Assembly (NCBI GenBank): GCA_028290405.1
Contig: JAQGJX010000163.1
Coordinates: forward strand, 1-41,009
Origin: Hyphomicrobiales bacterium
GTDB lineage: Bacteria; Pseudomonadota; Alphaproteobacteria; Rhizobiales; Beijerinckiaceae
Reading direction: 5' to 3'
Length of the DNA stretch: 41,009 bases
In this document: positions 1-41,009 of the stretch, piece after piece
How positions within the stretch are numbered: the stretch's first letter is position 1
How the letters are laid out: each line of letters begins with the position of its first letter
Program-made: the position numbers and the translations under genes
The notes under the pieces: generated by a model
What the model saw: the letters and a program-made list of their open reading frames with translations, nothing else
Told to the model about the DNA's origin: nothing
Databases searched by the model: none

Positions 1-2
1 CG

Positions 3-788
3 TCACCGCGGCCGATTGATCCGCGCGACCAGCGCGCCCGCCAGCAAGGCGGCGCCCACCAGCCCGATCAGCAGCGTCGAGATGGCGTTCACCTCCGGCG
101 TCACCCCCAGCCGCACCTGGCTGTAGATGCGCATGGGCAGCGTGGTGGAGCCGGGCCCGGACGTGAAGCTGGCGAGCACGAAATCATCCAGCGAAATCGT
201 GAACGCCAGCAGGAAGCCCGCCGCCAGCGAGGGCGCGATCAGCGGCAGCGTCACGTGCACGAACGTAGCCAGCGGCCCGGCCCCGAGGTCCATGGCGGCT
301 TCCTCGAGCGAGCGGTCGAAGGTGGCCAGCCGGGCGTGCACCACCACGGCGACGAAGCAGAGGCTGAGGGTCGCGTGCGCGGCCACGATGGTCCAGAAGC
401 CGCGCTCCACGTCCAGCGCGACGAACAGCAGCAGCAGGGCGAGGCCCATCACCACTTCCGGCATGACCAGCGGCGCATACACCATGGCGGCGAAGACGCC
501 GCGTCCGCGAAAGCGCCCATAGCGCGCAAGGGCCAGCGCCGCGCTCGCGCCCAGCAGCGTGGCGAGCGAGGCCGACGTCAGCGCCACCAGCAGGCTCGTC
601 CACGCGCTGTCGAGCAATTGCTGGTTATGCCACAGGCTTGCGTACCAGCGCGTGGAGAAGCCGCCCCACACGCTCACGAGCCGCGACGCGTTGAAGCTGT
701 AGAGCACGACCAACGCGATGGGCGCATACAAAAAGGCGAAGCCGAACAGCAGCGCCGTGACGCCCCAAGGGCCCAGCCGCCGCGTCAC
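3..788 (-). CDS. ABC transporter permease, PotC-like (spermidine/putrescine type)
   Basis: Inner-membrane permease of a PotABCD-type importer, 261 residues, about six hydrophobic segments. The family EAA loop is clear near residues 165-185 (EEAAMDLGAGPLATFVHVTLP), followed by ISLDDFVLASF, typical of PotC subunits. The GTG start overlaps the stop of the upstream permease by four bases (GTGA), so the two are translationally coupled. A longer open frame continues upstream but runs through the partner gene, so I place the start at the overlap. The periplasmic binding protein expected for this system is not in the window and probably lies to the left. Polyamine, opine or another cationic substrate is possible; sequence alone does not decide. 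Confidence 0.88.
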   Translation of the reverse strand: MTRRLGPWGVTALLFGFAFLYAPIALVVLYSFNASRLVSVWGGFSTRWYASLWHNQQLLDSAWTSLLVALTSASLATLLGASAALALARYGRFRGRGVFAAMVYAPLVMPEVVMGLALLLLFVALDVERGFWTIVAAHATLSLCFVAVVVHARLATFDRSLEEAAMDLGAGPLATFVHVTLPLIAPSLAAGFLLAFTISLDDFVLASFTSGPGSTTLPMRIYSQVRLGVTPEVNAISTLLIGLVGAALLAGALVARINRPR

Positions 789-1693
789 GACGCGCCCTCC
801 CGGCGCATCTGCGCCCGCTCGAACGCGATGAGCGGCGCGAGCAGCAGGGCGAGCAGCGCCAGCGCCGCCGCCGAGGCCACCGGCCAGTCGCGGTTGGCGA
901 AGAATTCGTTCCACAGCGTGCGCCCGATCATCAGCGTATCGGACCCGCCGAGCAGGTCGGGAATGACGAATTCGCCAAGGGCGGGAATGAACACCAGCAA
1001 CGCGCCAGCGACGATTCCGGGCCGCGAGAGAGGAAACGTCACCGTCCAGAAGGCGCCGGCGCGCGTGGCGCCAAGGTCCATGGCGGCTTCCACCAGCGCC
1101 GGCTCCTGCCTGTCGATCGCGTTGAAGATGGGCAGCACCATGAACGGCAGATACGAGTAGACGATGCCGACCACCACCGCGCCTTCCGTGGCGAACATGC
1201 GCAGCGGCTCGCCGATGACGCCGAGCGCCAGCAGCGCGTGGTTCAGCAGCCCCTCGTCCTTCAGGATCGCGATCCACGCGTAGACGCGGATGAGAAAGCT
1301 GGTCCAGAACGGCGCGATCGCCAGCAGCACAAGCGCGGGGCGCCAGCGTTGCGGCGCTCGGGCGATGGCCAGCGCAAGCGGATAGGCGATCAGCAGCGCG
1401 AGCAGCGTCGACAGGCCCGCAAGGCGCAGCGACGAGAGAACAGAGTCGAGATAGATCGAATCCTCGAACAGGACGCCGAAGGATTCCAGCGAAAGCTGCG
1501 ATGCGGACTCAAGCAGCGCCGCGAGGCCCTGCTGGACATCGAACGTCGGCTCGTAGGGCGGCTGCGCGGTGGCGGCGCGCGACAGGGCGATCTTGACGAC
1601 GATGGCCAGCGGCGCGGCGAAGAAAGCGATGAGCCAGGCGAAGGGCGCGAGCAGAGCAAGCCTGCGCCCGCGCGGGAGGCCGCGCGCCCTCAT
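785..1693 (-). CDS. ABC transporter permease, PotB-like
   Basis: First permease of the PotABC-type importer, 302 residues, within the usual PotB range. After a basic N-terminus (MRARGLPRGRR) come about six membrane segments. The EAA loop EAAMDLGATRAGAFWTVTFP contacts the ATPase, and GEFVIPDLLGG downstream of it is characteristic of PotB. The ATG overlaps the stop of the ATPase gene (ATGA) and the stop overlaps the next permease (GTGA), so all three genes form one tight operon. It would form the translocation pore with the PotC-like subunit. Confidence 0.9.
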   Translation of the reverse strand: MRARGLPRGRRLALLAPFAWLIAFFAAPLAIVVKIALSRAATAQPPYEPTFDVQQGLAALLESASQLSLESFGVLFEDSIYLDSVLSSLRLAGLSTLLALLIAYPLALAIARAPQRWRPALVLLAIAPFWTSFLIRVYAWIAILKDEGLLNHALLALGVIGEPLRMFATEGAVVVGIVYSYLPFMVLPIFNAIDRQEPALVEAAMDLGATRAGAFWTVTFPLSRPGIVAGALLVFIPALGEFVIPDLLGGSDTLMIGRTLWNEFFANRDWPVASAAALALLALLLAPLIAFERAQMRREGAS

Positions 1694-2766
1694 CGCGTCA
1701 GCACGCGGCCTGCGGCCGGCGCATAGGACACGAACACCCGCGCCCCGCGCTCAGGCGCCGCCGCGCCCGTCGCCTGCGCGACGCGCAGCAGGGCGCCGTC
1801 GGACAGGCGCACCCGGGTCTGCGTGACGCCGCCCACGAAGGCGCTATCGTGCACGACGCCCTGCATCTCGTTCGGCCCGCCTGGCGCTGCGGACACGATC
1901 AGGCGCTCGGGCCGCACCGCGATCGCCGCGGCCTCGCCCGGCGCGGGCGCCTGGGCGAAAGCTTCGACCCTATGCACGCCGCCCGCTGCGTCCAGCATGA
2001 TGGCGCCCGCGTCCACCTCGCGCACGCGGGCTTCGATCAGGTTCGTCTCGCCGATGAAATCCGCGACCCAGCGCGTTTCGGGCGCTTCATAGATCGTGCG
2101 CGGCGCGCCCATCTGCTCGATGCGGCCCGCGCGCATCACCGCCATGCGCTGCGCCATCGCCATGGCCTCGTGCTGGTCGTGGGTGACCACGAGGAAGCTC
2201 AGGCCGAGGTCCGCCTGAACCTGCCGCAATTCGAATTGCGTCTCCTCGCGCAGCTTGCGGTCGAGCGCCGCCAGAGGTTCGTCCAGCAGCAGCAGCTTTG
2301 GCCGGCACGCCAGCGCGCGCGCCAGCGCCACGCGGGCCTTCTGCCCGCCCGACAGGCTCTCGGGCTTGCGCTGCGCGAAGGCCTCCATCTGGACCAGCCG
2401 CAGCATCTCGCGCACCCGCGCCGCGAGCGCGCCGGACGCCATGCCCTGCCGATGGAGCCCAAAGGCGATGTTGCGCTCCACGTTCATGTGCGGAAAGAGC
2501 GCGTAAGACTGGAACATCATGTTGACCGGACGCCGGTGCGGCGGCTCGGCGGACACGTCCACGCCGTCGATGACGATGCGCCCGCCGTCGAGCGTCTCGA
2601 AACCCGCGATCATCCGCATCAGCGTGGTCTTGCCGCAGCCGGACGGCCCGAGCAGCGCGAAGAACTCGCCGCGCGCGATCTCCAGCGACACGCCGTCTAC
2701 GGCCGGGACCGCGCCAAAGCTCTTGCGCGCAGCCTCGATCTGCAACAGCGCGGACGCGGCGTTCAT
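1690..2766 (-). CDS. ABC transporter ATP-binding protein, PotA-like
   Basis: Cytoplasmic ATPase powering the adjacent permeases, 358 residues, a normal PotA length. Walker A GPSGCGKTT is at about residues 40-48, the Q-loop is in NMMFQSYALFPHM, the signature is LSGGQKARVALARAL (KA where RQ or QQ is usual) and Walker B is LLLLDEPLAALD, followed by a switch histidine in VVTHDQHEAM. A C-terminal TOBE/regulatory domain occupies roughly the last 110 residues. I chose ATG 2766 because it begins the conserved domain; a longer frame upstream only overlaps folD. It lies 23 bases after folD, so folD and the transporter may be co-transcribed. Confidence 0.92.
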   Translation of the reverse strand: MNAASALLQIEAARKSFGAVPAVDGVSLEIARGEFFALLGPSGCGKTTLMRMIAGFETLDGGRIVIDGVDVSAEPPHRRPVNMMFQSYALFPHMNVERNIAFGLHRQGMASGALAARVREMLRLVQMEAFAQRKPESLSGGQKARVALARALACRPKLLLLDEPLAALDRKLREETQFELRQVQADLGLSFLVVTHDQHEAMAMAQRMAVMRAGRIEQMGAPRTIYEAPETRWVADFIGETNLIEARVREVDAGAIMLDAAGGVHRVEAFAQAPAPGEAAAIAVRPERLIVSAAPGGPNEMQGVVHDSAFVGGVTQTRVRLSDGALLRVAQATGAAAPERGARVFVSYAPAAGRVLTR

Positions 2767-2789
2767 GCGCAGGCTCCGGGCGCCGGCCG

Positions 2790-3698
2790 TCAGCGCGCCA
2801 TGCGCTGGGCGGCCGTCAGGGTGTTCTTCATCAGCATCGCGATGGTCATGGGCCCTACGCCGCCCGGCACCGGGGTGATGGCGCCCGCCCGCTGGCGCGC
2901 AGCCTCGAAAGCCACGTCGCCCACGAGGCGCGTCTTCGGCTTGCCGTTCTTGCCAAGGCCTTCGCCGGGCACGCGGTTGATGCCCACGTCGATCACGATG
3001 GCGCCCGGCTTGATCCACGCGCCCTCGATCATCTCAGGACGGCCGACGGCGGCGACCACGATGTCGGCGCGCCCCACCACGGCGGGCAGGTCGCGGGTGC
3101 GCGAATGCGCGATGGTGACGGTGCAACTCTCGGCCAACAGCAATTGCGCCATCGGCTTGCCGACGATGTTGGAACGGCCCACGACGACCGCGTCCATGCC
3201 CGAAAGCTTCAGCCCGAGCGCCTTGGCGGCCTCATGCAGCAGGATCATGGACCCAGCCGGGGTGCACGGCACCAGCGCGCGGCCGGTTTCGCCGATGGCC
3301 AGAAGCCCCGCGTTCACGGGGTGGAAACCGTCCACGTCCTTGGCGGGCGAGATCGTCTCAAGCACCAGGCTCGAATCGATATGGGCAGGCAGCGGCAATT
3401 GCACGAGAATCCCGTGGATGGCGGGATCGGCGTTGAGCTTCTCCACCAGCGCAGTCAGGTCGGACTGGCTCGTGGCGGCGTCCAGCGTGTGCTGGACCGA
3501 ATGGAAGCCGCAGCTTTCCGCCGCGCGGCCCTTGGCGCCCACATACACCTGGCTTGCGGGGTCTTCGCCCACCAGCACCACCGCCAGCCCCGGCCGCACG
3601 CCGCGCGCCACGAGATCCCGGGCCGCAGCCGCGACCTCTTCCAGCACCCGCGCGGAGACCGCCTTGCCGTCGATGAGATGAGCTTCGCCCTGGGCCAC
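2790..3698 (-). CDS. folD: Bifunctional methylenetetrahydrofolate dehydrogenase/cyclohydrolase FolD
   Basis: Interconverts 5,10-methylene-THF and 10-formyl-THF through methenyl-THF with NADP, in the cytoplasm. At 302 residues it has the family length. Visible signatures: LIDGKAVS at the N-terminus, [30 protein letters not shown], the nucleotide-site stretch [17 protein letters not shown], and the C-terminal signature [18 protein letters not shown]. The frame extends to 3806, but the GTG at 3698 (residues [11 protein letters not shown]) has an AAAGG ribosome site about 10 bases upstream and gives the normal N-terminus. It is followed by the PotA-like gene. Confidence 0.95.
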
Positions 3699-3786
3699 TG
3701 TGGGGGACCTTTCGTGAGAGCCGGCCGCGCCAGCGTTTGGCGGTTGTTTTCGCAGACGCGAGGCGCGGCGCCAAGGCTGTTGGACG

Positions 3787-4620
3787 CTAGGGGCCGGGCG
3801 CTCCATAGCGCAGCTCCGCGCCGTGCGTGCGCGTTTCGCCGGGCCCCAGCAGGATCATGCCGGGCTTGTCGCGCAAGTCGCCGCCGAAATGCTCCGGGTC
3901 CCCGTGCCCGGTCCACGATTCCACGCACACGAACGGCGCGCCGGGGCGCGACCACAAGGCCCAATGGGCGAATCCATCCGCCGCGACCTCGATGCGCCCG
4001 CCGCCGGGGCCTTCCAGCGCCACAGAGCCGCTGCGCGCGTCGAGGAAGCACAATGCCTCCTGGGCGAAGAGCTCCGGGCTCAGCGGCAGCCTGCGCCCGT
4101 CCAGCGGCACGGGCCTGCGGCGCGCGCAGAACAGCCCCCCGGGCGCGATCTGCGGCACGCTGGGCTCTTCGGCCTGCGCGAACACGGCTGCGTAATCGCC
4201 CTGCTCCCCGCCGCAGAAGGGCCAGGCGAAGCCTGGATGCAGGCCGCAGGCGTAAGGCATGACGCGGTCGCCTGTGTTGGCGACGCGCAATCGCACCGAC
4301 AGGTCGCGCGGCGACAGGCGATATTCGGCCTCAAGTCGAAACCGAAAGGGATAATGCGCCAGCGTCCGGGCGCTCTCGGCCAGCGAGAAGCGCACGAAAT
4401 TCTCGCCGCGCTCTTCGAGGGCGAACTCGCTGGACGCCGCAAAGCCGTGCACGGGCATGGGATAGGCGCGGCCGTCCACACGCGCCTGCCCGTCGCGGCA
4501 CCAGCCGACCACGGGAAAGAGCAGCGGGGCGACCGCGTCCCAGACCTGCGGGTCGGCGCGCCACAGAAGCTCGCTGGCGCCCACGGACCACGCCCGCAAC
4601 TCGGCCCCGCGCCGGGACAC
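3787..4620 (-). CDS. Aldose 1-epimerase (galactose mutarotase)-like protein
   Basis: Probable sugar mutarotase-superfamily enzyme of the LacX/YeaD-like type, cytoplasmic, acting on the anomeric centre of an unknown hexose or hexose phosphate. Family stretches: [47 protein letters not shown] (likely catalytic histidine) and a C-terminal [16 protein letters not shown]. Only a GTG at 4620 gives a standard start, but homologues have about 15-20 residues before the GAEL motif. The frame continues upstream as in-frame codons for [17 protein letters not shown] with no ATG, GTG or TTG. A CTG at 4666-4668 overlaps the ubiX stop and has AGGTGAG just before it, so the real start may be that CTG. Confidence 0.82.
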
Positions 4621-4664
4621 GTGCGCCCGCGCGTCGCCTGCTCGCAGTTCGAACGCCGGCGCGG

Positions 4665-5261
4665 TCAGTCGCTCACCTGCGCCTCGTCATCGGTCTTCCA
4701 GCGCTTGACGATGGAGGATTCGATGCCGAACAGGTCGAGCATGCGGCCCACGGAATGATTGACGATGTCGTCCAGCGATTGCGGGCGATTGTAGAACGCC
4801 GGCATGACGGGCGCGATGATGGCCCCCATCTCGGACAATTGCAGCATGGTGCGCAGATGCCCCGTGTGCAGCGGCGTTTCGCGCACAGCCAGCACCAGCC
4901 GGCGGCGCTCCTTCAGCACCACGTCGGCCGCACGGCTCATCAGCGAGCCCGTGACCCCGGTGGCGATCTCGCTCATTGTGCGCACGGAGCACGGCGCGAT
5001 CACCATGCCGAGCGTCGGGAACGAACCTGACGAGATGGAGGCGCCGATGTCCGCCATGGGATGGTACTCGTCCGCAAGGTCCCGCAGGTCCCTGGCCTTC
5101 ATGTCCATCTCGTAAGCCAGCGTCATCTCCGCCGCCTTGCTGACGATGAGATGCGTCTTTACGCCAGAAGCGCGCAGCACCTCCAGCATGCGCACGCCAT
5201 ACACGATGCCGGATGCGCCGCTGATGCCGACGATGATGCGTTTGACCGATTGTTCCGACAC
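4665..5261 (-). CDS. ubiX: Flavin prenyltransferase UbiX
   Basis: Joins dimethylallyl phosphate to FMN to make the prenylated flavin cofactor of UbiD-type decarboxylases, needed in ubiquinone synthesis. It has 198 residues, the family size. Motifs: IIVGISGASGIVYGVRML (flavin-binding N-terminus), APCSVRTMSEIATGVTGSLMSRAADVVLKE, LAVRETPLHTGHLRTM and the C-terminal PAFYNRPQSLDDIVNH. The GTG start has an AGGAG ribosome site six bases upstream. No ubiD is in the window. The stop overlaps the likely extended start of the epimerase-like gene, suggesting coupling. Confidence 0.95.
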   Translation of the reverse strand: MSEQSVKRIIVGISGASGIVYGVRMLEVLRASGVKTHLIVSKAAEMTLAYEMDMKARDLRDLADEYHPMADIGASISSGSFPTLGMVIAPCSVRTMSEIATGVTGSLMSRAADVVLKERRRLVLAVRETPLHTGHLRTMLQLSEMGAIIAPVMPAFYNRPQSLDDIVNHSVGRMLDLFGIESSIVKRWKTDDEAQVSD

Positions 5262-5315
5262 GCGCGCTCCTGAAGCTCTAGCCTGTTGGCGAAATGGACC
5301 GGCGAAGCCTTGCCG

Positions 5316-5852
5316 TCAAGATGCGCGGCGCGCCAGAAGCGCGTCAAACGCAGCAAGAAGCGCGGCGCGCGGCGCAGGGGCGAACGGCGCGCCCATCATG
5401 GCCGCGCAGGCGTCCACGTTGTTCACTCCCGCCGTCTCGGGGTCGGAGGGTTGGCCCCAGCGCTCGACGGGCCGCAGGGCGAAGAGCGCCTCCTGCTGCA
5501 ACCGCTCCGCCTCCAGCTCCACGGCCTTGACCTTGTCGCGCAGGGCTGCGGCGGCGTCTCCGGCGACGATGACCGGGGGCTCGCGCAACAGGCGGCGCAC
5601 GCCGCGCAGCGGTATGACGGCGTGGTTGCGCCAGTCCGCCACCTGCTCGTCGGCGGCGCGCATGTCCTCGGGGCTCAGCGCACGGCCCTCGCTGGCGAGC
5701 CAGAGGCCGAACAGCAGCAGGTTCACGTCGACCCCGTGGCCGTCCTGCAGGGCGATGCACGCAGCCGGCACGCCCGTGCTGCGGTAGAGCGCCAGCGAAA
5801 ACATCCAGAACGGGGAAGCAGAGCCTTTCGCAGGTTTCTTCGCCGGGCTCAT
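5316..5852 (-). CDS. TIGR02444 family protein (function unknown)
   Basis: 178-residue soluble protein. The N-terminal half, with SPFWMFSLALYRSTGVPAACIALQD followed by GVDVNLLLFGLWLASEG, is the hallmark of the TIGR02444/DUF2390 family, whose biochemical role I do not know. The C-terminal half is alanine-rich and probably helical. The frame extends to 5906, but ATG 5852 has an AAGGA site eight bases upstream and begins MSPAKKPAKGSASPFW, so I prefer it. It lies upstream of ubiX on the same strand with a 54-base gap and may share its transcript. Confidence 0.8.
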   Translation of the reverse strand: MSPAKKPAKGSASPFWMFSLALYRSTGVPAACIALQDGHGVDVNLLLFGLWLASEGRALSPEDMRAADEQVADWRNHAVIPLRGVRRLLREPPVIVAGDAAAALRDKVKAVELEAERLQQEALFALRPVERWGQPSDPETAGVNNVDACAAMMGAPFAPAPRAALLAAFDALLARRAS

Positions 5853-5963
5853 GCCGTGTCCTTCCGCCAGATGACGCATTGCGGAGACCGCGCATGCGTT
5901 CTTCATTGAAGGACACGCCTAGCACATGGGCCGCGGTTTGTGAAAACCCCGCGGGGCGGCGCC

Positions 5964-7448
5964 TCAGCCGCGCGCCGAGGCCTCGCGGGGGCGGCTGAGC
6001 GTGGGCGTTTGCAGCGCGTCGTCCGGCGCCTCCATGGCCGCCTCAATCGACGTCACGCCCTGCGGGGGCTTCACGCCTTCCTTGAGCGACGCGATGACGC
6101 GTTGAAGCTGCATGCGGTCCTTGCGGGCGGTTTCCAGCGCGCCTTCAGCGTACGCGCGCTCGGAGCGCTCCTTGGCCAGCCCATCGGAAATGACCCGCAT
6201 CTGCCCGCTGAGCTTCTCCACCTCCTGCTCATGGAAGGCGCGCACCCGCGCGACCTGGTCCTTGAGGTTGTCGATCTGCTTGTTGGCCTGCTCGCCCACG
6301 AACTGGCGTTCCTTCAGGCGCGACAGCAATTCGTTGGCGCGGCCGATAAGGGCGTCGCGCGACTTTTCAAGCTCGGAGATCTGCTCGGAGGCGCGCGCCC
6401 GCTCGTGCTGCGCCTCTTCCAGCGCCGACTGCGTGGTCACAAGCCGGTCAGAGGCGTCGCCCAGCCGCATCTGCTCGTCGTGGGCGCGGCGGGCTTCGTC
6501 GCGCGCCTGCGCCAGAAGGGTCTCGGTGAGGCGCACCCGCGAGCGGATCGCCTCGATCTTGCTCTCGTAGGACGCGGCGTCCGTCTCCATGCGGGCGCGC
6601 GCTTCCTGCAGGCTGTCCCGCAGGGCGGCGTTTTCGGCGCCAACTTTCTCCAGTTCGGACTCGAGCGCCGCGATGCGGTTGCGGTTCTTCTCCTCGCTGG
6701 CGGACGATTCCCCAAAGGCCTTCTTGGCCTGGATGTACTGGCGCTCAAGGTCTTCCTGCGAGCGCGCCTGCTTGAGGCGCTCCTCGCTTTCCACCATCAG
6801 CCTGTCGCGCAGCGTGCGACGCTCGGACTCCGCGTCCGCCAGCCCCGTCGCCAGCTCGGCGACGCGCGAGCGCAGCTTCAGCGCCTCGTCCAGCAGGGTC
6901 GCGTGCTGCGAGCGCACGGCGTTCAGTTCGCGCGCCTGCCCGCCGATTTCGACATTGCGCTCCTGGAGGGTGTTCTCAAGGTTCTTGACGGTCTCGAGCA
7001 GGCCGCGGGTTTCATTCACGCTGTCCTGATAGGACAGGTTCGCGCCCGCCAGCTTGATCTCCAATTCGGAGGCGCGGCGGCGCGTCTCGCCAAGGTCGGC
7101 GCGGGTCGCCGTCTCGGTTTCGCGCAGGCTCGCAAAGGCGGTCGTCAGCTCCTGCGCCTGAAGGGTTTTCTGCTGCAGCTCGGTGGCGAGGTCGGCGAAG
7201 TCGCGAAAGATTTCCGCGATGGCCTCCGGCGCCTGCTTCATGCTTTCCAGCAGCCCGACGGCGTCTTCGCAGCGCGTGCGCAGCACCTCGTGGCGACGCC
7301 CCATGGCCTCGGTCAGGCTCGAATAGGTCTCGCGCAGCGGCTCCGGGGCGTCGTCCACCGGCGCCTGGGGCCTCGTGGCCTCGCGGACAGCCGCGCGCTG
7401 CAATCCGAGCTTCCTGATCATCCGGTCGCCGCCCCACGTGCCAAGCAT
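5964..7448 (-). CDS. Long coiled-coil protein, possibly crescentin/intermediate-filament-like
   Basis: 494-residue protein made almost entirely of heptad-type sequence rich in Glu, Gln, Arg, Ala and Leu from about residue 40 to 450, with no membrane segment or enzymatic motif. A short basic head (MIRKLGLQRAAVREA) precedes the coil and a Pro/Thr-rich tail (PPQGVTS to the end) follows. This head-rod-tail layout resembles crescentin-like and other alphaproteobacterial cytoskeletal coiled-coil proteins, but low-complexity coils look alike, so the role in cell shape or polarity is a guess. Starts at 7460, 7448 or 7421 are all possible; 7448 has GGGGA six bases upstream. It is transcribed divergently from the DUF1003 gene. 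Confidence 0.72.
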   Translation of the reverse strand: MLGTWGGDRMIRKLGLQRAAVREATRPQAPVDDAPEPLRETYSSLTEAMGRRHEVLRTRCEDAVGLLESMKQAPEAIAEIFRDFADLATELQQKTLQAQELTTAFASLRETETATRADLGETRRRASELEIKLAGANLSYQDSVNETRGLLETVKNLENTLQERNVEIGGQARELNAVRSQHATLLDEALKLRSRVAELATGLADAESERRTLRDRLMVESEERLKQARSQEDLERQYIQAKKAFGESSASEEKNRNRIAALESELEKVGAENAALRDSLQEARARMETDAASYESKIEAIRSRVRLTETLLAQARDEARRAHDEQMRLGDASDRLVTTQSALEEAQHERARASEQISELEKSRDALIGRANELLSRLKERQFVGEQANKQIDNLKDQVARVRAFHEQEVEKLSGQMRVISDGLAKERSERAYAEGALETARKDRMQLQRVIASLKEGVKPPQGVTSIEAAMEAPDDALQTPTLSRPREASARG

Positions 7449-7602
7449 CACAGTCCCCATTCTTCGCGCAGAACGTGACACTCGGCCCGAATCCGTAACC
7501 CGGGTACTTACAATCATGCACGGGGGTAACTTTCCCCGCCCGGCCGGTGCAACGCACCCGCCTGTTGCGCCGTTGTCGCCCCGCGCGCCCTCGGAGAAAT
7601 AC

Positions 7603-8193
7603 ATGCAGGACGATGTTAACCACGATCCACGAGAGGCGCCGCAAACCGCTGCGCGGCAGGGCTCCGCGCAACCCGAACTGATGAATTCCGTGCTTCGCCG
7701 CAACATTGACGCGGTCCAGCGTCAGCGGAGCAGCATAGAGGGCGGCGCGGGCTTGCAGGAGCGCATTGCGGACGCCGTGACGGTCTTTGCGGGCAGCATG
7801 TGGTTCGTCTACCTGCACGCGGCGATCGTGGCGGGCTGGGTGGCGGTCAACCGCGGCTGGACGCCGTTCCCAGTCTTCGACGAGAGCTTCGTGGTGCTGG
7901 CCACTGTGGCCAGCGTGGAGGCGATCTTCCTGTCGACCTTCATCCTCATCAGCCAGAACCGCGCCGCCGCCGCCGCAGACCGGCGCGCGGACCTCGACCT
8001 GCAGGTGAGCCTTCTGGCGGAACACGAAGTCACCCGCATCCTCACCATCTGCACCGAGATCGCCAAGGCGATGAACCTCCAGGCGGCGCGCGATCCCCGC
8101 CTCAACGAATTGAAGCAGGACGTCGCCCCCGAGGAGGTTCTGGCGGAAATCCAGAGGACGCAGGGCGGGACGGAACGCGGGCGAGCGCCCTAG
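7603..8193 (+). CDS. DUF1003 domain membrane protein
   Basis: 196-residue protein with a soluble N-terminus, two adjacent membrane segments (VTVFAGSMWFVYLHAAIVAGWVAV region and VVLATVASVEAIFLSTFILIS region, about residues 63-115) and a charged cytoplasmic helix containing DRRADLDLQVSLLAEHEVTRI. This two-helix-plus-coil layout and the SVEAIFLSTFILISQNR stretch are typical of DUF1003, whose function is unknown. ATG 7603 has a GGAG site upstream; the frame is open further upstream without homology. Its stop codon overlaps the stop of the convergent GMC oxidoreductase gene. Confidence 0.85.
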   Translation: MQDDVNHDPREAPQTAARQGSAQPELMNSVLRRNIDAVQRQRSSIEGGAGLQERIADAVTVFAGSMWFVYLHAAIVAGWVAVNRGWTPFPVFDESFVVLATVASVEAIFLSTFILISQNRAAAAADRRADLDLQVSLLAEHEVTRILTICTEIAKAMNLQAARDPRLNELKQDVAPEEVLAEIQRTQGGTERGRAP

Positions 8194-9806
8194 CCCGCGC
8201 GCGTCATCGAGCGTCCGCGCAGCATGTCGGCGGCTTTTTCGCCGATCATGATGCTGGGCATGTTGGTGTTGCCGCTGGGCAGCTCCGGCATGATGGAGGC
8301 GTCGGCGATGCGCAGGCCCGCCACGCCGTGCACGCGCAGCTGCGCGTCCACCACCGCGTCCGCCCCAAGGCCCATGCGGCATGTGCCGATGGGGTGCGAG
8401 CGGTGCCCCGCCTCGCGCCGGATGGCGGCCGCGAGGTCCGCGTCGCTCTGCACTCCCGCGCCGGGCGCGATCTCGCTCTCGATGAGATCGCGGATTGGCG
8501 ACTGGCCGTAGATCTCGCGGCACATGCGCAGGCCGCGCACCATCGTGGCCATGTCCTCGGGGTCGGTGAGCATGTTGTACTGGATGCGCGGCGCGTCGCC
8601 GGGGTCGCTGGAGCGCAGTTTCACCCAGCCGCGCGAGGCCGGATGCAACGCGCCGAGGCGGATCGAGAAGCAATAGGCGGGCTTGCTGACGAAAGGCGCC
8701 CACAGCTCCGCCGAATTGCTCAGCGTCATGGCGATCAATTGCGCGTCCGGCCTGTCGAGTCCCGGCACGGTCTTGAGAAACACGTTGGCGGCCGCGCCGT
8801 TGGTGGCGAACGCCCCGTCCTTGCGGGCGAACCAGCGCGCGACCTCCCACGCCGCCCGGTCGAGGCGCAGGAACTTGGTCATCCCCACGCGATCCTTCGC
8901 GCGATAGATGTTCAGGAAATTCGGGTGTTCCTGTAGGTTGCGCCCCACGCCCGGCAGGTCGTGCACGGGCGTGACGCCCAGCGCCTTCAACTCGTCGGCG
9001 GGCCCGATGCCCGACAGCAGCATGATCTGCGGCGAATTGAACGAGCCGCCCGACAGGACGATCTCGCTGTTGGCGTAGGCTCTTTTGGCCTGCCCGCCCT
9101 GCGTGTACTCCACCGCGACCGCACGGCCCTTCTCGACCACGATGCGCGTGGTCAGCGCGCGCGTCTCCACATGCAGGTTCGGGCGGCCCATGGCGGGGCG
9201 CAGGTAACCGGCCGCAGTGCTGGAGCGCTTGCCGCCGCCGGTGGTGGATTCCATGCGCGACACGCCGTCCTGCGACGCGCCGTTGGGGTCTTCCGAAAAC
9301 GGCAGGCCCGCCGCCATGGCCGATTGCTTGAACGGCTCGAACAGCATTTCGGGGAAATCCACCGGCGTCACCTGCACGGGCCCGCCCGCGCCGTGGTAAG
9401 GCCCTTCGCCCCGCCAGTTGTTTTCAAGCTTCTTGAAATACGGCAGCACGTCTTCGTAGCCCCATCCTTCAAGCCCCTGCTGGCGCCAGAGGTCGTAGTC
9501 CACGCGATTGCCGCGAATGGCGATCATGGCGTTGATGGCGGACGAGCCGCCCAGCGAGCGCCCGCGCCGGATCGGCAGCCGGCGTCCCCCCAGGCCGGGC
9601 TCGGGCTCGGACTCAAAGCTCCAGATGTAGGGCTTCGATTGCGAGACCTTCATGAACGCCAGCGGCATCTGCTGGAACGGATGGTTGTCGCGGCCGCCCG
9701 CCTCCAGCAACAGGACGGACACGTCCTTGTCCTCGGTGAGCCGGCTCGCGACGACGGCGCCCGCCGAGCCCGCGCCTATGACGATGTAGTCGAACGATTG
9801 AGCCAT
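8190..9806 (-). CDS. GMC family FAD-dependent oxidoreductase (choline dehydrogenase-like)
   Basis: Flavoprotein of 538 residues that should oxidise an alcohol. The FAD Rossmann motif [15 protein letters not shown] is at about residues 9-23, followed by LLLEAGG. The first GMC signature is [19 protein letters not shown], the second is [19 protein letters not shown]. The C-terminal active-site region has [12 protein letters not shown] and [19 protein letters not shown] with the expected His and Asn. No signal peptide is visible, so it is likely cytoplasmic. ATG 9806 has AGGA upstream. It lies downstream of a Bug-type binding protein on the same strand, which may supply its substrate; substrate identity cannot be read from sequence. 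Confidence 0.9.
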
Positions 9807-9917
9807 GGGGTTTCCTGAATTGTCTCGCGGCGCGCGTCGTGACGCGGGCGCCGCTCGCCCGGGCGCGCAGCGACGCGTTCGTCGCGGCCCCGGAGAAGCG
9901 GATGTAACGAACCTTGC

Positions 9918-10901
9918 TTACTGCGGCTGGATTTTCGCGATGCGCACGTAGTCGGCCCACGAGCGCAGGTCTTTCTCGAACATCGCCTGCGCCTCTTCGG
10001 GGGTCGAGATGAAAGGATCGCCCCCGAAGCTGTTGAGGAACTTCCTGGTCTCCTCCGTCGCCAGGACCTCCCGGAACCAGGCGTTGATCTGCGCGATCAC
10101 GGGCTTGGGGGTTCCGGCGGGGACCATGGCGGAGAACCATGTGGTGAGGTCGAAATCCTTGAACCCCTCTTCCTGCATGGTGGGAATGTCCGGCACCGCG
10201 TCGAGCCGCCTGCCGGTGCTCACAGCCAGCGCGCGCAGGCGTCCGGCGCGCACTTGCGACATGGTGTAGACAGGATCGAACATGCCGTAGTCGATCTTGC
10301 CGCCAAGCTGGTCGTTCAGCGAATCCGCGCCCACGCGGTAGACCACTTCCACGGCCTGCGTGCCGGTCGCCACCTTGTACATCTCGCCCATGATCGTGCC
10401 CGCCGTCGCGGACGTCGCGTAGGTCGCCTTGTCGCCCTTCTCCTTCAGAAAAGCCGTCAGCTCGGCGACGTTCTTCCATGGCTTGGAGGCGTCCACCACC
10501 ACCATGAACGGCTGCCGGTTGACGCTGGCGGCGACCGTGAGCGCCTTGCCGGCGTCGATCGGCGGGTTCTTGTAGAGATACATGTTGCCCGCGATCGCGC
10601 TCGCCGCATGCACGAAGATTGTGTACCCGTCCGGCTTGGAGCGCGCGGTGTGTTCGGCGGCGATGTTGCCGCCCGCCCCGAAGCGGTTCTCCACCAGAAC
10701 CTGACGGCCCATGAGAGGCCGGATCTTGTCGGCGAAATAGCGCACCAGCGTGTCGGACCCGCTGCCGGGCGGAAAAGCGCAGATGAACGTGACGTTGCGC
10801 GCCGGATAGGCTTCCTGCGCCACAGCCGCGCCCAGCGCGGGCAGGCCGGCGGCCAGCAAGGGCGCGCCAATGAGAAGATCGCGCCGCGACGGATTGAACA
10901 T
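9918..10901 (-). CDS. Tripartite tricarboxylate transporter binding protein (Bug/TctC family)
   Basis: Periplasmic solute receptor of 327 residues. The N-terminus MFNPSRRDLLIGAPLLAAGLPALGAAVA carries a twin-arginine-like RRDLL motif and a cleavage site after AVA. Bug features are YPARNVTFICAFPPGSGSDTLVRYFAD near the mature N-terminus, VENRFGAGGNIAAE, and LGGKIDYGMFD. Such proteins bind carboxylates or small amides. No TctA/TctB membrane genes are nearby, as is common for the expanded Bug family, so it may serve a transporter elsewhere or act in sensing. ATG 10901 has GGGGGAA eight bases upstream. It is probably the first gene of a two-gene operon with the GMC oxidoreductase. Confidence 0.9.
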   Translation of the reverse strand: MFNPSRRDLLIGAPLLAAGLPALGAAVAQEAYPARNVTFICAFPPGSGSDTLVRYFADKIRPLMGRQVLVENRFGAGGNIAAEHTARSKPDGYTIFVHAASAIAGNMYLYKNPPIDAGKALTVAASVNRQPFMVVVDASKPWKNVAELTAFLKEKGDKATYATSATAGTIMGEMYKVATGTQAVEVVYRVGADSLNDQLGGKIDYGMFDPVYTMSQVRAGRLRALAVSTGRRLDAVPDIPTMQEEGFKDFDLTTWFSAMVPAGTPKPVIAQINAWFREVLATEETRKFLNSFGGDPFISTPEEAQAMFEKDLRSWADYVRIAKIQPQ

Positions 10902-11116
10902 GGACGTATTCCCCCGGAGAAACTTTGCCCGGAAGCTAACAGCCCGGGCGCGCACGGGCAAACCGCCAGAATGTGCTGTGCACAGCGCCCCGGTCCCTTG
11001 ACGCGGCGCAAGCGCCAGCGTGAGATGCTCGCATGAGCGCGGCGGCTGGGCCGCTTCTTGCATGAGTTGAACGACACGCCGGAAGCCGACGCGCTGCGCG
11101 CCGGTCAGGAGCGACG
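10902..11116. promoter_or_regulatory. Divergent regulatory region between the Bug operon and the BMP-type ABC operon
   Basis: A 215-base gap between two divergent genes. It contains a perfect 12-base palindrome GCTGTGCACAGC at 10975-10986, which could be an operator. There is also a possible plus-strand sigma70 promoter: TTGACG at 10998-11003, 17 bases, then TGAGAT at 11021-11026, a weak -10. No regulator gene is adjacent, so the binding factor is unknown. Confidence 0.4.
11047..11061 (+). promoter_or_regulatory. Weak sigma54 (-24/-12) promoter candidate before the BMP-type ATPase gene
   Basis: TGGGCCG, four bases, TTGC then A. The GG and GC dinucleotides have the required ten-base spacing, and the -12 box TTGCA is full consensus, but two -24 positions differ from TGGCACG. 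The predicted start is about 11073, 44 bases before the ATG. It is weaker than the matches at 14674 and 26210 but fits the same regulatory theme. Confidence 0.35.
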
Positions 11117-12661
11117 ATGAATCCGGACCAAGCCCTCCCGCCCCTGCTGTCCCTGCGCGGGATCGTCAAGCGCTTCGGCGGCTTCGTGGCCAACGACCAC
11201 ATCGACCTCGACATCGCGCAGGGCGAGGCCCACGCGCTTGTGGGAGAGAACGGCGCGGGCAAGTCAACGCTCGTCAAGATCATCTACGGCGTGCTGGCGC
11301 CCACGGAGGGAACCATCGCGATCGACGGCGAGCAGGTGCGGCTGAACTCGCCGGAGGCCGCGCGGGCTCGCGGAATCGGCATGGTGTTCCAGCATTTCTC
11401 GCTGTTCGACAACCTCACGGTGGCGGAGAACGTCGCCCTCGTCCTGCCCCGCCGGGAGAGCCTCGCGGGCCTGCGCGCCCGCATCGCGGAGGTGTCGCGA
11501 CGCTACCGCATGCCGCTGGAGCCGGACCGGGACGTGTGGTCCCTGTCGGCGGGCGAACGCCAGCGGATCGAAATAGCCCGCTGCCTGTTGCAGGACCCGC
11601 GCCTCGTGATCCTCGACGAGCCCACCTCGGTGCTCACGCCCCAGGAGGCTTACGGCTTGTTCGAAACGCTGGACGCCCTGAAGGCGGAAGGCCGCTCGCT
11701 CCTGTACATTTCCCACAAGCTGGAGGAAGTGCAGCGCCTCTGCGAACGCGCCACCATCCTGCGGCTGGGCCGCAAGGTCGCAAGCTGCGACCCACGCCAG
11801 GAGAGCCCGCGTTCCCTCGCGGCCCTCATGGTGGGCGCGCAGATCGCCGAGATCCGCCCCGCCGCCCACGCCAAGGGCGAGGTGCGCCTGCGGGTGGACG
11901 CGCTGAGCGCGGAGGCTGAAACCCTGCATGGCGTCGATCTCGCCCACGTGTCGCTCAGCGTGCGCGGCGGGGAAATCCTCGGCGTCGCGGGGGTGGCGGG
12001 CAACGGCCAGGCGGAATTGTTCGAACTGCTGTCGGGCGAGCGCACTGTGGAGCGCGCCGAGACGATCATCATCGGGGGCGCCGCGCTGGGCCGCGGCGGC
12101 GTCACCGCGCGCCGCCTGCACGGCGCGGCCTTCGTGCCCGAGGAGCGCAACGGCCACGCGGCCGCGCCGGACTTCTCCCTGGCGCAGAATGTGGTGCTCT
12201 CGCGCCATGCGACCGGCGGCGTCGTTCGCCGCGGGCTCGTGCGCTACGAGCGCGCGCGCGAACTCGCCCAGGAGATCGCCAGCGCCTTCGACGTCCGCAA
12301 GACGGGACCGGACCCGGCCGCCCGCACCCTGTCGGGCGGCAACCTGCAAAAGTTCGTGGTGGGCCGCGAAATCCTCGGCGAGCCAAAGGTCCTCATCGTC
12401 AACCAGCCTACCTGGGGGGTGGACGCCGCCGCCAGCGCCGCCATCCGGCAGGCGCTCGTGGACCTTGCGGCGCGCGGCGCGGCGGTGCTGCTCATCAGCC
12501 AGGACCTAGATGAATTGTTCGAGATCTGCGATTCCATCGCGGTGATCCACGACGGCCGCCTGTCGGCGCCGCTGGACGCCCACGCCGCCACTCGCGAGGA
12601 AATCGGCCTGCTGATGACCGGCGCGACGGGCGGCCAGCAAGAAGACCTTCATGCGCATTGA
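11117..12661 (+). CDS. ABC transporter ATP-binding protein, BMP/nucleoside type (NupO/YufO-like)
   Basis: Double-domain ATPase of 514 residues driving the two permeases that follow. The first domain has Walker A GENGAGKST at about residues 43-51, signature LSAGERQRIEIAR and Walker B LVILDEPTSVL. The second domain has the degenerate Walker A usual for this family (GVAGNGQAELFELLSGE, no GKS), signature LSGGNLQKFVVGREI and NQPTWGVD. This asymmetry is typical of BMP-associated and sugar importers; the permease and binding-protein partners place it in the nucleoside/purine class. A GGAG site precedes the ATG. The end overlaps the next gene by 11 bases. Confidence 0.92.
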   Translation: MNPDQALPPLLSLRGIVKRFGGFVANDHIDLDIAQGEAHALVGENGAGKSTLVKIIYGVLAPTEGTIAIDGEQVRLNSPEAARARGIGMVFQHFSLFDNLTVAENVALVLPRRESLAGLRARIAEVSRRYRMPLEPDRDVWSLSAGERQRIEIARCLLQDPRLVILDEPTSVLTPQEAYGLFETLDALKAEGRSLLYISHKLEEVQRLCERATILRLGRKVASCDPRQESPRSLAALMVGAQIAEIRPAAHAKGEVRLRVDALSAEAETLHGVDLAHVSLSVRGGEILGVAGVAGNGQAELFELLSGERTVERAETIIIGGAALGRGGVTARRLHGAAFVPEERNGHAAAPDFSLAQNVVLSRHATGGVVRRGLVRYERARELAQEIASAFDVRKTGPDPAARTLSGGNLQKFVVGREILGEPKVLIVNQPTWGVDAAASAAIRQALVDLAARGAAVLLISQDLDELFEICDSIAVIHDGRLSAPLDAHAATREEIGLLMTGATGGQQEDLHAH

Positions 12662-13739
12662 TCTTGAGCCGCGCCCCGCGCGTTCGCTGGCCGTCGACGT
12701 CGCAGCGCCCATCCTGGCGCTGGCGGCCGCCATCCTCATCGGCGGCGTCGTCGTGTGGCTGCTGGGCAAATCCCCGACCCGCGCCTTCTCGGTCTACTTC
12801 GTCGAGCCGCTGCTGGAGGGATGGTCGCTGCAGGAGCTGGCCGTGAAGGCCTGCCCGCTGGCGCTGATCGCCATCGGGCTGAGCTATTGCTTCCGCGCCA
12901 ACCTGTGGAACATCGGCGCCGAGGGCCAGTTCGTCATGGGCGGGCTTCTGGGCGGCTGGCTGGCGGTGGCCACCCACAACGGCGCCATGCAGGGCGCGCT
13001 GGGCGGCTGGTGGATCATGCCCGCCATGCTGGCGCTGGGCGTGATCGGCGGCGCGCTGTACGCGCTTGTTCCCGCGCTGCTGCGGGTCTGGCTCGGCGTG
13101 TCCGAAATCCTCACCAGCCTCATGCTGGTCTACGTGGCCGAACTGGCGCTCGACTACGTGGCGCGCGGGCCGCTGCGCGACCCCAAGGGCTTCAACTTCC
13201 CCCAGAGCGTGACGTTCGACGACGTGGCGCGCCTGCCCTTCCTGGCGGAAGGCGAGCGCCTGCACCTGGGCGTGCTGTTCGCGCTCGTCGCGCTGGCGGT
13301 CTCGGCCTTCGTGTTCGCCCGCACGCTGTTCGGCTTCGAGGTGCGGCTGGTGGGCGAGGCGCCGCGCGCCGCGCGCTTCGCCGGCTTCAGCGACAAGCGC
13401 CTCACGCTGGCGGTGTTCGCCATCTCGGGCGCGCTGGCGGGGCTGGCGGGAATTGCGGAAGTGGCCGGGCAGATCGGCCAGTTGCAGCCGAAGATTTCCC
13501 CCGGGTACGGCTTCACGGCCATCATCGTTGCGTTCCTCGGGCGCCTGTCGCCGTTCGGGATCCTGGTGGCGAGCCTCGTGCTTGCGCTCACCTACATCGG
13601 CGGCGAGGCCGCGCAGGTGGCGCTGAAACTGCCCAACGACATGACCCGCGCCTTCCAGGGCGTGCTGCTGATGTGCGTGCTGATGGCGGACGTGGCGACG
13701 CGCTACCGCGTGCGCATCAGGCTGGGAGCCGCCCCATGA
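12651..13739 (+). CDS. ABC transporter permease, BMP/nucleoside type (NupP/YufP-like)
   Basis: Inner-membrane permease of 362 residues with eight to ten hydrophobic segments. Family stretches are AVKACPLALIAIGLSYCFRANLWNIGAEGQFVMGG and the later FAISGALAGLAGIAEVAGQIGQL and GYGFTAIIVAFLGRLSPFG, which match the branched BPD_transp_2 permeases of nucleoside importers. The ATG lies inside the end of the ATPase gene, and the stop overlaps the next permease (ATGA), showing tight coupling. Confidence 0.92.
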   Translation: MRIDLEPRPARSLAVDVAAPILALAAAILIGGVVVWLLGKSPTRAFSVYFVEPLLEGWSLQELAVKACPLALIAIGLSYCFRANLWNIGAEGQFVMGGLLGGWLAVATHNGAMQGALGGWWIMPAMLALGVIGGALYALVPALLRVWLGVSEILTSLMLVYVAELALDYVARGPLRDPKGFNFPQSVTFDDVARLPFLAEGERLHLGVLFALVALAVSAFVFARTLFGFEVRLVGEAPRAARFAGFSDKRLTLAVFAISGALAGLAGIAEVAGQIGQLQPKISPGYGFTAIIVAFLGRLSPFGILVASLVLALTYIGGEAAQVALKLPNDMTRAFQGVLLMCVLMADVATRYRVRIRLGAAP

Positions 13740-14659
13740 GCCCCGCGATCCTCGAACTCGTGCTCGTCACCGTGGTGGCGTCCTCCATCCCGCTCGTCAT
13801 CGCCGCGCTGGGGGAGCTTGTGACCGAGCGCGCCGGGGTCCTCAACCTTGGCGTGGAGGGCATGATGATCATGGGCGCCGCGCTGGGGTTCGCGGCCGCC
13901 TACACGACGGGGTCCACCATCGTGGGCGCACTGGCGGGCGTCGCGGCGGGAATCGCCATGGCGGCGCTGTTCGGCCTGCTGACCGTCGCGCTCGCCATCA
14001 ACCAGGTGGCGGCGGGCCTCGCGCTCACCATTTTCGGCGTCGGCCTGTCGGGGCTGCTGGGCGCGGGCTTCGTGGGCCTGAAGCGGGACGGCGCGCCCCA
14101 GCTCAACATCCCCGGCCTGTCGGACCTGCCGTTCGCGGGCAAGCTGATCTTTGGCCATGACGCGTTCGTGTATCTCGCCTTCGCGCTGGTGGCGAGCGTC
14201 GCCTACTGGCTGACGCGCACGCGCAGCGGCCTCGCCATGCGGGCCATCGGGGACAATCACGAGTCCGCCCACGCGCTGGGGTTGCCGGTGCGGCGCACGC
14301 GCTTCCTGGCCGTGCTGTTCGGCGGGGCGTGCGCGGGGCTGGCGGGCGCGTACCTCTCGCTCGCCTACACCCCCTTCTGGGCGCCGGGCATGACGGCGGG
14401 GCGCGGCTGGATCGCGCTGGCGCTGGTGGTCTTCGCATCGTGGCGCCCATGGCGCGTGGTGCTCGGCGCGCTGCTATTCGGCGGGGCGACCGTGCTGCAA
14501 CTGCACGCGCAGGCCGCCTCGCTGGGCCTGCCGGGCCAGTTGCTCTCCGCCGCGCCCTATCTCGCCACCATCGTTTCGCTGATGGCGCTGTCCATCGGCG
14601 TGCGCCGCAACGGGGCGGCCCCGGCCGCGCTAGGCCAAGCGTTCATACCGCCCAGATAA
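13736..14659 (+). CDS. ABC transporter permease, BMP/nucleoside type (NupQ/YufQ-like)
   Basis: Second permease, 307 residues. It starts with a short periplasmic N-terminus and the family stretch VIAALGELVTERAGVLNLGVEGMMIMGA, followed by AINQVAAGLALTIFGVGLSGLLG and TRSGLAMRAIGDNHESAHALGL. The ATG overlaps the previous stop (ATGA) and has GGGAG upstream. With the partner permease it would form the pore for purines, nucleosides or similar compounds. The binding protein gene follows 102 bases later behind its own sigma54-type promoter. Confidence 0.92.
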   Translation: MSPAILELVLVTVVASSIPLVIAALGELVTERAGVLNLGVEGMMIMGAALGFAAAYTTGSTIVGALAGVAAGIAMAALFGLLTVALAINQVAAGLALTIFGVGLSGLLGAGFVGLKRDGAPQLNIPGLSDLPFAGKLIFGHDAFVYLAFALVASVAYWLTRTRSGLAMRAIGDNHESAHALGLPVRRTRFLAVLFGGACAGLAGAYLSLAYTPFWAPGMTAGRGWIALALVVFASWRPWRVVLGALLFGGATVLQLHAQAASLGLPGQLLSAAPYLATIVSLMALSIGVRRNGAAPAALGQAFIPPR

Positions 14660-14673
14660 ACGCTTCGGGCGTC

Positions 14674-14688
14674 TGGCACGGGGATTGC
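14674..14688 (+). promoter_or_regulatory. Sigma54 (-24/-12) promoter for the BMP-family binding protein
   Basis: TGGCACG, four bases (GGGA), TTGC: every core position of the sigma54 consensus TGGCACG-N4-TTGC is present; only the following W position is G. GG (14675-14676) and GC (14687-14688) are ten bases apart as required. The predicted start is about 14700, 62 bases before ATG 14762. Sigma54 promoters need an enhancer-binding activator; NtrC would fit a nitrogen-rich substrate, but no clear NtrC site was seen here. Confidence 0.75.
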
Positions 14689-14761
14689 GGAGAACCCCGC
14701 TTGCGGCCCCGCGGCCGCTCAACGATACTCGGCCTTGGGTATGCAGAAAGGACCACGACGC

Positions 14762-15844
14762 ATGAAGAACGTGAGCATCAAACTGGCCATGGGCGCGGCC
14801 CTCGCGCTGGGACTGGCGGCCCTGTCGGGCGCGGCCGTCGCGCAGGAAAAGCTGAAGGTCGGCTTCATCTACGTGGGCCCCGTGGGCGATTTCGGCTGGT
14901 CCTACCAGCACGACCAGGGACGTCAGGCGATCCTGAAGGCGCTGGGCGACAAGGTCGAGACGACCTACCTTGAAAGCGTGCCGGAGAACGACAGCGAGCG
15001 CTCCATCGAACAACTCGCCCGCACCGGCCACAAGCTCATCTTCACCACCTCCTTCGGTTTCATGGAGCCGACGCTGAAAGTCGCCAAGAAATTCCCGAAC
15101 GTGAAGTTCGAACACGCCACCGGCTACAAGCGCGCCGACAACGTCGCCACCTATTCGGGCCGCTTCCACGAAGGGCGCTACGTCATCGGCCAGATCGCCG
15201 GCAAGATGACCAAGACGAACACCATCGGCTACGTGGCCGCCTTCCCGATCCCCGAAGTCGTCGCCGGCATCAACGCCTTCCTGCTGGGCGCGCAATCGGT
15301 GAACCCGGGCGTGAAGATCAAGATCGTCTGGGCCAACACCTGGTTCGACCCCGGCAAGGAAGCCGACGCCGCCAAGGCGCTGCTGGCGCAGGGCGCCGAC
15401 ATCATCAGCCAACACACGGATTCCGCCGCCCCCCTGCAGGAGGCCGAAAAAGCCGGCAAGCTCGGGTTCGGGCAGGCGTCGGACATGTCGCGCTTCGCCC
15501 CGAAGGCGCAGCTCACCGCGATCGTGGACGACTGGTCGGGCTATTACGTCGAGCGCACCAAGGCGGTGCTCGACGGAACGTGGAAGTCCACCGACACGTG
15601 GGACGGCCTCGACAAGAAGAAGGTAACCATGGCCCCCTTCATGAACATGCCCGACGACGTGAAGGCGATGGCCGAAAAGACCACCGCCGACATCGCGTCC
15701 GGCAAGCTGAACCCGTTCGCCTGCCCGATCATGGACCAGAGCGGCAAGCCGGCGGAATGCAAGGGCGGCGCTGCGCTGTCCGACGCGCAGATCCTCGGCA
15801 TGAACTGGTACGTCAAGGGCGTGGACGACAAGCTGCCGCAGTAA
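14762..15844 (+). CDS. BMP family ABC transporter substrate-binding protein (purine/nucleoside type)
   Basis: Periplasmic receptor of 360 residues for the importer encoded just upstream. The N-terminus MKNVSIKLAMGAALALGLAALSGAAVA is a signal peptide cut before QEKLKVGFIYVGP. BMP features are KVGFIYVGPVGDFGWSYQHDQGR, SERSIEQLARTGHKLIFTTSFGFM, YSGRFHEGRYVIGQIAG and the C-terminal GMNWYVKGVDDKLP. ATG 14762 has AAGGA eight bases upstream; an earlier in-frame ATG at 14735 lacks a comparable site. It lies downstream of a full-consensus sigma54 core and is terminated by a strong hairpin. The nearby 8-oxoguanine deaminase suggests an oxidised purine or related base as ligand. Confidence 0.92.
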   Translation: MKNVSIKLAMGAALALGLAALSGAAVAQEKLKVGFIYVGPVGDFGWSYQHDQGRQAILKALGDKVETTYLESVPENDSERSIEQLARTGHKLIFTTSFGFMEPTLKVAKKFPNVKFEHATGYKRADNVATYSGRFHEGRYVIGQIAGKMTKTNTIGYVAAFPIPEVVAGINAFLLGAQSVNPGVKIKIVWANTWFDPGKEADAAKALLAQGADIISQHTDSAAPLQEAEKAGKLGFGQASDMSRFAPKAQLTAIVDDWSGYYVERTKAVLDGTWKSTDTWDGLDKKKVTMAPFMNMPDDVKAMAEKTTADIASGKLNPFACPIMDQSGKPAECKGGAALSDAQILGMNWYVKGVDDKLPQ

Positions 15845-15863
15845 GCTGCATCGCATGACGACT

Positions 15864-15887
15864 GCGGGCTCTCGCAAGAGGGCCCGC
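15864..15887. terminator. Hairpin between convergent genes (probable bidirectional terminator)
   Basis: A ten-base-pair GC-rich stem with one G-U pair closes a GCAA tetraloop (left arm 15864-15873, right arm 15878-15887). It lies exactly between the ends of the BMP gene and the convergent deaminase gene. No T tract follows, as is common in high-GC alphaproteobacteria, so termination strength is uncertain. Confidence 0.6.
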
Positions 15888-15892
15888 GGGCC

Positions 15893-17236
15893 CTACAAGC
15901 CCTCGAGAAACGCCTTTGCGGCGGCTCCGTGCTCGAAGCGCAGGCGCGCGAGGTCGACGCCCACGGGGGCTGCGTCCGTCACCCGCCACTGGCCGCCCAC
16001 CATCACCCGGTCCGCGCTGTGCGCCCCGCACAGAACCAGCGCCGCCAGCGGATCGCCCGCGCCGGAGAAGCGCAGTTCGTCCAGCTTGTAGAACGCCAGA
16101 TCGGCCTGCATGCCGGGCGCGATCTTCCCCAGGTCGTCGCGGCCCAGGCACTTCGCCGACCCCTCGGTGGCCCAGCGGAACGCGTCGAAATGCGTTACGC
16201 CGGCCGCCCCGTAGCGCAGGCGGTTGATCATCAGCGCGTGGCGAACGCCCTCCATCAGGTTGGAATTGTCGTTGGACGCTGAGCCGTCCACCCCCAGGCC
16301 CACGGGCGAGCCCGCCTCCTCAAGCTCGCGCGTGCGGCACTGGCCGGACGCGAGCACCATGTTGGACGTGGGGCAATGGCACACCCCTACCCGCGCGCGC
16401 CCGAGCCGCTTCACCTCATCGTCGTTGAAGTGGATGCCGTGCGCCAGCCAGACACGGTCGTTCATCCACCCGACCTCTTCGAGGTAATCCACCGGCCGGC
16501 AGGAGAATTTCGACTGGCAATAATCGACCTCGTCCAGCGTCTCGGCCAAGTGCGTGTGCATGCGGCAATCGTGCCGCTCCGCCATGGCGGCGGTCTCGAT
16601 CATCAGCCGCTTGGAGACGTTGAACGGCGCGCAGGGCGCCAGCGCCACGCGGGTCATCGCCCCCTCGCGGCGGTCGTGATAGCGCGAGATCACGCGCTCG
16701 CAATCCGCCAGGATCACGTCCACGTCCTGCACGGCGCCGCCCGGCGCGTTGCCGCCCTCGTCCTCCGTGAGGTTCAGCGAGCCGCGGGTCAGCGTCATGC
16801 GAACGCCCAGCCTGGCCGCCTCCTCCGCCTGGATGTCCATCGCGGAGTCGAGGCCTGGCGGGTAGAGGTATTGGTGGTCGGAGACGCAGGTCGCGCCGGA
16901 CATCATCAGCTCGGTCAGCGCCAGCCGCGTGGCGAGCCGGAAGTTGTCCGGCTTCACGTTGCGCGACCAGATGGGAAACAGCGCCTCGAGCCACGGAAAC
17001 AGCTCCTTGTTGATGGCGCTGGGATGGGCGCGCGTCAGCGTCTGGAACATGTGGTGGTGCGTGTTGATGAGGCCGGGAACGACCACGTGGCTGGAAGCGT
17101 CGAACGTCTCGTCCACGGGCGCGGCGGGCGCCGCGCCGGACGCGACCAGCTCCGCGATCCGCCCGTTCTCGACGACGACCCCGCCCTGCGCGCCCTCCGC
17201 CAGAATGGCCATCGGCGACTTGATCCATGCACGCAT
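15893..17236 (-). CDS. 8-oxoguanine deaminase (amidohydrolase, ATZ/TRZ group)
   Basis: Metal-dependent deaminase of 447 residues, predicted to convert 8-oxoguanine to urate and ammonia. The zinc motif is in LINTHHHMFQTLTRAHPSAINKELFPWL (HxH at residues 60 and 62). Later motifs are RMHTHLAETLDEVDYC, VWLAHGIHFNDDEV, GVCHCPTSNMVLASG and VGLGVDGSASNDNSNLMEGVRHAL (metal Asp). The HHHMFQTLTRA and ASNDNSNL stretches match what I know of the Pseudomonas Pa0142-type 8-oxoguanine deaminases. It lies tail to tail with the BMP transporter and downstream of a second amidohydrolase on the same strand. Guanine or related pterins are alternative substrates. Confidence 0.85.
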   Translation of the reverse strand: MRAWIKSPMAILAEGAQGGVVVENGRIAELVASGAAPAAPVDETFDASSHVVVPGLINTHHHMFQTLTRAHPSAINKELFPWLEALFPIWSRNVKPDNFRLATRLALTELMMSGATCVSDHQYLYPPGLDSAMDIQAEEAARLGVRMTLTRGSLNLTEDEGGNAPGGAVQDVDVILADCERVISRYHDRREGAMTRVALAPCAPFNVSKRLMIETAAMAERHDCRMHTHLAETLDEVDYCQSKFSCRPVDYLEEVGWMNDRVWLAHGIHFNDDEVKRLGRARVGVCHCPTSNMVLASGQCRTRELEEAGSPVGLGVDGSASNDNSNLMEGVRHALMINRLRYGAAGVTHFDAFRWATEGSAKCLGRDDLGKIAPGMQADLAFYKLDELRFSGAGDPLAALVLCGAHSADRVMVGGQWRVTDAAPVGVDLARLRFEHGAAAKAFLEGL

Positions 17237-17282
17237 CGTCTTTTCCCCTCGCGCCCGCTCGGCGCCCCATGCCTTAAATCAA

Positions 17283-17310
17283 GCCAGACTGCACGCAAAG
17301 GTGCAGCCTG
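17283..17310. other. Inverted repeat between two amidohydrolase genes
   Basis: CTGCAC (17289-17294), six bases, GTGCAG (17301-17306), extended by three more pairs after one mismatch. It may be a hairpin in the minus-strand transcript. The core TGCAC-N6-GTGCA is also close to an NtrC site (TGCAC-N7-GTGCA) but one base short. It sits 53 bases upstream of the 8-oxoguanine deaminase start. Confidence 0.4.
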
Positions 17311-17312
17311 CC

Positions 17313-18743
17313 TCAGCAGCAGCCGAACGTGTCGCGATAGAACGCAGCGACGCCCGGCTCGAATTTCGGCCAAGCGCGCAGGAAGCCCGCCTTCTGCGGC
17401 ATGCGGGAGCGATAAAGCGCCCGCAACTCGTTCTGCGCCGCGTCGAGGTCGATGCCCACAAGGCGCCCGTCAGCGACCACTTGCCGGCCGGCCACGAACG
17501 TGTGGACGACGTGGGACTGGTTGGCGCGCGCGAACACGAAGTCCAGCGGATCAACGGGCGTGATCGCGTCGCGGTCCAGCGCGTCGAGGTCCAGCACCAG
17601 CACGTCGCCGGCCTCCCCGACCTCGATCGCGCCGCCGCCGGGCGCGCCGTTGGCGTAGCGGCCGTTGGCCACCACCATGTCGAGGAACGGCTGGCGCTCG
17701 ATCACGCTGTCGAAACCCCAGCCGCCATGCAGGAAATGCGCGAGCCGCATCTCGCGGATCGTGTCGTCGTCCTCGTCCAGCGCCGACCCGTCGACCCCCA
17801 TGGCGACGCGGCAGCCGCGCCGGATCGCCACCGAGATGGGCGCGACGCCCGAGCGCAAATGCAGGTTGGAACTGGCGTTGGTGACGATGGTCGCCCCCGC
17901 CTCGGCGATCAGCTCCAGGTCCTCAGGGGTGGCGTGCACGCAATGGGCGAGCGCAAGGCGCGGCGACAGGAGGCCGATCTCCTTGAGACGCCGCACCACC
18001 CCTTGCGGATAGGCGCGGTCGGCCCAGAAGCGCTGGTAGGGCGTCTCCAGCAGATGCATGTGGACGCGCCGCCCGGTGCGCTCGGAAGCCTCCGCGATGG
18101 CCTCCAGCATGGCGTCCGAGCACCATTGCACCCCGTTGGGGCCGTACTGCACGCTGAACAGCGGATTTTCGGCGGCTTCCGCCACCGCGTCGATCATCTC
18201 CATCTGCGCCTTCAGGGGCGCCATGGGATTGCAGAACACCTTCTCGATCTCGTGCCGGTCGTCGGCCGGCAGCCCGCCCAGCGCCGCGTCCGAGTCGCCG
18301 TACACCAGCGGATTGCGGTCGCGCATGAACAGGGCGAACGTGGTGCGCACGCCGATATCGGCGGCAGCCTTGGCCACGATGGCCGCCTCCTCGGGCGCCG
18401 CCATGGGACCCTGCAACCGGGTGACATGGGCCATCACCGAGGCGCAGCCAGATTGCGCGGCCCGGCCCAGCGAGGCGGCGGCGCACAGGTAGGGATCGCC
18501 CGCCGGCATCGCCCCAAGCCGAAGCAGCCAGCTTTCCAGCGGCTTGCCCGCGCCCCCGAACGAGGTGGGCGACAGCGGGCGGGCATGGTCGTGGGCGTTG
18601 GCGAGGCCCGGCATGGCGAGAAGGCGCTTCTTTGAGGGTGACGCAGCGGGGGTGATGGACGCGATCTTGCCGTCCGCAAACGCGATGTCGCACGGACCCT
18701 TGAAGTCGCGTCCGAGAATTTCGACGCTGGCGAGAATGGTCAT
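17313..18743 (-). CDS. Amidohydrolase family protein (deaminase-like, substrate unknown)
   Basis: Cytoplasmic metal-dependent hydrolase of 476 residues, related to the ATZ/TRZ and cytosine-deaminase-like group. Metal-site motifs: LAMPGLANAHDHARPL (HxH), GRRVHMHLLETPYQ, RLALAHCVHATPEDLELIAEAG, ATIVTNASSNLHLRSGVAP and CRVAMGVDGSALDEDDDTIREMRLA. The acidic DEDDDT run after the metal Asp, and a Pro-rich AMPAGDP loop, are not those of guanine or cytosine deaminases I know. ATG 18743 has AGGAG nine bases upstream; an in-frame ATG at 18782 is less likely. The gene follows the Liv-type transporter genes and precedes the 8-oxoguanine deaminase, so it may deaminate an imported nitrogen heterocycle. A near-consensus sigma54 promoter lies upstream. 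Confidence 0.82.
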   Translation of the reverse strand: MTILASVEILGRDFKGPCDIAFADGKIASITPAASPSKKRLLAMPGLANAHDHARPLSPTSFGGAGKPLESWLLRLGAMPAGDPYLCAAASLGRAAQSGCASVMAHVTRLQGPMAAPEEAAIVAKAAADIGVRTTFALFMRDRNPLVYGDSDAALGGLPADDRHEIEKVFCNPMAPLKAQMEMIDAVAEAAENPLFSVQYGPNGVQWCSDAMLEAIAEASERTGRRVHMHLLETPYQRFWADRAYPQGVVRRLKEIGLLSPRLALAHCVHATPEDLELIAEAGATIVTNASSNLHLRSGVAPISVAIRRGCRVAMGVDGSALDEDDDTIREMRLAHFLHGGWGFDSVIERQPFLDMVVANGRYANGAPGGGAIEVGEAGDVLVLDLDALDRDAITPVDPLDFVFARANQSHVVHTFVAGRQVVADGRLVGIDLDAAQNELRALYRSRMPQKAGFLRAWPKFEPGVAAFYRDTFGCC

Positions 18744-18778
18744 GCGGGCAGGCTCCTGTTCATTGAGCCCTGCAAGGA

Positions 18779-18793
18779 CCAAGAAACGTGCCA
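18779..18793 (-). promoter_or_regulatory. Sigma54 (-24/-12) promoter candidate for the amidohydrolase pair
   Basis: On the minus strand: TGGCACG, four bases (TTTC), TTGG then T. The -24 box is full consensus, the spacing is right, and the -12 box has one change (TTGG for TTGC). Predicted start is about 18767, 24 bases before ATG 18743, with the AGGAG site in the leader. The changed -12 GC lowers confidence because that C is strongly conserved. Confidence 0.5.
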
Positions 18794-18840
18794 GCTTGTG
18801 GGAGGCTGCGAGGGCGCGCTTCAGCCTGCGCAGGAAAGCG

Positions 18841-18927
18841 CGCCGTCATGGTCGCGAAGGCGACCATCCACGGCAGGCCGCGCACCCGCTGCCTGCCATG
18901 GGTCCTCGCCTTCGCGAGGAGGACGCG
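18841..18927. repeat. Two-hairpin intergenic repeat, copy 1
   Basis: 87 bases that align without gaps to 23572-23658 (69 of 87 identical by hand count). It contains two perfect hairpins: ATGGTCGC-GAAG-GCGACCAT at 18848-18867 and CCTCGC-CTTC-GCGAGG at 18904-18919. A GGCAGG/CCTGCC pair lies between them. The arms are conserved between copies and the spacer between them is not. It resembles the short palindromic repeats common between genes in Rhizobiales. Confidence 0.8.
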
Positions 18928-18951
18928 CGGAGAGACCGCGCTCCGCGAAGC

Positions 18952-20190
18952 TCAGAGCTTCATGGGCGTTGCGGGCGTGTTCAGCCGCTGGTCCGGCGGC
19001 AGCACGAACTTCCAGATCTTCTCCTCCGGAGCCGCCTTCAGCACGTGGGCCTGGATGTGGCCGTCGCCGCTGTCGCGCATGGTGATCGCGTTCACGCCGT
19101 CGTACTTCTTCAGGCCGTCGAGGCCGTTCTTCACAGCGTCGCGCGCGGCCGCGGGCGCAGTCGAGCCGTTGACCCCGCCCTTGCGCAGCAGGTCCGCGCC
19201 CATCATCACGGCGTCGTACGCGAGGCTGGTGTTGCAGACGTTGATCGGGCGCGGGAGGTTCGTGGTCTCCTCCGTGCGCTTGATGAAGCGCTGCACGTAG
19301 TTGTTGTACTTGTCGTTGCCGACCCAGGTTTCATTGGTCGAGAAGCCCAGCGTGTGCAGGTTCTTGCCCGCGGAACCCACCGCCTGGATGAACGAGCCGC
19401 CCGCCCATACGGTGGAATCGCCCACCATCGGCTTGTCGAAGCCCTGCGTCTCCATCTCCTTCACGAGCGCCAGCGCCGGCGGCCCGAGCGCGCTGAAGAA
19501 CAGCGCGTCGGGATTGTGCCCGCGCACCTTGATGGCCAACGGCGAGAAGTCCGTCGTGCCGGTCTGGAAGCCGATGGTCTCCAGCACCTCGATGCCGTTC
19601 GCCTTGGCGGCGGCAGCCCAGAGCTTGATGCCCTCGGACGTGCTCGCCTCGCGCTCGTCGCCCACCACCACGATGCGCTTGAGGTTCGGGATGATCTTCT
19701 TGATCTCCGCCATGCCCTCGGGGATCATCGTGTCGTTCGGCGGATGGATGCGCAGCGCGTAGGGCTTGCGCGAAATGCCGGACTTCAGCGCCGTCCAGCA
19801 GATCGCCGGAACCTTCATGGCGTTGGCGATGGGCGCCGTGTTCTCCCAGCTCGTGCCCGTCACCGGGCCGACCACGAAGGCCGCGCCGTCGTTGACCAGC
19901 TTGCGGAACAGCAGCACGGACTGGTTCGGCTGCGCCTGGTCGTCCTCGGCCAGCAGCTCGACCTTCGCGCCGTTGATGCCGCCGGCGGCGTTGATGTCCT
20001 CCACGGCCATCTGGATGGCGGAACGGTAGAGAATGCCGTAGCTGCCCAGAATGCCGGAGGAGGGCAGGATGGCTCCGATCTTGATCGTCGCGCCGCTCTG
20101 CGCGAACGCGGGTCCGCCGAGCGCGGCCACGGCGGCGCTGCTTGCCAGCACGGAACTCGTGCTTGCGAGAAGATGTCGTCTGGTCAGCAT
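18952..20190 (-). CDS. Branched-chain amino acid-type (HAAT) ABC transporter substrate-binding protein
   Basis: Periplasmic receptor of 412 residues. The N-terminus MLTRRHLLASTSSVLASSAAVAALGGPAFA is a signal peptide with a twin-arginine-like RRHLL and a cleavage site after AFA. The Peripla_BP_6 fold shows in ATIKIGAILPSSGILGSYGI, MAVEDINAAGGINGAKVELL, FVVGPVTGTSWENTAPIANA and IVVVGDEREASTSEGIKLW. A strong GGGAGG site lies five bases before the ATG. It is the last gene of the livHMGF-like operon, 26 bases after the LivF-like gene. Such receptors also bind amides, urea, aromatic acids and heterocycles; the downstream amidohydrolases suggest a nitrogen heterocycle. Confidence 0.9.
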   Translation of the reverse strand: MLTRRHLLASTSSVLASSAAVAALGGPAFAQSGATIKIGAILPSSGILGSYGILYRSAIQMAVEDINAAGGINGAKVELLAEDDQAQPNQSVLLFRKLVNDGAAFVVGPVTGTSWENTAPIANAMKVPAICWTALKSGISRKPYALRIHPPNDTMIPEGMAEIKKIIPNLKRIVVVGDEREASTSEGIKLWAAAAKANGIEVLETIGFQTGTTDFSPLAIKVRGHNPDALFFSALGPPALALVKEMETQGFDKPMVGDSTVWAGGSFIQAVGSAGKNLHTLGFSTNETWVGNDKYNNYVQRFIKRTEETTNLPRPINVCNTSLAYDAVMMGADLLRKGGVNGSTAPAAARDAVKNGLDGLKKYDGVNAITMRDSGDGHIQAHVLKAAPEEKIWKFVLPPDQRLNTPATPMKL

Positions 20191-20216
20191 GGTGTCCTCC
20201 CTTTTTTGTTGGTCGC

Positions 20217-20966
20217 TCAGGATACAGCCTCGCCGCCCGCGCTGTCGACCGGGCCGCCGAGATAATGGCGCATGACTTCGGGATCGCTCAGCAAGGCCGC
20301 GCTCTCCCCCTCCATGACGATGCGGCCCTGCCGCAGCACATAGGCGCGGTGGGCGAAATTGAGCGCCACGCGCACGTTCTGCTCCACCAGCAGGATCGCC
20401 ATGCCACGCTCCTTGAACAGGCGCAGGATGCGGTAGGCCTCCTTCACCATGCGAGGCGAGAGGCCCAGCGACGGCTCGTCGATGAGCAGCACGTCCGGCT
20501 GGTTCACGATGGCGCGCGAGAGCGCGAGCATCTGCTGCTCCCCGCCCGACATGCTGCCCGCCTTCTGCTGGCGGCGCTCCGCAAGGCGCGGGAAGCAGGC
20601 GAACACGTCGTCCAGCGCCACGCTGAAGCTGCGCGCGCTGGGGCGCACGTCATAGGCGAGCCGCAGGTTTTCCAGCACGCTCAGCGTGCCCAGCACGCCG
20701 CGGCCCTCGGGCACGTGCAGCATGCCGTCGCGCGCCAGCCTGTGGGTGGCGCGCCCCCCCAGCTCCGCGCCGCGAAAGCGCACCGCGCCGGAACTGGCGG
20801 GAACCATGTTGGACAGCGCGCGCAGCAGCGTCGTCTTGCCCGCGCCGTTGGCGCCGATCACCGTCACGGCCTCCCGCTCGCCCACGTGCAGCGAGCAGCC
20901 GCGCAGCGCCTGCACGGGGCCATAGGAAACCGCGAGGTCCTGGGCCTGCAGCACCGGCTCACTCAT
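20217..20966 (-). CDS. livF: HAAT-family ABC transporter ATP-binding protein LivF-like
   Basis: ATPase of 249 residues. Walker A GANGAGKTTLLRALSNM is at about residues 38-54, signature SGGEQQMLALSRAI, Walker B LLIDEPSLGLSPRMV, and the C-terminus VMRHYLGGP is typical of LivF. The ATG lies eight bases inside the end of the LivG-like gene. Together the two ATPases energise the LivHM-like pore. Confidence 0.93.
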   Translation of the reverse strand: MSEPVLQAQDLAVSYGPVQALRGCSLHVGEREAVTVIGANGAGKTTLLRALSNMVPASSGAVRFRGAELGGRATHRLARDGMLHVPEGRGVLGTLSVLENLRLAYDVRPSARSFSVALDDVFACFPRLAERRQQKAGSMSGGEQQMLALSRAIVNQPDVLLIDEPSLGLSPRMVKEAYRILRLFKERGMAILLVEQNVRVALNFAHRAYVLRQGRIVMEGESAALLSDPEVMRHYLGGPVDSAGGEAVS

Positions 20967-21708
20967 CGTCGGCTCCCAGATAGGCTTCGACCACCCGGGG
21001 CTCGCGCAGCACGTCGTCCGGCAGCCCTTCGGCGATCTTGCGGCCGTAGTCCAGCACCACGAGCCTGTCGGCGAGGCCGCGCAGGAACTCCACGTTGTGC
21101 TCGATCAGCACGATGGCGTCGAGATCGGCGCGCAGGCCCGCGATGTCCTCGCGCAGCTCCTCGGTCTCGCGGTCGTTCATGCCCGCCGCGGGCTCGTCGA
21201 GCAGCAGCAGCTTGGGATTGGTGGCGAGCGCGCGGGCGATCTCGAGCCGGCGCGCCTCGCCGTAAGGCAGCGAGGCGGCCGAAAGGTCCGCCTTGTCGGC
21301 CAGCCGCATGCGCGCCAGCAGCGCCATGGCGCGGTCGATCTCCGCGCCGCGCCGGCTGCGCAGCAGCGACAGGAAGGGGCTGCGCACATGCTCGGGAAAC
21401 GCCACGAGCACGTTCTCCAGCACGCTCATGCGGCGAAACAGGCGGATGTTCTGGAACGTGCGCGCAATCCCTGAGCGCCCGAACTGGTGGGTCGGCAGGT
21501 GCGTCATGGCGCGCCCGTCGAACGTGATCGCCCCTGCGGTGGCGGGATAGAAGCCCGACACGACGTTGACCAGCACGGACTTGCCCGCCCCATTGGGCCC
21601 GATGAGGCCCAGCAGTTCGCCGTGCGCCACCTCGAAGCTCACGCCGTCCAGCGCCGTGATGCCGCCAAAGCGCTTGCTCACGGCGTCGATCTTGAGGGTC
21701 GCGTTCAT
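20959..21708 (-). CDS. livG: HAAT-family ABC transporter ATP-binding protein LivG-like
   Basis: ATPase of 249 residues. Walker A GPNGAGKSVLVNVVSGFY is near residues 37-54 (KSV where KTT is usual), Q-loop GIARTFQNIRLFRRMSVLENVLVA, Walker B LLLLDEPAAGMNDRETEEL, and the C-terminal EPRVVEAYLG typical of LivG. The frame extends far upstream, but ATG 21708 overlaps the LivM-like stop (ATGA) and starts the conserved domain. Signature SLPYGEARRLEIARAL has the YGEARR form usual in LivG. Confidence 0.93.
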   Translation of the reverse strand: MNATLKIDAVSKRFGGITALDGVSFEVAHGELLGLIGPNGAGKSVLVNVVSGFYPATAGAITFDGRAMTHLPTHQFGRSGIARTFQNIRLFRRMSVLENVLVAFPEHVRSPFLSLLRSRRGAEIDRAMALLARMRLADKADLSAASLPYGEARRLEIARALATNPKLLLLDEPAAGMNDRETEELREDIAGLRADLDAIVLIEHNVEFLRGLADRLVVLDYGRKIAEGLPDDVLREPRVVEAYLGADDE

Positions 21709-22544
21709 GGCGCGCCCTCCTTGCGGATGCGCTTGCCCGCCCGCGCCGTCACGGTGCGGAACGCCAGGATGCCCTCGGGCCGCACCAGCAGCAGCAGCAC
21801 GATGAGCACGCCGAACACCGTCGGGCGCCATTCCGCCAGCACGCGGATGAACTCGGGCACCAGCGTCATCAGCGCCGCGCCCAGCGCCGCGCCCCAGAGA
21901 TTGTTCACCCCGCCGAGGATCACGTACAGCACCATGAACAGCGAGATCATGATGTTGAAATGCTCCGGCCGGATGAAGATGAGATAATGGCCGTAGAGCG
22001 CGCCCGCGGCGGCCGCCAGCGCGGCGCCGACGCCGAAGGTGACGACCTTCACGTACGTGGCGTTGACGCCCAGCGCCCCCGCCACGTGCTCGTCCTCGCG
22101 CACGGCGTCGAGGATGCGCTGCAGGGGCGTGTACGAGACGAGCCAGAGGCACGCGCCGACGGCGAGCACCAGCGCGCCCACGTGCCACGGCTCCGTGCCC
22201 ACAAGCCCCCCGAGCCCCTGCACGCCGCCGAGCAGCTCGGTCGATTCGATCGCCACCACCATGCAGAAGCTGACGCCGATCGTGACGAGGATGAGATAGA
22301 CGCCGCGCGTGCGCAGAGCGGGCAGGCTGATGAGCGCGCCGAAGAGGCCCGCAAGGGCGGCGGACGCGGGAATCGCGAGCCACAGGTCCCAGCCGTAGCG
22401 GGTCGTCATCAGCCCGGACGCGTAGGCCCCGACGGCCATGAAGCCGCCGTTGGCGAACGACAGGCTCCCCGACATGAGGATGATGTAGACGCTCCAGGCC
22501 AGCAGGATGTTGATGCCTGCGAAGAACAGATAATCCTGCATCAT
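21705..22544 (-). CDS. livM: HAAT-family ABC transporter permease LivM-like
   Basis: Inner-membrane permease of 279 residues with about eight segments. Family stretches are NILLAWSVYIILMSGSLSFANGGFMAVGAYASG, LRTRGVYLILVTIGVSFCMVV, ILDAVREDEHVAGALGVN and FIRPEHFNIMISLFMVLYVILGGVNNLWG. The ATG overlaps the LivH-like stop (ATGA). It lacks the N-terminal extension of the E. coli LivM, as many alphaproteobacterial paralogues do. Confidence 0.92.
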   Translation of the reverse strand: MMQDYLFFAGINILLAWSVYIILMSGSLSFANGGFMAVGAYASGLMTTRYGWDLWLAIPASAALAGLFGALISLPALRTRGVYLILVTIGVSFCMVVAIESTELLGGVQGLGGLVGTEPWHVGALVLAVGACLWLVSYTPLQRILDAVREDEHVAGALGVNATYVKVVTFGVGAALAAAAGALYGHYLIFIRPEHFNIMISLFMVLYVILGGVNNLWGAALGAALMTLVPEFIRVLAEWRPTVFGVLIVLLLLVRPEGILAFRTVTARAGKRIRKEGAP

Positions 22545-23425
22545 GCGCGCACGTCCCGCGCGGTCGCGTTGCCGAAGAGCCCCGCAGGACGCACCAGCAG
22601 CACGAAGATCATCAGGATCCAGACGGCTATGTCGGCGATGCGCCCAAGGCCGAACTGGAACGCCAGCCCCTCCAGCAGGCCCACCAGCAGGCCGCCCACC
22701 ACGGCGCCGCGCAGGTCGCCCATGCCGCCGATGCCCATGATGGCGAGCGCCTTGAGGCCGAACGAGAGGCCGATGTCGCTTGTGGCGAAGCCCGTGCGCA
22801 TCGCCAGAAGCACGCCCGCCACCCCGGCGAGCGCCGAGGCGATGAAGAACGTGCTCTGGTTGACGCGCTTCACGTCGACCCCCATCAGCGTCGCGGACGT
22901 GGGATTGTCGGCGACCGCGCGGATGTTGCGCCCCAGCGCGGTGCGGGAGACCAGCACGTGCAGCCCCGCCATCAGCGCCAGCGTGAAGCCCAGAATGCCG
23001 AGCTTGAGCCAGTTGAAGGTCACGCCCATGAAGGTGAAGCCGGCGGTGCGCAGCTCCACCGGCAGAGGCAGCGACACCGGCTCGCTGCCCCAGTGCTTCT
23101 GCACCAGGTCCACGATGACGATGCCCACCGCGAGCGAGGAGAGCGAGGCGGTGATCTGCGCGTCCCGTCCGGTGAACTTGCGGAAGCTGACCAGCTCCAC
23201 GAAGAGTCCCAGAAGCCCGCAGATGACGAACGCGACGACGACGCTGGCCCACAGCGGCGCGCCCAGCGCGAACCACGACAGCCCGACGTAGCCGCCCAGC
23301 ATGAAGACTTCGGAGTGCGCGAAATTGAGCTTGTCCAGGACGCCGAACACCAGCGTGTAGCCAAGCGCCACGAGCGCATACATGCTGCCAAGAATGACGC
23401 CGTTGACGATCTGGTCGGCGATCAT
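22541..23425 (-). CDS. livH: HAAT-family ABC transporter permease LivH-like
   Basis: Inner-membrane permease of 294 residues and first gene of the five-gene HAAT operon. Typical LivH stretches: VNGVILGSMYALVALGYTLVFGVLDKLNFAHSEVFMLGGYVG at the N-terminus, RNIRAVADNPTSATLMGVDVKRVNQSTFFIASALAGVAGVLLA, and GLKALAIMGIGGMGDLRGAVVGGLLVG. The promoter must lie in the 328-base gap that also holds a repeat copy, but I see no convincing -35/-10 or -24/-12 pair there. Confidence 0.93.
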   Translation of the reverse strand: MIADQIVNGVILGSMYALVALGYTLVFGVLDKLNFAHSEVFMLGGYVGLSWFALGAPLWASVVVAFVICGLLGLFVELVSFRKFTGRDAQITASLSSLAVGIVIVDLVQKHWGSEPVSLPLPVELRTAGFTFMGVTFNWLKLGILGFTLALMAGLHVLVSRTALGRNIRAVADNPTSATLMGVDVKRVNQSTFFIASALAGVAGVLLAMRTGFATSDIGLSFGLKALAIMGIGGMGDLRGAVVGGLLVGLLEGLAFQFGLGRIADIAVWILMIFVLLVRPAGLFGNATARDVRA

Positions 23426-23753
23426 GCCGAACCCCGGTCCAAAGTGCCGCTCATGCGCGAATCATCCCCTCGTGCCCATTTTGGACGGGCGTTGAGGGCC
23501 CACATTTTCAGAAGATGGGCGAAATGAGAAGGGCCGCCGTGCGGAGCGCGCGCTCTTCGCCGTCCAGACCGCGCCGTCATGGTCGCGACGGCGACCGTCC
23601 ATGGCCGGACGCGAGCCCAAACTCTGTCGTGGGTCCTCGCCTCTGCGAGGTTGACGCGCCCGGAGGGCGCCCTTCGCCTGCGCCGGATAGCCTGCTCAAA
23701 CTCTCCGCCCCTCGCGGGTGCGCGGCGTTTCAATCTCCTGTAGTCTCGCGCCC
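23426..23753. other. 328-base intergenic region with a repeat copy
   Basis: Gap between the divergent livH-like and OpuC-type ATPase genes. It contains copy 2 of the two-hairpin repeat (23572-23658) and a loosely paired GCCC/GGGC stretch at 23473-23490. No open frame in it has family features, and no clear promoter was found for either flanking gene. Confidence 0.6.
23572..23658. repeat. Two-hairpin intergenic repeat, copy 2
   Basis: Ungapped match to 18841-18927. Hairpins are ATGGTCGC-GACG-GCGACCGT (one G-T pair) and CCTCGC-CTCT-GCGAGG. Loop bases vary between copies while stems are kept, which points to selection on, or propagation as, a folded unit. Confidence 0.8.
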
Positions 23754-24533
23754 ATGCAGCCGCCCCTCATCGAGATCGCCTCGCTCTGCCTGCGCCGCGG
23801 GGAGGCGCTGGCGCTGGATGACGTGTCGCTGACCATCCCGCAGGGCGCGTTCGTCAGCCTCGTGGGGCCCTCGGGGGCCGGCAAGACCACCCTGCTGAAA
23901 TGCGTGAACCGCCTGCTTGAGCCGACCTCGGGCCGCATCGCCATCGACGGGCGGGACCTTGCGGCCCATGACCCCGTGGAGCTGCGGCGCAGCATCGGCT
24001 ACGTGTTCCAGGGCGTCGGGCTCTTCCCCCACATGAGCGTGGCCGAGAACATCGGCGTCACGCCGCGCCTGCAGGGCGCCCCCCGCGCGCAGATCGAGGC
24101 CCGCGTAGCGGAGCTGCTGGGCCTTGTGGAGCTGCCCGCCGATTTCGGCGCGCGCATGCCGCAGCAACTCTCCGGCGGCCAGCGCCAGCGCGTCGGGCTT
24201 GCGCGCGCGCTTGCGGCGGAGCCGCGCGTCGTGCTGATGGACGAACCCTTCGGGGCGCTCGATCCCGTGACGCGCGACAATCTCGCGCGTATGTACAAGA
24301 GCCTGCACGAACGGCTGGGCCTCACCACCCTCATGGTGACGCACGACATGATGGAGGCTCTGCTGATGAGCCACCGCATCGTCGTGCTGGCGGACGGGCG
24401 CGTGCAGGCGGACGCCGCGCCCGCCGAACTGCTGCGCTCGCGCGATCCCGTTGTGGCCGACATGGCCAACCTGCCGCGACGCCACGCCGAGCGCATCGCC
24501 GCCATGGCGCAGGCGAACGGCGCGCCCTCATGA
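23754..24533 (+). CDS. Osmoprotectant/quaternary amine-type ABC transporter ATP-binding protein (OpuCA/EgtV-like)
   Basis: ATPase of 259 residues partnered with the fused permease/receptor that follows. Walker A GPSGAGKTTLLKCVNRLLEPTSG is at about residues 38-46, with FQGVGLFPHMSVAENIGVTPRL, signature LSGGQRQRVGLARAL, Walker B VVLMDEPFGALDPVTR and switch His in VTHDMMEALLM. The CVNRLLEPTSGRI wording is typical of the OpuC/proline-betaine group. Unlike OpuCA of Bacillus there is no C-terminal CBS tandem, so it may lack ionic-strength gating. Its stop overlaps the next start (ATGA). Confidence 0.9.
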   Translation: MQPPLIEIASLCLRRGEALALDDVSLTIPQGAFVSLVGPSGAGKTTLLKCVNRLLEPTSGRIAIDGRDLAAHDPVELRRSIGYVFQGVGLFPHMSVAENIGVTPRLQGAPRAQIEARVAELLGLVELPADFGARMPQQLSGGQRQRVGLARALAAEPRVVLMDEPFGALDPVTRDNLARMYKSLHERLGLTTLMVTHDMMEALLMSHRIVVLADGRVQADAAPAELLRSRDPVVADMANLPRRHAERIAAMAQANGAPS

Positions 24534-26095
24534 GCGAGCAACTGGCCGCCGCATTCCGGCTTCTGCCGGGCACGCTCTCCCAGCACGTGCTGCTGTGCGC
24601 CTGCGCCCTTGCGCTGGCGGTGGCGGTGAGCCTGCCGGGGGCGCTGTACGTCGCCCAGCGTCCGCGCCTGCGCGGCGCCGCCCTCACGGCCGCGGGCCTT
24701 GTCCAGACCATCCCGGGGCTTGCGCTGATCGCGCTGTTCTACCCAATCCTGCTGGCGCTTTCCGCGCTGACCTCGCGCAACTTCGGCTTCGAGCTGCCGA
24801 CGCTGGGCTTCCTGCCCGCGCTGCTTGCCCTCACGCTCTACGCCATCCTGCCGATCCTCCAGAACGCGATTCTTGGCCTCACCGGGATCGACGCGGACGT
24901 GCTGGAGGCCGCAGACGCGGTGGGCATGACGCGCCGCCAGCGCCTCGCCATGGTGGACGCCCCGCTCGCCGCCCCCGTCGCCATGGCGGGGGTGCGCACC
25001 GCCGCGGTCTGGACCATCGGGGCGGGCACGCTGGCGACGCCCGTGGGGCAGACAAGCCTTGGCGACTACATCTTCTCGGGCCTCCAGACGGAGAACTGGG
25101 TCTACGTCCTGTTCGGCTGCCTCGCCGCCGCGCTGCTGGCCATCGCGACCGACCGGCTGCTGGGGCTGGTGGAGCGCGGCGCGGCCAAGCGCGACGGCAG
25201 GCGCGCCGCGCTGGGCCTTGCGGGGCTTGCGCTGGGGGTCGCAGCCGCATGGGCGGGCGCGCAGGGCGAGGGACGCCGCGTCTATGTGATCGGCGCCAAG
25301 AACTTCTCCGAGCAGTTCATCCTCGCCGAACTGATGGCGGACCGCCTGCGGGCGCAGGGCGCCGGCGTCTCCCTGAAGCAGGGGCTCGGCTCGGCGGTCG
25401 TCTTCCGCGCGCTGGCGGCGGGCGATCTCGACGTCTACGTCGATTACAGCGGCACCCTGTGGACCAACGTGATGGGCCGCGCCGATGCGCCGCCGCGCGC
25501 GCAGATGCTGGAGGAGATCACGCACTGGATGTCCCGCGAGCGCGGCGTGCTGGTGCTCGGCGCGCTCGGCTTCGAGAACGCCTACGGGCTGGTGATGCGC
25601 CGCGCGCGCGCCGACGAATTGCAGATCCGCACCATCGGCGACCTCGCCGCGCAGGCGCCGGCCCTCACGCTAGGCGCGGACCTCGAGTTCGCCTCGCGCC
25701 CCGAATGGCGCAGCCTGCGCGACGCCTACGGGCTGAACTTCAAAGCGATCCGCAACTATAATCCCACGCTCATGTATCGCGCGCTCGCCACCGGCGACGC
25801 CGACGTGGCGTCCGGCTTCACCAGCGACGGGCGCATCGCCGCCGAAGGACTGGTGGCGCTCGATGATCCAAGGCAGGCCATCCCGCCGTATGACGCCCTG
25901 ATCCTCGTTGCGCCCGGCCGGGCTGACGACGCACGCCTGCGGGAAGCGCTGAAGCCGCTCATCGGCGCCATCGACGTGGCGCACATGCGAGAAGCCAATT
26001 TCAGCGTGGATCGGGACGACGAGAAGCGCACCCCGCAGGCCGCCGCAAGGGCGCTTTGGCGGGCCGTTTCTGCACGTCCGGACAGCGCCCGATAG
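24530..26095 (+). CDS. Fused ABC permease and substrate-binding protein (OpuF/EgtU-like)
   Basis: 521-residue fusion. Residues 1 to about 220 are a permease with five or six membrane segments and the EAA loop DVLEAADAVGMTRRQRLAMVDAPL. A further hydrophobic helix at about 227-243 leads to an OpuAC-type receptor domain from about 250 to the end (VIGAKNFSEQFILAELMADRL, VYVDYSGTLWTNVMG, YNPTLMYRALATGDADVASGFTSDGRI). The receptor is thus tethered on the periplasmic side. Proteins of this layout import betaine/choline-type osmolytes or, in the EgtU branch, ergothioneine. Which applies here depends on ligand residues I cannot assign by eye. Confidence 0.9.
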   Translation: MSEQLAAAFRLLPGTLSQHVLLCACALALAVAVSLPGALYVAQRPRLRGAALTAAGLVQTIPGLALIALFYPILLALSALTSRNFGFELPTLGFLPALLALTLYAILPILQNAILGLTGIDADVLEAADAVGMTRRQRLAMVDAPLAAPVAMAGVRTAAVWTIGAGTLATPVGQTSLGDYIFSGLQTENWVYVLFGCLAAALLAIATDRLLGLVERGAAKRDGRRAALGLAGLALGVAAAWAGAQGEGRRVYVIGAKNFSEQFILAELMADRLRAQGAGVSLKQGLGSAVVFRALAAGDLDVYVDYSGTLWTNVMGRADAPPRAQMLEEITHWMSRERGVLVLGALGFENAYGLVMRRARADELQIRTIGDLAAQAPALTLGADLEFASRPEWRSLRDAYGLNFKAIRNYNPTLMYRALATGDADVASGFTSDGRIAAEGLVALDDPRQAIPPYDALILVAPGRADDARLREALKPLIGAIDVAHMREANFSVDRDDEKRTPQAAARALWRAVSARPDSAR

Positions 26096-26128
26096 CGCAG
26101 CGCAGGATTTCACCACGCCTTGGCGCAT

Positions 26129-26138
26129 GTGCGCGCAC
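26129..26138. promoter_or_regulatory. Palindrome upstream of the TRAP sigma54 promoter (possible activator site)
   Basis: GTGCGCGCAC, a perfect ten-base palindrome centred about 102 bases before the predicted TRAP transcription start. That is the usual distance for a sigma54 enhancer-binding activator such as a DctD-type protein. No activator gene is in the window, and GC-rich palindromes arise by chance in this DNA. Confidence 0.3.
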
Positions 26139-26209
26139 GTTGCCTCCACGTTTGCACAAACGCGCGGCGCCCTGCGCCGTCATCCTTTCGCTCGCCCCAT
26201 GCGCAGCCG

Positions 26210-26224
26210 TGGCACGGCGCTTGC
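26210..26224 (+). promoter_or_regulatory. Sigma54 (-24/-12) promoter for the TRAP operon
   Basis: TGGCACG, four bases (GCGC), TTGC: a complete core match. GG at 26211-26212 and GC at 26223-26224 are ten bases apart. The predicted start is about 26236, 29 bases before ATG 26265. Sigma54 control of C4-dicarboxylate uptake by DctB/DctD-type systems is well known in rhizobia. Confidence 0.78.
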
Positions 26225-26264
26225 GTTCCCCATTGTCGAATTGCATTCCAATGGAGAAGCTCAC

Positions 26265-27365
26265 ATGAAGCGTCGTGCATTTCTCAAGGCTGGCGTGCTC
26301 GGCGGCGTCGCCGGCGCCATTGCGGCGCCCTCCATCGCGACCGCGCAGCAGAAGACCTTCTCGTGGAAGATGACCAACGCCTATGGCCCCGGCTCGCCCT
26401 TCTATGTGGCCGGCCCCGGCAGCCCGACCGACTTCTGCGAGATGGTCAAGAAGATGTCCGGCGGCCGCCTGCAAATCCAGCACTTCGCGGCCGGCGAACT
26501 GATCCCTGCGCTCGAGGGCTTTGACGCGGTGTCGAAGGGCATCGTCGAGATGAACGCCGCCAACAGCTACTTCTGGTCCGGCAAGACGTTCGCAGCGCAG
26601 TACTTCACCGCCGTCCCCTTCGGGCTCAACTTTCAGGGCATGAGCGCGTGGCTGTATCACGGCGGCGGGCAGAAGCTGTGGGAGGAGGTCTACGCGCCCT
26701 TCAACCTCATGCCCATGGCCATGGGCAACACCGGCGTGCAGATGAGCGGCTGGTTCCGCAAGCCCATCGAGAAGATCGAGGACTTCAAGGGCCTGAAGAT
26801 GCGCATTCCGGGCCTTGCCGGCAAGGTGCTGGCGGGCTTCGGGGTGGATGTGAAACTGCTGCCGGGCGGGGAGATCTTCCCCGCGCTGGAACGCGGCGTG
26901 ATCGACGCGGCGGAGTTCGTGGGTCCCTACCAGGACCGCCGCCTCGGGCTGCAGAAAGCCGCGAAGTACTATTACACGACCGGCTGGCACGAGACGTCCA
27001 CCGTCACCGAGCTGATCGTCAACAAGACCGCGTGGAACTCGCTTCCCGAAGACCTGAAGGAAATCGTGAAGGCCGCAGCCGCGGCGTGCAACACCATCAG
27101 CCACACCTGGTGCGAGGCGACGAACGCGGAAGCGCTGGACGACCTGATCAAGAACCAGGGCGTCATCGCCGCCCCCCTGCCCGCCGAGATCGTCGCCAAG
27201 CTGCGCGAGGCGACCTACAACGTGCTGGAGGAAGCCGCCGCCAAGGACGCGCTGGTGAAGAAGGTGCACGACAGCTTCATGGCCTTCAAGGCCAACCACG
27301 ACAAATGGGCCGGCGTCTCGGAGGCGGTCTACCAGAGCCAGATCCGCGGCCCCCTGAAGGCCTGA
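26265..27365 (+). CDS. dctP: TRAP transporter substrate-binding protein DctP (TakP-like)
   Basis: Periplasmic receptor of 366 residues. The N-terminus MKRRAFLKAGVLGGVAGAIA is a clear twin-arginine signal (RRAFLK) with cleavage near ATA-QQ. Conserved features are GLKMRIPGLAGKVLAGFGV (ligand arginine region), LPGGEIFPALERGVIDAAEFVGPY and LGLQKAAKYYYTTGWHE. The EFVGPY/YYY/GWHE pattern recalls TakP of Rhodobacter, which binds 2-oxoacids, so a keto- or hydroxy-carboxylate ligand is likely. GGAG lies upstream of the ATG. It heads a three-gene operon under a sigma54-type promoter. Confidence 0.92.
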   Translation: MKRRAFLKAGVLGGVAGAIAAPSIATAQQKTFSWKMTNAYGPGSPFYVAGPGSPTDFCEMVKKMSGGRLQIQHFAAGELIPALEGFDAVSKGIVEMNAANSYFWSGKTFAAQYFTAVPFGLNFQGMSAWLYHGGGQKLWEEVYAPFNLMPMAMGNTGVQMSGWFRKPIEKIEDFKGLKMRIPGLAGKVLAGFGVDVKLLPGGEIFPALERGVIDAAEFVGPYQDRRLGLQKAAKYYYTTGWHETSTVTELIVNKTAWNSLPEDLKEIVKAAAAACNTISHTWCEATNAEALDDLIKNQGVIAAPLPAEIVAKLREATYNVLEEAAAKDALVKKVHDSFMAFKANHDKWAGVSEAVYQSQIRGPLKA

Positions 27366-27369
27366 CGCC

Positions 27370-27936
27370 ATGACCAATCCGAACGCACTGGCGGGCCAGC
27401 TTGAAGCGCTGGCCCGCAGGCTGGACGTCGCTGTCGAAATCGCCGGCCGGGTCGGCGCATGGACGGGCTTCGCGCTCGTCGTCGTCATGGCCGGCAACGT
27501 CATCGTCCGCTACGTCTTCCACACCGGCTCGGTCGCCATGCAGGAGCTGGAATGGCACCTCATGGCGCCGGTCTCGCTCCTGTGCATCGCGTACGCGATC
27601 AAGCACGAGGGCCACATCCGCGTCGATATTCTCTACGGACGGATGAGCCTTCGCGCGCAACAGTCGATTGAACTCGTGTCCTGCGTGCTGGCGCTGCTGC
27701 TCAGCGTCATCATCGTCTATCTCTCCGTCCCTTACGTCATGCAGTCCTTCGGCATGATGGAGCGCTCGCCCGATCCCGGCGGGCTGCCCTATCGCTACCT
27801 GCTCAAGGCGATCATCCCCCTGGGCTTCGCGTTCCTGGCCCTCCAGAGCCTCGCCTCCGTCTGCCGGGCGCTCGTTCCCTTCACCCAAACGGCCTCGGGA
27901 CTCCCCGCTGCTTCGGAGCCGGTCGATGCCGTATAA
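27370..27936 (+). CDS. dctQ: TRAP transporter small permease DctQ
   Basis: 188-residue membrane protein with four predicted segments. Family hallmarks are NVIVRYVFHTGSVAMQELEWHLM and IKHEGHIRVDILYGRMSLRAQQSIEL, where HIRVD is the DctQ signature. It starts four bases after dctP and overlaps dctM by 11 bases. It scaffolds the large permease and does not itself carry substrate. Confidence 0.93.
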   Translation: MTNPNALAGQLEALARRLDVAVEIAGRVGAWTGFALVVVMAGNVIVRYVFHTGSVAMQELEWHLMAPVSLLCIAYAIKHEGHIRVDILYGRMSLRAQQSIELVSCVLALLLSVIIVYLSVPYVMQSFGMMERSPDPGGLPYRYLLKAIIPLGFAFLALQSLASVCRALVPFTQTASGLPAASEPVDAV

Positions 27937-29251
27937 CGAAATCCTCGCGATCCTCTGCATCGTCTCGTTCTTCGCCATGCTGGCCATCGGCGTTCCGGTC
28001 GCCATTACGCTGGCGGTCAGCGGGTTCGTGTTCGGCTGGCTCGGCTTCGGCTCGCTGCTGTTCGGCCTGCTGCCCGCGCGCATCTTCGGCGTCGCGGCCA
28101 ATTACACGCTCATCGCCATACCGCTCTTCGTGTTCATGGGCGTCATGCTTGAGAAGTCGAAGATCGCCAACGAGCTGATGGAGGTCATCGGCCATTTGTC
28201 GGGGGGCCTGCGCGGCGGCATGGGCATCGGCATCATTCTGGTGGGCGTGCTCATGGGCGCGACCACCGGCATCGTGGGCGCCACCATCGTGACGCTGGGC
28301 CTGCTCACCCTCCCGACGCTGCTGCGGCGCGGCTACGATAAAAGCCTGGCGTGCGGGGCCATCTGCGCCTCCGGCACGCTCGGCCAGCTCATTCCGCCCA
28401 GCACCATTCTGATCCTGCTGGCGGACATCATGGGCCAGTCGGTCGGCACGCTGTTCGCCGCGGCGGTGTTTCCGGGCCTCATGCTGTCGGGCATCTTCTG
28501 CCTCTATTTCCTCGCCATCGGCTATTTCAAGCCGCATCTGGCGCCGGCGATTCCGCTCGAAGAGCGCAAGGCCATGCCGCGCCGCGAGCTTTTGCTGAAA
28601 ACGCTCAAGGTCGGCCTGCCGCCTATCGCGCTCGTCGTCGCCGTGCTGGGCTCCATCATCGGCGGCGTCGCGGCGCCGACCGAAGCGGCGTCCATGGGCG
28701 CGCTCGGCAGCATTTTCGTCGCCGCCATGCTGGGACGGTTGAACTGGGAGACGCTGCGCGACACAATTTACTCCACGGGCCGCATCACGGCCGCCATGAT
28801 GTTCGTGCTGGTCTGCGCCCAGGTGTTCGCCCTCGCGTTCCGCGGATTGCAGGGCGAAAAGCTGGTCCACGACCTGTTCGCCCTGGTGCCGGGCGGCACG
28901 ACCGGCGTGATGGTGTTCATGCTGTTCCTGATCTTCATCCTGGGCTTCTTCATCGAATGGATCGAGATCAGCTACATCGTCGTGCCGATGTTCGTTCCCC
29001 TGCTGGCGAACGCGGGCGTCGATCCGGTGTGGACCGCGACGCTGATCGCGGTGGTGCTGCAAACCTCGTTCCTCACGCCGCCCTTCGGCTGGGCGCTGTT
29101 CTACCTGCGGGGCGTCGCGCCGCCGGACGTGACGACCCTCGACATCTACAAGGGCGTCGTCCCCTTCATCGCCCTCCAGCTTTGCGCCCTGGCCCTCGTG
29201 TTCCTTTATCCGGGCATCGCCACATGGCTCCCCAAGGCCATCGGCTGGTAG
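27926..29251 (+). CDS. dctM: TRAP transporter large permease DctM
   Basis: 441-residue, 12- to 13-segment secondary carrier driven by a sodium gradient in known systems. DctM stretches are ANYTLIAIPLFVFMGVMLEKSKIANELME, GIVGATIVTLGLLTLPTLLRRGYDKSLACGAICASGTLGQLIPPST and the C-terminal QTSFLTPPFGWALFYLRGVAP. The length is standard. A perfect ten-base-pair hairpin 21 bases after its stop probably ends the operon. Confidence 0.94.
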   Translation: MPYNEILAILCIVSFFAMLAIGVPVAITLAVSGFVFGWLGFGSLLFGLLPARIFGVAANYTLIAIPLFVFMGVMLEKSKIANELMEVIGHLSGGLRGGMGIGIILVGVLMGATTGIVGATIVTLGLLTLPTLLRRGYDKSLACGAICASGTLGQLIPPSTILILLADIMGQSVGTLFAAAVFPGLMLSGIFCLYFLAIGYFKPHLAPAIPLEERKAMPRRELLLKTLKVGLPPIALVVAVLGSIIGGVAAPTEAASMGALGSIFVAAMLGRLNWETLRDTIYSTGRITAAMMFVLVCAQVFALAFRGLQGEKLVHDLFALVPGGTTGVMVFMLFLIFILGFFIEWIEISYIVVPMFVPLLANAGVDPVWTATLIAVVLQTSFLTPPFGWALFYLRGVAPPDVTTLDIYKGVVPFIALQLCALALVFLYPGIATWLPKAIGW

Positions 29252-29272
29252 GGCCCGCCTGACCCGCAAACC

Positions 29273-29297
29273 GTACGCCGGGCGCGCCCCGGCGTAC
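29273..29297. terminator. Hairpin after the TRAP operon (probable terminator)
   Basis: GTACGCCGGG, five-base loop, CCCGGCGTAC: a perfect ten-base-pair stem between dctM and the next promoter at 29321. No T tract follows, so it may instead stabilise the 3' end. Confidence 0.55.
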
Positions 29298-29320
29298 GCC
29301 CGCGCACGCGCTCCGGCTTC

Positions 29321-29349
29321 TTGACAGGCGGAAAGGTTCGGTCCAGATT
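29321..29349 (+). promoter_or_regulatory. Sigma70-type promoter of operon A
   Basis: TTGACA (29321-29326), 17-base spacer, CAGATT (29344-29349). The -35 is perfect and the -10 weak (3 of 6). The expected start, about 29356, falls inside the LacI-type operator. The same layout occurs at 35818-35846. Confidence 0.65.
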
Positions 29350-29363
29350 TGCAATCGATTGCA
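29350..29363. promoter_or_regulatory. LacI-family operator O1
   Basis: TGCAATCGATTGCA, a perfect 14-base palindrome with the central CG typical of LacI-family operators. It directly follows the -10 box and covers the expected start, so binding would block initiation. It matches O2 at 35848-35861 at 13 of 14 positions. The likely binder is the LacI-family gene at 34683-35744. Confidence 0.8.
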
Positions 29364-29421
29364 CCGGGAGCGCGCGAGATGATCGCGCGCCGATAAAACC
29401 CGGGCGAACGAGGGAAACGTC

Positions 29422-30078
29422 ATGTCGGGACCGCGCATCAGCTATGTTGATCCTGCCGCCGTGAACGATACGCAGATGCTCGCGGAATTCGAACGTTGCG
29501 CCAAGGTCGGCACGCCCCGGCCCGAGAGCCAGGCGATCCGCGCCCATGTGCCCGCGGTGTTCTGGTCCTTCGCCAATTCGTGGCGCGACGTGTTCCATAC
29601 GGGCGTCGCCGACCACGCGGTGAAGGAGCTTTGCCGCACCTATGTCTCGCGCTCGGTCATGTGCGAGTATTGCGGCAACCAGCGCTCCATCAAGGCCGCC
29701 GGACAGGGCCTCGTGGAGGACGACTACCGGGACCTTCTCGAGTTTGAAAAGTCGGTCCGCTACGACGAGCGGCAGAAGGCCGCCCTCGCCTACGCGGAGG
29801 CGATCACCTGGGACCTGCCGACCGACGACGCCTTCTGGGCGCGCCTGAAGGGCCAGTTCAGCGAGGCCGAGATCGTCGAGATCGGCTATTTCATCGCGCT
29901 CACCATGGGCCAGCAGCGCTGGCTGCGCACGCTCAACATCGAGCATCACCAGATCCTCGCCGGAACCGACGGCTCCATGGCGCCCGGCTTCGAGACCGAA
30001 GAAGCCCTGCGCAACGCCAAGGCCTCGCAGGATTATTGGGCGAAATCCGCCCCCCGCCCGCCCGAGCGCGCCGCGTGA
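29422..30078 (+). CDS. Carboxymuconolactone decarboxylase-like (AhpD-like) protein
   Basis: 218-residue cytoplasmic protein, first gene of operon A. The CxxC motif MCEYCGNQRSIKAAGQG (Cys 81 and 84) followed by LLEFEKSVRYDERQKAALAYAEAITWDLP and FSEAEIVEIGYFIALTMGQQRWLRTLNIEH is the CMD fold found in AhpD and in gamma-carboxymuconolactone decarboxylase-like proteins. The CxxC suggests thiol redox rather than lactone decarboxylation, but the exact role is unknown. It lies under the LacI-type operator O1, and its stop overlaps the next ATG by one base (TGATG). Confidence 0.85.
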   Translation: MSGPRISYVDPAAVNDTQMLAEFERCAKVGTPRPESQAIRAHVPAVFWSFANSWRDVFHTGVADHAVKELCRTYVSRSVMCEYCGNQRSIKAAGQGLVEDDYRDLLEFEKSVRYDERQKAALAYAEAITWDLPTDDAFWARLKGQFSEAEIVEIGYFIALTMGQQRWLRTLNIEHHQILAGTDGSMAPGFETEEALRNAKASQDYWAKSAPRPPERAA

Positions 30079-30920
30079 TGAGCATGGCGATGGACCAGCG
30101 GGCGCCTGCGCACGAGACAGCCAAGGCGCCCCAAGGCGAGCGGGCGCCGGCGCGCATTCGCGCGCGCGGCCTCGGCAAGCGCTATGGCGCGCTGCAGGTC
30201 TTTCGTGACATTGATTTTGAGGTCGGCGAACGGGAGATCGTCGCCATCGTGGGGCCCTCGGGCTGCGGCAAGACCACGCTGCTGCGCTGCATCAACGGCC
30301 TCATTCCGCTGGACGCAGGCGAGATCGTCGCCAACGGCGAGCGCGTCACGCAGCCCATCGCCGGCATGGCGATGGTGTTCCAGCACTTCGGCCTCTTCCC
30401 GTGGAAGACCGTCACGGCCAACGTGGCCTACGGGCTGCGCATGGCGGGCGCGACGCGCGCGGAAATCGCCGAAAAGGTTCCCTATTTCATCAATCTTGTG
30501 GGGCTCGCGGGCTTCGAGCACGCTTATCCCTACCAGATGTCGGGCGGCATGCAGCAGCGCTGCGGACTCGCCCGCGCGCTCGCCATCGAGCCGAACGTGC
30601 TGCTCATGGACGAGCCGTTCGCGGCGGTCGATGCGCAAACGCGCGAGATCCTGCAATTTGAACTGCTGCGCATCTGGAGCGAGCGCCCGACCGCCATGGT
30701 GTTCGTCACCCATTCCATCGAGGAAGCGGTGCTGATGGGCCATCGCGTGATGGTGCTGAAGGGTCGCCCGTCGTCCATCTTCGAGATGGTGGACATCGAC
30801 CTGCCCTTTCCGCGCAACCGCAGCACGCTCCTGCATCCCCGCTTCGCCAAGCTGCGCGAGCATGTGTGGCGCTGCGTCATGGACGAAGCGCAGGCGGCGG
30901 AGCGCGAACTGCACGTGTAG
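30078..30920 (+). CDS. NitT/TauT-type ABC transporter ATP-binding protein
   Basis: ATPase of 280 residues. Walker A GPSGCGKTTLLRCINGL follows a 30-residue N-terminal extension. Then come VFQHFGLFPWKTVTANVAYGLRM (the FPWKTV loop is the group hallmark), signature MSGGMQQRCGLARALAIEP, Walker B LLMDEPFAAVDAQTRE and switch His in VTHSIEEAVLMG. I chose ATG 30078, which overlaps the previous stop; ATG 30084 is also possible. Such importers carry nitrate, sulfonates, pyrimidine precursors or aromatic acids. Confidence 0.92.
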   Translation: MSMAMDQRAPAHETAKAPQGERAPARIRARGLGKRYGALQVFRDIDFEVGEREIVAIVGPSGCGKTTLLRCINGLIPLDAGEIVANGERVTQPIAGMAMVFQHFGLFPWKTVTANVAYGLRMAGATRAEIAEKVPYFINLVGLAGFEHAYPYQMSGGMQQRCGLARALAIEPNVLLMDEPFAAVDAQTREILQFELLRIWSERPTAMVFVTHSIEEAVLMGHRVMVLKGRPSSIFEMVDIDLPFPRNRSTLLHPRFAKLREHVWRCVMDEAQAAERELHV

Positions 30921-30982
30921 ATCCAGCTTCAACAATCCGAACAACGCGACCAAAGAAGTCGCAATCAGCGAGGGAGACCGTG

Positions 30983-31999
30983 ATGGCGAACAGATTGGCA
31001 CAAGGCGTCCGTATCGTCGCGGCCGCGGCCGTCGCCGCAGCCGCTCTGGGGTTTGCGGCTGGCGCGCAGGCGCAGCAGCGCCCCAAGGTGACACTCGGCC
31101 TTCCGGGCATTCCGCCGGTCTTCGTCACCGTGCAGGCCTATACGGCGCAGCAGCAGAAGCTGTTCGAGAAGTACGGCGTCGACGTTGTCCTGCGTCCGTT
31201 CGACAGCGGCGCGGCTGCGGCGCGCGCGGTCGTCTCCGGCGACGTGGAGATTTCGCTCTCCCCCTCCCCGCTTATCGTCAACATGATATCGAACGCCAAC
31301 GTGGATCTGGTGACCATCTATGGCAACGAGAAGCCGGACTGGCTGCTCAGTTCTCTTGATCCCGCCAAGACCAAGTGCGAACAGATGAAGGGACAGCCGA
31401 TCGGCGTGGATTCGCTGGGCGGCGCGCGCTCCATCGCCCTGCAGCAGATGCTGTTCCAGTGCGGTCTGAAGGCTGAGGACACGCAGCAGGTGGCGCTGGG
31501 CACCAACGTGCACGCGGCCATGTCGGGCGGGCAACTGGCCCTTGGCGTGCTGCATGTGGACGACGTGCCCATCATCGAGCGCGCGTCCGGCAAGAAGCTG
31601 ACGACCATCATCGACATCAACGACGTCTACAAGGTGAACCATTACATGGCGATCACCACCACCCGCAAGCGGGTGGCCGAGCAGCGGGACGCGCTCGTGC
31701 GCGTGCTTGCGGCGCTCATCGAGGCGGAGCGCTTCATCTCCGACCCCAAGAACATCGACGCCGTCGCCAAGATCGCCGCCCCCACCGGCCGCTCCGAGGC
31801 AGAAGCCAAGTGGGCCATTCCCGAATACGTCAAGATGGGCTTCTGGCCCAAGGGGGCGGGGCTGGACAAGGCCAACATCGAGGCCATCATCGCGCAGCAG
31901 AAGGCGGTGGGCGGCATCAGGCCCAACGCCACCCCGGTGACCTACGAGCGCTACGCCGACACGTCCCTCTTCGAGGACGCCAGGAAGCTCGTGAAGTAG
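30983..31999 (+). CDS. NitT/TauT-type ABC transporter substrate-binding protein (NMT1/SsuA-like)
   Basis: Periplasmic receptor of 338 residues. The signal peptide MANRLAQGVRIVAAAAVAAAALGFAAGAQA is cut before QQRPKVTLGLPG. Features of the fold: GIPPVFVTVQAYTAQQQKLFEKYGVDVVLRPFDSGAAAARAVVSGDVEISLSP, and GQPIGVDSLGGARSIALQQML. Two cysteines (in TKCEQM and FQCGLK) could form a disulfide. ATG 30983 has GGGAGA upstream; the frame is open further upstream without similarity. It sits between the ATPase and permeases of operon A. The ligand is not recognisable. Confidence 0.9.
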   Translation: MANRLAQGVRIVAAAAVAAAALGFAAGAQAQQRPKVTLGLPGIPPVFVTVQAYTAQQQKLFEKYGVDVVLRPFDSGAAAARAVVSGDVEISLSPSPLIVNMISNANVDLVTIYGNEKPDWLLSSLDPAKTKCEQMKGQPIGVDSLGGARSIALQQMLFQCGLKAEDTQQVALGTNVHAAMSGGQLALGVLHVDDVPIIERASGKKLTTIIDINDVYKVNHYMAITTTRKRVAEQRDALVRVLAALIEAERFISDPKNIDAVAKIAAPTGRSEAEAKWAIPEYVKMGFWPKGAGLDKANIEAIIAQQKAVGGIRPNATPVTYERYADTSLFEDARKLVK

Positions 32000-32022
32000 C
32001 GCGGCGGAAAGGGGCGCGGCGC

Positions 32023-32784
32023 ATGGCCCAGCCGAGATTCTGGAGCGGGCAGGCGATCGGGATTGCGGCGCTCGTCGCAGGCGCCCTCGTCTGGGAGATC
32101 GGCGCGCAATTCGCCAACCCGGCGTTCGTCGCGCCCTTCTCCACCACCGCCGCCCGCATGTGGGAATATGCGGCCAGCGGCACGCTGACCGATGCGCTGG
32201 CGAGTTCGCTCGCCATCTACGTGAGCGGGATGGCCTACGCCATCGTGGTCGGCGTCGGGCTCGGCCTGCTCCTCGCCCGCGCGCGCCTGCTGCGCATCGG
32301 GCTCGAGAGCTACATCATGATCCTCTACTCGACGCCCATGGTGGCGTTGATCCCCTTCATCCTCTCCATGATGGGCTTCGGCTTCGCCCCCAAAGTCCTC
32401 GTGGTGTTCCTCTTCGCGGTCTTCTCGGTGCTCTACAACACGCTCGAAGGCGCGCGTTCGCTCAAGCCGGAGCTGCTGGAAGTCGCGCGCTCGTTCCGCT
32501 CCAGCGAATATGCGGTCTGGCGCGACATCCTCGTGCCCTACACTCTGCCCTTCGCCATGACGGGGATCCGGCAGGGCATCGGGCGCGGGCTCGTGGGCCT
32601 CGTGTCGGCCGAGTTCTTCCTGTCGGGCAGCGGCATCGGCCTCCTGATCATCCGCAGCGGACAGGACTTCGACGTGCCGGGCCTCTACGGCGCCATCATG
32701 GTCATCACCATCCTGGGCGTCGCCCTGATGGCGATTGGCCGCACCCTCGAAAACCGCTTCGCGGCGTGGCGAGGCCTCTCATGA
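32023..32784 (+). CDS. NitT/TauT-type ABC transporter permease 1 (SsuC-like)
   Basis: Inner-membrane permease of 253 residues, about six segments. The EAA-type loop is LKPELLEVARSFRSSEYAVWRDILVPYTLPFAMTGIRQGIGRGLVGLVSAEFFLSGSGIG, characteristic of SsuC/TauC. It starts 23 bases after the receptor gene, with GGAAAGG upstream, and overlaps the second permease (ATGA). The two permeases differ in sequence, so the pore is probably a heterodimer, unlike the homodimers of SsuC or TauC. Confidence 0.92.
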   Translation: MAQPRFWSGQAIGIAALVAGALVWEIGAQFANPAFVAPFSTTAARMWEYAASGTLTDALASSLAIYVSGMAYAIVVGVGLGLLLARARLLRIGLESYIMILYSTPMVALIPFILSMMGFGFAPKVLVVFLFAVFSVLYNTLEGARSLKPELLEVARSFRSSEYAVWRDILVPYTLPFAMTGIRQGIGRGLVGLVSAEFFLSGSGIGLLIIRSGQDFDVPGLYGAIMVITILGVALMAIGRTLENRFAAWRGLS

Positions 32785-33590
32785 GCGACGCCGCCCTGCC
32801 TGCGGCCGTTCCGGCCAGGAAGCGCTTGGGCCTCAGCGACGAGGCTCTGGCGCGCATCGTCTGCGGCCTCGCCATCCTGGCTGTCTGGGAAGGCGCCATG
32901 CGCCTGTGGGCGCCGCCCTTCATCGCCCGGCCGTCCGGCATCGCCGTCGCCTTCTGGCCGACCATCACCAGCGCTGCGTTTCTGGAGGCGGCGGGCGCGA
33001 CCCTGGGGGCCATGGCGCAGGGCCTCGCCATCGCGGTGGTCGCCGGCACGGTCATCGGGCTCGCCATCGGCCGCTCGTGGATCGCCGACCGCGCCCTGCA
33101 CTATTACGTCAACGGCCTCTTCGCCATGCCCATGGTGGCGATCCTGCCGCTGCTCACCCTGTGGTTCGGCTACACCTCCGGCGCGCGGCTCGCCACCGTG
33201 GTGTTCGCCTCCATCTTCGCCATCATCATCAACGTCTCGGACGGGGCGCGCTCGGTTCCGCGCGAGTACATCGAAGTCTCGCGCGCCTACCGCGCCAGCG
33301 GTTTCTCGCGCCTCATGGAAGTGGTGCTTCCGGCCTCCGTGCCTTACCTGCTGGCGGGCCTGCGGCTGGCGGCGGGCCGCGCGCTCATCGGCGCAGTGGT
33401 GGCTGAGTTCTTCGCCGCGCTGAACGGTCTCGGCTATTTCATCCTCTTCAACACCCGCACGTTCAAGCACAACGAGGCGTTCGTGGCCGTGCTGTGCCTT
33501 GCTTGCTTCGGCGTGGCCGTCGAGCTGATGATGAACGGCGCCACCCGGCGCTACCTGCCCTGGTACAGGCGCGAAGACCGCGGCGCCTGA
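32781..33590 (+). CDS. NitT/TauT-type ABC transporter permease 2 (SsuC-like)
   Basis: Second permease, 269 residues, with a hydrophilic N-terminus of about 28 residues. Family stretches are YYVNGLFAMPMVAILPLLTLWFGYTSGARLATVVFASIFAIIINVSDGARSVPREYIEVSRAYRASGFSRLMEVVLPASVPYLLAGLRLAAGRALIGAVVAEFFAALNGLGY. The ATG overlaps the previous stop. It completes the importer of operon A and is followed by the hydrolase gene after 28 bases. Confidence 0.92.
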   Translation: MSDAALPAAVPARKRLGLSDEALARIVCGLAILAVWEGAMRLWAPPFIARPSGIAVAFWPTITSAAFLEAAGATLGAMAQGLAIAVVAGTVIGLAIGRSWIADRALHYYVNGLFAMPMVAILPLLTLWFGYTSGARLATVVFASIFAIIINVSDGARSVPREYIEVSRAYRASGFSRLMEVVLPASVPYLLAGLRLAAGRALIGAVVAEFFAALNGLGYFILFNTRTFKHNEAFVAVLCLACFGVAVELMMNGATRRYLPWYRREDRGA

Positions 33591-33618
33591 GGGATTTTCC
33601 GCACGTGAAGGATCATCG

Positions 33619-34686
33619 ATGAACGACGCCGTCGTCCGCTCCGCCATCCACCATTGGGGCCCGCGCTTCGTCGCGAACGGCGTCGCGCTGACCGACTTCG
33701 AGGAAGTCACCGCCTCCATCGGCGCGTGGAGCGAGTGGTGCGATAAGTGGTGCGCGCGCGCCGCGGTTCACGAGGCCATGGGGCGCGAGGCGCTGGCGCA
33801 CGGCAAGCGCCTCAGCGCCGGCGAGCACCTGCAACGCGCCGGCGTCTACTACCATTTCGCCAAGTTCCTCTTTGTTCACGACGTGCCCCAGATGCGCGCG
33901 GCGCACGCCAGGGCCATCGCGTGCCGCAACGACGCGCTGCCGCATCTTGCCCCGTCGGGCGAGCGCATCGAAATCCCCTTCGAGGGCCGGACGCTCGCGG
34001 GGATCCTGCGCAAGCCGCGCGGAGCGGCGCGCCCGCCCGTGATGCTGATGGCCTGCGGCCTCGATTCCTGCAAGGAGGAGACGGAGGCCTACGAGGCGCC
34101 CTTCCTCGCCCGGGGGATCGCGATCTTCGTCTTCGACGGGCCCGGACAGGGCGAGACGGAATACGATCTCCCCATCCGGGGAAACTACGAAACCGCCGTC
34201 ACGGCGATCATCGACGCGCTGCAAAAGCGCGACGACGTGGACCGGGACCGCATCGGCATGTGGGGCGTCAGCATGGGCGGCTATTACGCGCCGCGCGCCG
34301 CCGCCTTCGACGAGCGCATCCGCGCCTGCATCGCCCTCTCGGGCCCCTACGACTGGGCGGACGCGTGGCCCACCCTGCCGGGCCTGACGCGCGAAGCCTT
34401 CCGGGTGCGCAGCCACAGCGCGAACGAGGCGCAGGCGCTCGAGGTCGCCCGGACGCTCACGCTGCGGGGCGTGGCGGCGCGCATCCGCTGCCCCATCTTC
34501 ATCGTCGCCGGGAAGCAGGACACCGTGGTGCCCTGGCGCGACGCCGAGAAGCTGGCCCGCGAGGTCTCCGGCCCGGTGGAGTTCCTCGCCATCGAGGACG
34601 GGAACCACGTCGCCAACAACAGGGCCTATCGCTGGCGCCTCCAGACCGCGGACTGGATGGCCGGACAACTCGGCGCGGCGGGCTAA
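33619..34686 (+). CDS. Alpha/beta hydrolase, 2,6-dihydroxypseudooxynicotine hydrolase/FrsA-like
   Basis: 355-residue cytoplasmic hydrolase. An N-terminal helical cap (residues 1 to about 115, including HLQRAGVYYHFAKFLFVHD) precedes the core domain. The nucleophile is Ser 218 in RIGMWGVSMGGYY, with Asp 301 in AGKQDTVVPW and His 330 in IEDGNHVANN. Cap, length and triad spacing resemble the Arthrobacter 2,6-dihydroxypseudooxynicotine hydrolase, which cuts a C-C bond next to a ketone; from memory its triad is Ser217-Asp300-His329. Esterase or other C-C hydrolase activity is also possible. It is the last gene of operon A, and its stop overlaps that of the convergent LacI gene by four bases. Confidence 0.85.
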   Translation: MNDAVVRSAIHHWGPRFVANGVALTDFEEVTASIGAWSEWCDKWCARAAVHEAMGREALAHGKRLSAGEHLQRAGVYYHFAKFLFVHDVPQMRAAHARAIACRNDALPHLAPSGERIEIPFEGRTLAGILRKPRGAARPPVMLMACGLDSCKEETEAYEAPFLARGIAIFVFDGPGQGETEYDLPIRGNYETAVTAIIDALQKRDDVDRDRIGMWGVSMGGYYAPRAAAFDERIRACIALSGPYDWADAWPTLPGLTREAFRVRSHSANEAQALEVARTLTLRGVAARIRCPIFIVAGKQDTVVPWRDAEKLAREVSGPVEFLAIEDGNHVANNRAYRWRLQTADWMAGQLGAAG

Positions 34687-35744
34687 CGCGTCAGCGAGCG
34701 CACGCGCGGCGCGGGCTTGCTGGCCGCCGCCGGCGCCGTGGAGCCCCGCACGATCAGTTCGACAGGCAGCACGACGCTGCGCGCCGGCGGCGCCTCGCCG
34801 CGCGCGTTCATCCGTTCCAGCAACACGCCGGCCGCCATGAACCCCACCTGGTATTGCTGGATGCGGATCGTCGTCAGCGGCGGGTCGATCCGGTCGACCA
34901 TCGGCATGTCGTTGAACCCCGTCACGGACAGATCCTGCGGGCAGCGCATCCCGCGGGCCCGCAGGGCGCCCAGGGCGCCGATGGCCAGGCGGTCGTTGGC
35001 GCACAGCACCGCCGTGAACCGGCCGCCGCCGTCCAGCAGCTCCCCCATGCAGCGGGCGCCGTCGTCCTCGTTGAACGCGCCCGCAAAACGCACCGGACCT
35101 GCAAGAAGGCCCAGCGCGGCGGCGTGAAGCACGAACGCCTGGTGGCGCTTCTTGCCCGTGGAGAGGTTCTGGTCTCCCGCGATGGCGGCGATGCGCGTGT
35201 GGCCGATGGAGGTGAGGTGCTCCAGCATCATCCGGATTCCTGCGGCGTCGTCGCTCACCACGGAGGCGATGGAGGGATCGTCCACGCTGCGGTTGACGGT
35301 GACGATCGGCACGCCCTGCCCGGCGAGCTCGCCAATGGCGGCGTCCTCGCGCTGCACGCTGGCGACCACGAGCCCGTCCACCCCGCGCGCCGACAACGCG
35401 TCGAGAATCACCGCCTCGCGCTCGCGCCGCCCGTCGGTGTTGACCACCAGCGTCGCGTAGCCCTTGTCCAGCAACGCATCCTCGACGCCCCGGATGATCG
35501 GCGGAAAGATCGAGTTGGTGATGTCCGGCACCACCACCCCCACGGTCTTGGTGCGGTTGGTGCGCAGGCTGTAGGCTGCGGTGTTGGGCCGATAGTCGAG
35601 CGCTCGGCTGGCTTGCGCGATCCGCTCGGCGATCTCGTCGGTAATGAGATGGCGCGTGTGCGGATTCAGCGCGCGCGACACTGTCGAGACGTGCACGCCC
35701 ACCGCCTGCGCGACATCTTTCAACGTGGACCGCTTCCTGGCCAT
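34683..35744 (-). CDS. LacI-family transcriptional repressor
   Basis: 353-residue DNA-binding regulator. The N-terminal helix-turn-helix is TLKDVAQAVGVHVSTVSRALN (residues 7-27), followed by the hinge ALDYRPNTAAYSLRTNRTKTVGVVVPD and a periplasmic-binding-protein-like sensor domain (CANDRLAIGALGALRARGMRCPQDLSVTGFNDMP). The hinge Leu in AYSLRT would insert at the central CG of the operator. ATG 35744 gives the normal LacI start; the frame is open further upstream. The gene lies between two operons whose promoters carry the matching palindromes O1 and O2, and O2 is in its own upstream region. The effector, unknown, should be the imported compound or a product. Confidence 0.93.
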   Translation of the reverse strand: MARKRSTLKDVAQAVGVHVSTVSRALNPHTRHLITDEIAERIAQASRALDYRPNTAAYSLRTNRTKTVGVVVPDITNSIFPPIIRGVEDALLDKGYATLVVNTDGRREREAVILDALSARGVDGLVVASVQREDAAIGELAGQGVPIVTVNRSVDDPSIASVVSDDAAGIRMMLEHLTSIGHTRIAAIAGDQNLSTGKKRHQAFVLHAAALGLLAGPVRFAGAFNEDDGARCMGELLDGGGRFTAVLCANDRLAIGALGALRARGMRCPQDLSVTGFNDMPMVDRIDPPLTTIRIQQYQVGFMAAGVLLERMNARGEAPPARSVVLPVELIVRGSTAPAAASKPAPRVRSLTR

Positions 35745-35817
35745 GGCGCCCTTTCGCGCGTGAACAAGCCGCGTCGATACCACCTGCCCGCGCGAACTTC
35801 CACAAACCCTCGAACGC

Positions 35818-35846
35818 TTGACACGATAACGCGACGGGCCCATAAA
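35818..35846 (+). promoter_or_regulatory. Sigma70-type promoter of operon B
   Basis: TTGACA (35818-35823), 17-base spacer, CATAAA (35841-35846, 4 of 6). The expected start is about 35853, inside operator O2. The arrangement is base-for-base equivalent in spacing to the operon A promoter. Confidence 0.7.
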
Positions 35847-35847
35847 A

Positions 35848-35861
35848 TGCAAACGATTGCA
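35848..35861. promoter_or_regulatory. LacI-family operator O2
   Basis: TGCAAACGATTGCA, a near-perfect 14-base palindrome with central CG, differing from O1 by one base. It begins two bases after the -10 box of operon B and lies 104 bases upstream of the divergent LacI gene, so it could also give autoregulation. Confidence 0.8.
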
Positions 35862-35952
35862 TGATTGCGGCGCAGCGCTCGGCGCGCGCCCGCGACGTGC
35901 GGTTTCAGACAACCCGGCCGACGCAAGATCGGGCGAGGAAGGGAGCGGACGA

Positions 35953-37257
35953 ATGATCGACGGCGGCGCCTTGAGACCCAACATCGTCAAGCCCGGCGAC
36001 ATCGATCCCAACTGGCGCTGGGACCGCGCGATCCCCGCCTATGGCCACACGTCCGTGGATTTTGAACGCCGCGTGGACCACGACCGGCTGCGCAAGTATC
36101 GCCTTGGCCGCGCCAAGCAGGCGCTGAAGAACTCCCAGTGCGGCGCGCTGCTGCTGTTTGACGTCAACAACATCCGCTACGTCTCCGGCACCAAGATCGG
36201 GGAATGGGAGCGCGACAAGCTCTGCCGCTTCGCGCTGCTGGCGGGGGACGAGGAGCCCATTGTGTGGGATTTCGGCTCCGCCGCCGTCCACCACAAGGTC
36301 AATTGCGACTGGCTGCCGACCGACAACTGGCGCGCCGGCATGCTGGGCATGCGCGGCACCGTGCCACCCTCCGTGGGGCTGATGAAATATCACGCCGAAG
36401 AGGTGATGGACCTGCTGCGCAAGGCGGGCGTCGCCGACATGCCGGTGGGCGTGGACCTCGCCGAAACCGCCATGTTCTTCGAACTGCAAAAGGCGGGCAT
36501 GAAGGTCGCCGACGGCCAGCAGGTGATGCTGGACGCGCGCGAGATCAAGAACATCGACGAGATCGTGCTGCTCAACCAGGCGGCCGCCATGGTGGATGGC
36601 GTCTACCACATGATTTACGAAGAGCTGAAGCCTGGCGTGCGCGAGAACGACATCGTCGCGATGGCGAACAAGATGCTCTACGAGATGGGCTCGGACGACG
36701 TTGAGGCCATCAACGCCATCTCGGGCGAGCGCTGCAATCCGCACCCGCACAATTTCACCGACCGTTATTTCAGGCCCGGCGACCAGGCGTTTTTCGACAT
36801 CCTGCAATCCTACCAGGGTTACCGGACCTGCTACTACCGCACCTTCAACATCGGGCGCGCCAACGACGGCCAGCGCGACGCCTACACCAAGTGCCGCGAA
36901 TGGCTCGACGCCGCCATCGCGCTCATCAAGCCGGGCGTCTCGACGGACACGGTGGCCAAAGTGTGGCCCAAGGCCGAAGAGTTCGGCTTCCCGAGCGAGC
37001 TTGCGGCCTTCGGCCTGCAGTTTGGCCACGGCCTCGGGCTGGCCCTGCACGAGAGGCCCATCATCTCGCGCCTCGTGTCCCTCGACAATCCGATGGAGAT
37101 CAAGACCGGCATGGTCTTCGCGCTCGAAACCTATTGCCCCGCGCGTGACGGTTTCTCGGCCGCGCGCATCGAGGAAGAGGTCGTCGTCACCGACAAGGGC
37201 TGCCAGGTCATCAGCCTCTTCCCGGCCGAAGAGCTCCCCATCGCCAATCGTTACTGA
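35953..37257 (+). CDS. M24-family metallopeptidase-like protein with altered metal site (DddP-like layout)
   Basis: 434-residue protein of the creatinase/aminopeptidase P fold. The N-terminal domain (residues 45-170) has CGALLLFDVNNIRYVSGT. In the pita-bread domain the expected five metal ligands are only partly present: Asp 282 (FFDILQSY), then Cys 293 in GYRTCYYRTF where Asp is usual, His 359 (FGHGLGLALHERP), Glu 392 (ALETYCP) and Glu 407 (RIEEEV). Overall layout recalls DddP-type M24 lyases and Xaa-Pro dipeptidase paralogues, but the Asp-to-Cys change suggests a different or missing metal and chemistry. AGGAAGGGAG precedes ATG 35953. It is the first gene of operon B under O2. Confidence 0.85.
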   Translation: MIDGGALRPNIVKPGDIDPNWRWDRAIPAYGHTSVDFERRVDHDRLRKYRLGRAKQALKNSQCGALLLFDVNNIRYVSGTKIGEWERDKLCRFALLAGDEEPIVWDFGSAAVHHKVNCDWLPTDNWRAGMLGMRGTVPPSVGLMKYHAEEVMDLLRKAGVADMPVGVDLAETAMFFELQKAGMKVADGQQVMLDAREIKNIDEIVLLNQAAAMVDGVYHMIYEELKPGVRENDIVAMANKMLYEMGSDDVEAINAISGERCNPHPHNFTDRYFRPGDQAFFDILQSYQGYRTCYYRTFNIGRANDGQRDAYTKCREWLDAAIALIKPGVSTDTVAKVWPKAEEFGFPSELAAFGLQFGHGLGLALHERPIISRLVSLDNPMEIKTGMVFALETYCPARDGFSAARIEEEVVVTDKGCQVISLFPAEELPIANRY

Positions 37258-37288
37258 GCGCAGCACAAGAAAACACGAGGAGACGTCC

Positions 37289-38314
37289 GTGACGGCTAAC
37301 GTCAGCCCCTCGGCCATTGCGCCGGCCAATGACGACATCGGCGCCGACACGCGGCGCGATCTCTATCGCCTGCAACTTGAAATCCGGCTGTTCGAGAAGC
37401 GCGCCTACGATCTCTTCCTGCAAAACCTCGTCAAGGGCACCAGCCATCTGTCGCTGGGGCAGGAGGCGATCGCGGCCGGCATGGCGCGGGCGATGAAGAA
37501 AGGCGATCTCTCCTTCTGCACCTATCGCGGCCATGCGCACACGCTGGCGCGCGGCGTGCCGATGGAGAAGGTGCTGGGCGAGTTGATGCAGCGCGACAAC
37601 GGCCTGATGCGCGGCAAGGGCGGCTCCATGCATCTCACCTCCGCCGAGCACGGCGTCATGGGCTCCTACGCCATCATCGGCGCGCATCTGCCCATCGCAT
37701 GCGGGGCCGCGTGGCGCGCACAATACCTGGGGCAGGACGACGTGTCGGTCTGCTTCTTCGGCGACGGCACGACGAACATCGGCGCCTTTCATGAGGCGCT
37801 GAACTTCGCCAAGGTCTGGAGCCTGCCGGTCGTGTTCGTGTGCGAGAACAACCTCTACATGGAATATACGCCCATCGGCGACGTGACCGCCGTGGAGCAT
37901 CCCGCCGCCGACCGCGCGTCCGCCTACGGGCTGGAGCGCATCATCGTCGACGGCAACGACGCCGACGCCGTCTATCGCATCGCGCAGGCCGCGTTCGCCA
38001 GGGCGCGGGCGGGCGGCGGCCCCTCGCTGATCGAGTGCAAGACCTACCGCCATTCAGGGCATTCGCGCGCGGACCCGGGCGCCTACCGCCCCAAGGGCGA
38101 GCTGGAGGAATGGCTGAAGCGCGATCCGGTGAAGCTCTACCGCCAGCGGCTCGCGGAGTTCGGCATACCGGAAGCCGACATCGCGGCGATTGAAACGGAG
38201 GTTCTGGCGCAGGTGGATCAAGCGACGGAGGCGTGCAAGGCCGCGCCCGCGCCGCCCGAGGAACTGCTGTGCACGGACGTGTACGCCGACGGGGGATGGG
38301 CATGGCGGAACTGA
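37289..38314 (+). CDS. 2-oxoacid dehydrogenase E1 component, alpha subunit (PdhA/AcoA-like)
   Basis: 341-residue thiamine-diphosphate subunit. Key stretches: QNLVKGTSHLSLGQEAIAAGMARAM, CTYRGHAHTLARGVPMEKVLGELM, GKGGSMHL, the cofactor motif GDGTTNIGAFHEALNFAKVWSLPVVFVCENN (GDG at 158-160, NN at 187-188), and YRHSGHSRADPGAYRP (phosphorylation-loop region). The GTG at 37289 has GAGGAG six bases upstream and gives the usual length; the frame is open further back through the M24 gene. With E1 beta it decarboxylates a 2-oxoacid or cleaves acetoin and acylates the lipoyl E2. Sequence does not separate pyruvate, acetoin and related substrates. Confidence 0.92.
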   Translation: MTANVSPSAIAPANDDIGADTRRDLYRLQLEIRLFEKRAYDLFLQNLVKGTSHLSLGQEAIAAGMARAMKKGDLSFCTYRGHAHTLARGVPMEKVLGELMQRDNGLMRGKGGSMHLTSAEHGVMGSYAIIGAHLPIACGAAWRAQYLGQDDVSVCFFGDGTTNIGAFHEALNFAKVWSLPVVFVCENNLYMEYTPIGDVTAVEHPAADRASAYGLERIIVDGNDADAVYRIAQAAFARARAGGGPSLIECKTYRHSGHSRADPGAYRPKGELEEWLKRDPVKLYRQRLAEFGIPEADIAAIETEVLAQVDQATEACKAAPAPPEELLCTDVYADGGWAWRN

Positions 38315-39279
38315 CATATCGCGACGCCGTCGCGCGCGGCATCGCCCAGGAGATGGAGCGCGACGAACGCGTGGTGTTTCTTGGCGAGGACGTCGCCAAG
38401 GCGGGCGGCGTGTTCAAGGCCACGGTCGGGCTCTACGACCGCTTCGGCCCCAAACGCGTGCGCGACACGCCGATCTCCGAACAGGCGATTCTGGGCGCCG
38501 CCATGGGCGCGGCCATGACGGGCCTGCGGCCCATCGCGGAAATCATGTTCTCGGACTTTCTGGCGGTGTGCTTCGATTTCATCGCCAACGAATTTCCCAA
38601 GACGCGCTACATGACTAACGGCCAGCTTGGCTGTCCGCTGGTGGTGCGCACCGGCAATGGCGCAGGGTCGCGCTTTGGCGCGCAGCATTCGCAATCCGTC
38701 GAGAACTGGTCGATGATGATCCCCGGCCTGAAGGTCGTGGCGCCGTCGAGCCCCGTGGACGTGGTGGGCCTGATGGCCGCCGCCGTGCGGGACCAGAATC
38801 CCGTGATCTTCTACGAGCACAAGTCGCTCTACGCCGTGAAGGGCGAGGTGCCGGACGGGGAGATCGTGGACACGCTGGGCACGGCTCGAATCCTGCGCCC
38901 CGGCCGCGACTGCACCATCCTTGCGCTGGCGCTCATGGTGCCCCGCGCCATGGAGGCGGCCGAAACGCTCAGCGCAGAGCACGGGATCGACTGCGAGGTG
39001 ATCGACGTGCGCTCGCTGGTGCCGCTGGATACCCAGACCATTCTGGGCTCCATCGCCCGCACCGGGCGCCTGTTCACCGTGGAGGAGAACCCCCGCCTGT
39101 GCGGCTGGGGCGCCGAGATCGCATCCATTGCGGCCGATGAAGCGTTCTACGATCTCGATGGGCCGATCGTGCGCATCACCACGCCGCATATTCCCCTCCC
39201 CGCCGCCGACAATCTCGAAGACATCGCGCTGCCCAATCCGCGCCGCATCGTCGAGAAAATCCTTCGGGCGATGGGCTAG
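38302..39279 (+). CDS. 2-oxoacid dehydrogenase E1 component, beta subunit (PdhB/AcoB-like)
   Basis: 325-residue partner of E1 alpha. Family stretches are LTYRDAVARGIAQEMERDERVVFLGEDVAKAGGVFKAT, RDTPISEQAILGAAMGAAMTGLRPIAEIMFSDF, RTGNGAGSRFGAQHSQS (active-site His region) and the C-terminal CEVIDVRSLVPLDTQTILGSIARTGRLFTVEE. It overlaps the end of E1 alpha by 13 bases. ATG 38302 has GGGGGA at a good distance; ATG 38296 lies too close to it. Full length and all usual blocks are present. Confidence 0.92.
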   Translation: MAELTYRDAVARGIAQEMERDERVVFLGEDVAKAGGVFKATVGLYDRFGPKRVRDTPISEQAILGAAMGAAMTGLRPIAEIMFSDFLAVCFDFIANEFPKTRYMTNGQLGCPLVVRTGNGAGSRFGAQHSQSVENWSMMIPGLKVVAPSSPVDVVGLMAAAVRDQNPVIFYEHKSLYAVKGEVPDGEIVDTLGTARILRPGRDCTILALALMVPRAMEAAETLSAEHGIDCEVIDVRSLVPLDTQTILGSIARTGRLFTVEENPRLCGWGAEIASIAADEAFYDLDGPIVRITTPHIPLPAADNLEDIALPNPRRIVEKILRAMG

Positions 39280-39294
39280 CCAAGGACGCACGCC

Positions 39295-40737
39295 ATGAGC
39301 CAGACCGACGCACCGACAGGCCTGTACATCGACGGCCAATTCGTGGACGCCTCCGACGGCGGGCGGTTTGACGTGGTGAACCCCGCCAACGAAGAGGTCA
39401 TCGCCTCCGTGGCGAGCGCGACCGAGGACGACGCCATGCGGGCGCTGGACGCGGCGCAAGCGGCGTTTCCGGCCTGGGCCGCCCAGACCCCGCGTGCGCG
39501 CGGCGAAATCCTGCGCAAGACGTGGGAACTCATCATGGCCGATCAGGAGCGCCTTGCGCGCCTGATTACGCTGGAGAACGGCAAGGCCCTGTCGGACGCG
39601 CGCGGCGAGATCGCGTACGCGGCCGAATTCTTCCGCTGGTATGCGGAGGAAGCGGTGCGCAACATCGGCGACGTCATGCGCTCGCCCTCCAGCGGCGCGC
39701 GCATTCTCGTGCAGCACAAGCCCGTCGGCGTGGGCGTTCTCGTCACGCCGTGGAATTTCCCCGCCGCCATGGGCACGCGCAAGATCGGCCCCGCGCTGGC
39801 CGCCGGCTGTCCGGTGGTCGTCAAGCCCGCGTCCGACACGCCCCTCACCATGCTGGCGCTGATGCCCCTGCTGGAGAAGGCGGGAGTGCCCAAGGGCGTG
39901 GTCAACGTCATTCCCTCCCGCAGCTCTGGCGCGGTGGTGGACAAGCTGCTGCATGACCCGCGCGTGCGCATCGTATCCTTCACGGGCTCCACCGAGGTCG
40001 GCCGCAAGCTGCTGCACGGCGCCGCCGACAACGTGGTCAACGCCGCGATGGAGCTGGGCGGCAACGCGCCCTTCATCGTCTGCGCCGACGCCGACGTGGA
40101 CGCCGCCGTCGAGGGCGCCATGATCGCCAAGATGCGAAACATGGGCGAGGCCTGCACGGCCGCCAACCGCTTCTACGTGCACGAGAGCGTGCATGACGCC
40201 TTCGCCCGCAAGCTCGCGGCGCGCATGGGCGCGATGAAGATCGGCGACGGGCTGGAGCCGGGCGTGGAGGTCGGGGCCCTGGTGAACAAGGAGACGCGCG
40301 ACAAGGTGATTCACTTCGTGGAGGACGCCAAAGCCAAGGGCGCGAAGGTTCTCACGGGCGGAAGGGCGCTGGACCGCAAGGGCTTCTTCTACGAGCCCAC
40401 GGTGCTGACCGATGTGGCGGACAGCTCGGACCTTCTCTGCGACGAGATCTTCGGCCCCGTGGCGGCCATCCAGCGGTTCAGCGACGAGGACGAGGTGGTG
40501 CGGCGCGCCAACGACACCCAGTACGGCCTCGTGGCCTATCTCTACACGCGTGACGTCGGACGCGGCCTCGCGCTCAGCGAGCGGCTGGACTTTGGCATGA
40601 TCGGCCTCAATCGCGGGCTTGTGTCGGACCCTGCGGCGCCCTTTGGCGGCATGAAGCAATCAGGCGTCGGGCGCGAAGGCGCGCACGAAGGCATGATGGA
40701 ATTTCTGGAGACGCAATACGTCTCCGTGGCCTGGTAG
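39295..40737 (+). CDS. NAD(P)-dependent aldehyde dehydrogenase, succinate-semialdehyde dehydrogenase-like
   Basis: 480-residue ALDH, standard length for the GabD group. Motifs: VTPWNFPAAMGTRKIGPALAAGC (Asn 154), VVKPAS (Lys 177), FTGSTEVGRKLL, the general base Glu 253 in MELGGNAPF and the nucleophile Cys 287 in NMGEACTAANRFYVH. The C-terminal GLNRGLVSDPAAPFGGMKQSGVGREGAHEGMMEFLETQYV is typical of succinate-semialdehyde dehydrogenases. It is placed inside the dehydrogenase-complex operon, 15 bases after E1 beta and 20 before E2, which implies that it acts in the same pathway, for example on a semialdehyde released by the hydrolase step. Confidence 0.9.
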   Translation: MSQTDAPTGLYIDGQFVDASDGGRFDVVNPANEEVIASVASATEDDAMRALDAAQAAFPAWAAQTPRARGEILRKTWELIMADQERLARLITLENGKALSDARGEIAYAAEFFRWYAEEAVRNIGDVMRSPSSGARILVQHKPVGVGVLVTPWNFPAAMGTRKIGPALAAGCPVVVKPASDTPLTMLALMPLLEKAGVPKGVVNVIPSRSSGAVVDKLLHDPRVRIVSFTGSTEVGRKLLHGAADNVVNAAMELGGNAPFIVCADADVDAAVEGAMIAKMRNMGEACTAANRFYVHESVHDAFARKLAARMGAMKIGDGLEPGVEVGALVNKETRDKVIHFVEDAKAKGAKVLTGGRALDRKGFFYEPTVLTDVADSSDLLCDEIFGPVAAIQRFSDEDEVVRRANDTQYGLVAYLYTRDVGRGLALSERLDFGMIGLNRGLVSDPAAPFGGMKQSGVGREGAHEGMMEFLETQYVSVAW

Positions 40738-40757
40738 CGGCGGACGGGGGCGAGGCG

Positions 40758-41009
40758 ATGGACGTGTTGATGCCGCAACTGGGCGAGACCGTGAAGGAAG
40801 GCAAGATTTCCGCATGGTTCAAGAGCGCAGGCGACGCCATCGAGGCCGGAGACAACCTGTTTGAAATCGAGACCGACAAGGTCTCCATGGAAGTGCAGGC
40901 GACTGAAAGCGGTCCGCTGACGGAAATCCGCGTGCCCGTGGGAGCCGTGGCGCCAGTTGGCGCCATCGTGGCGGTGATCGGCACGGGCAGCGGACGCGTG
41001 GACGCGGCG
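40758..41009 (+). CDS. Dihydrolipoamide acyltransferase E2, N-terminal lipoyl domain (truncated by window edge)
   Basis: The first 84 codons are present and the frame is open to the edge. MDVLMPQLGETVKEGKISAWFKSAGDAIEAGDNLFEIETDKVSMEV is a lipoyl domain; Lys 41 in ETDKVS carries lipoate. The catalytic domain and probably an E3 gene lie beyond the window. The ETDKVSMEV wording fits AcoC- and SucB-like as well as pyruvate-type E2 proteins. It receives the acyl group from the adjacent E1. Confidence 0.9.
   Translation, partial: MDVLMPQLGETVKEGKISAWFKSAGDAIEAGDNLFEIETDKVSMEVQATESGPLTEIRVPVGAVAPVGAIVAVIGTGSGRVDAA

Follow-up and report, generated by a model that had tools for sequence, protein, structure and literature searches.

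Organization of the locus

The 41,009-nucleotide stretch analysed here (the window) carries two adjoining operons with one LacI gene between them, and it raises the question of whether both serve a single catabolic pathway and what kind of compound that pathway might degrade. The window is the whole of contig C49, so the edge at which the second operon breaks off is the contig end. Every gene placed by an earlier note on this DNA is an open frame at, or a few codons from, the coordinates given there.

Operon A starts with a CMD/AhpD-like protein with a CEYC motif (29422..30078, + strand), which scores 20.1 bits against Pfam CMD, under the cut-off of 23. It is followed on the same strand by the ATPase of a NitT/SsuB-type ABC importer (30090..30920, with a start that may lie at 30075–30090), an NMT1/SsuA-like substrate-binding protein identified by profile search (30983..31999), two importer permeases (32023..32784 and 32781..33590) and an alpha/beta hydrolase (33619..34686). 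For the ATPase and permeases, the family names come from inspection by eye and from resemblance between loci rather than from a profile search. The LacI-family repressor is encoded on the − strand (34683..35744), and the ends of its gene and the hydrolase gene overlap by 4 bases on opposite strands.

Operon B (+ strand) is headed by an M24-fold protein (35953..37257), followed by the E1 alpha (37289..38314) and E1 beta (38302..39279) subunits of a 2-oxoacid or acetoin dehydrogenase, an aldehyde dehydrogenase (ALDH; 39295..40737) and a lipoyl domain that opens an E2 gene (40758..41009) and is interrupted by the contig end. Both E1 domains are present; E1 alpha, found by profile search, is under its equivalog cut-offs, and E1 beta is above the NF006667 cut-off. 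The solved structures nearest to the ALDH are mostly succinate-semialdehyde dehydrogenases (SSADHs), and its score is below the TIGR01780 cut-off (572 versus 646 bits). The earlier assignments of an importer, a C–C/ester hydrolase of the 2,6-dihydroxypseudooxynicotine (DHPON) hydrolase type, a 2-oxoacid or acetoin-type dehydrogenase and an SSADH-like enzyme are upheld as predictions from homology.

The remainder of E2 (from query residue 105 on, 66% identity) matches the end of contig C88, where three genes in the same orientation come next: one 3-hydroxyisobutyrate-dehydrogenase-like, one of the Amidohydro_2 family and one for an SsuD-like flavin monooxygenase. Because of this match and the direction of these genes, operon B very probably continues on C88; the two contigs were kept unjoined.

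A predicted operator shared by both operons

The LacI protein combines a helix–turn–helix domain (Pfam LacI, 45.1 bits; cut-off 27) with a ligand domain (Peripla_BP_3, 124.1 bits). The same palindrome occurs upstream of operon A and between LacI and operon B, a feature absent from the earlier note. Predicted operator A, a perfect palindrome (TGCAATCGATTGCA, 29350..29363), is centred 65 bases upstream of the CMD-like start codon; predicted operator B (TGCAAACGATTGCA, 35848..35861) lies between LacI and M24. The 4.07 Mb genome has no further exact match to the palindrome, and none to the reversed pattern. With up to two mismatches, the window holds four strand-matches, all on the two palindromic sites; shuffled windows hold 0.74 on average, and 3 of 100 attained four.

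The site is conserved at related repressors. It lies upstream of all 23 LacI homologs that share at least 43% identity and stand beside M24-type loci (16 exact, seven with one mismatch); more distant homologs (L120, 31%) were left out of this count, and the 23 rows represent 22 contigs, since L037 and L096 are apparently one contig. Shuffled upstream regions, in which base content only is preserved, equalled the real site in 0 of 500 trials for 22 homologs and in 1 of 500 for one. Among 150 genomes, the exact operator is found in 10 of 17 with an M24 ortholog versus 9 of 133 without (p = 1e-6); it is absent from 7 of the 17 M24 genomes of the order.

Outside the family, in genome G106, operator sites precede hydrolases with a Liv importer, LacI with HIB, and M24. 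A single cluster in Flavimaricola marinus (L105) unites LacI, HIB, a GST, two hydrolases, a NitT-type importer, M24, E1, the E2 lipoyl domain and ALDH. Scanning for the operator alone recovered three further such loci: LacI–M24–E1alpha–E1beta–ALDH–E2–HIB in G268; M24–E1alpha–E1beta–ALDH–E2 with HIB, a GST and a Liv importer in G295; and LacI–HIB, seen within 3 kb, in G274. In 13 of the 26 genomes with an exact operator, the site has no module genes or none were seen there.

The reading of both operons as one LacI regulon, as the earlier note had proposed, is well supported by these comparisons, because the operators are unique in the genome, conserved at LacI homologs, repeated in G106 and matched by the single cluster in F. 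marinus. In two other loci (L185, L188), the operator separates a LacI gene from an intradiol-dioxygenase-like gene and so serves other LacI genes; another repressor of the host genome could therefore bind it. This use by other repressors would suit two separate pathways that share just a repressor site and became neighbours recently, with operon A serving one compound and operon B another, such as pyruvate or acetoin. The arrangements in G106 and L105, in which hydrolase, importer and the M24 operon share an operator or a cluster, speak against such a split, and we regard it as unlikely, though deserving of serious attention.

Operon A is accessory to the core

How far the genes of operon A travel with operon B bears on the same alternative. 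Orthologs of the CMD-like protein (69–70%) occur in only three of the 150 genomes (G022, G024 and G121). All three carry M24, but not beside the CMD gene, and CMD was rejected as a member of the conserved module for that reason. In G022 and G024 it adjoins another LacI gene without this operator, as two separate pathways would lead one to expect.

For the hydrolase, the evidence is mixed. The earlier expectation that the two operons co-occur in relatives is borne out to the extent that full-length hydrolases (at least 45% identity) are found in 5 of 17 M24 genomes versus 13 of 133 others (Fisher p = 0.035, with a 93-residue fragment in G011 left aside), and that 13 of the 15 rows labelled M24-linked in a hydrolase tree cluster within a single group, 14 rows in size (support 92/88, below the program's star). 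The tree holds 34 of 40 rows; six with 31–34% identity were left out (L071, L076–L080), and L070, a 31% relative whose genome (G022) carries M24, entered the count as unlinked. The expectation is weakened within the genus, where six of eight genomes carrying the M24 operon lack the hydrolase. That absence from most genomes with operon B again favours separate pathways, whereas the grouping in the tree and the presence of a hydrolase within the fetched stretch of 11 of 98 M24 loci argue against them. Operon A is accessory to the core.

The solved structure closest to the hydrolase is the DHPON hydrolase 2jbw, with full-length similarity (E = 7.6e-48). The triad of the enzyme described here, Ser218, Asp301 and His330, is at the same places as the catalytic triad of the DHPON hydrolase, as given in the review PMC6122326. 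Glu248, which that review names for a proposed tautomerisation step, found no clear place in the alignment: under the offset that matches Ser217 and Asp300, residue 248 of the 2jbw chain appears as Trp.

A conserved core with exchangeable surroundings

Judged by sequence comparison, M24–E1alpha–E1beta–E2–ALDH is a widespread alphaproteobacterial core around which importers and regulators appear exchangeable. M24 relatives are encoded in at least 584 stretches of the species-level collection, and marine Rhodobacteraceae, SAR116 and Rhizobiales are represented among the 80 named matches retained. Cultured bacteria with the core include Hoeflea alexandrii, Stappia sediminis and Martelella radicis, and F. 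marinus is a cultured bacterium with the LacI-type cluster. We fetched 98 M24 loci, which represent 92 distinct proteins since some genomes were fetched twice; gene starts in these loci come from our own codon-usage caller, not a published one. E1alpha directly follows M24 in 78 of the 95 readable loci. The core is linked to importers of the ribose, Liv or NitT type. One locus (L127) encodes a GST closest to the LigF beta-etherase, three of eight same-genus loci have FAH, HpaH and HpaI-like genes after HIB, and in two genomes (G328, G555) inositol genes surround M24–E1. A quick M24 tree implies no fewer than seven switches from one surrounding to the other, with 10 as the best value. The E1 proteins themselves are of two types that are only about 40% alike, and the E1 substrate may therefore differ between groups.

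The idea that M24 stands in for IolD in the inositol-type clusters is unsupported, since G328 has an above-cut-off IolD elsewhere. G555, whose genome is 94% complete, has no IolD above the cut-off.

The M24 protein departs from its family in the predicted metal site, with Asp282, Cys293, His359, Glu392 and Glu407. Cys takes the place of the second metal-binding Asp in every one of the 92 distinct orthologs, and the other four ligands are retained. With the two-Asp/His/two-Glu set incomplete, the protein is not an M24 metallopeptidase by motif. Its closest fold is that of the DddP DMSP lyases 4s01 and 4b28 (Foldseek E = 6.7e-26, 23% identity), and DddP is also its top-scoring NCBIfam model (NF043017). 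A role as DMSP lyase is rejected both by that score (103.5 bits versus a cut-off of 600) and by the metal ligands: Cys293 occupies the position of Asp307 in RdDddP, and the position of RdDddP Asp297 lacks an Asp.

The family matches of M24 and of the pyruvate-dehydrogenase type would also fit an operon for peptide or pyruvate use, with M24 as an ordinary dipeptidase and E1/E2 as a spare pyruvate dehydrogenase. Given the invariant Cys, scores far under the peptidase and DddP cut-offs, and the linkage of M24 to E1 and to the importers described above, we consider this highly improbable. A Cys in the M24 metal site would broaden the known functions of this fold.

The earlier note did not recognise the gene set as a described pathway, and no paper listed in our searches of open-licence literature describes it. 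A literature search on homarine-type pathways gave nothing to link, and the main text of PMC9007349, on fitness-based catabolism, has no mention of M24, creatinase, acetoin, ThuA or Xaa-Pro.

Proposed pathway

Our preferred reading, which we think somewhat more probable than all others together, is one LacI-run catabolic regulon for import, hydrolase cleavage and a lower module of M24, E1/E2 and ALDH, with an exchangeable periphery. Without substrate, LacI would hold both operators, and the imported compound or an intermediate would release it. The NitT-type importer would take up a small organic acid or heterocycle-like compound, and the hydrolase would use an acyl-enzyme at Ser218 to cleave a C–C bond adjacent to a ketone, or else an ester or lactone; an acyl-enzyme route is proposed for the DHPON hydrolase. 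One product would enter the lower module, where the M24-fold enzyme may act on a small molecule, not a peptide, and make the substrate that the TPP-dependent E1/E2 complex converts to an acyl-CoA. The SSADH-like enzyme would oxidize an aldehyde fragment to an acid, and the 3-hydroxyisobutyrate-dehydrogenase-like enzyme on C88 probably also belongs to the pathway. The lower module would be the conserved core, with importers, regulators and ring-opening enzymes swapped around it.

As to the substrate class, an aryl or cyclic ketone fits best, possibly derived from aromatic, heteroaromatic or cyclitol rings; this is a guess, because the neighbour functions differ, being aromatic in one group and cyclitol in another. 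In a bolder reading, which we rate somewhat below even odds, the core would be an undescribed alphaproteobacterial lower pathway in which the Cys-site pita-bread enzyme acts on ring-derived ketones in a new small-molecule cleavage or elimination and feeds a TPP-dependent acyl-CoA-forming complex. Lineages would then plug in their own importers, repressors and ring-opening enzymes (a DHPON-type hydrolase and LigF-like GST versus an SDR and inositol-type genes). The predicted operator and the compact cluster offer a practical route to finding the substrate.

Comparison with known systems

A close parallel to operon A is the nicotine pathway of pAO1, whose DHPON hydrolase shares full-length similarity and the Ser-Asp-His triad with the enzyme described here. 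A nicotine-like N-heterocycle pathway would proceed by ring hydroxylation, C–C cleavage by the hydrolase and release of succinate semialdehyde, for which an SSADH-like enzyme is at hand. The parallel, raised in the earlier note, gains from molybdenum hydroxylase genes beside sister hydrolases in 8 of 12 loci (same-genus genomes without M24), as in pAO1, where such genes accompany the hydrolase (PMC6122326). It loses in that these molybdenum-linked hydrolases form a sister group, and that neither the window nor C88 matched the three molybdenum hydroxylase subunits of L083/L084 in a tblastn search. M24 and E1/E2 are not known to take part in the pAO1 route. A nicotine-like pathway is therefore improbable in our view.

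The regulatory arrangement resembles the local repressor regulons of the LacI/GalR family in its helix–turn–helix and periplasmic-binding-like domains, palindromic operator and divergent gene; it differs in that the LacI protein is under the curated cut-offs of all 19 listed NCBIfam LacI-type models. Acetoin (aco) operons group E1alpha, E1beta, a lipoyl E2 and an aldehyde dehydrogenase, as operon B does. Unlike acetoin and pyruvate dehydrogenase operons, operon B is headed by an M24 gene and its aldehyde dehydrogenase is SSADH-like.

Gene organization

The 4.07 Mb genome is divided into 223 contigs, of which the window is one complete contig (C49). Every gene named in the earlier note was found in it as an open frame. 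Families were assigned with Pfam and NCBIfam profiles, with the exception of the ATPase and permeases, which were assigned by similarity. Operon A comprises genes for a CMD-like protein (29422–30078), an ABC ATPase (30090–30920), an NMT1/SsuA-like receptor (30983–31999), two permeases (up to 33590) and an alpha/beta hydrolase (33619–34686). The LacI gene (34683–35744) lies on the opposite strand. Operon B encodes a divergent M24 protein (35953–37257), E1alpha (37289–38314), E1beta (38302–39279), an ALDH (39295–40737) and the lipoyl start of E2 (40758 to the contig end). The rest of E2 lies at the extreme end of a second contig, C88. Next come a gene resembling 3-hydroxyisobutyrate dehydrogenase (HIB), an Amidohydro_2 gene and one for an SsuD-like monooxygenase; from their order and direction, we infer that these three genes continue operon B.

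Two further features of the window were named by eye: a three-gene TRAP-type importer (26127–29251), ending 99 bases upstream of operator A, and, from its first residues, a UbiX-like flavin prenyltransferase (4665–5261, minus strand).

A shared operator

Palindromes precede operon A (operator A, TGCAATCGATTGCA, 29350–29363) and separate LacI from operon B (operator B, TGCAAACGATTGCA, 35848–35861). They are the only exact matches to the pattern TGCAANCGATTGCA in the genome, where its reversed control has none, and scanning the window at up to two mismatches revealed no additional site. Of the eight same-genus genomes in which M24 has an ortholog, seven contain the exact site TGCAAWCGATTGCA and the eighth, G020, a site with one mismatch. 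Among 299 genomes (own counted), the pattern occurs in 26 and the reversed control in none. M24, LacI or HIB of the module was seen at the site in 13 of these 26 (G000, G003, G013, G022, G024, G030, G031, G106, G121, G129, G268, G274 and G295), and the module loci of G268, G295 and G274 turned up from the operator search alone.

Because the site is also found with a LacI gene on one side and an intradiol-dioxygenase-like gene on the other (L185, L188) or upstream of such a gene (L200, L247; all names by eye), related repressors appear to use the same sequence, and the operator is probably not exclusive to this module. Among these four loci, SDR genes too adjoin the operator, and the whole looks by eye like a related aromatic regulon.

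Spread of the M24–E1 core

Of 150 genomes, 17 carry M24 orthologs (72–100% identity), at 18 places in all; among 289 genomes sampled over the class, 11 do (67–100%), own genome counted in both sets. Relatives are encoded by at least 584 stretches from the named species collection. E1alpha directly follows M24 in 78 of the 95 readable loci (98 in total); in five loci, the place of E1 is taken by a pair of SDR genes and a gene resembling FMN-dependent hydroxyacid dehydrogenases (by eye). The neighbourhood takes two recurrent forms. In one, the core is accompanied by LacI, HIB, GST, hydrolase and Liv or NitT importers; in the other, it lies with an importer of the ribose/inositol type, short-chain dehydrogenases, a ThuA-like protein and a protein containing a domain like that of binding proteins. 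A quick M24 tree implies at least seven switches between these surroundings (best estimate 10), against two changes of E1 type. Among the open-access papers listed by a literature search, none describes the cluster, in line with the earlier note, which did not know the gene set as a described pathway.

An SBP_bac_1-like protein of ∼580 residues (cluster 8), encoded in 60 of the 98 M24 loci and without a match in an NCBIfam search, is possibly a binding-protein-type regulator. In one example (L140:7358–9106, plus strand), the N-terminal part resembles a DNA-binding domain by eye. SAR116-type loci carry sarcosine-oxidase-like genes downstream of the M24 operon (L111:16047–21188, by eye; by cluster also L103 and L104).

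Relationship of the two operons

The proposal that both operons form one set gains from two other genomes. In G106, which belongs to the same order but a different family, one exact site separates a hydrolase pair from a divergently oriented Liv-type importer that is accompanied by a GST gene; others lie between HIB and LacI and upstream of M24. Flavimaricola marinus (L105) has LacI, HIB, GST, two hydrolases, a NitT-type importer, M24, E1, lipoyl E2 and ALDH in a single cluster, with a one-mismatch site adjoining LacI; although the importers are of the same type, its receptor gave no match to that of the window. Of the 98 M24 loci fetched, 11 include a hydrolase. In the hydrolase tree, one group of 14 takes in 13 of the 15 rows labelled M24-linked (support 92/88, unstarred); the remaining pair, distant sequences from G106 and L105, is placed apart. 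Co-occurrence, on the other side, is weak: judged on hydrolase presence alone (5/17 genomes with M24 versus 13/133 others, p 0.035), the link between the operons is a weak one, and the hydrolase is absent from six of the eight same-genus genomes that have operon B. In our reading, operon A is an accessory upper module.

Substrate

For the GST of one M24 locus (L127), the best match among solved structures is LigF beta-etherase (E 2e-23). FAH, HpaH and HpaI-like genes follow HIB in three of eight same-genus loci; in L033, HpaH scores above its cut-off and HpaI just below. In G328 and G555, the M24–E1 genes sit within an inositol-type cluster, whose genes in G555 were named by likeness; in G328, IolE and IolG score above their cut-offs and IolC and IolB below, and the SSADH, above its cut-off, belongs to another branch (47% to reference ALDHs). 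Loci L229 and L228, in 1.4 Mb genomes, show an inositol catabolism cluster containing M24–E1. The window's own SSADH-like enzyme points to a semialdehyde of four carbons. The substrate class is most likely a ring-derived ketone, with low certainty about which one.

Comparison with characterized enzymes

The M24 model has a pita-bread fold (pLDDT 89), and its best PDB matches are DddP lyases (22–23% identity). RdDddP binds iron through Asp295, Asp297, Asp307, His371, Glu406 and Glu421 (PMC4108388). Compared with that set, M24 retains Asp282, His359, Glu392 and Glu407, lacks a counterpart of Asp297 and has Cys293, invariant in 92/92 distinct orthologs, in place of Asp307. By motif, this ligand set therefore rules out both a canonical peptidase and a DddP.

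Around relatives of the hydrolase in same-genus genomes without M24 (12 fetched loci), molybdenum hydroxylase genes occur in eight (L083–L088, L091, L092) and a UbiD-type gene in nine (the same and L093); neither is present in L089, L090 and L094, of which one is a contig of 4.1 kb. We take the eight clusters, several of which also carry a GMC oxidoreductase gene, to resemble those for furan or ring-acid degradation. Such neighbours support a family that would act on hydroxylated ring compounds.

The closest solved relative is 2,6-dihydroxypseudooxynicotine hydrolase of the pAO1 nicotine pathway, for which a review (PMC6122326) gives the triad Ser217, Asp300 and His329 and an adjoining gene, kdhL, for a molybdenum ketone dehydrogenase. 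The window hydrolase has Ser218, Asp301 and His330 at these places, in keeping with its assignment to this type. The parallel with nicotine catabolism holds in part: it fits the relatives with molybdenum hydroxylase genes, whereas the window hydrolase falls in a group other than the molybdenum-linked one, and its locus lacks a neighbouring gene of this kind.
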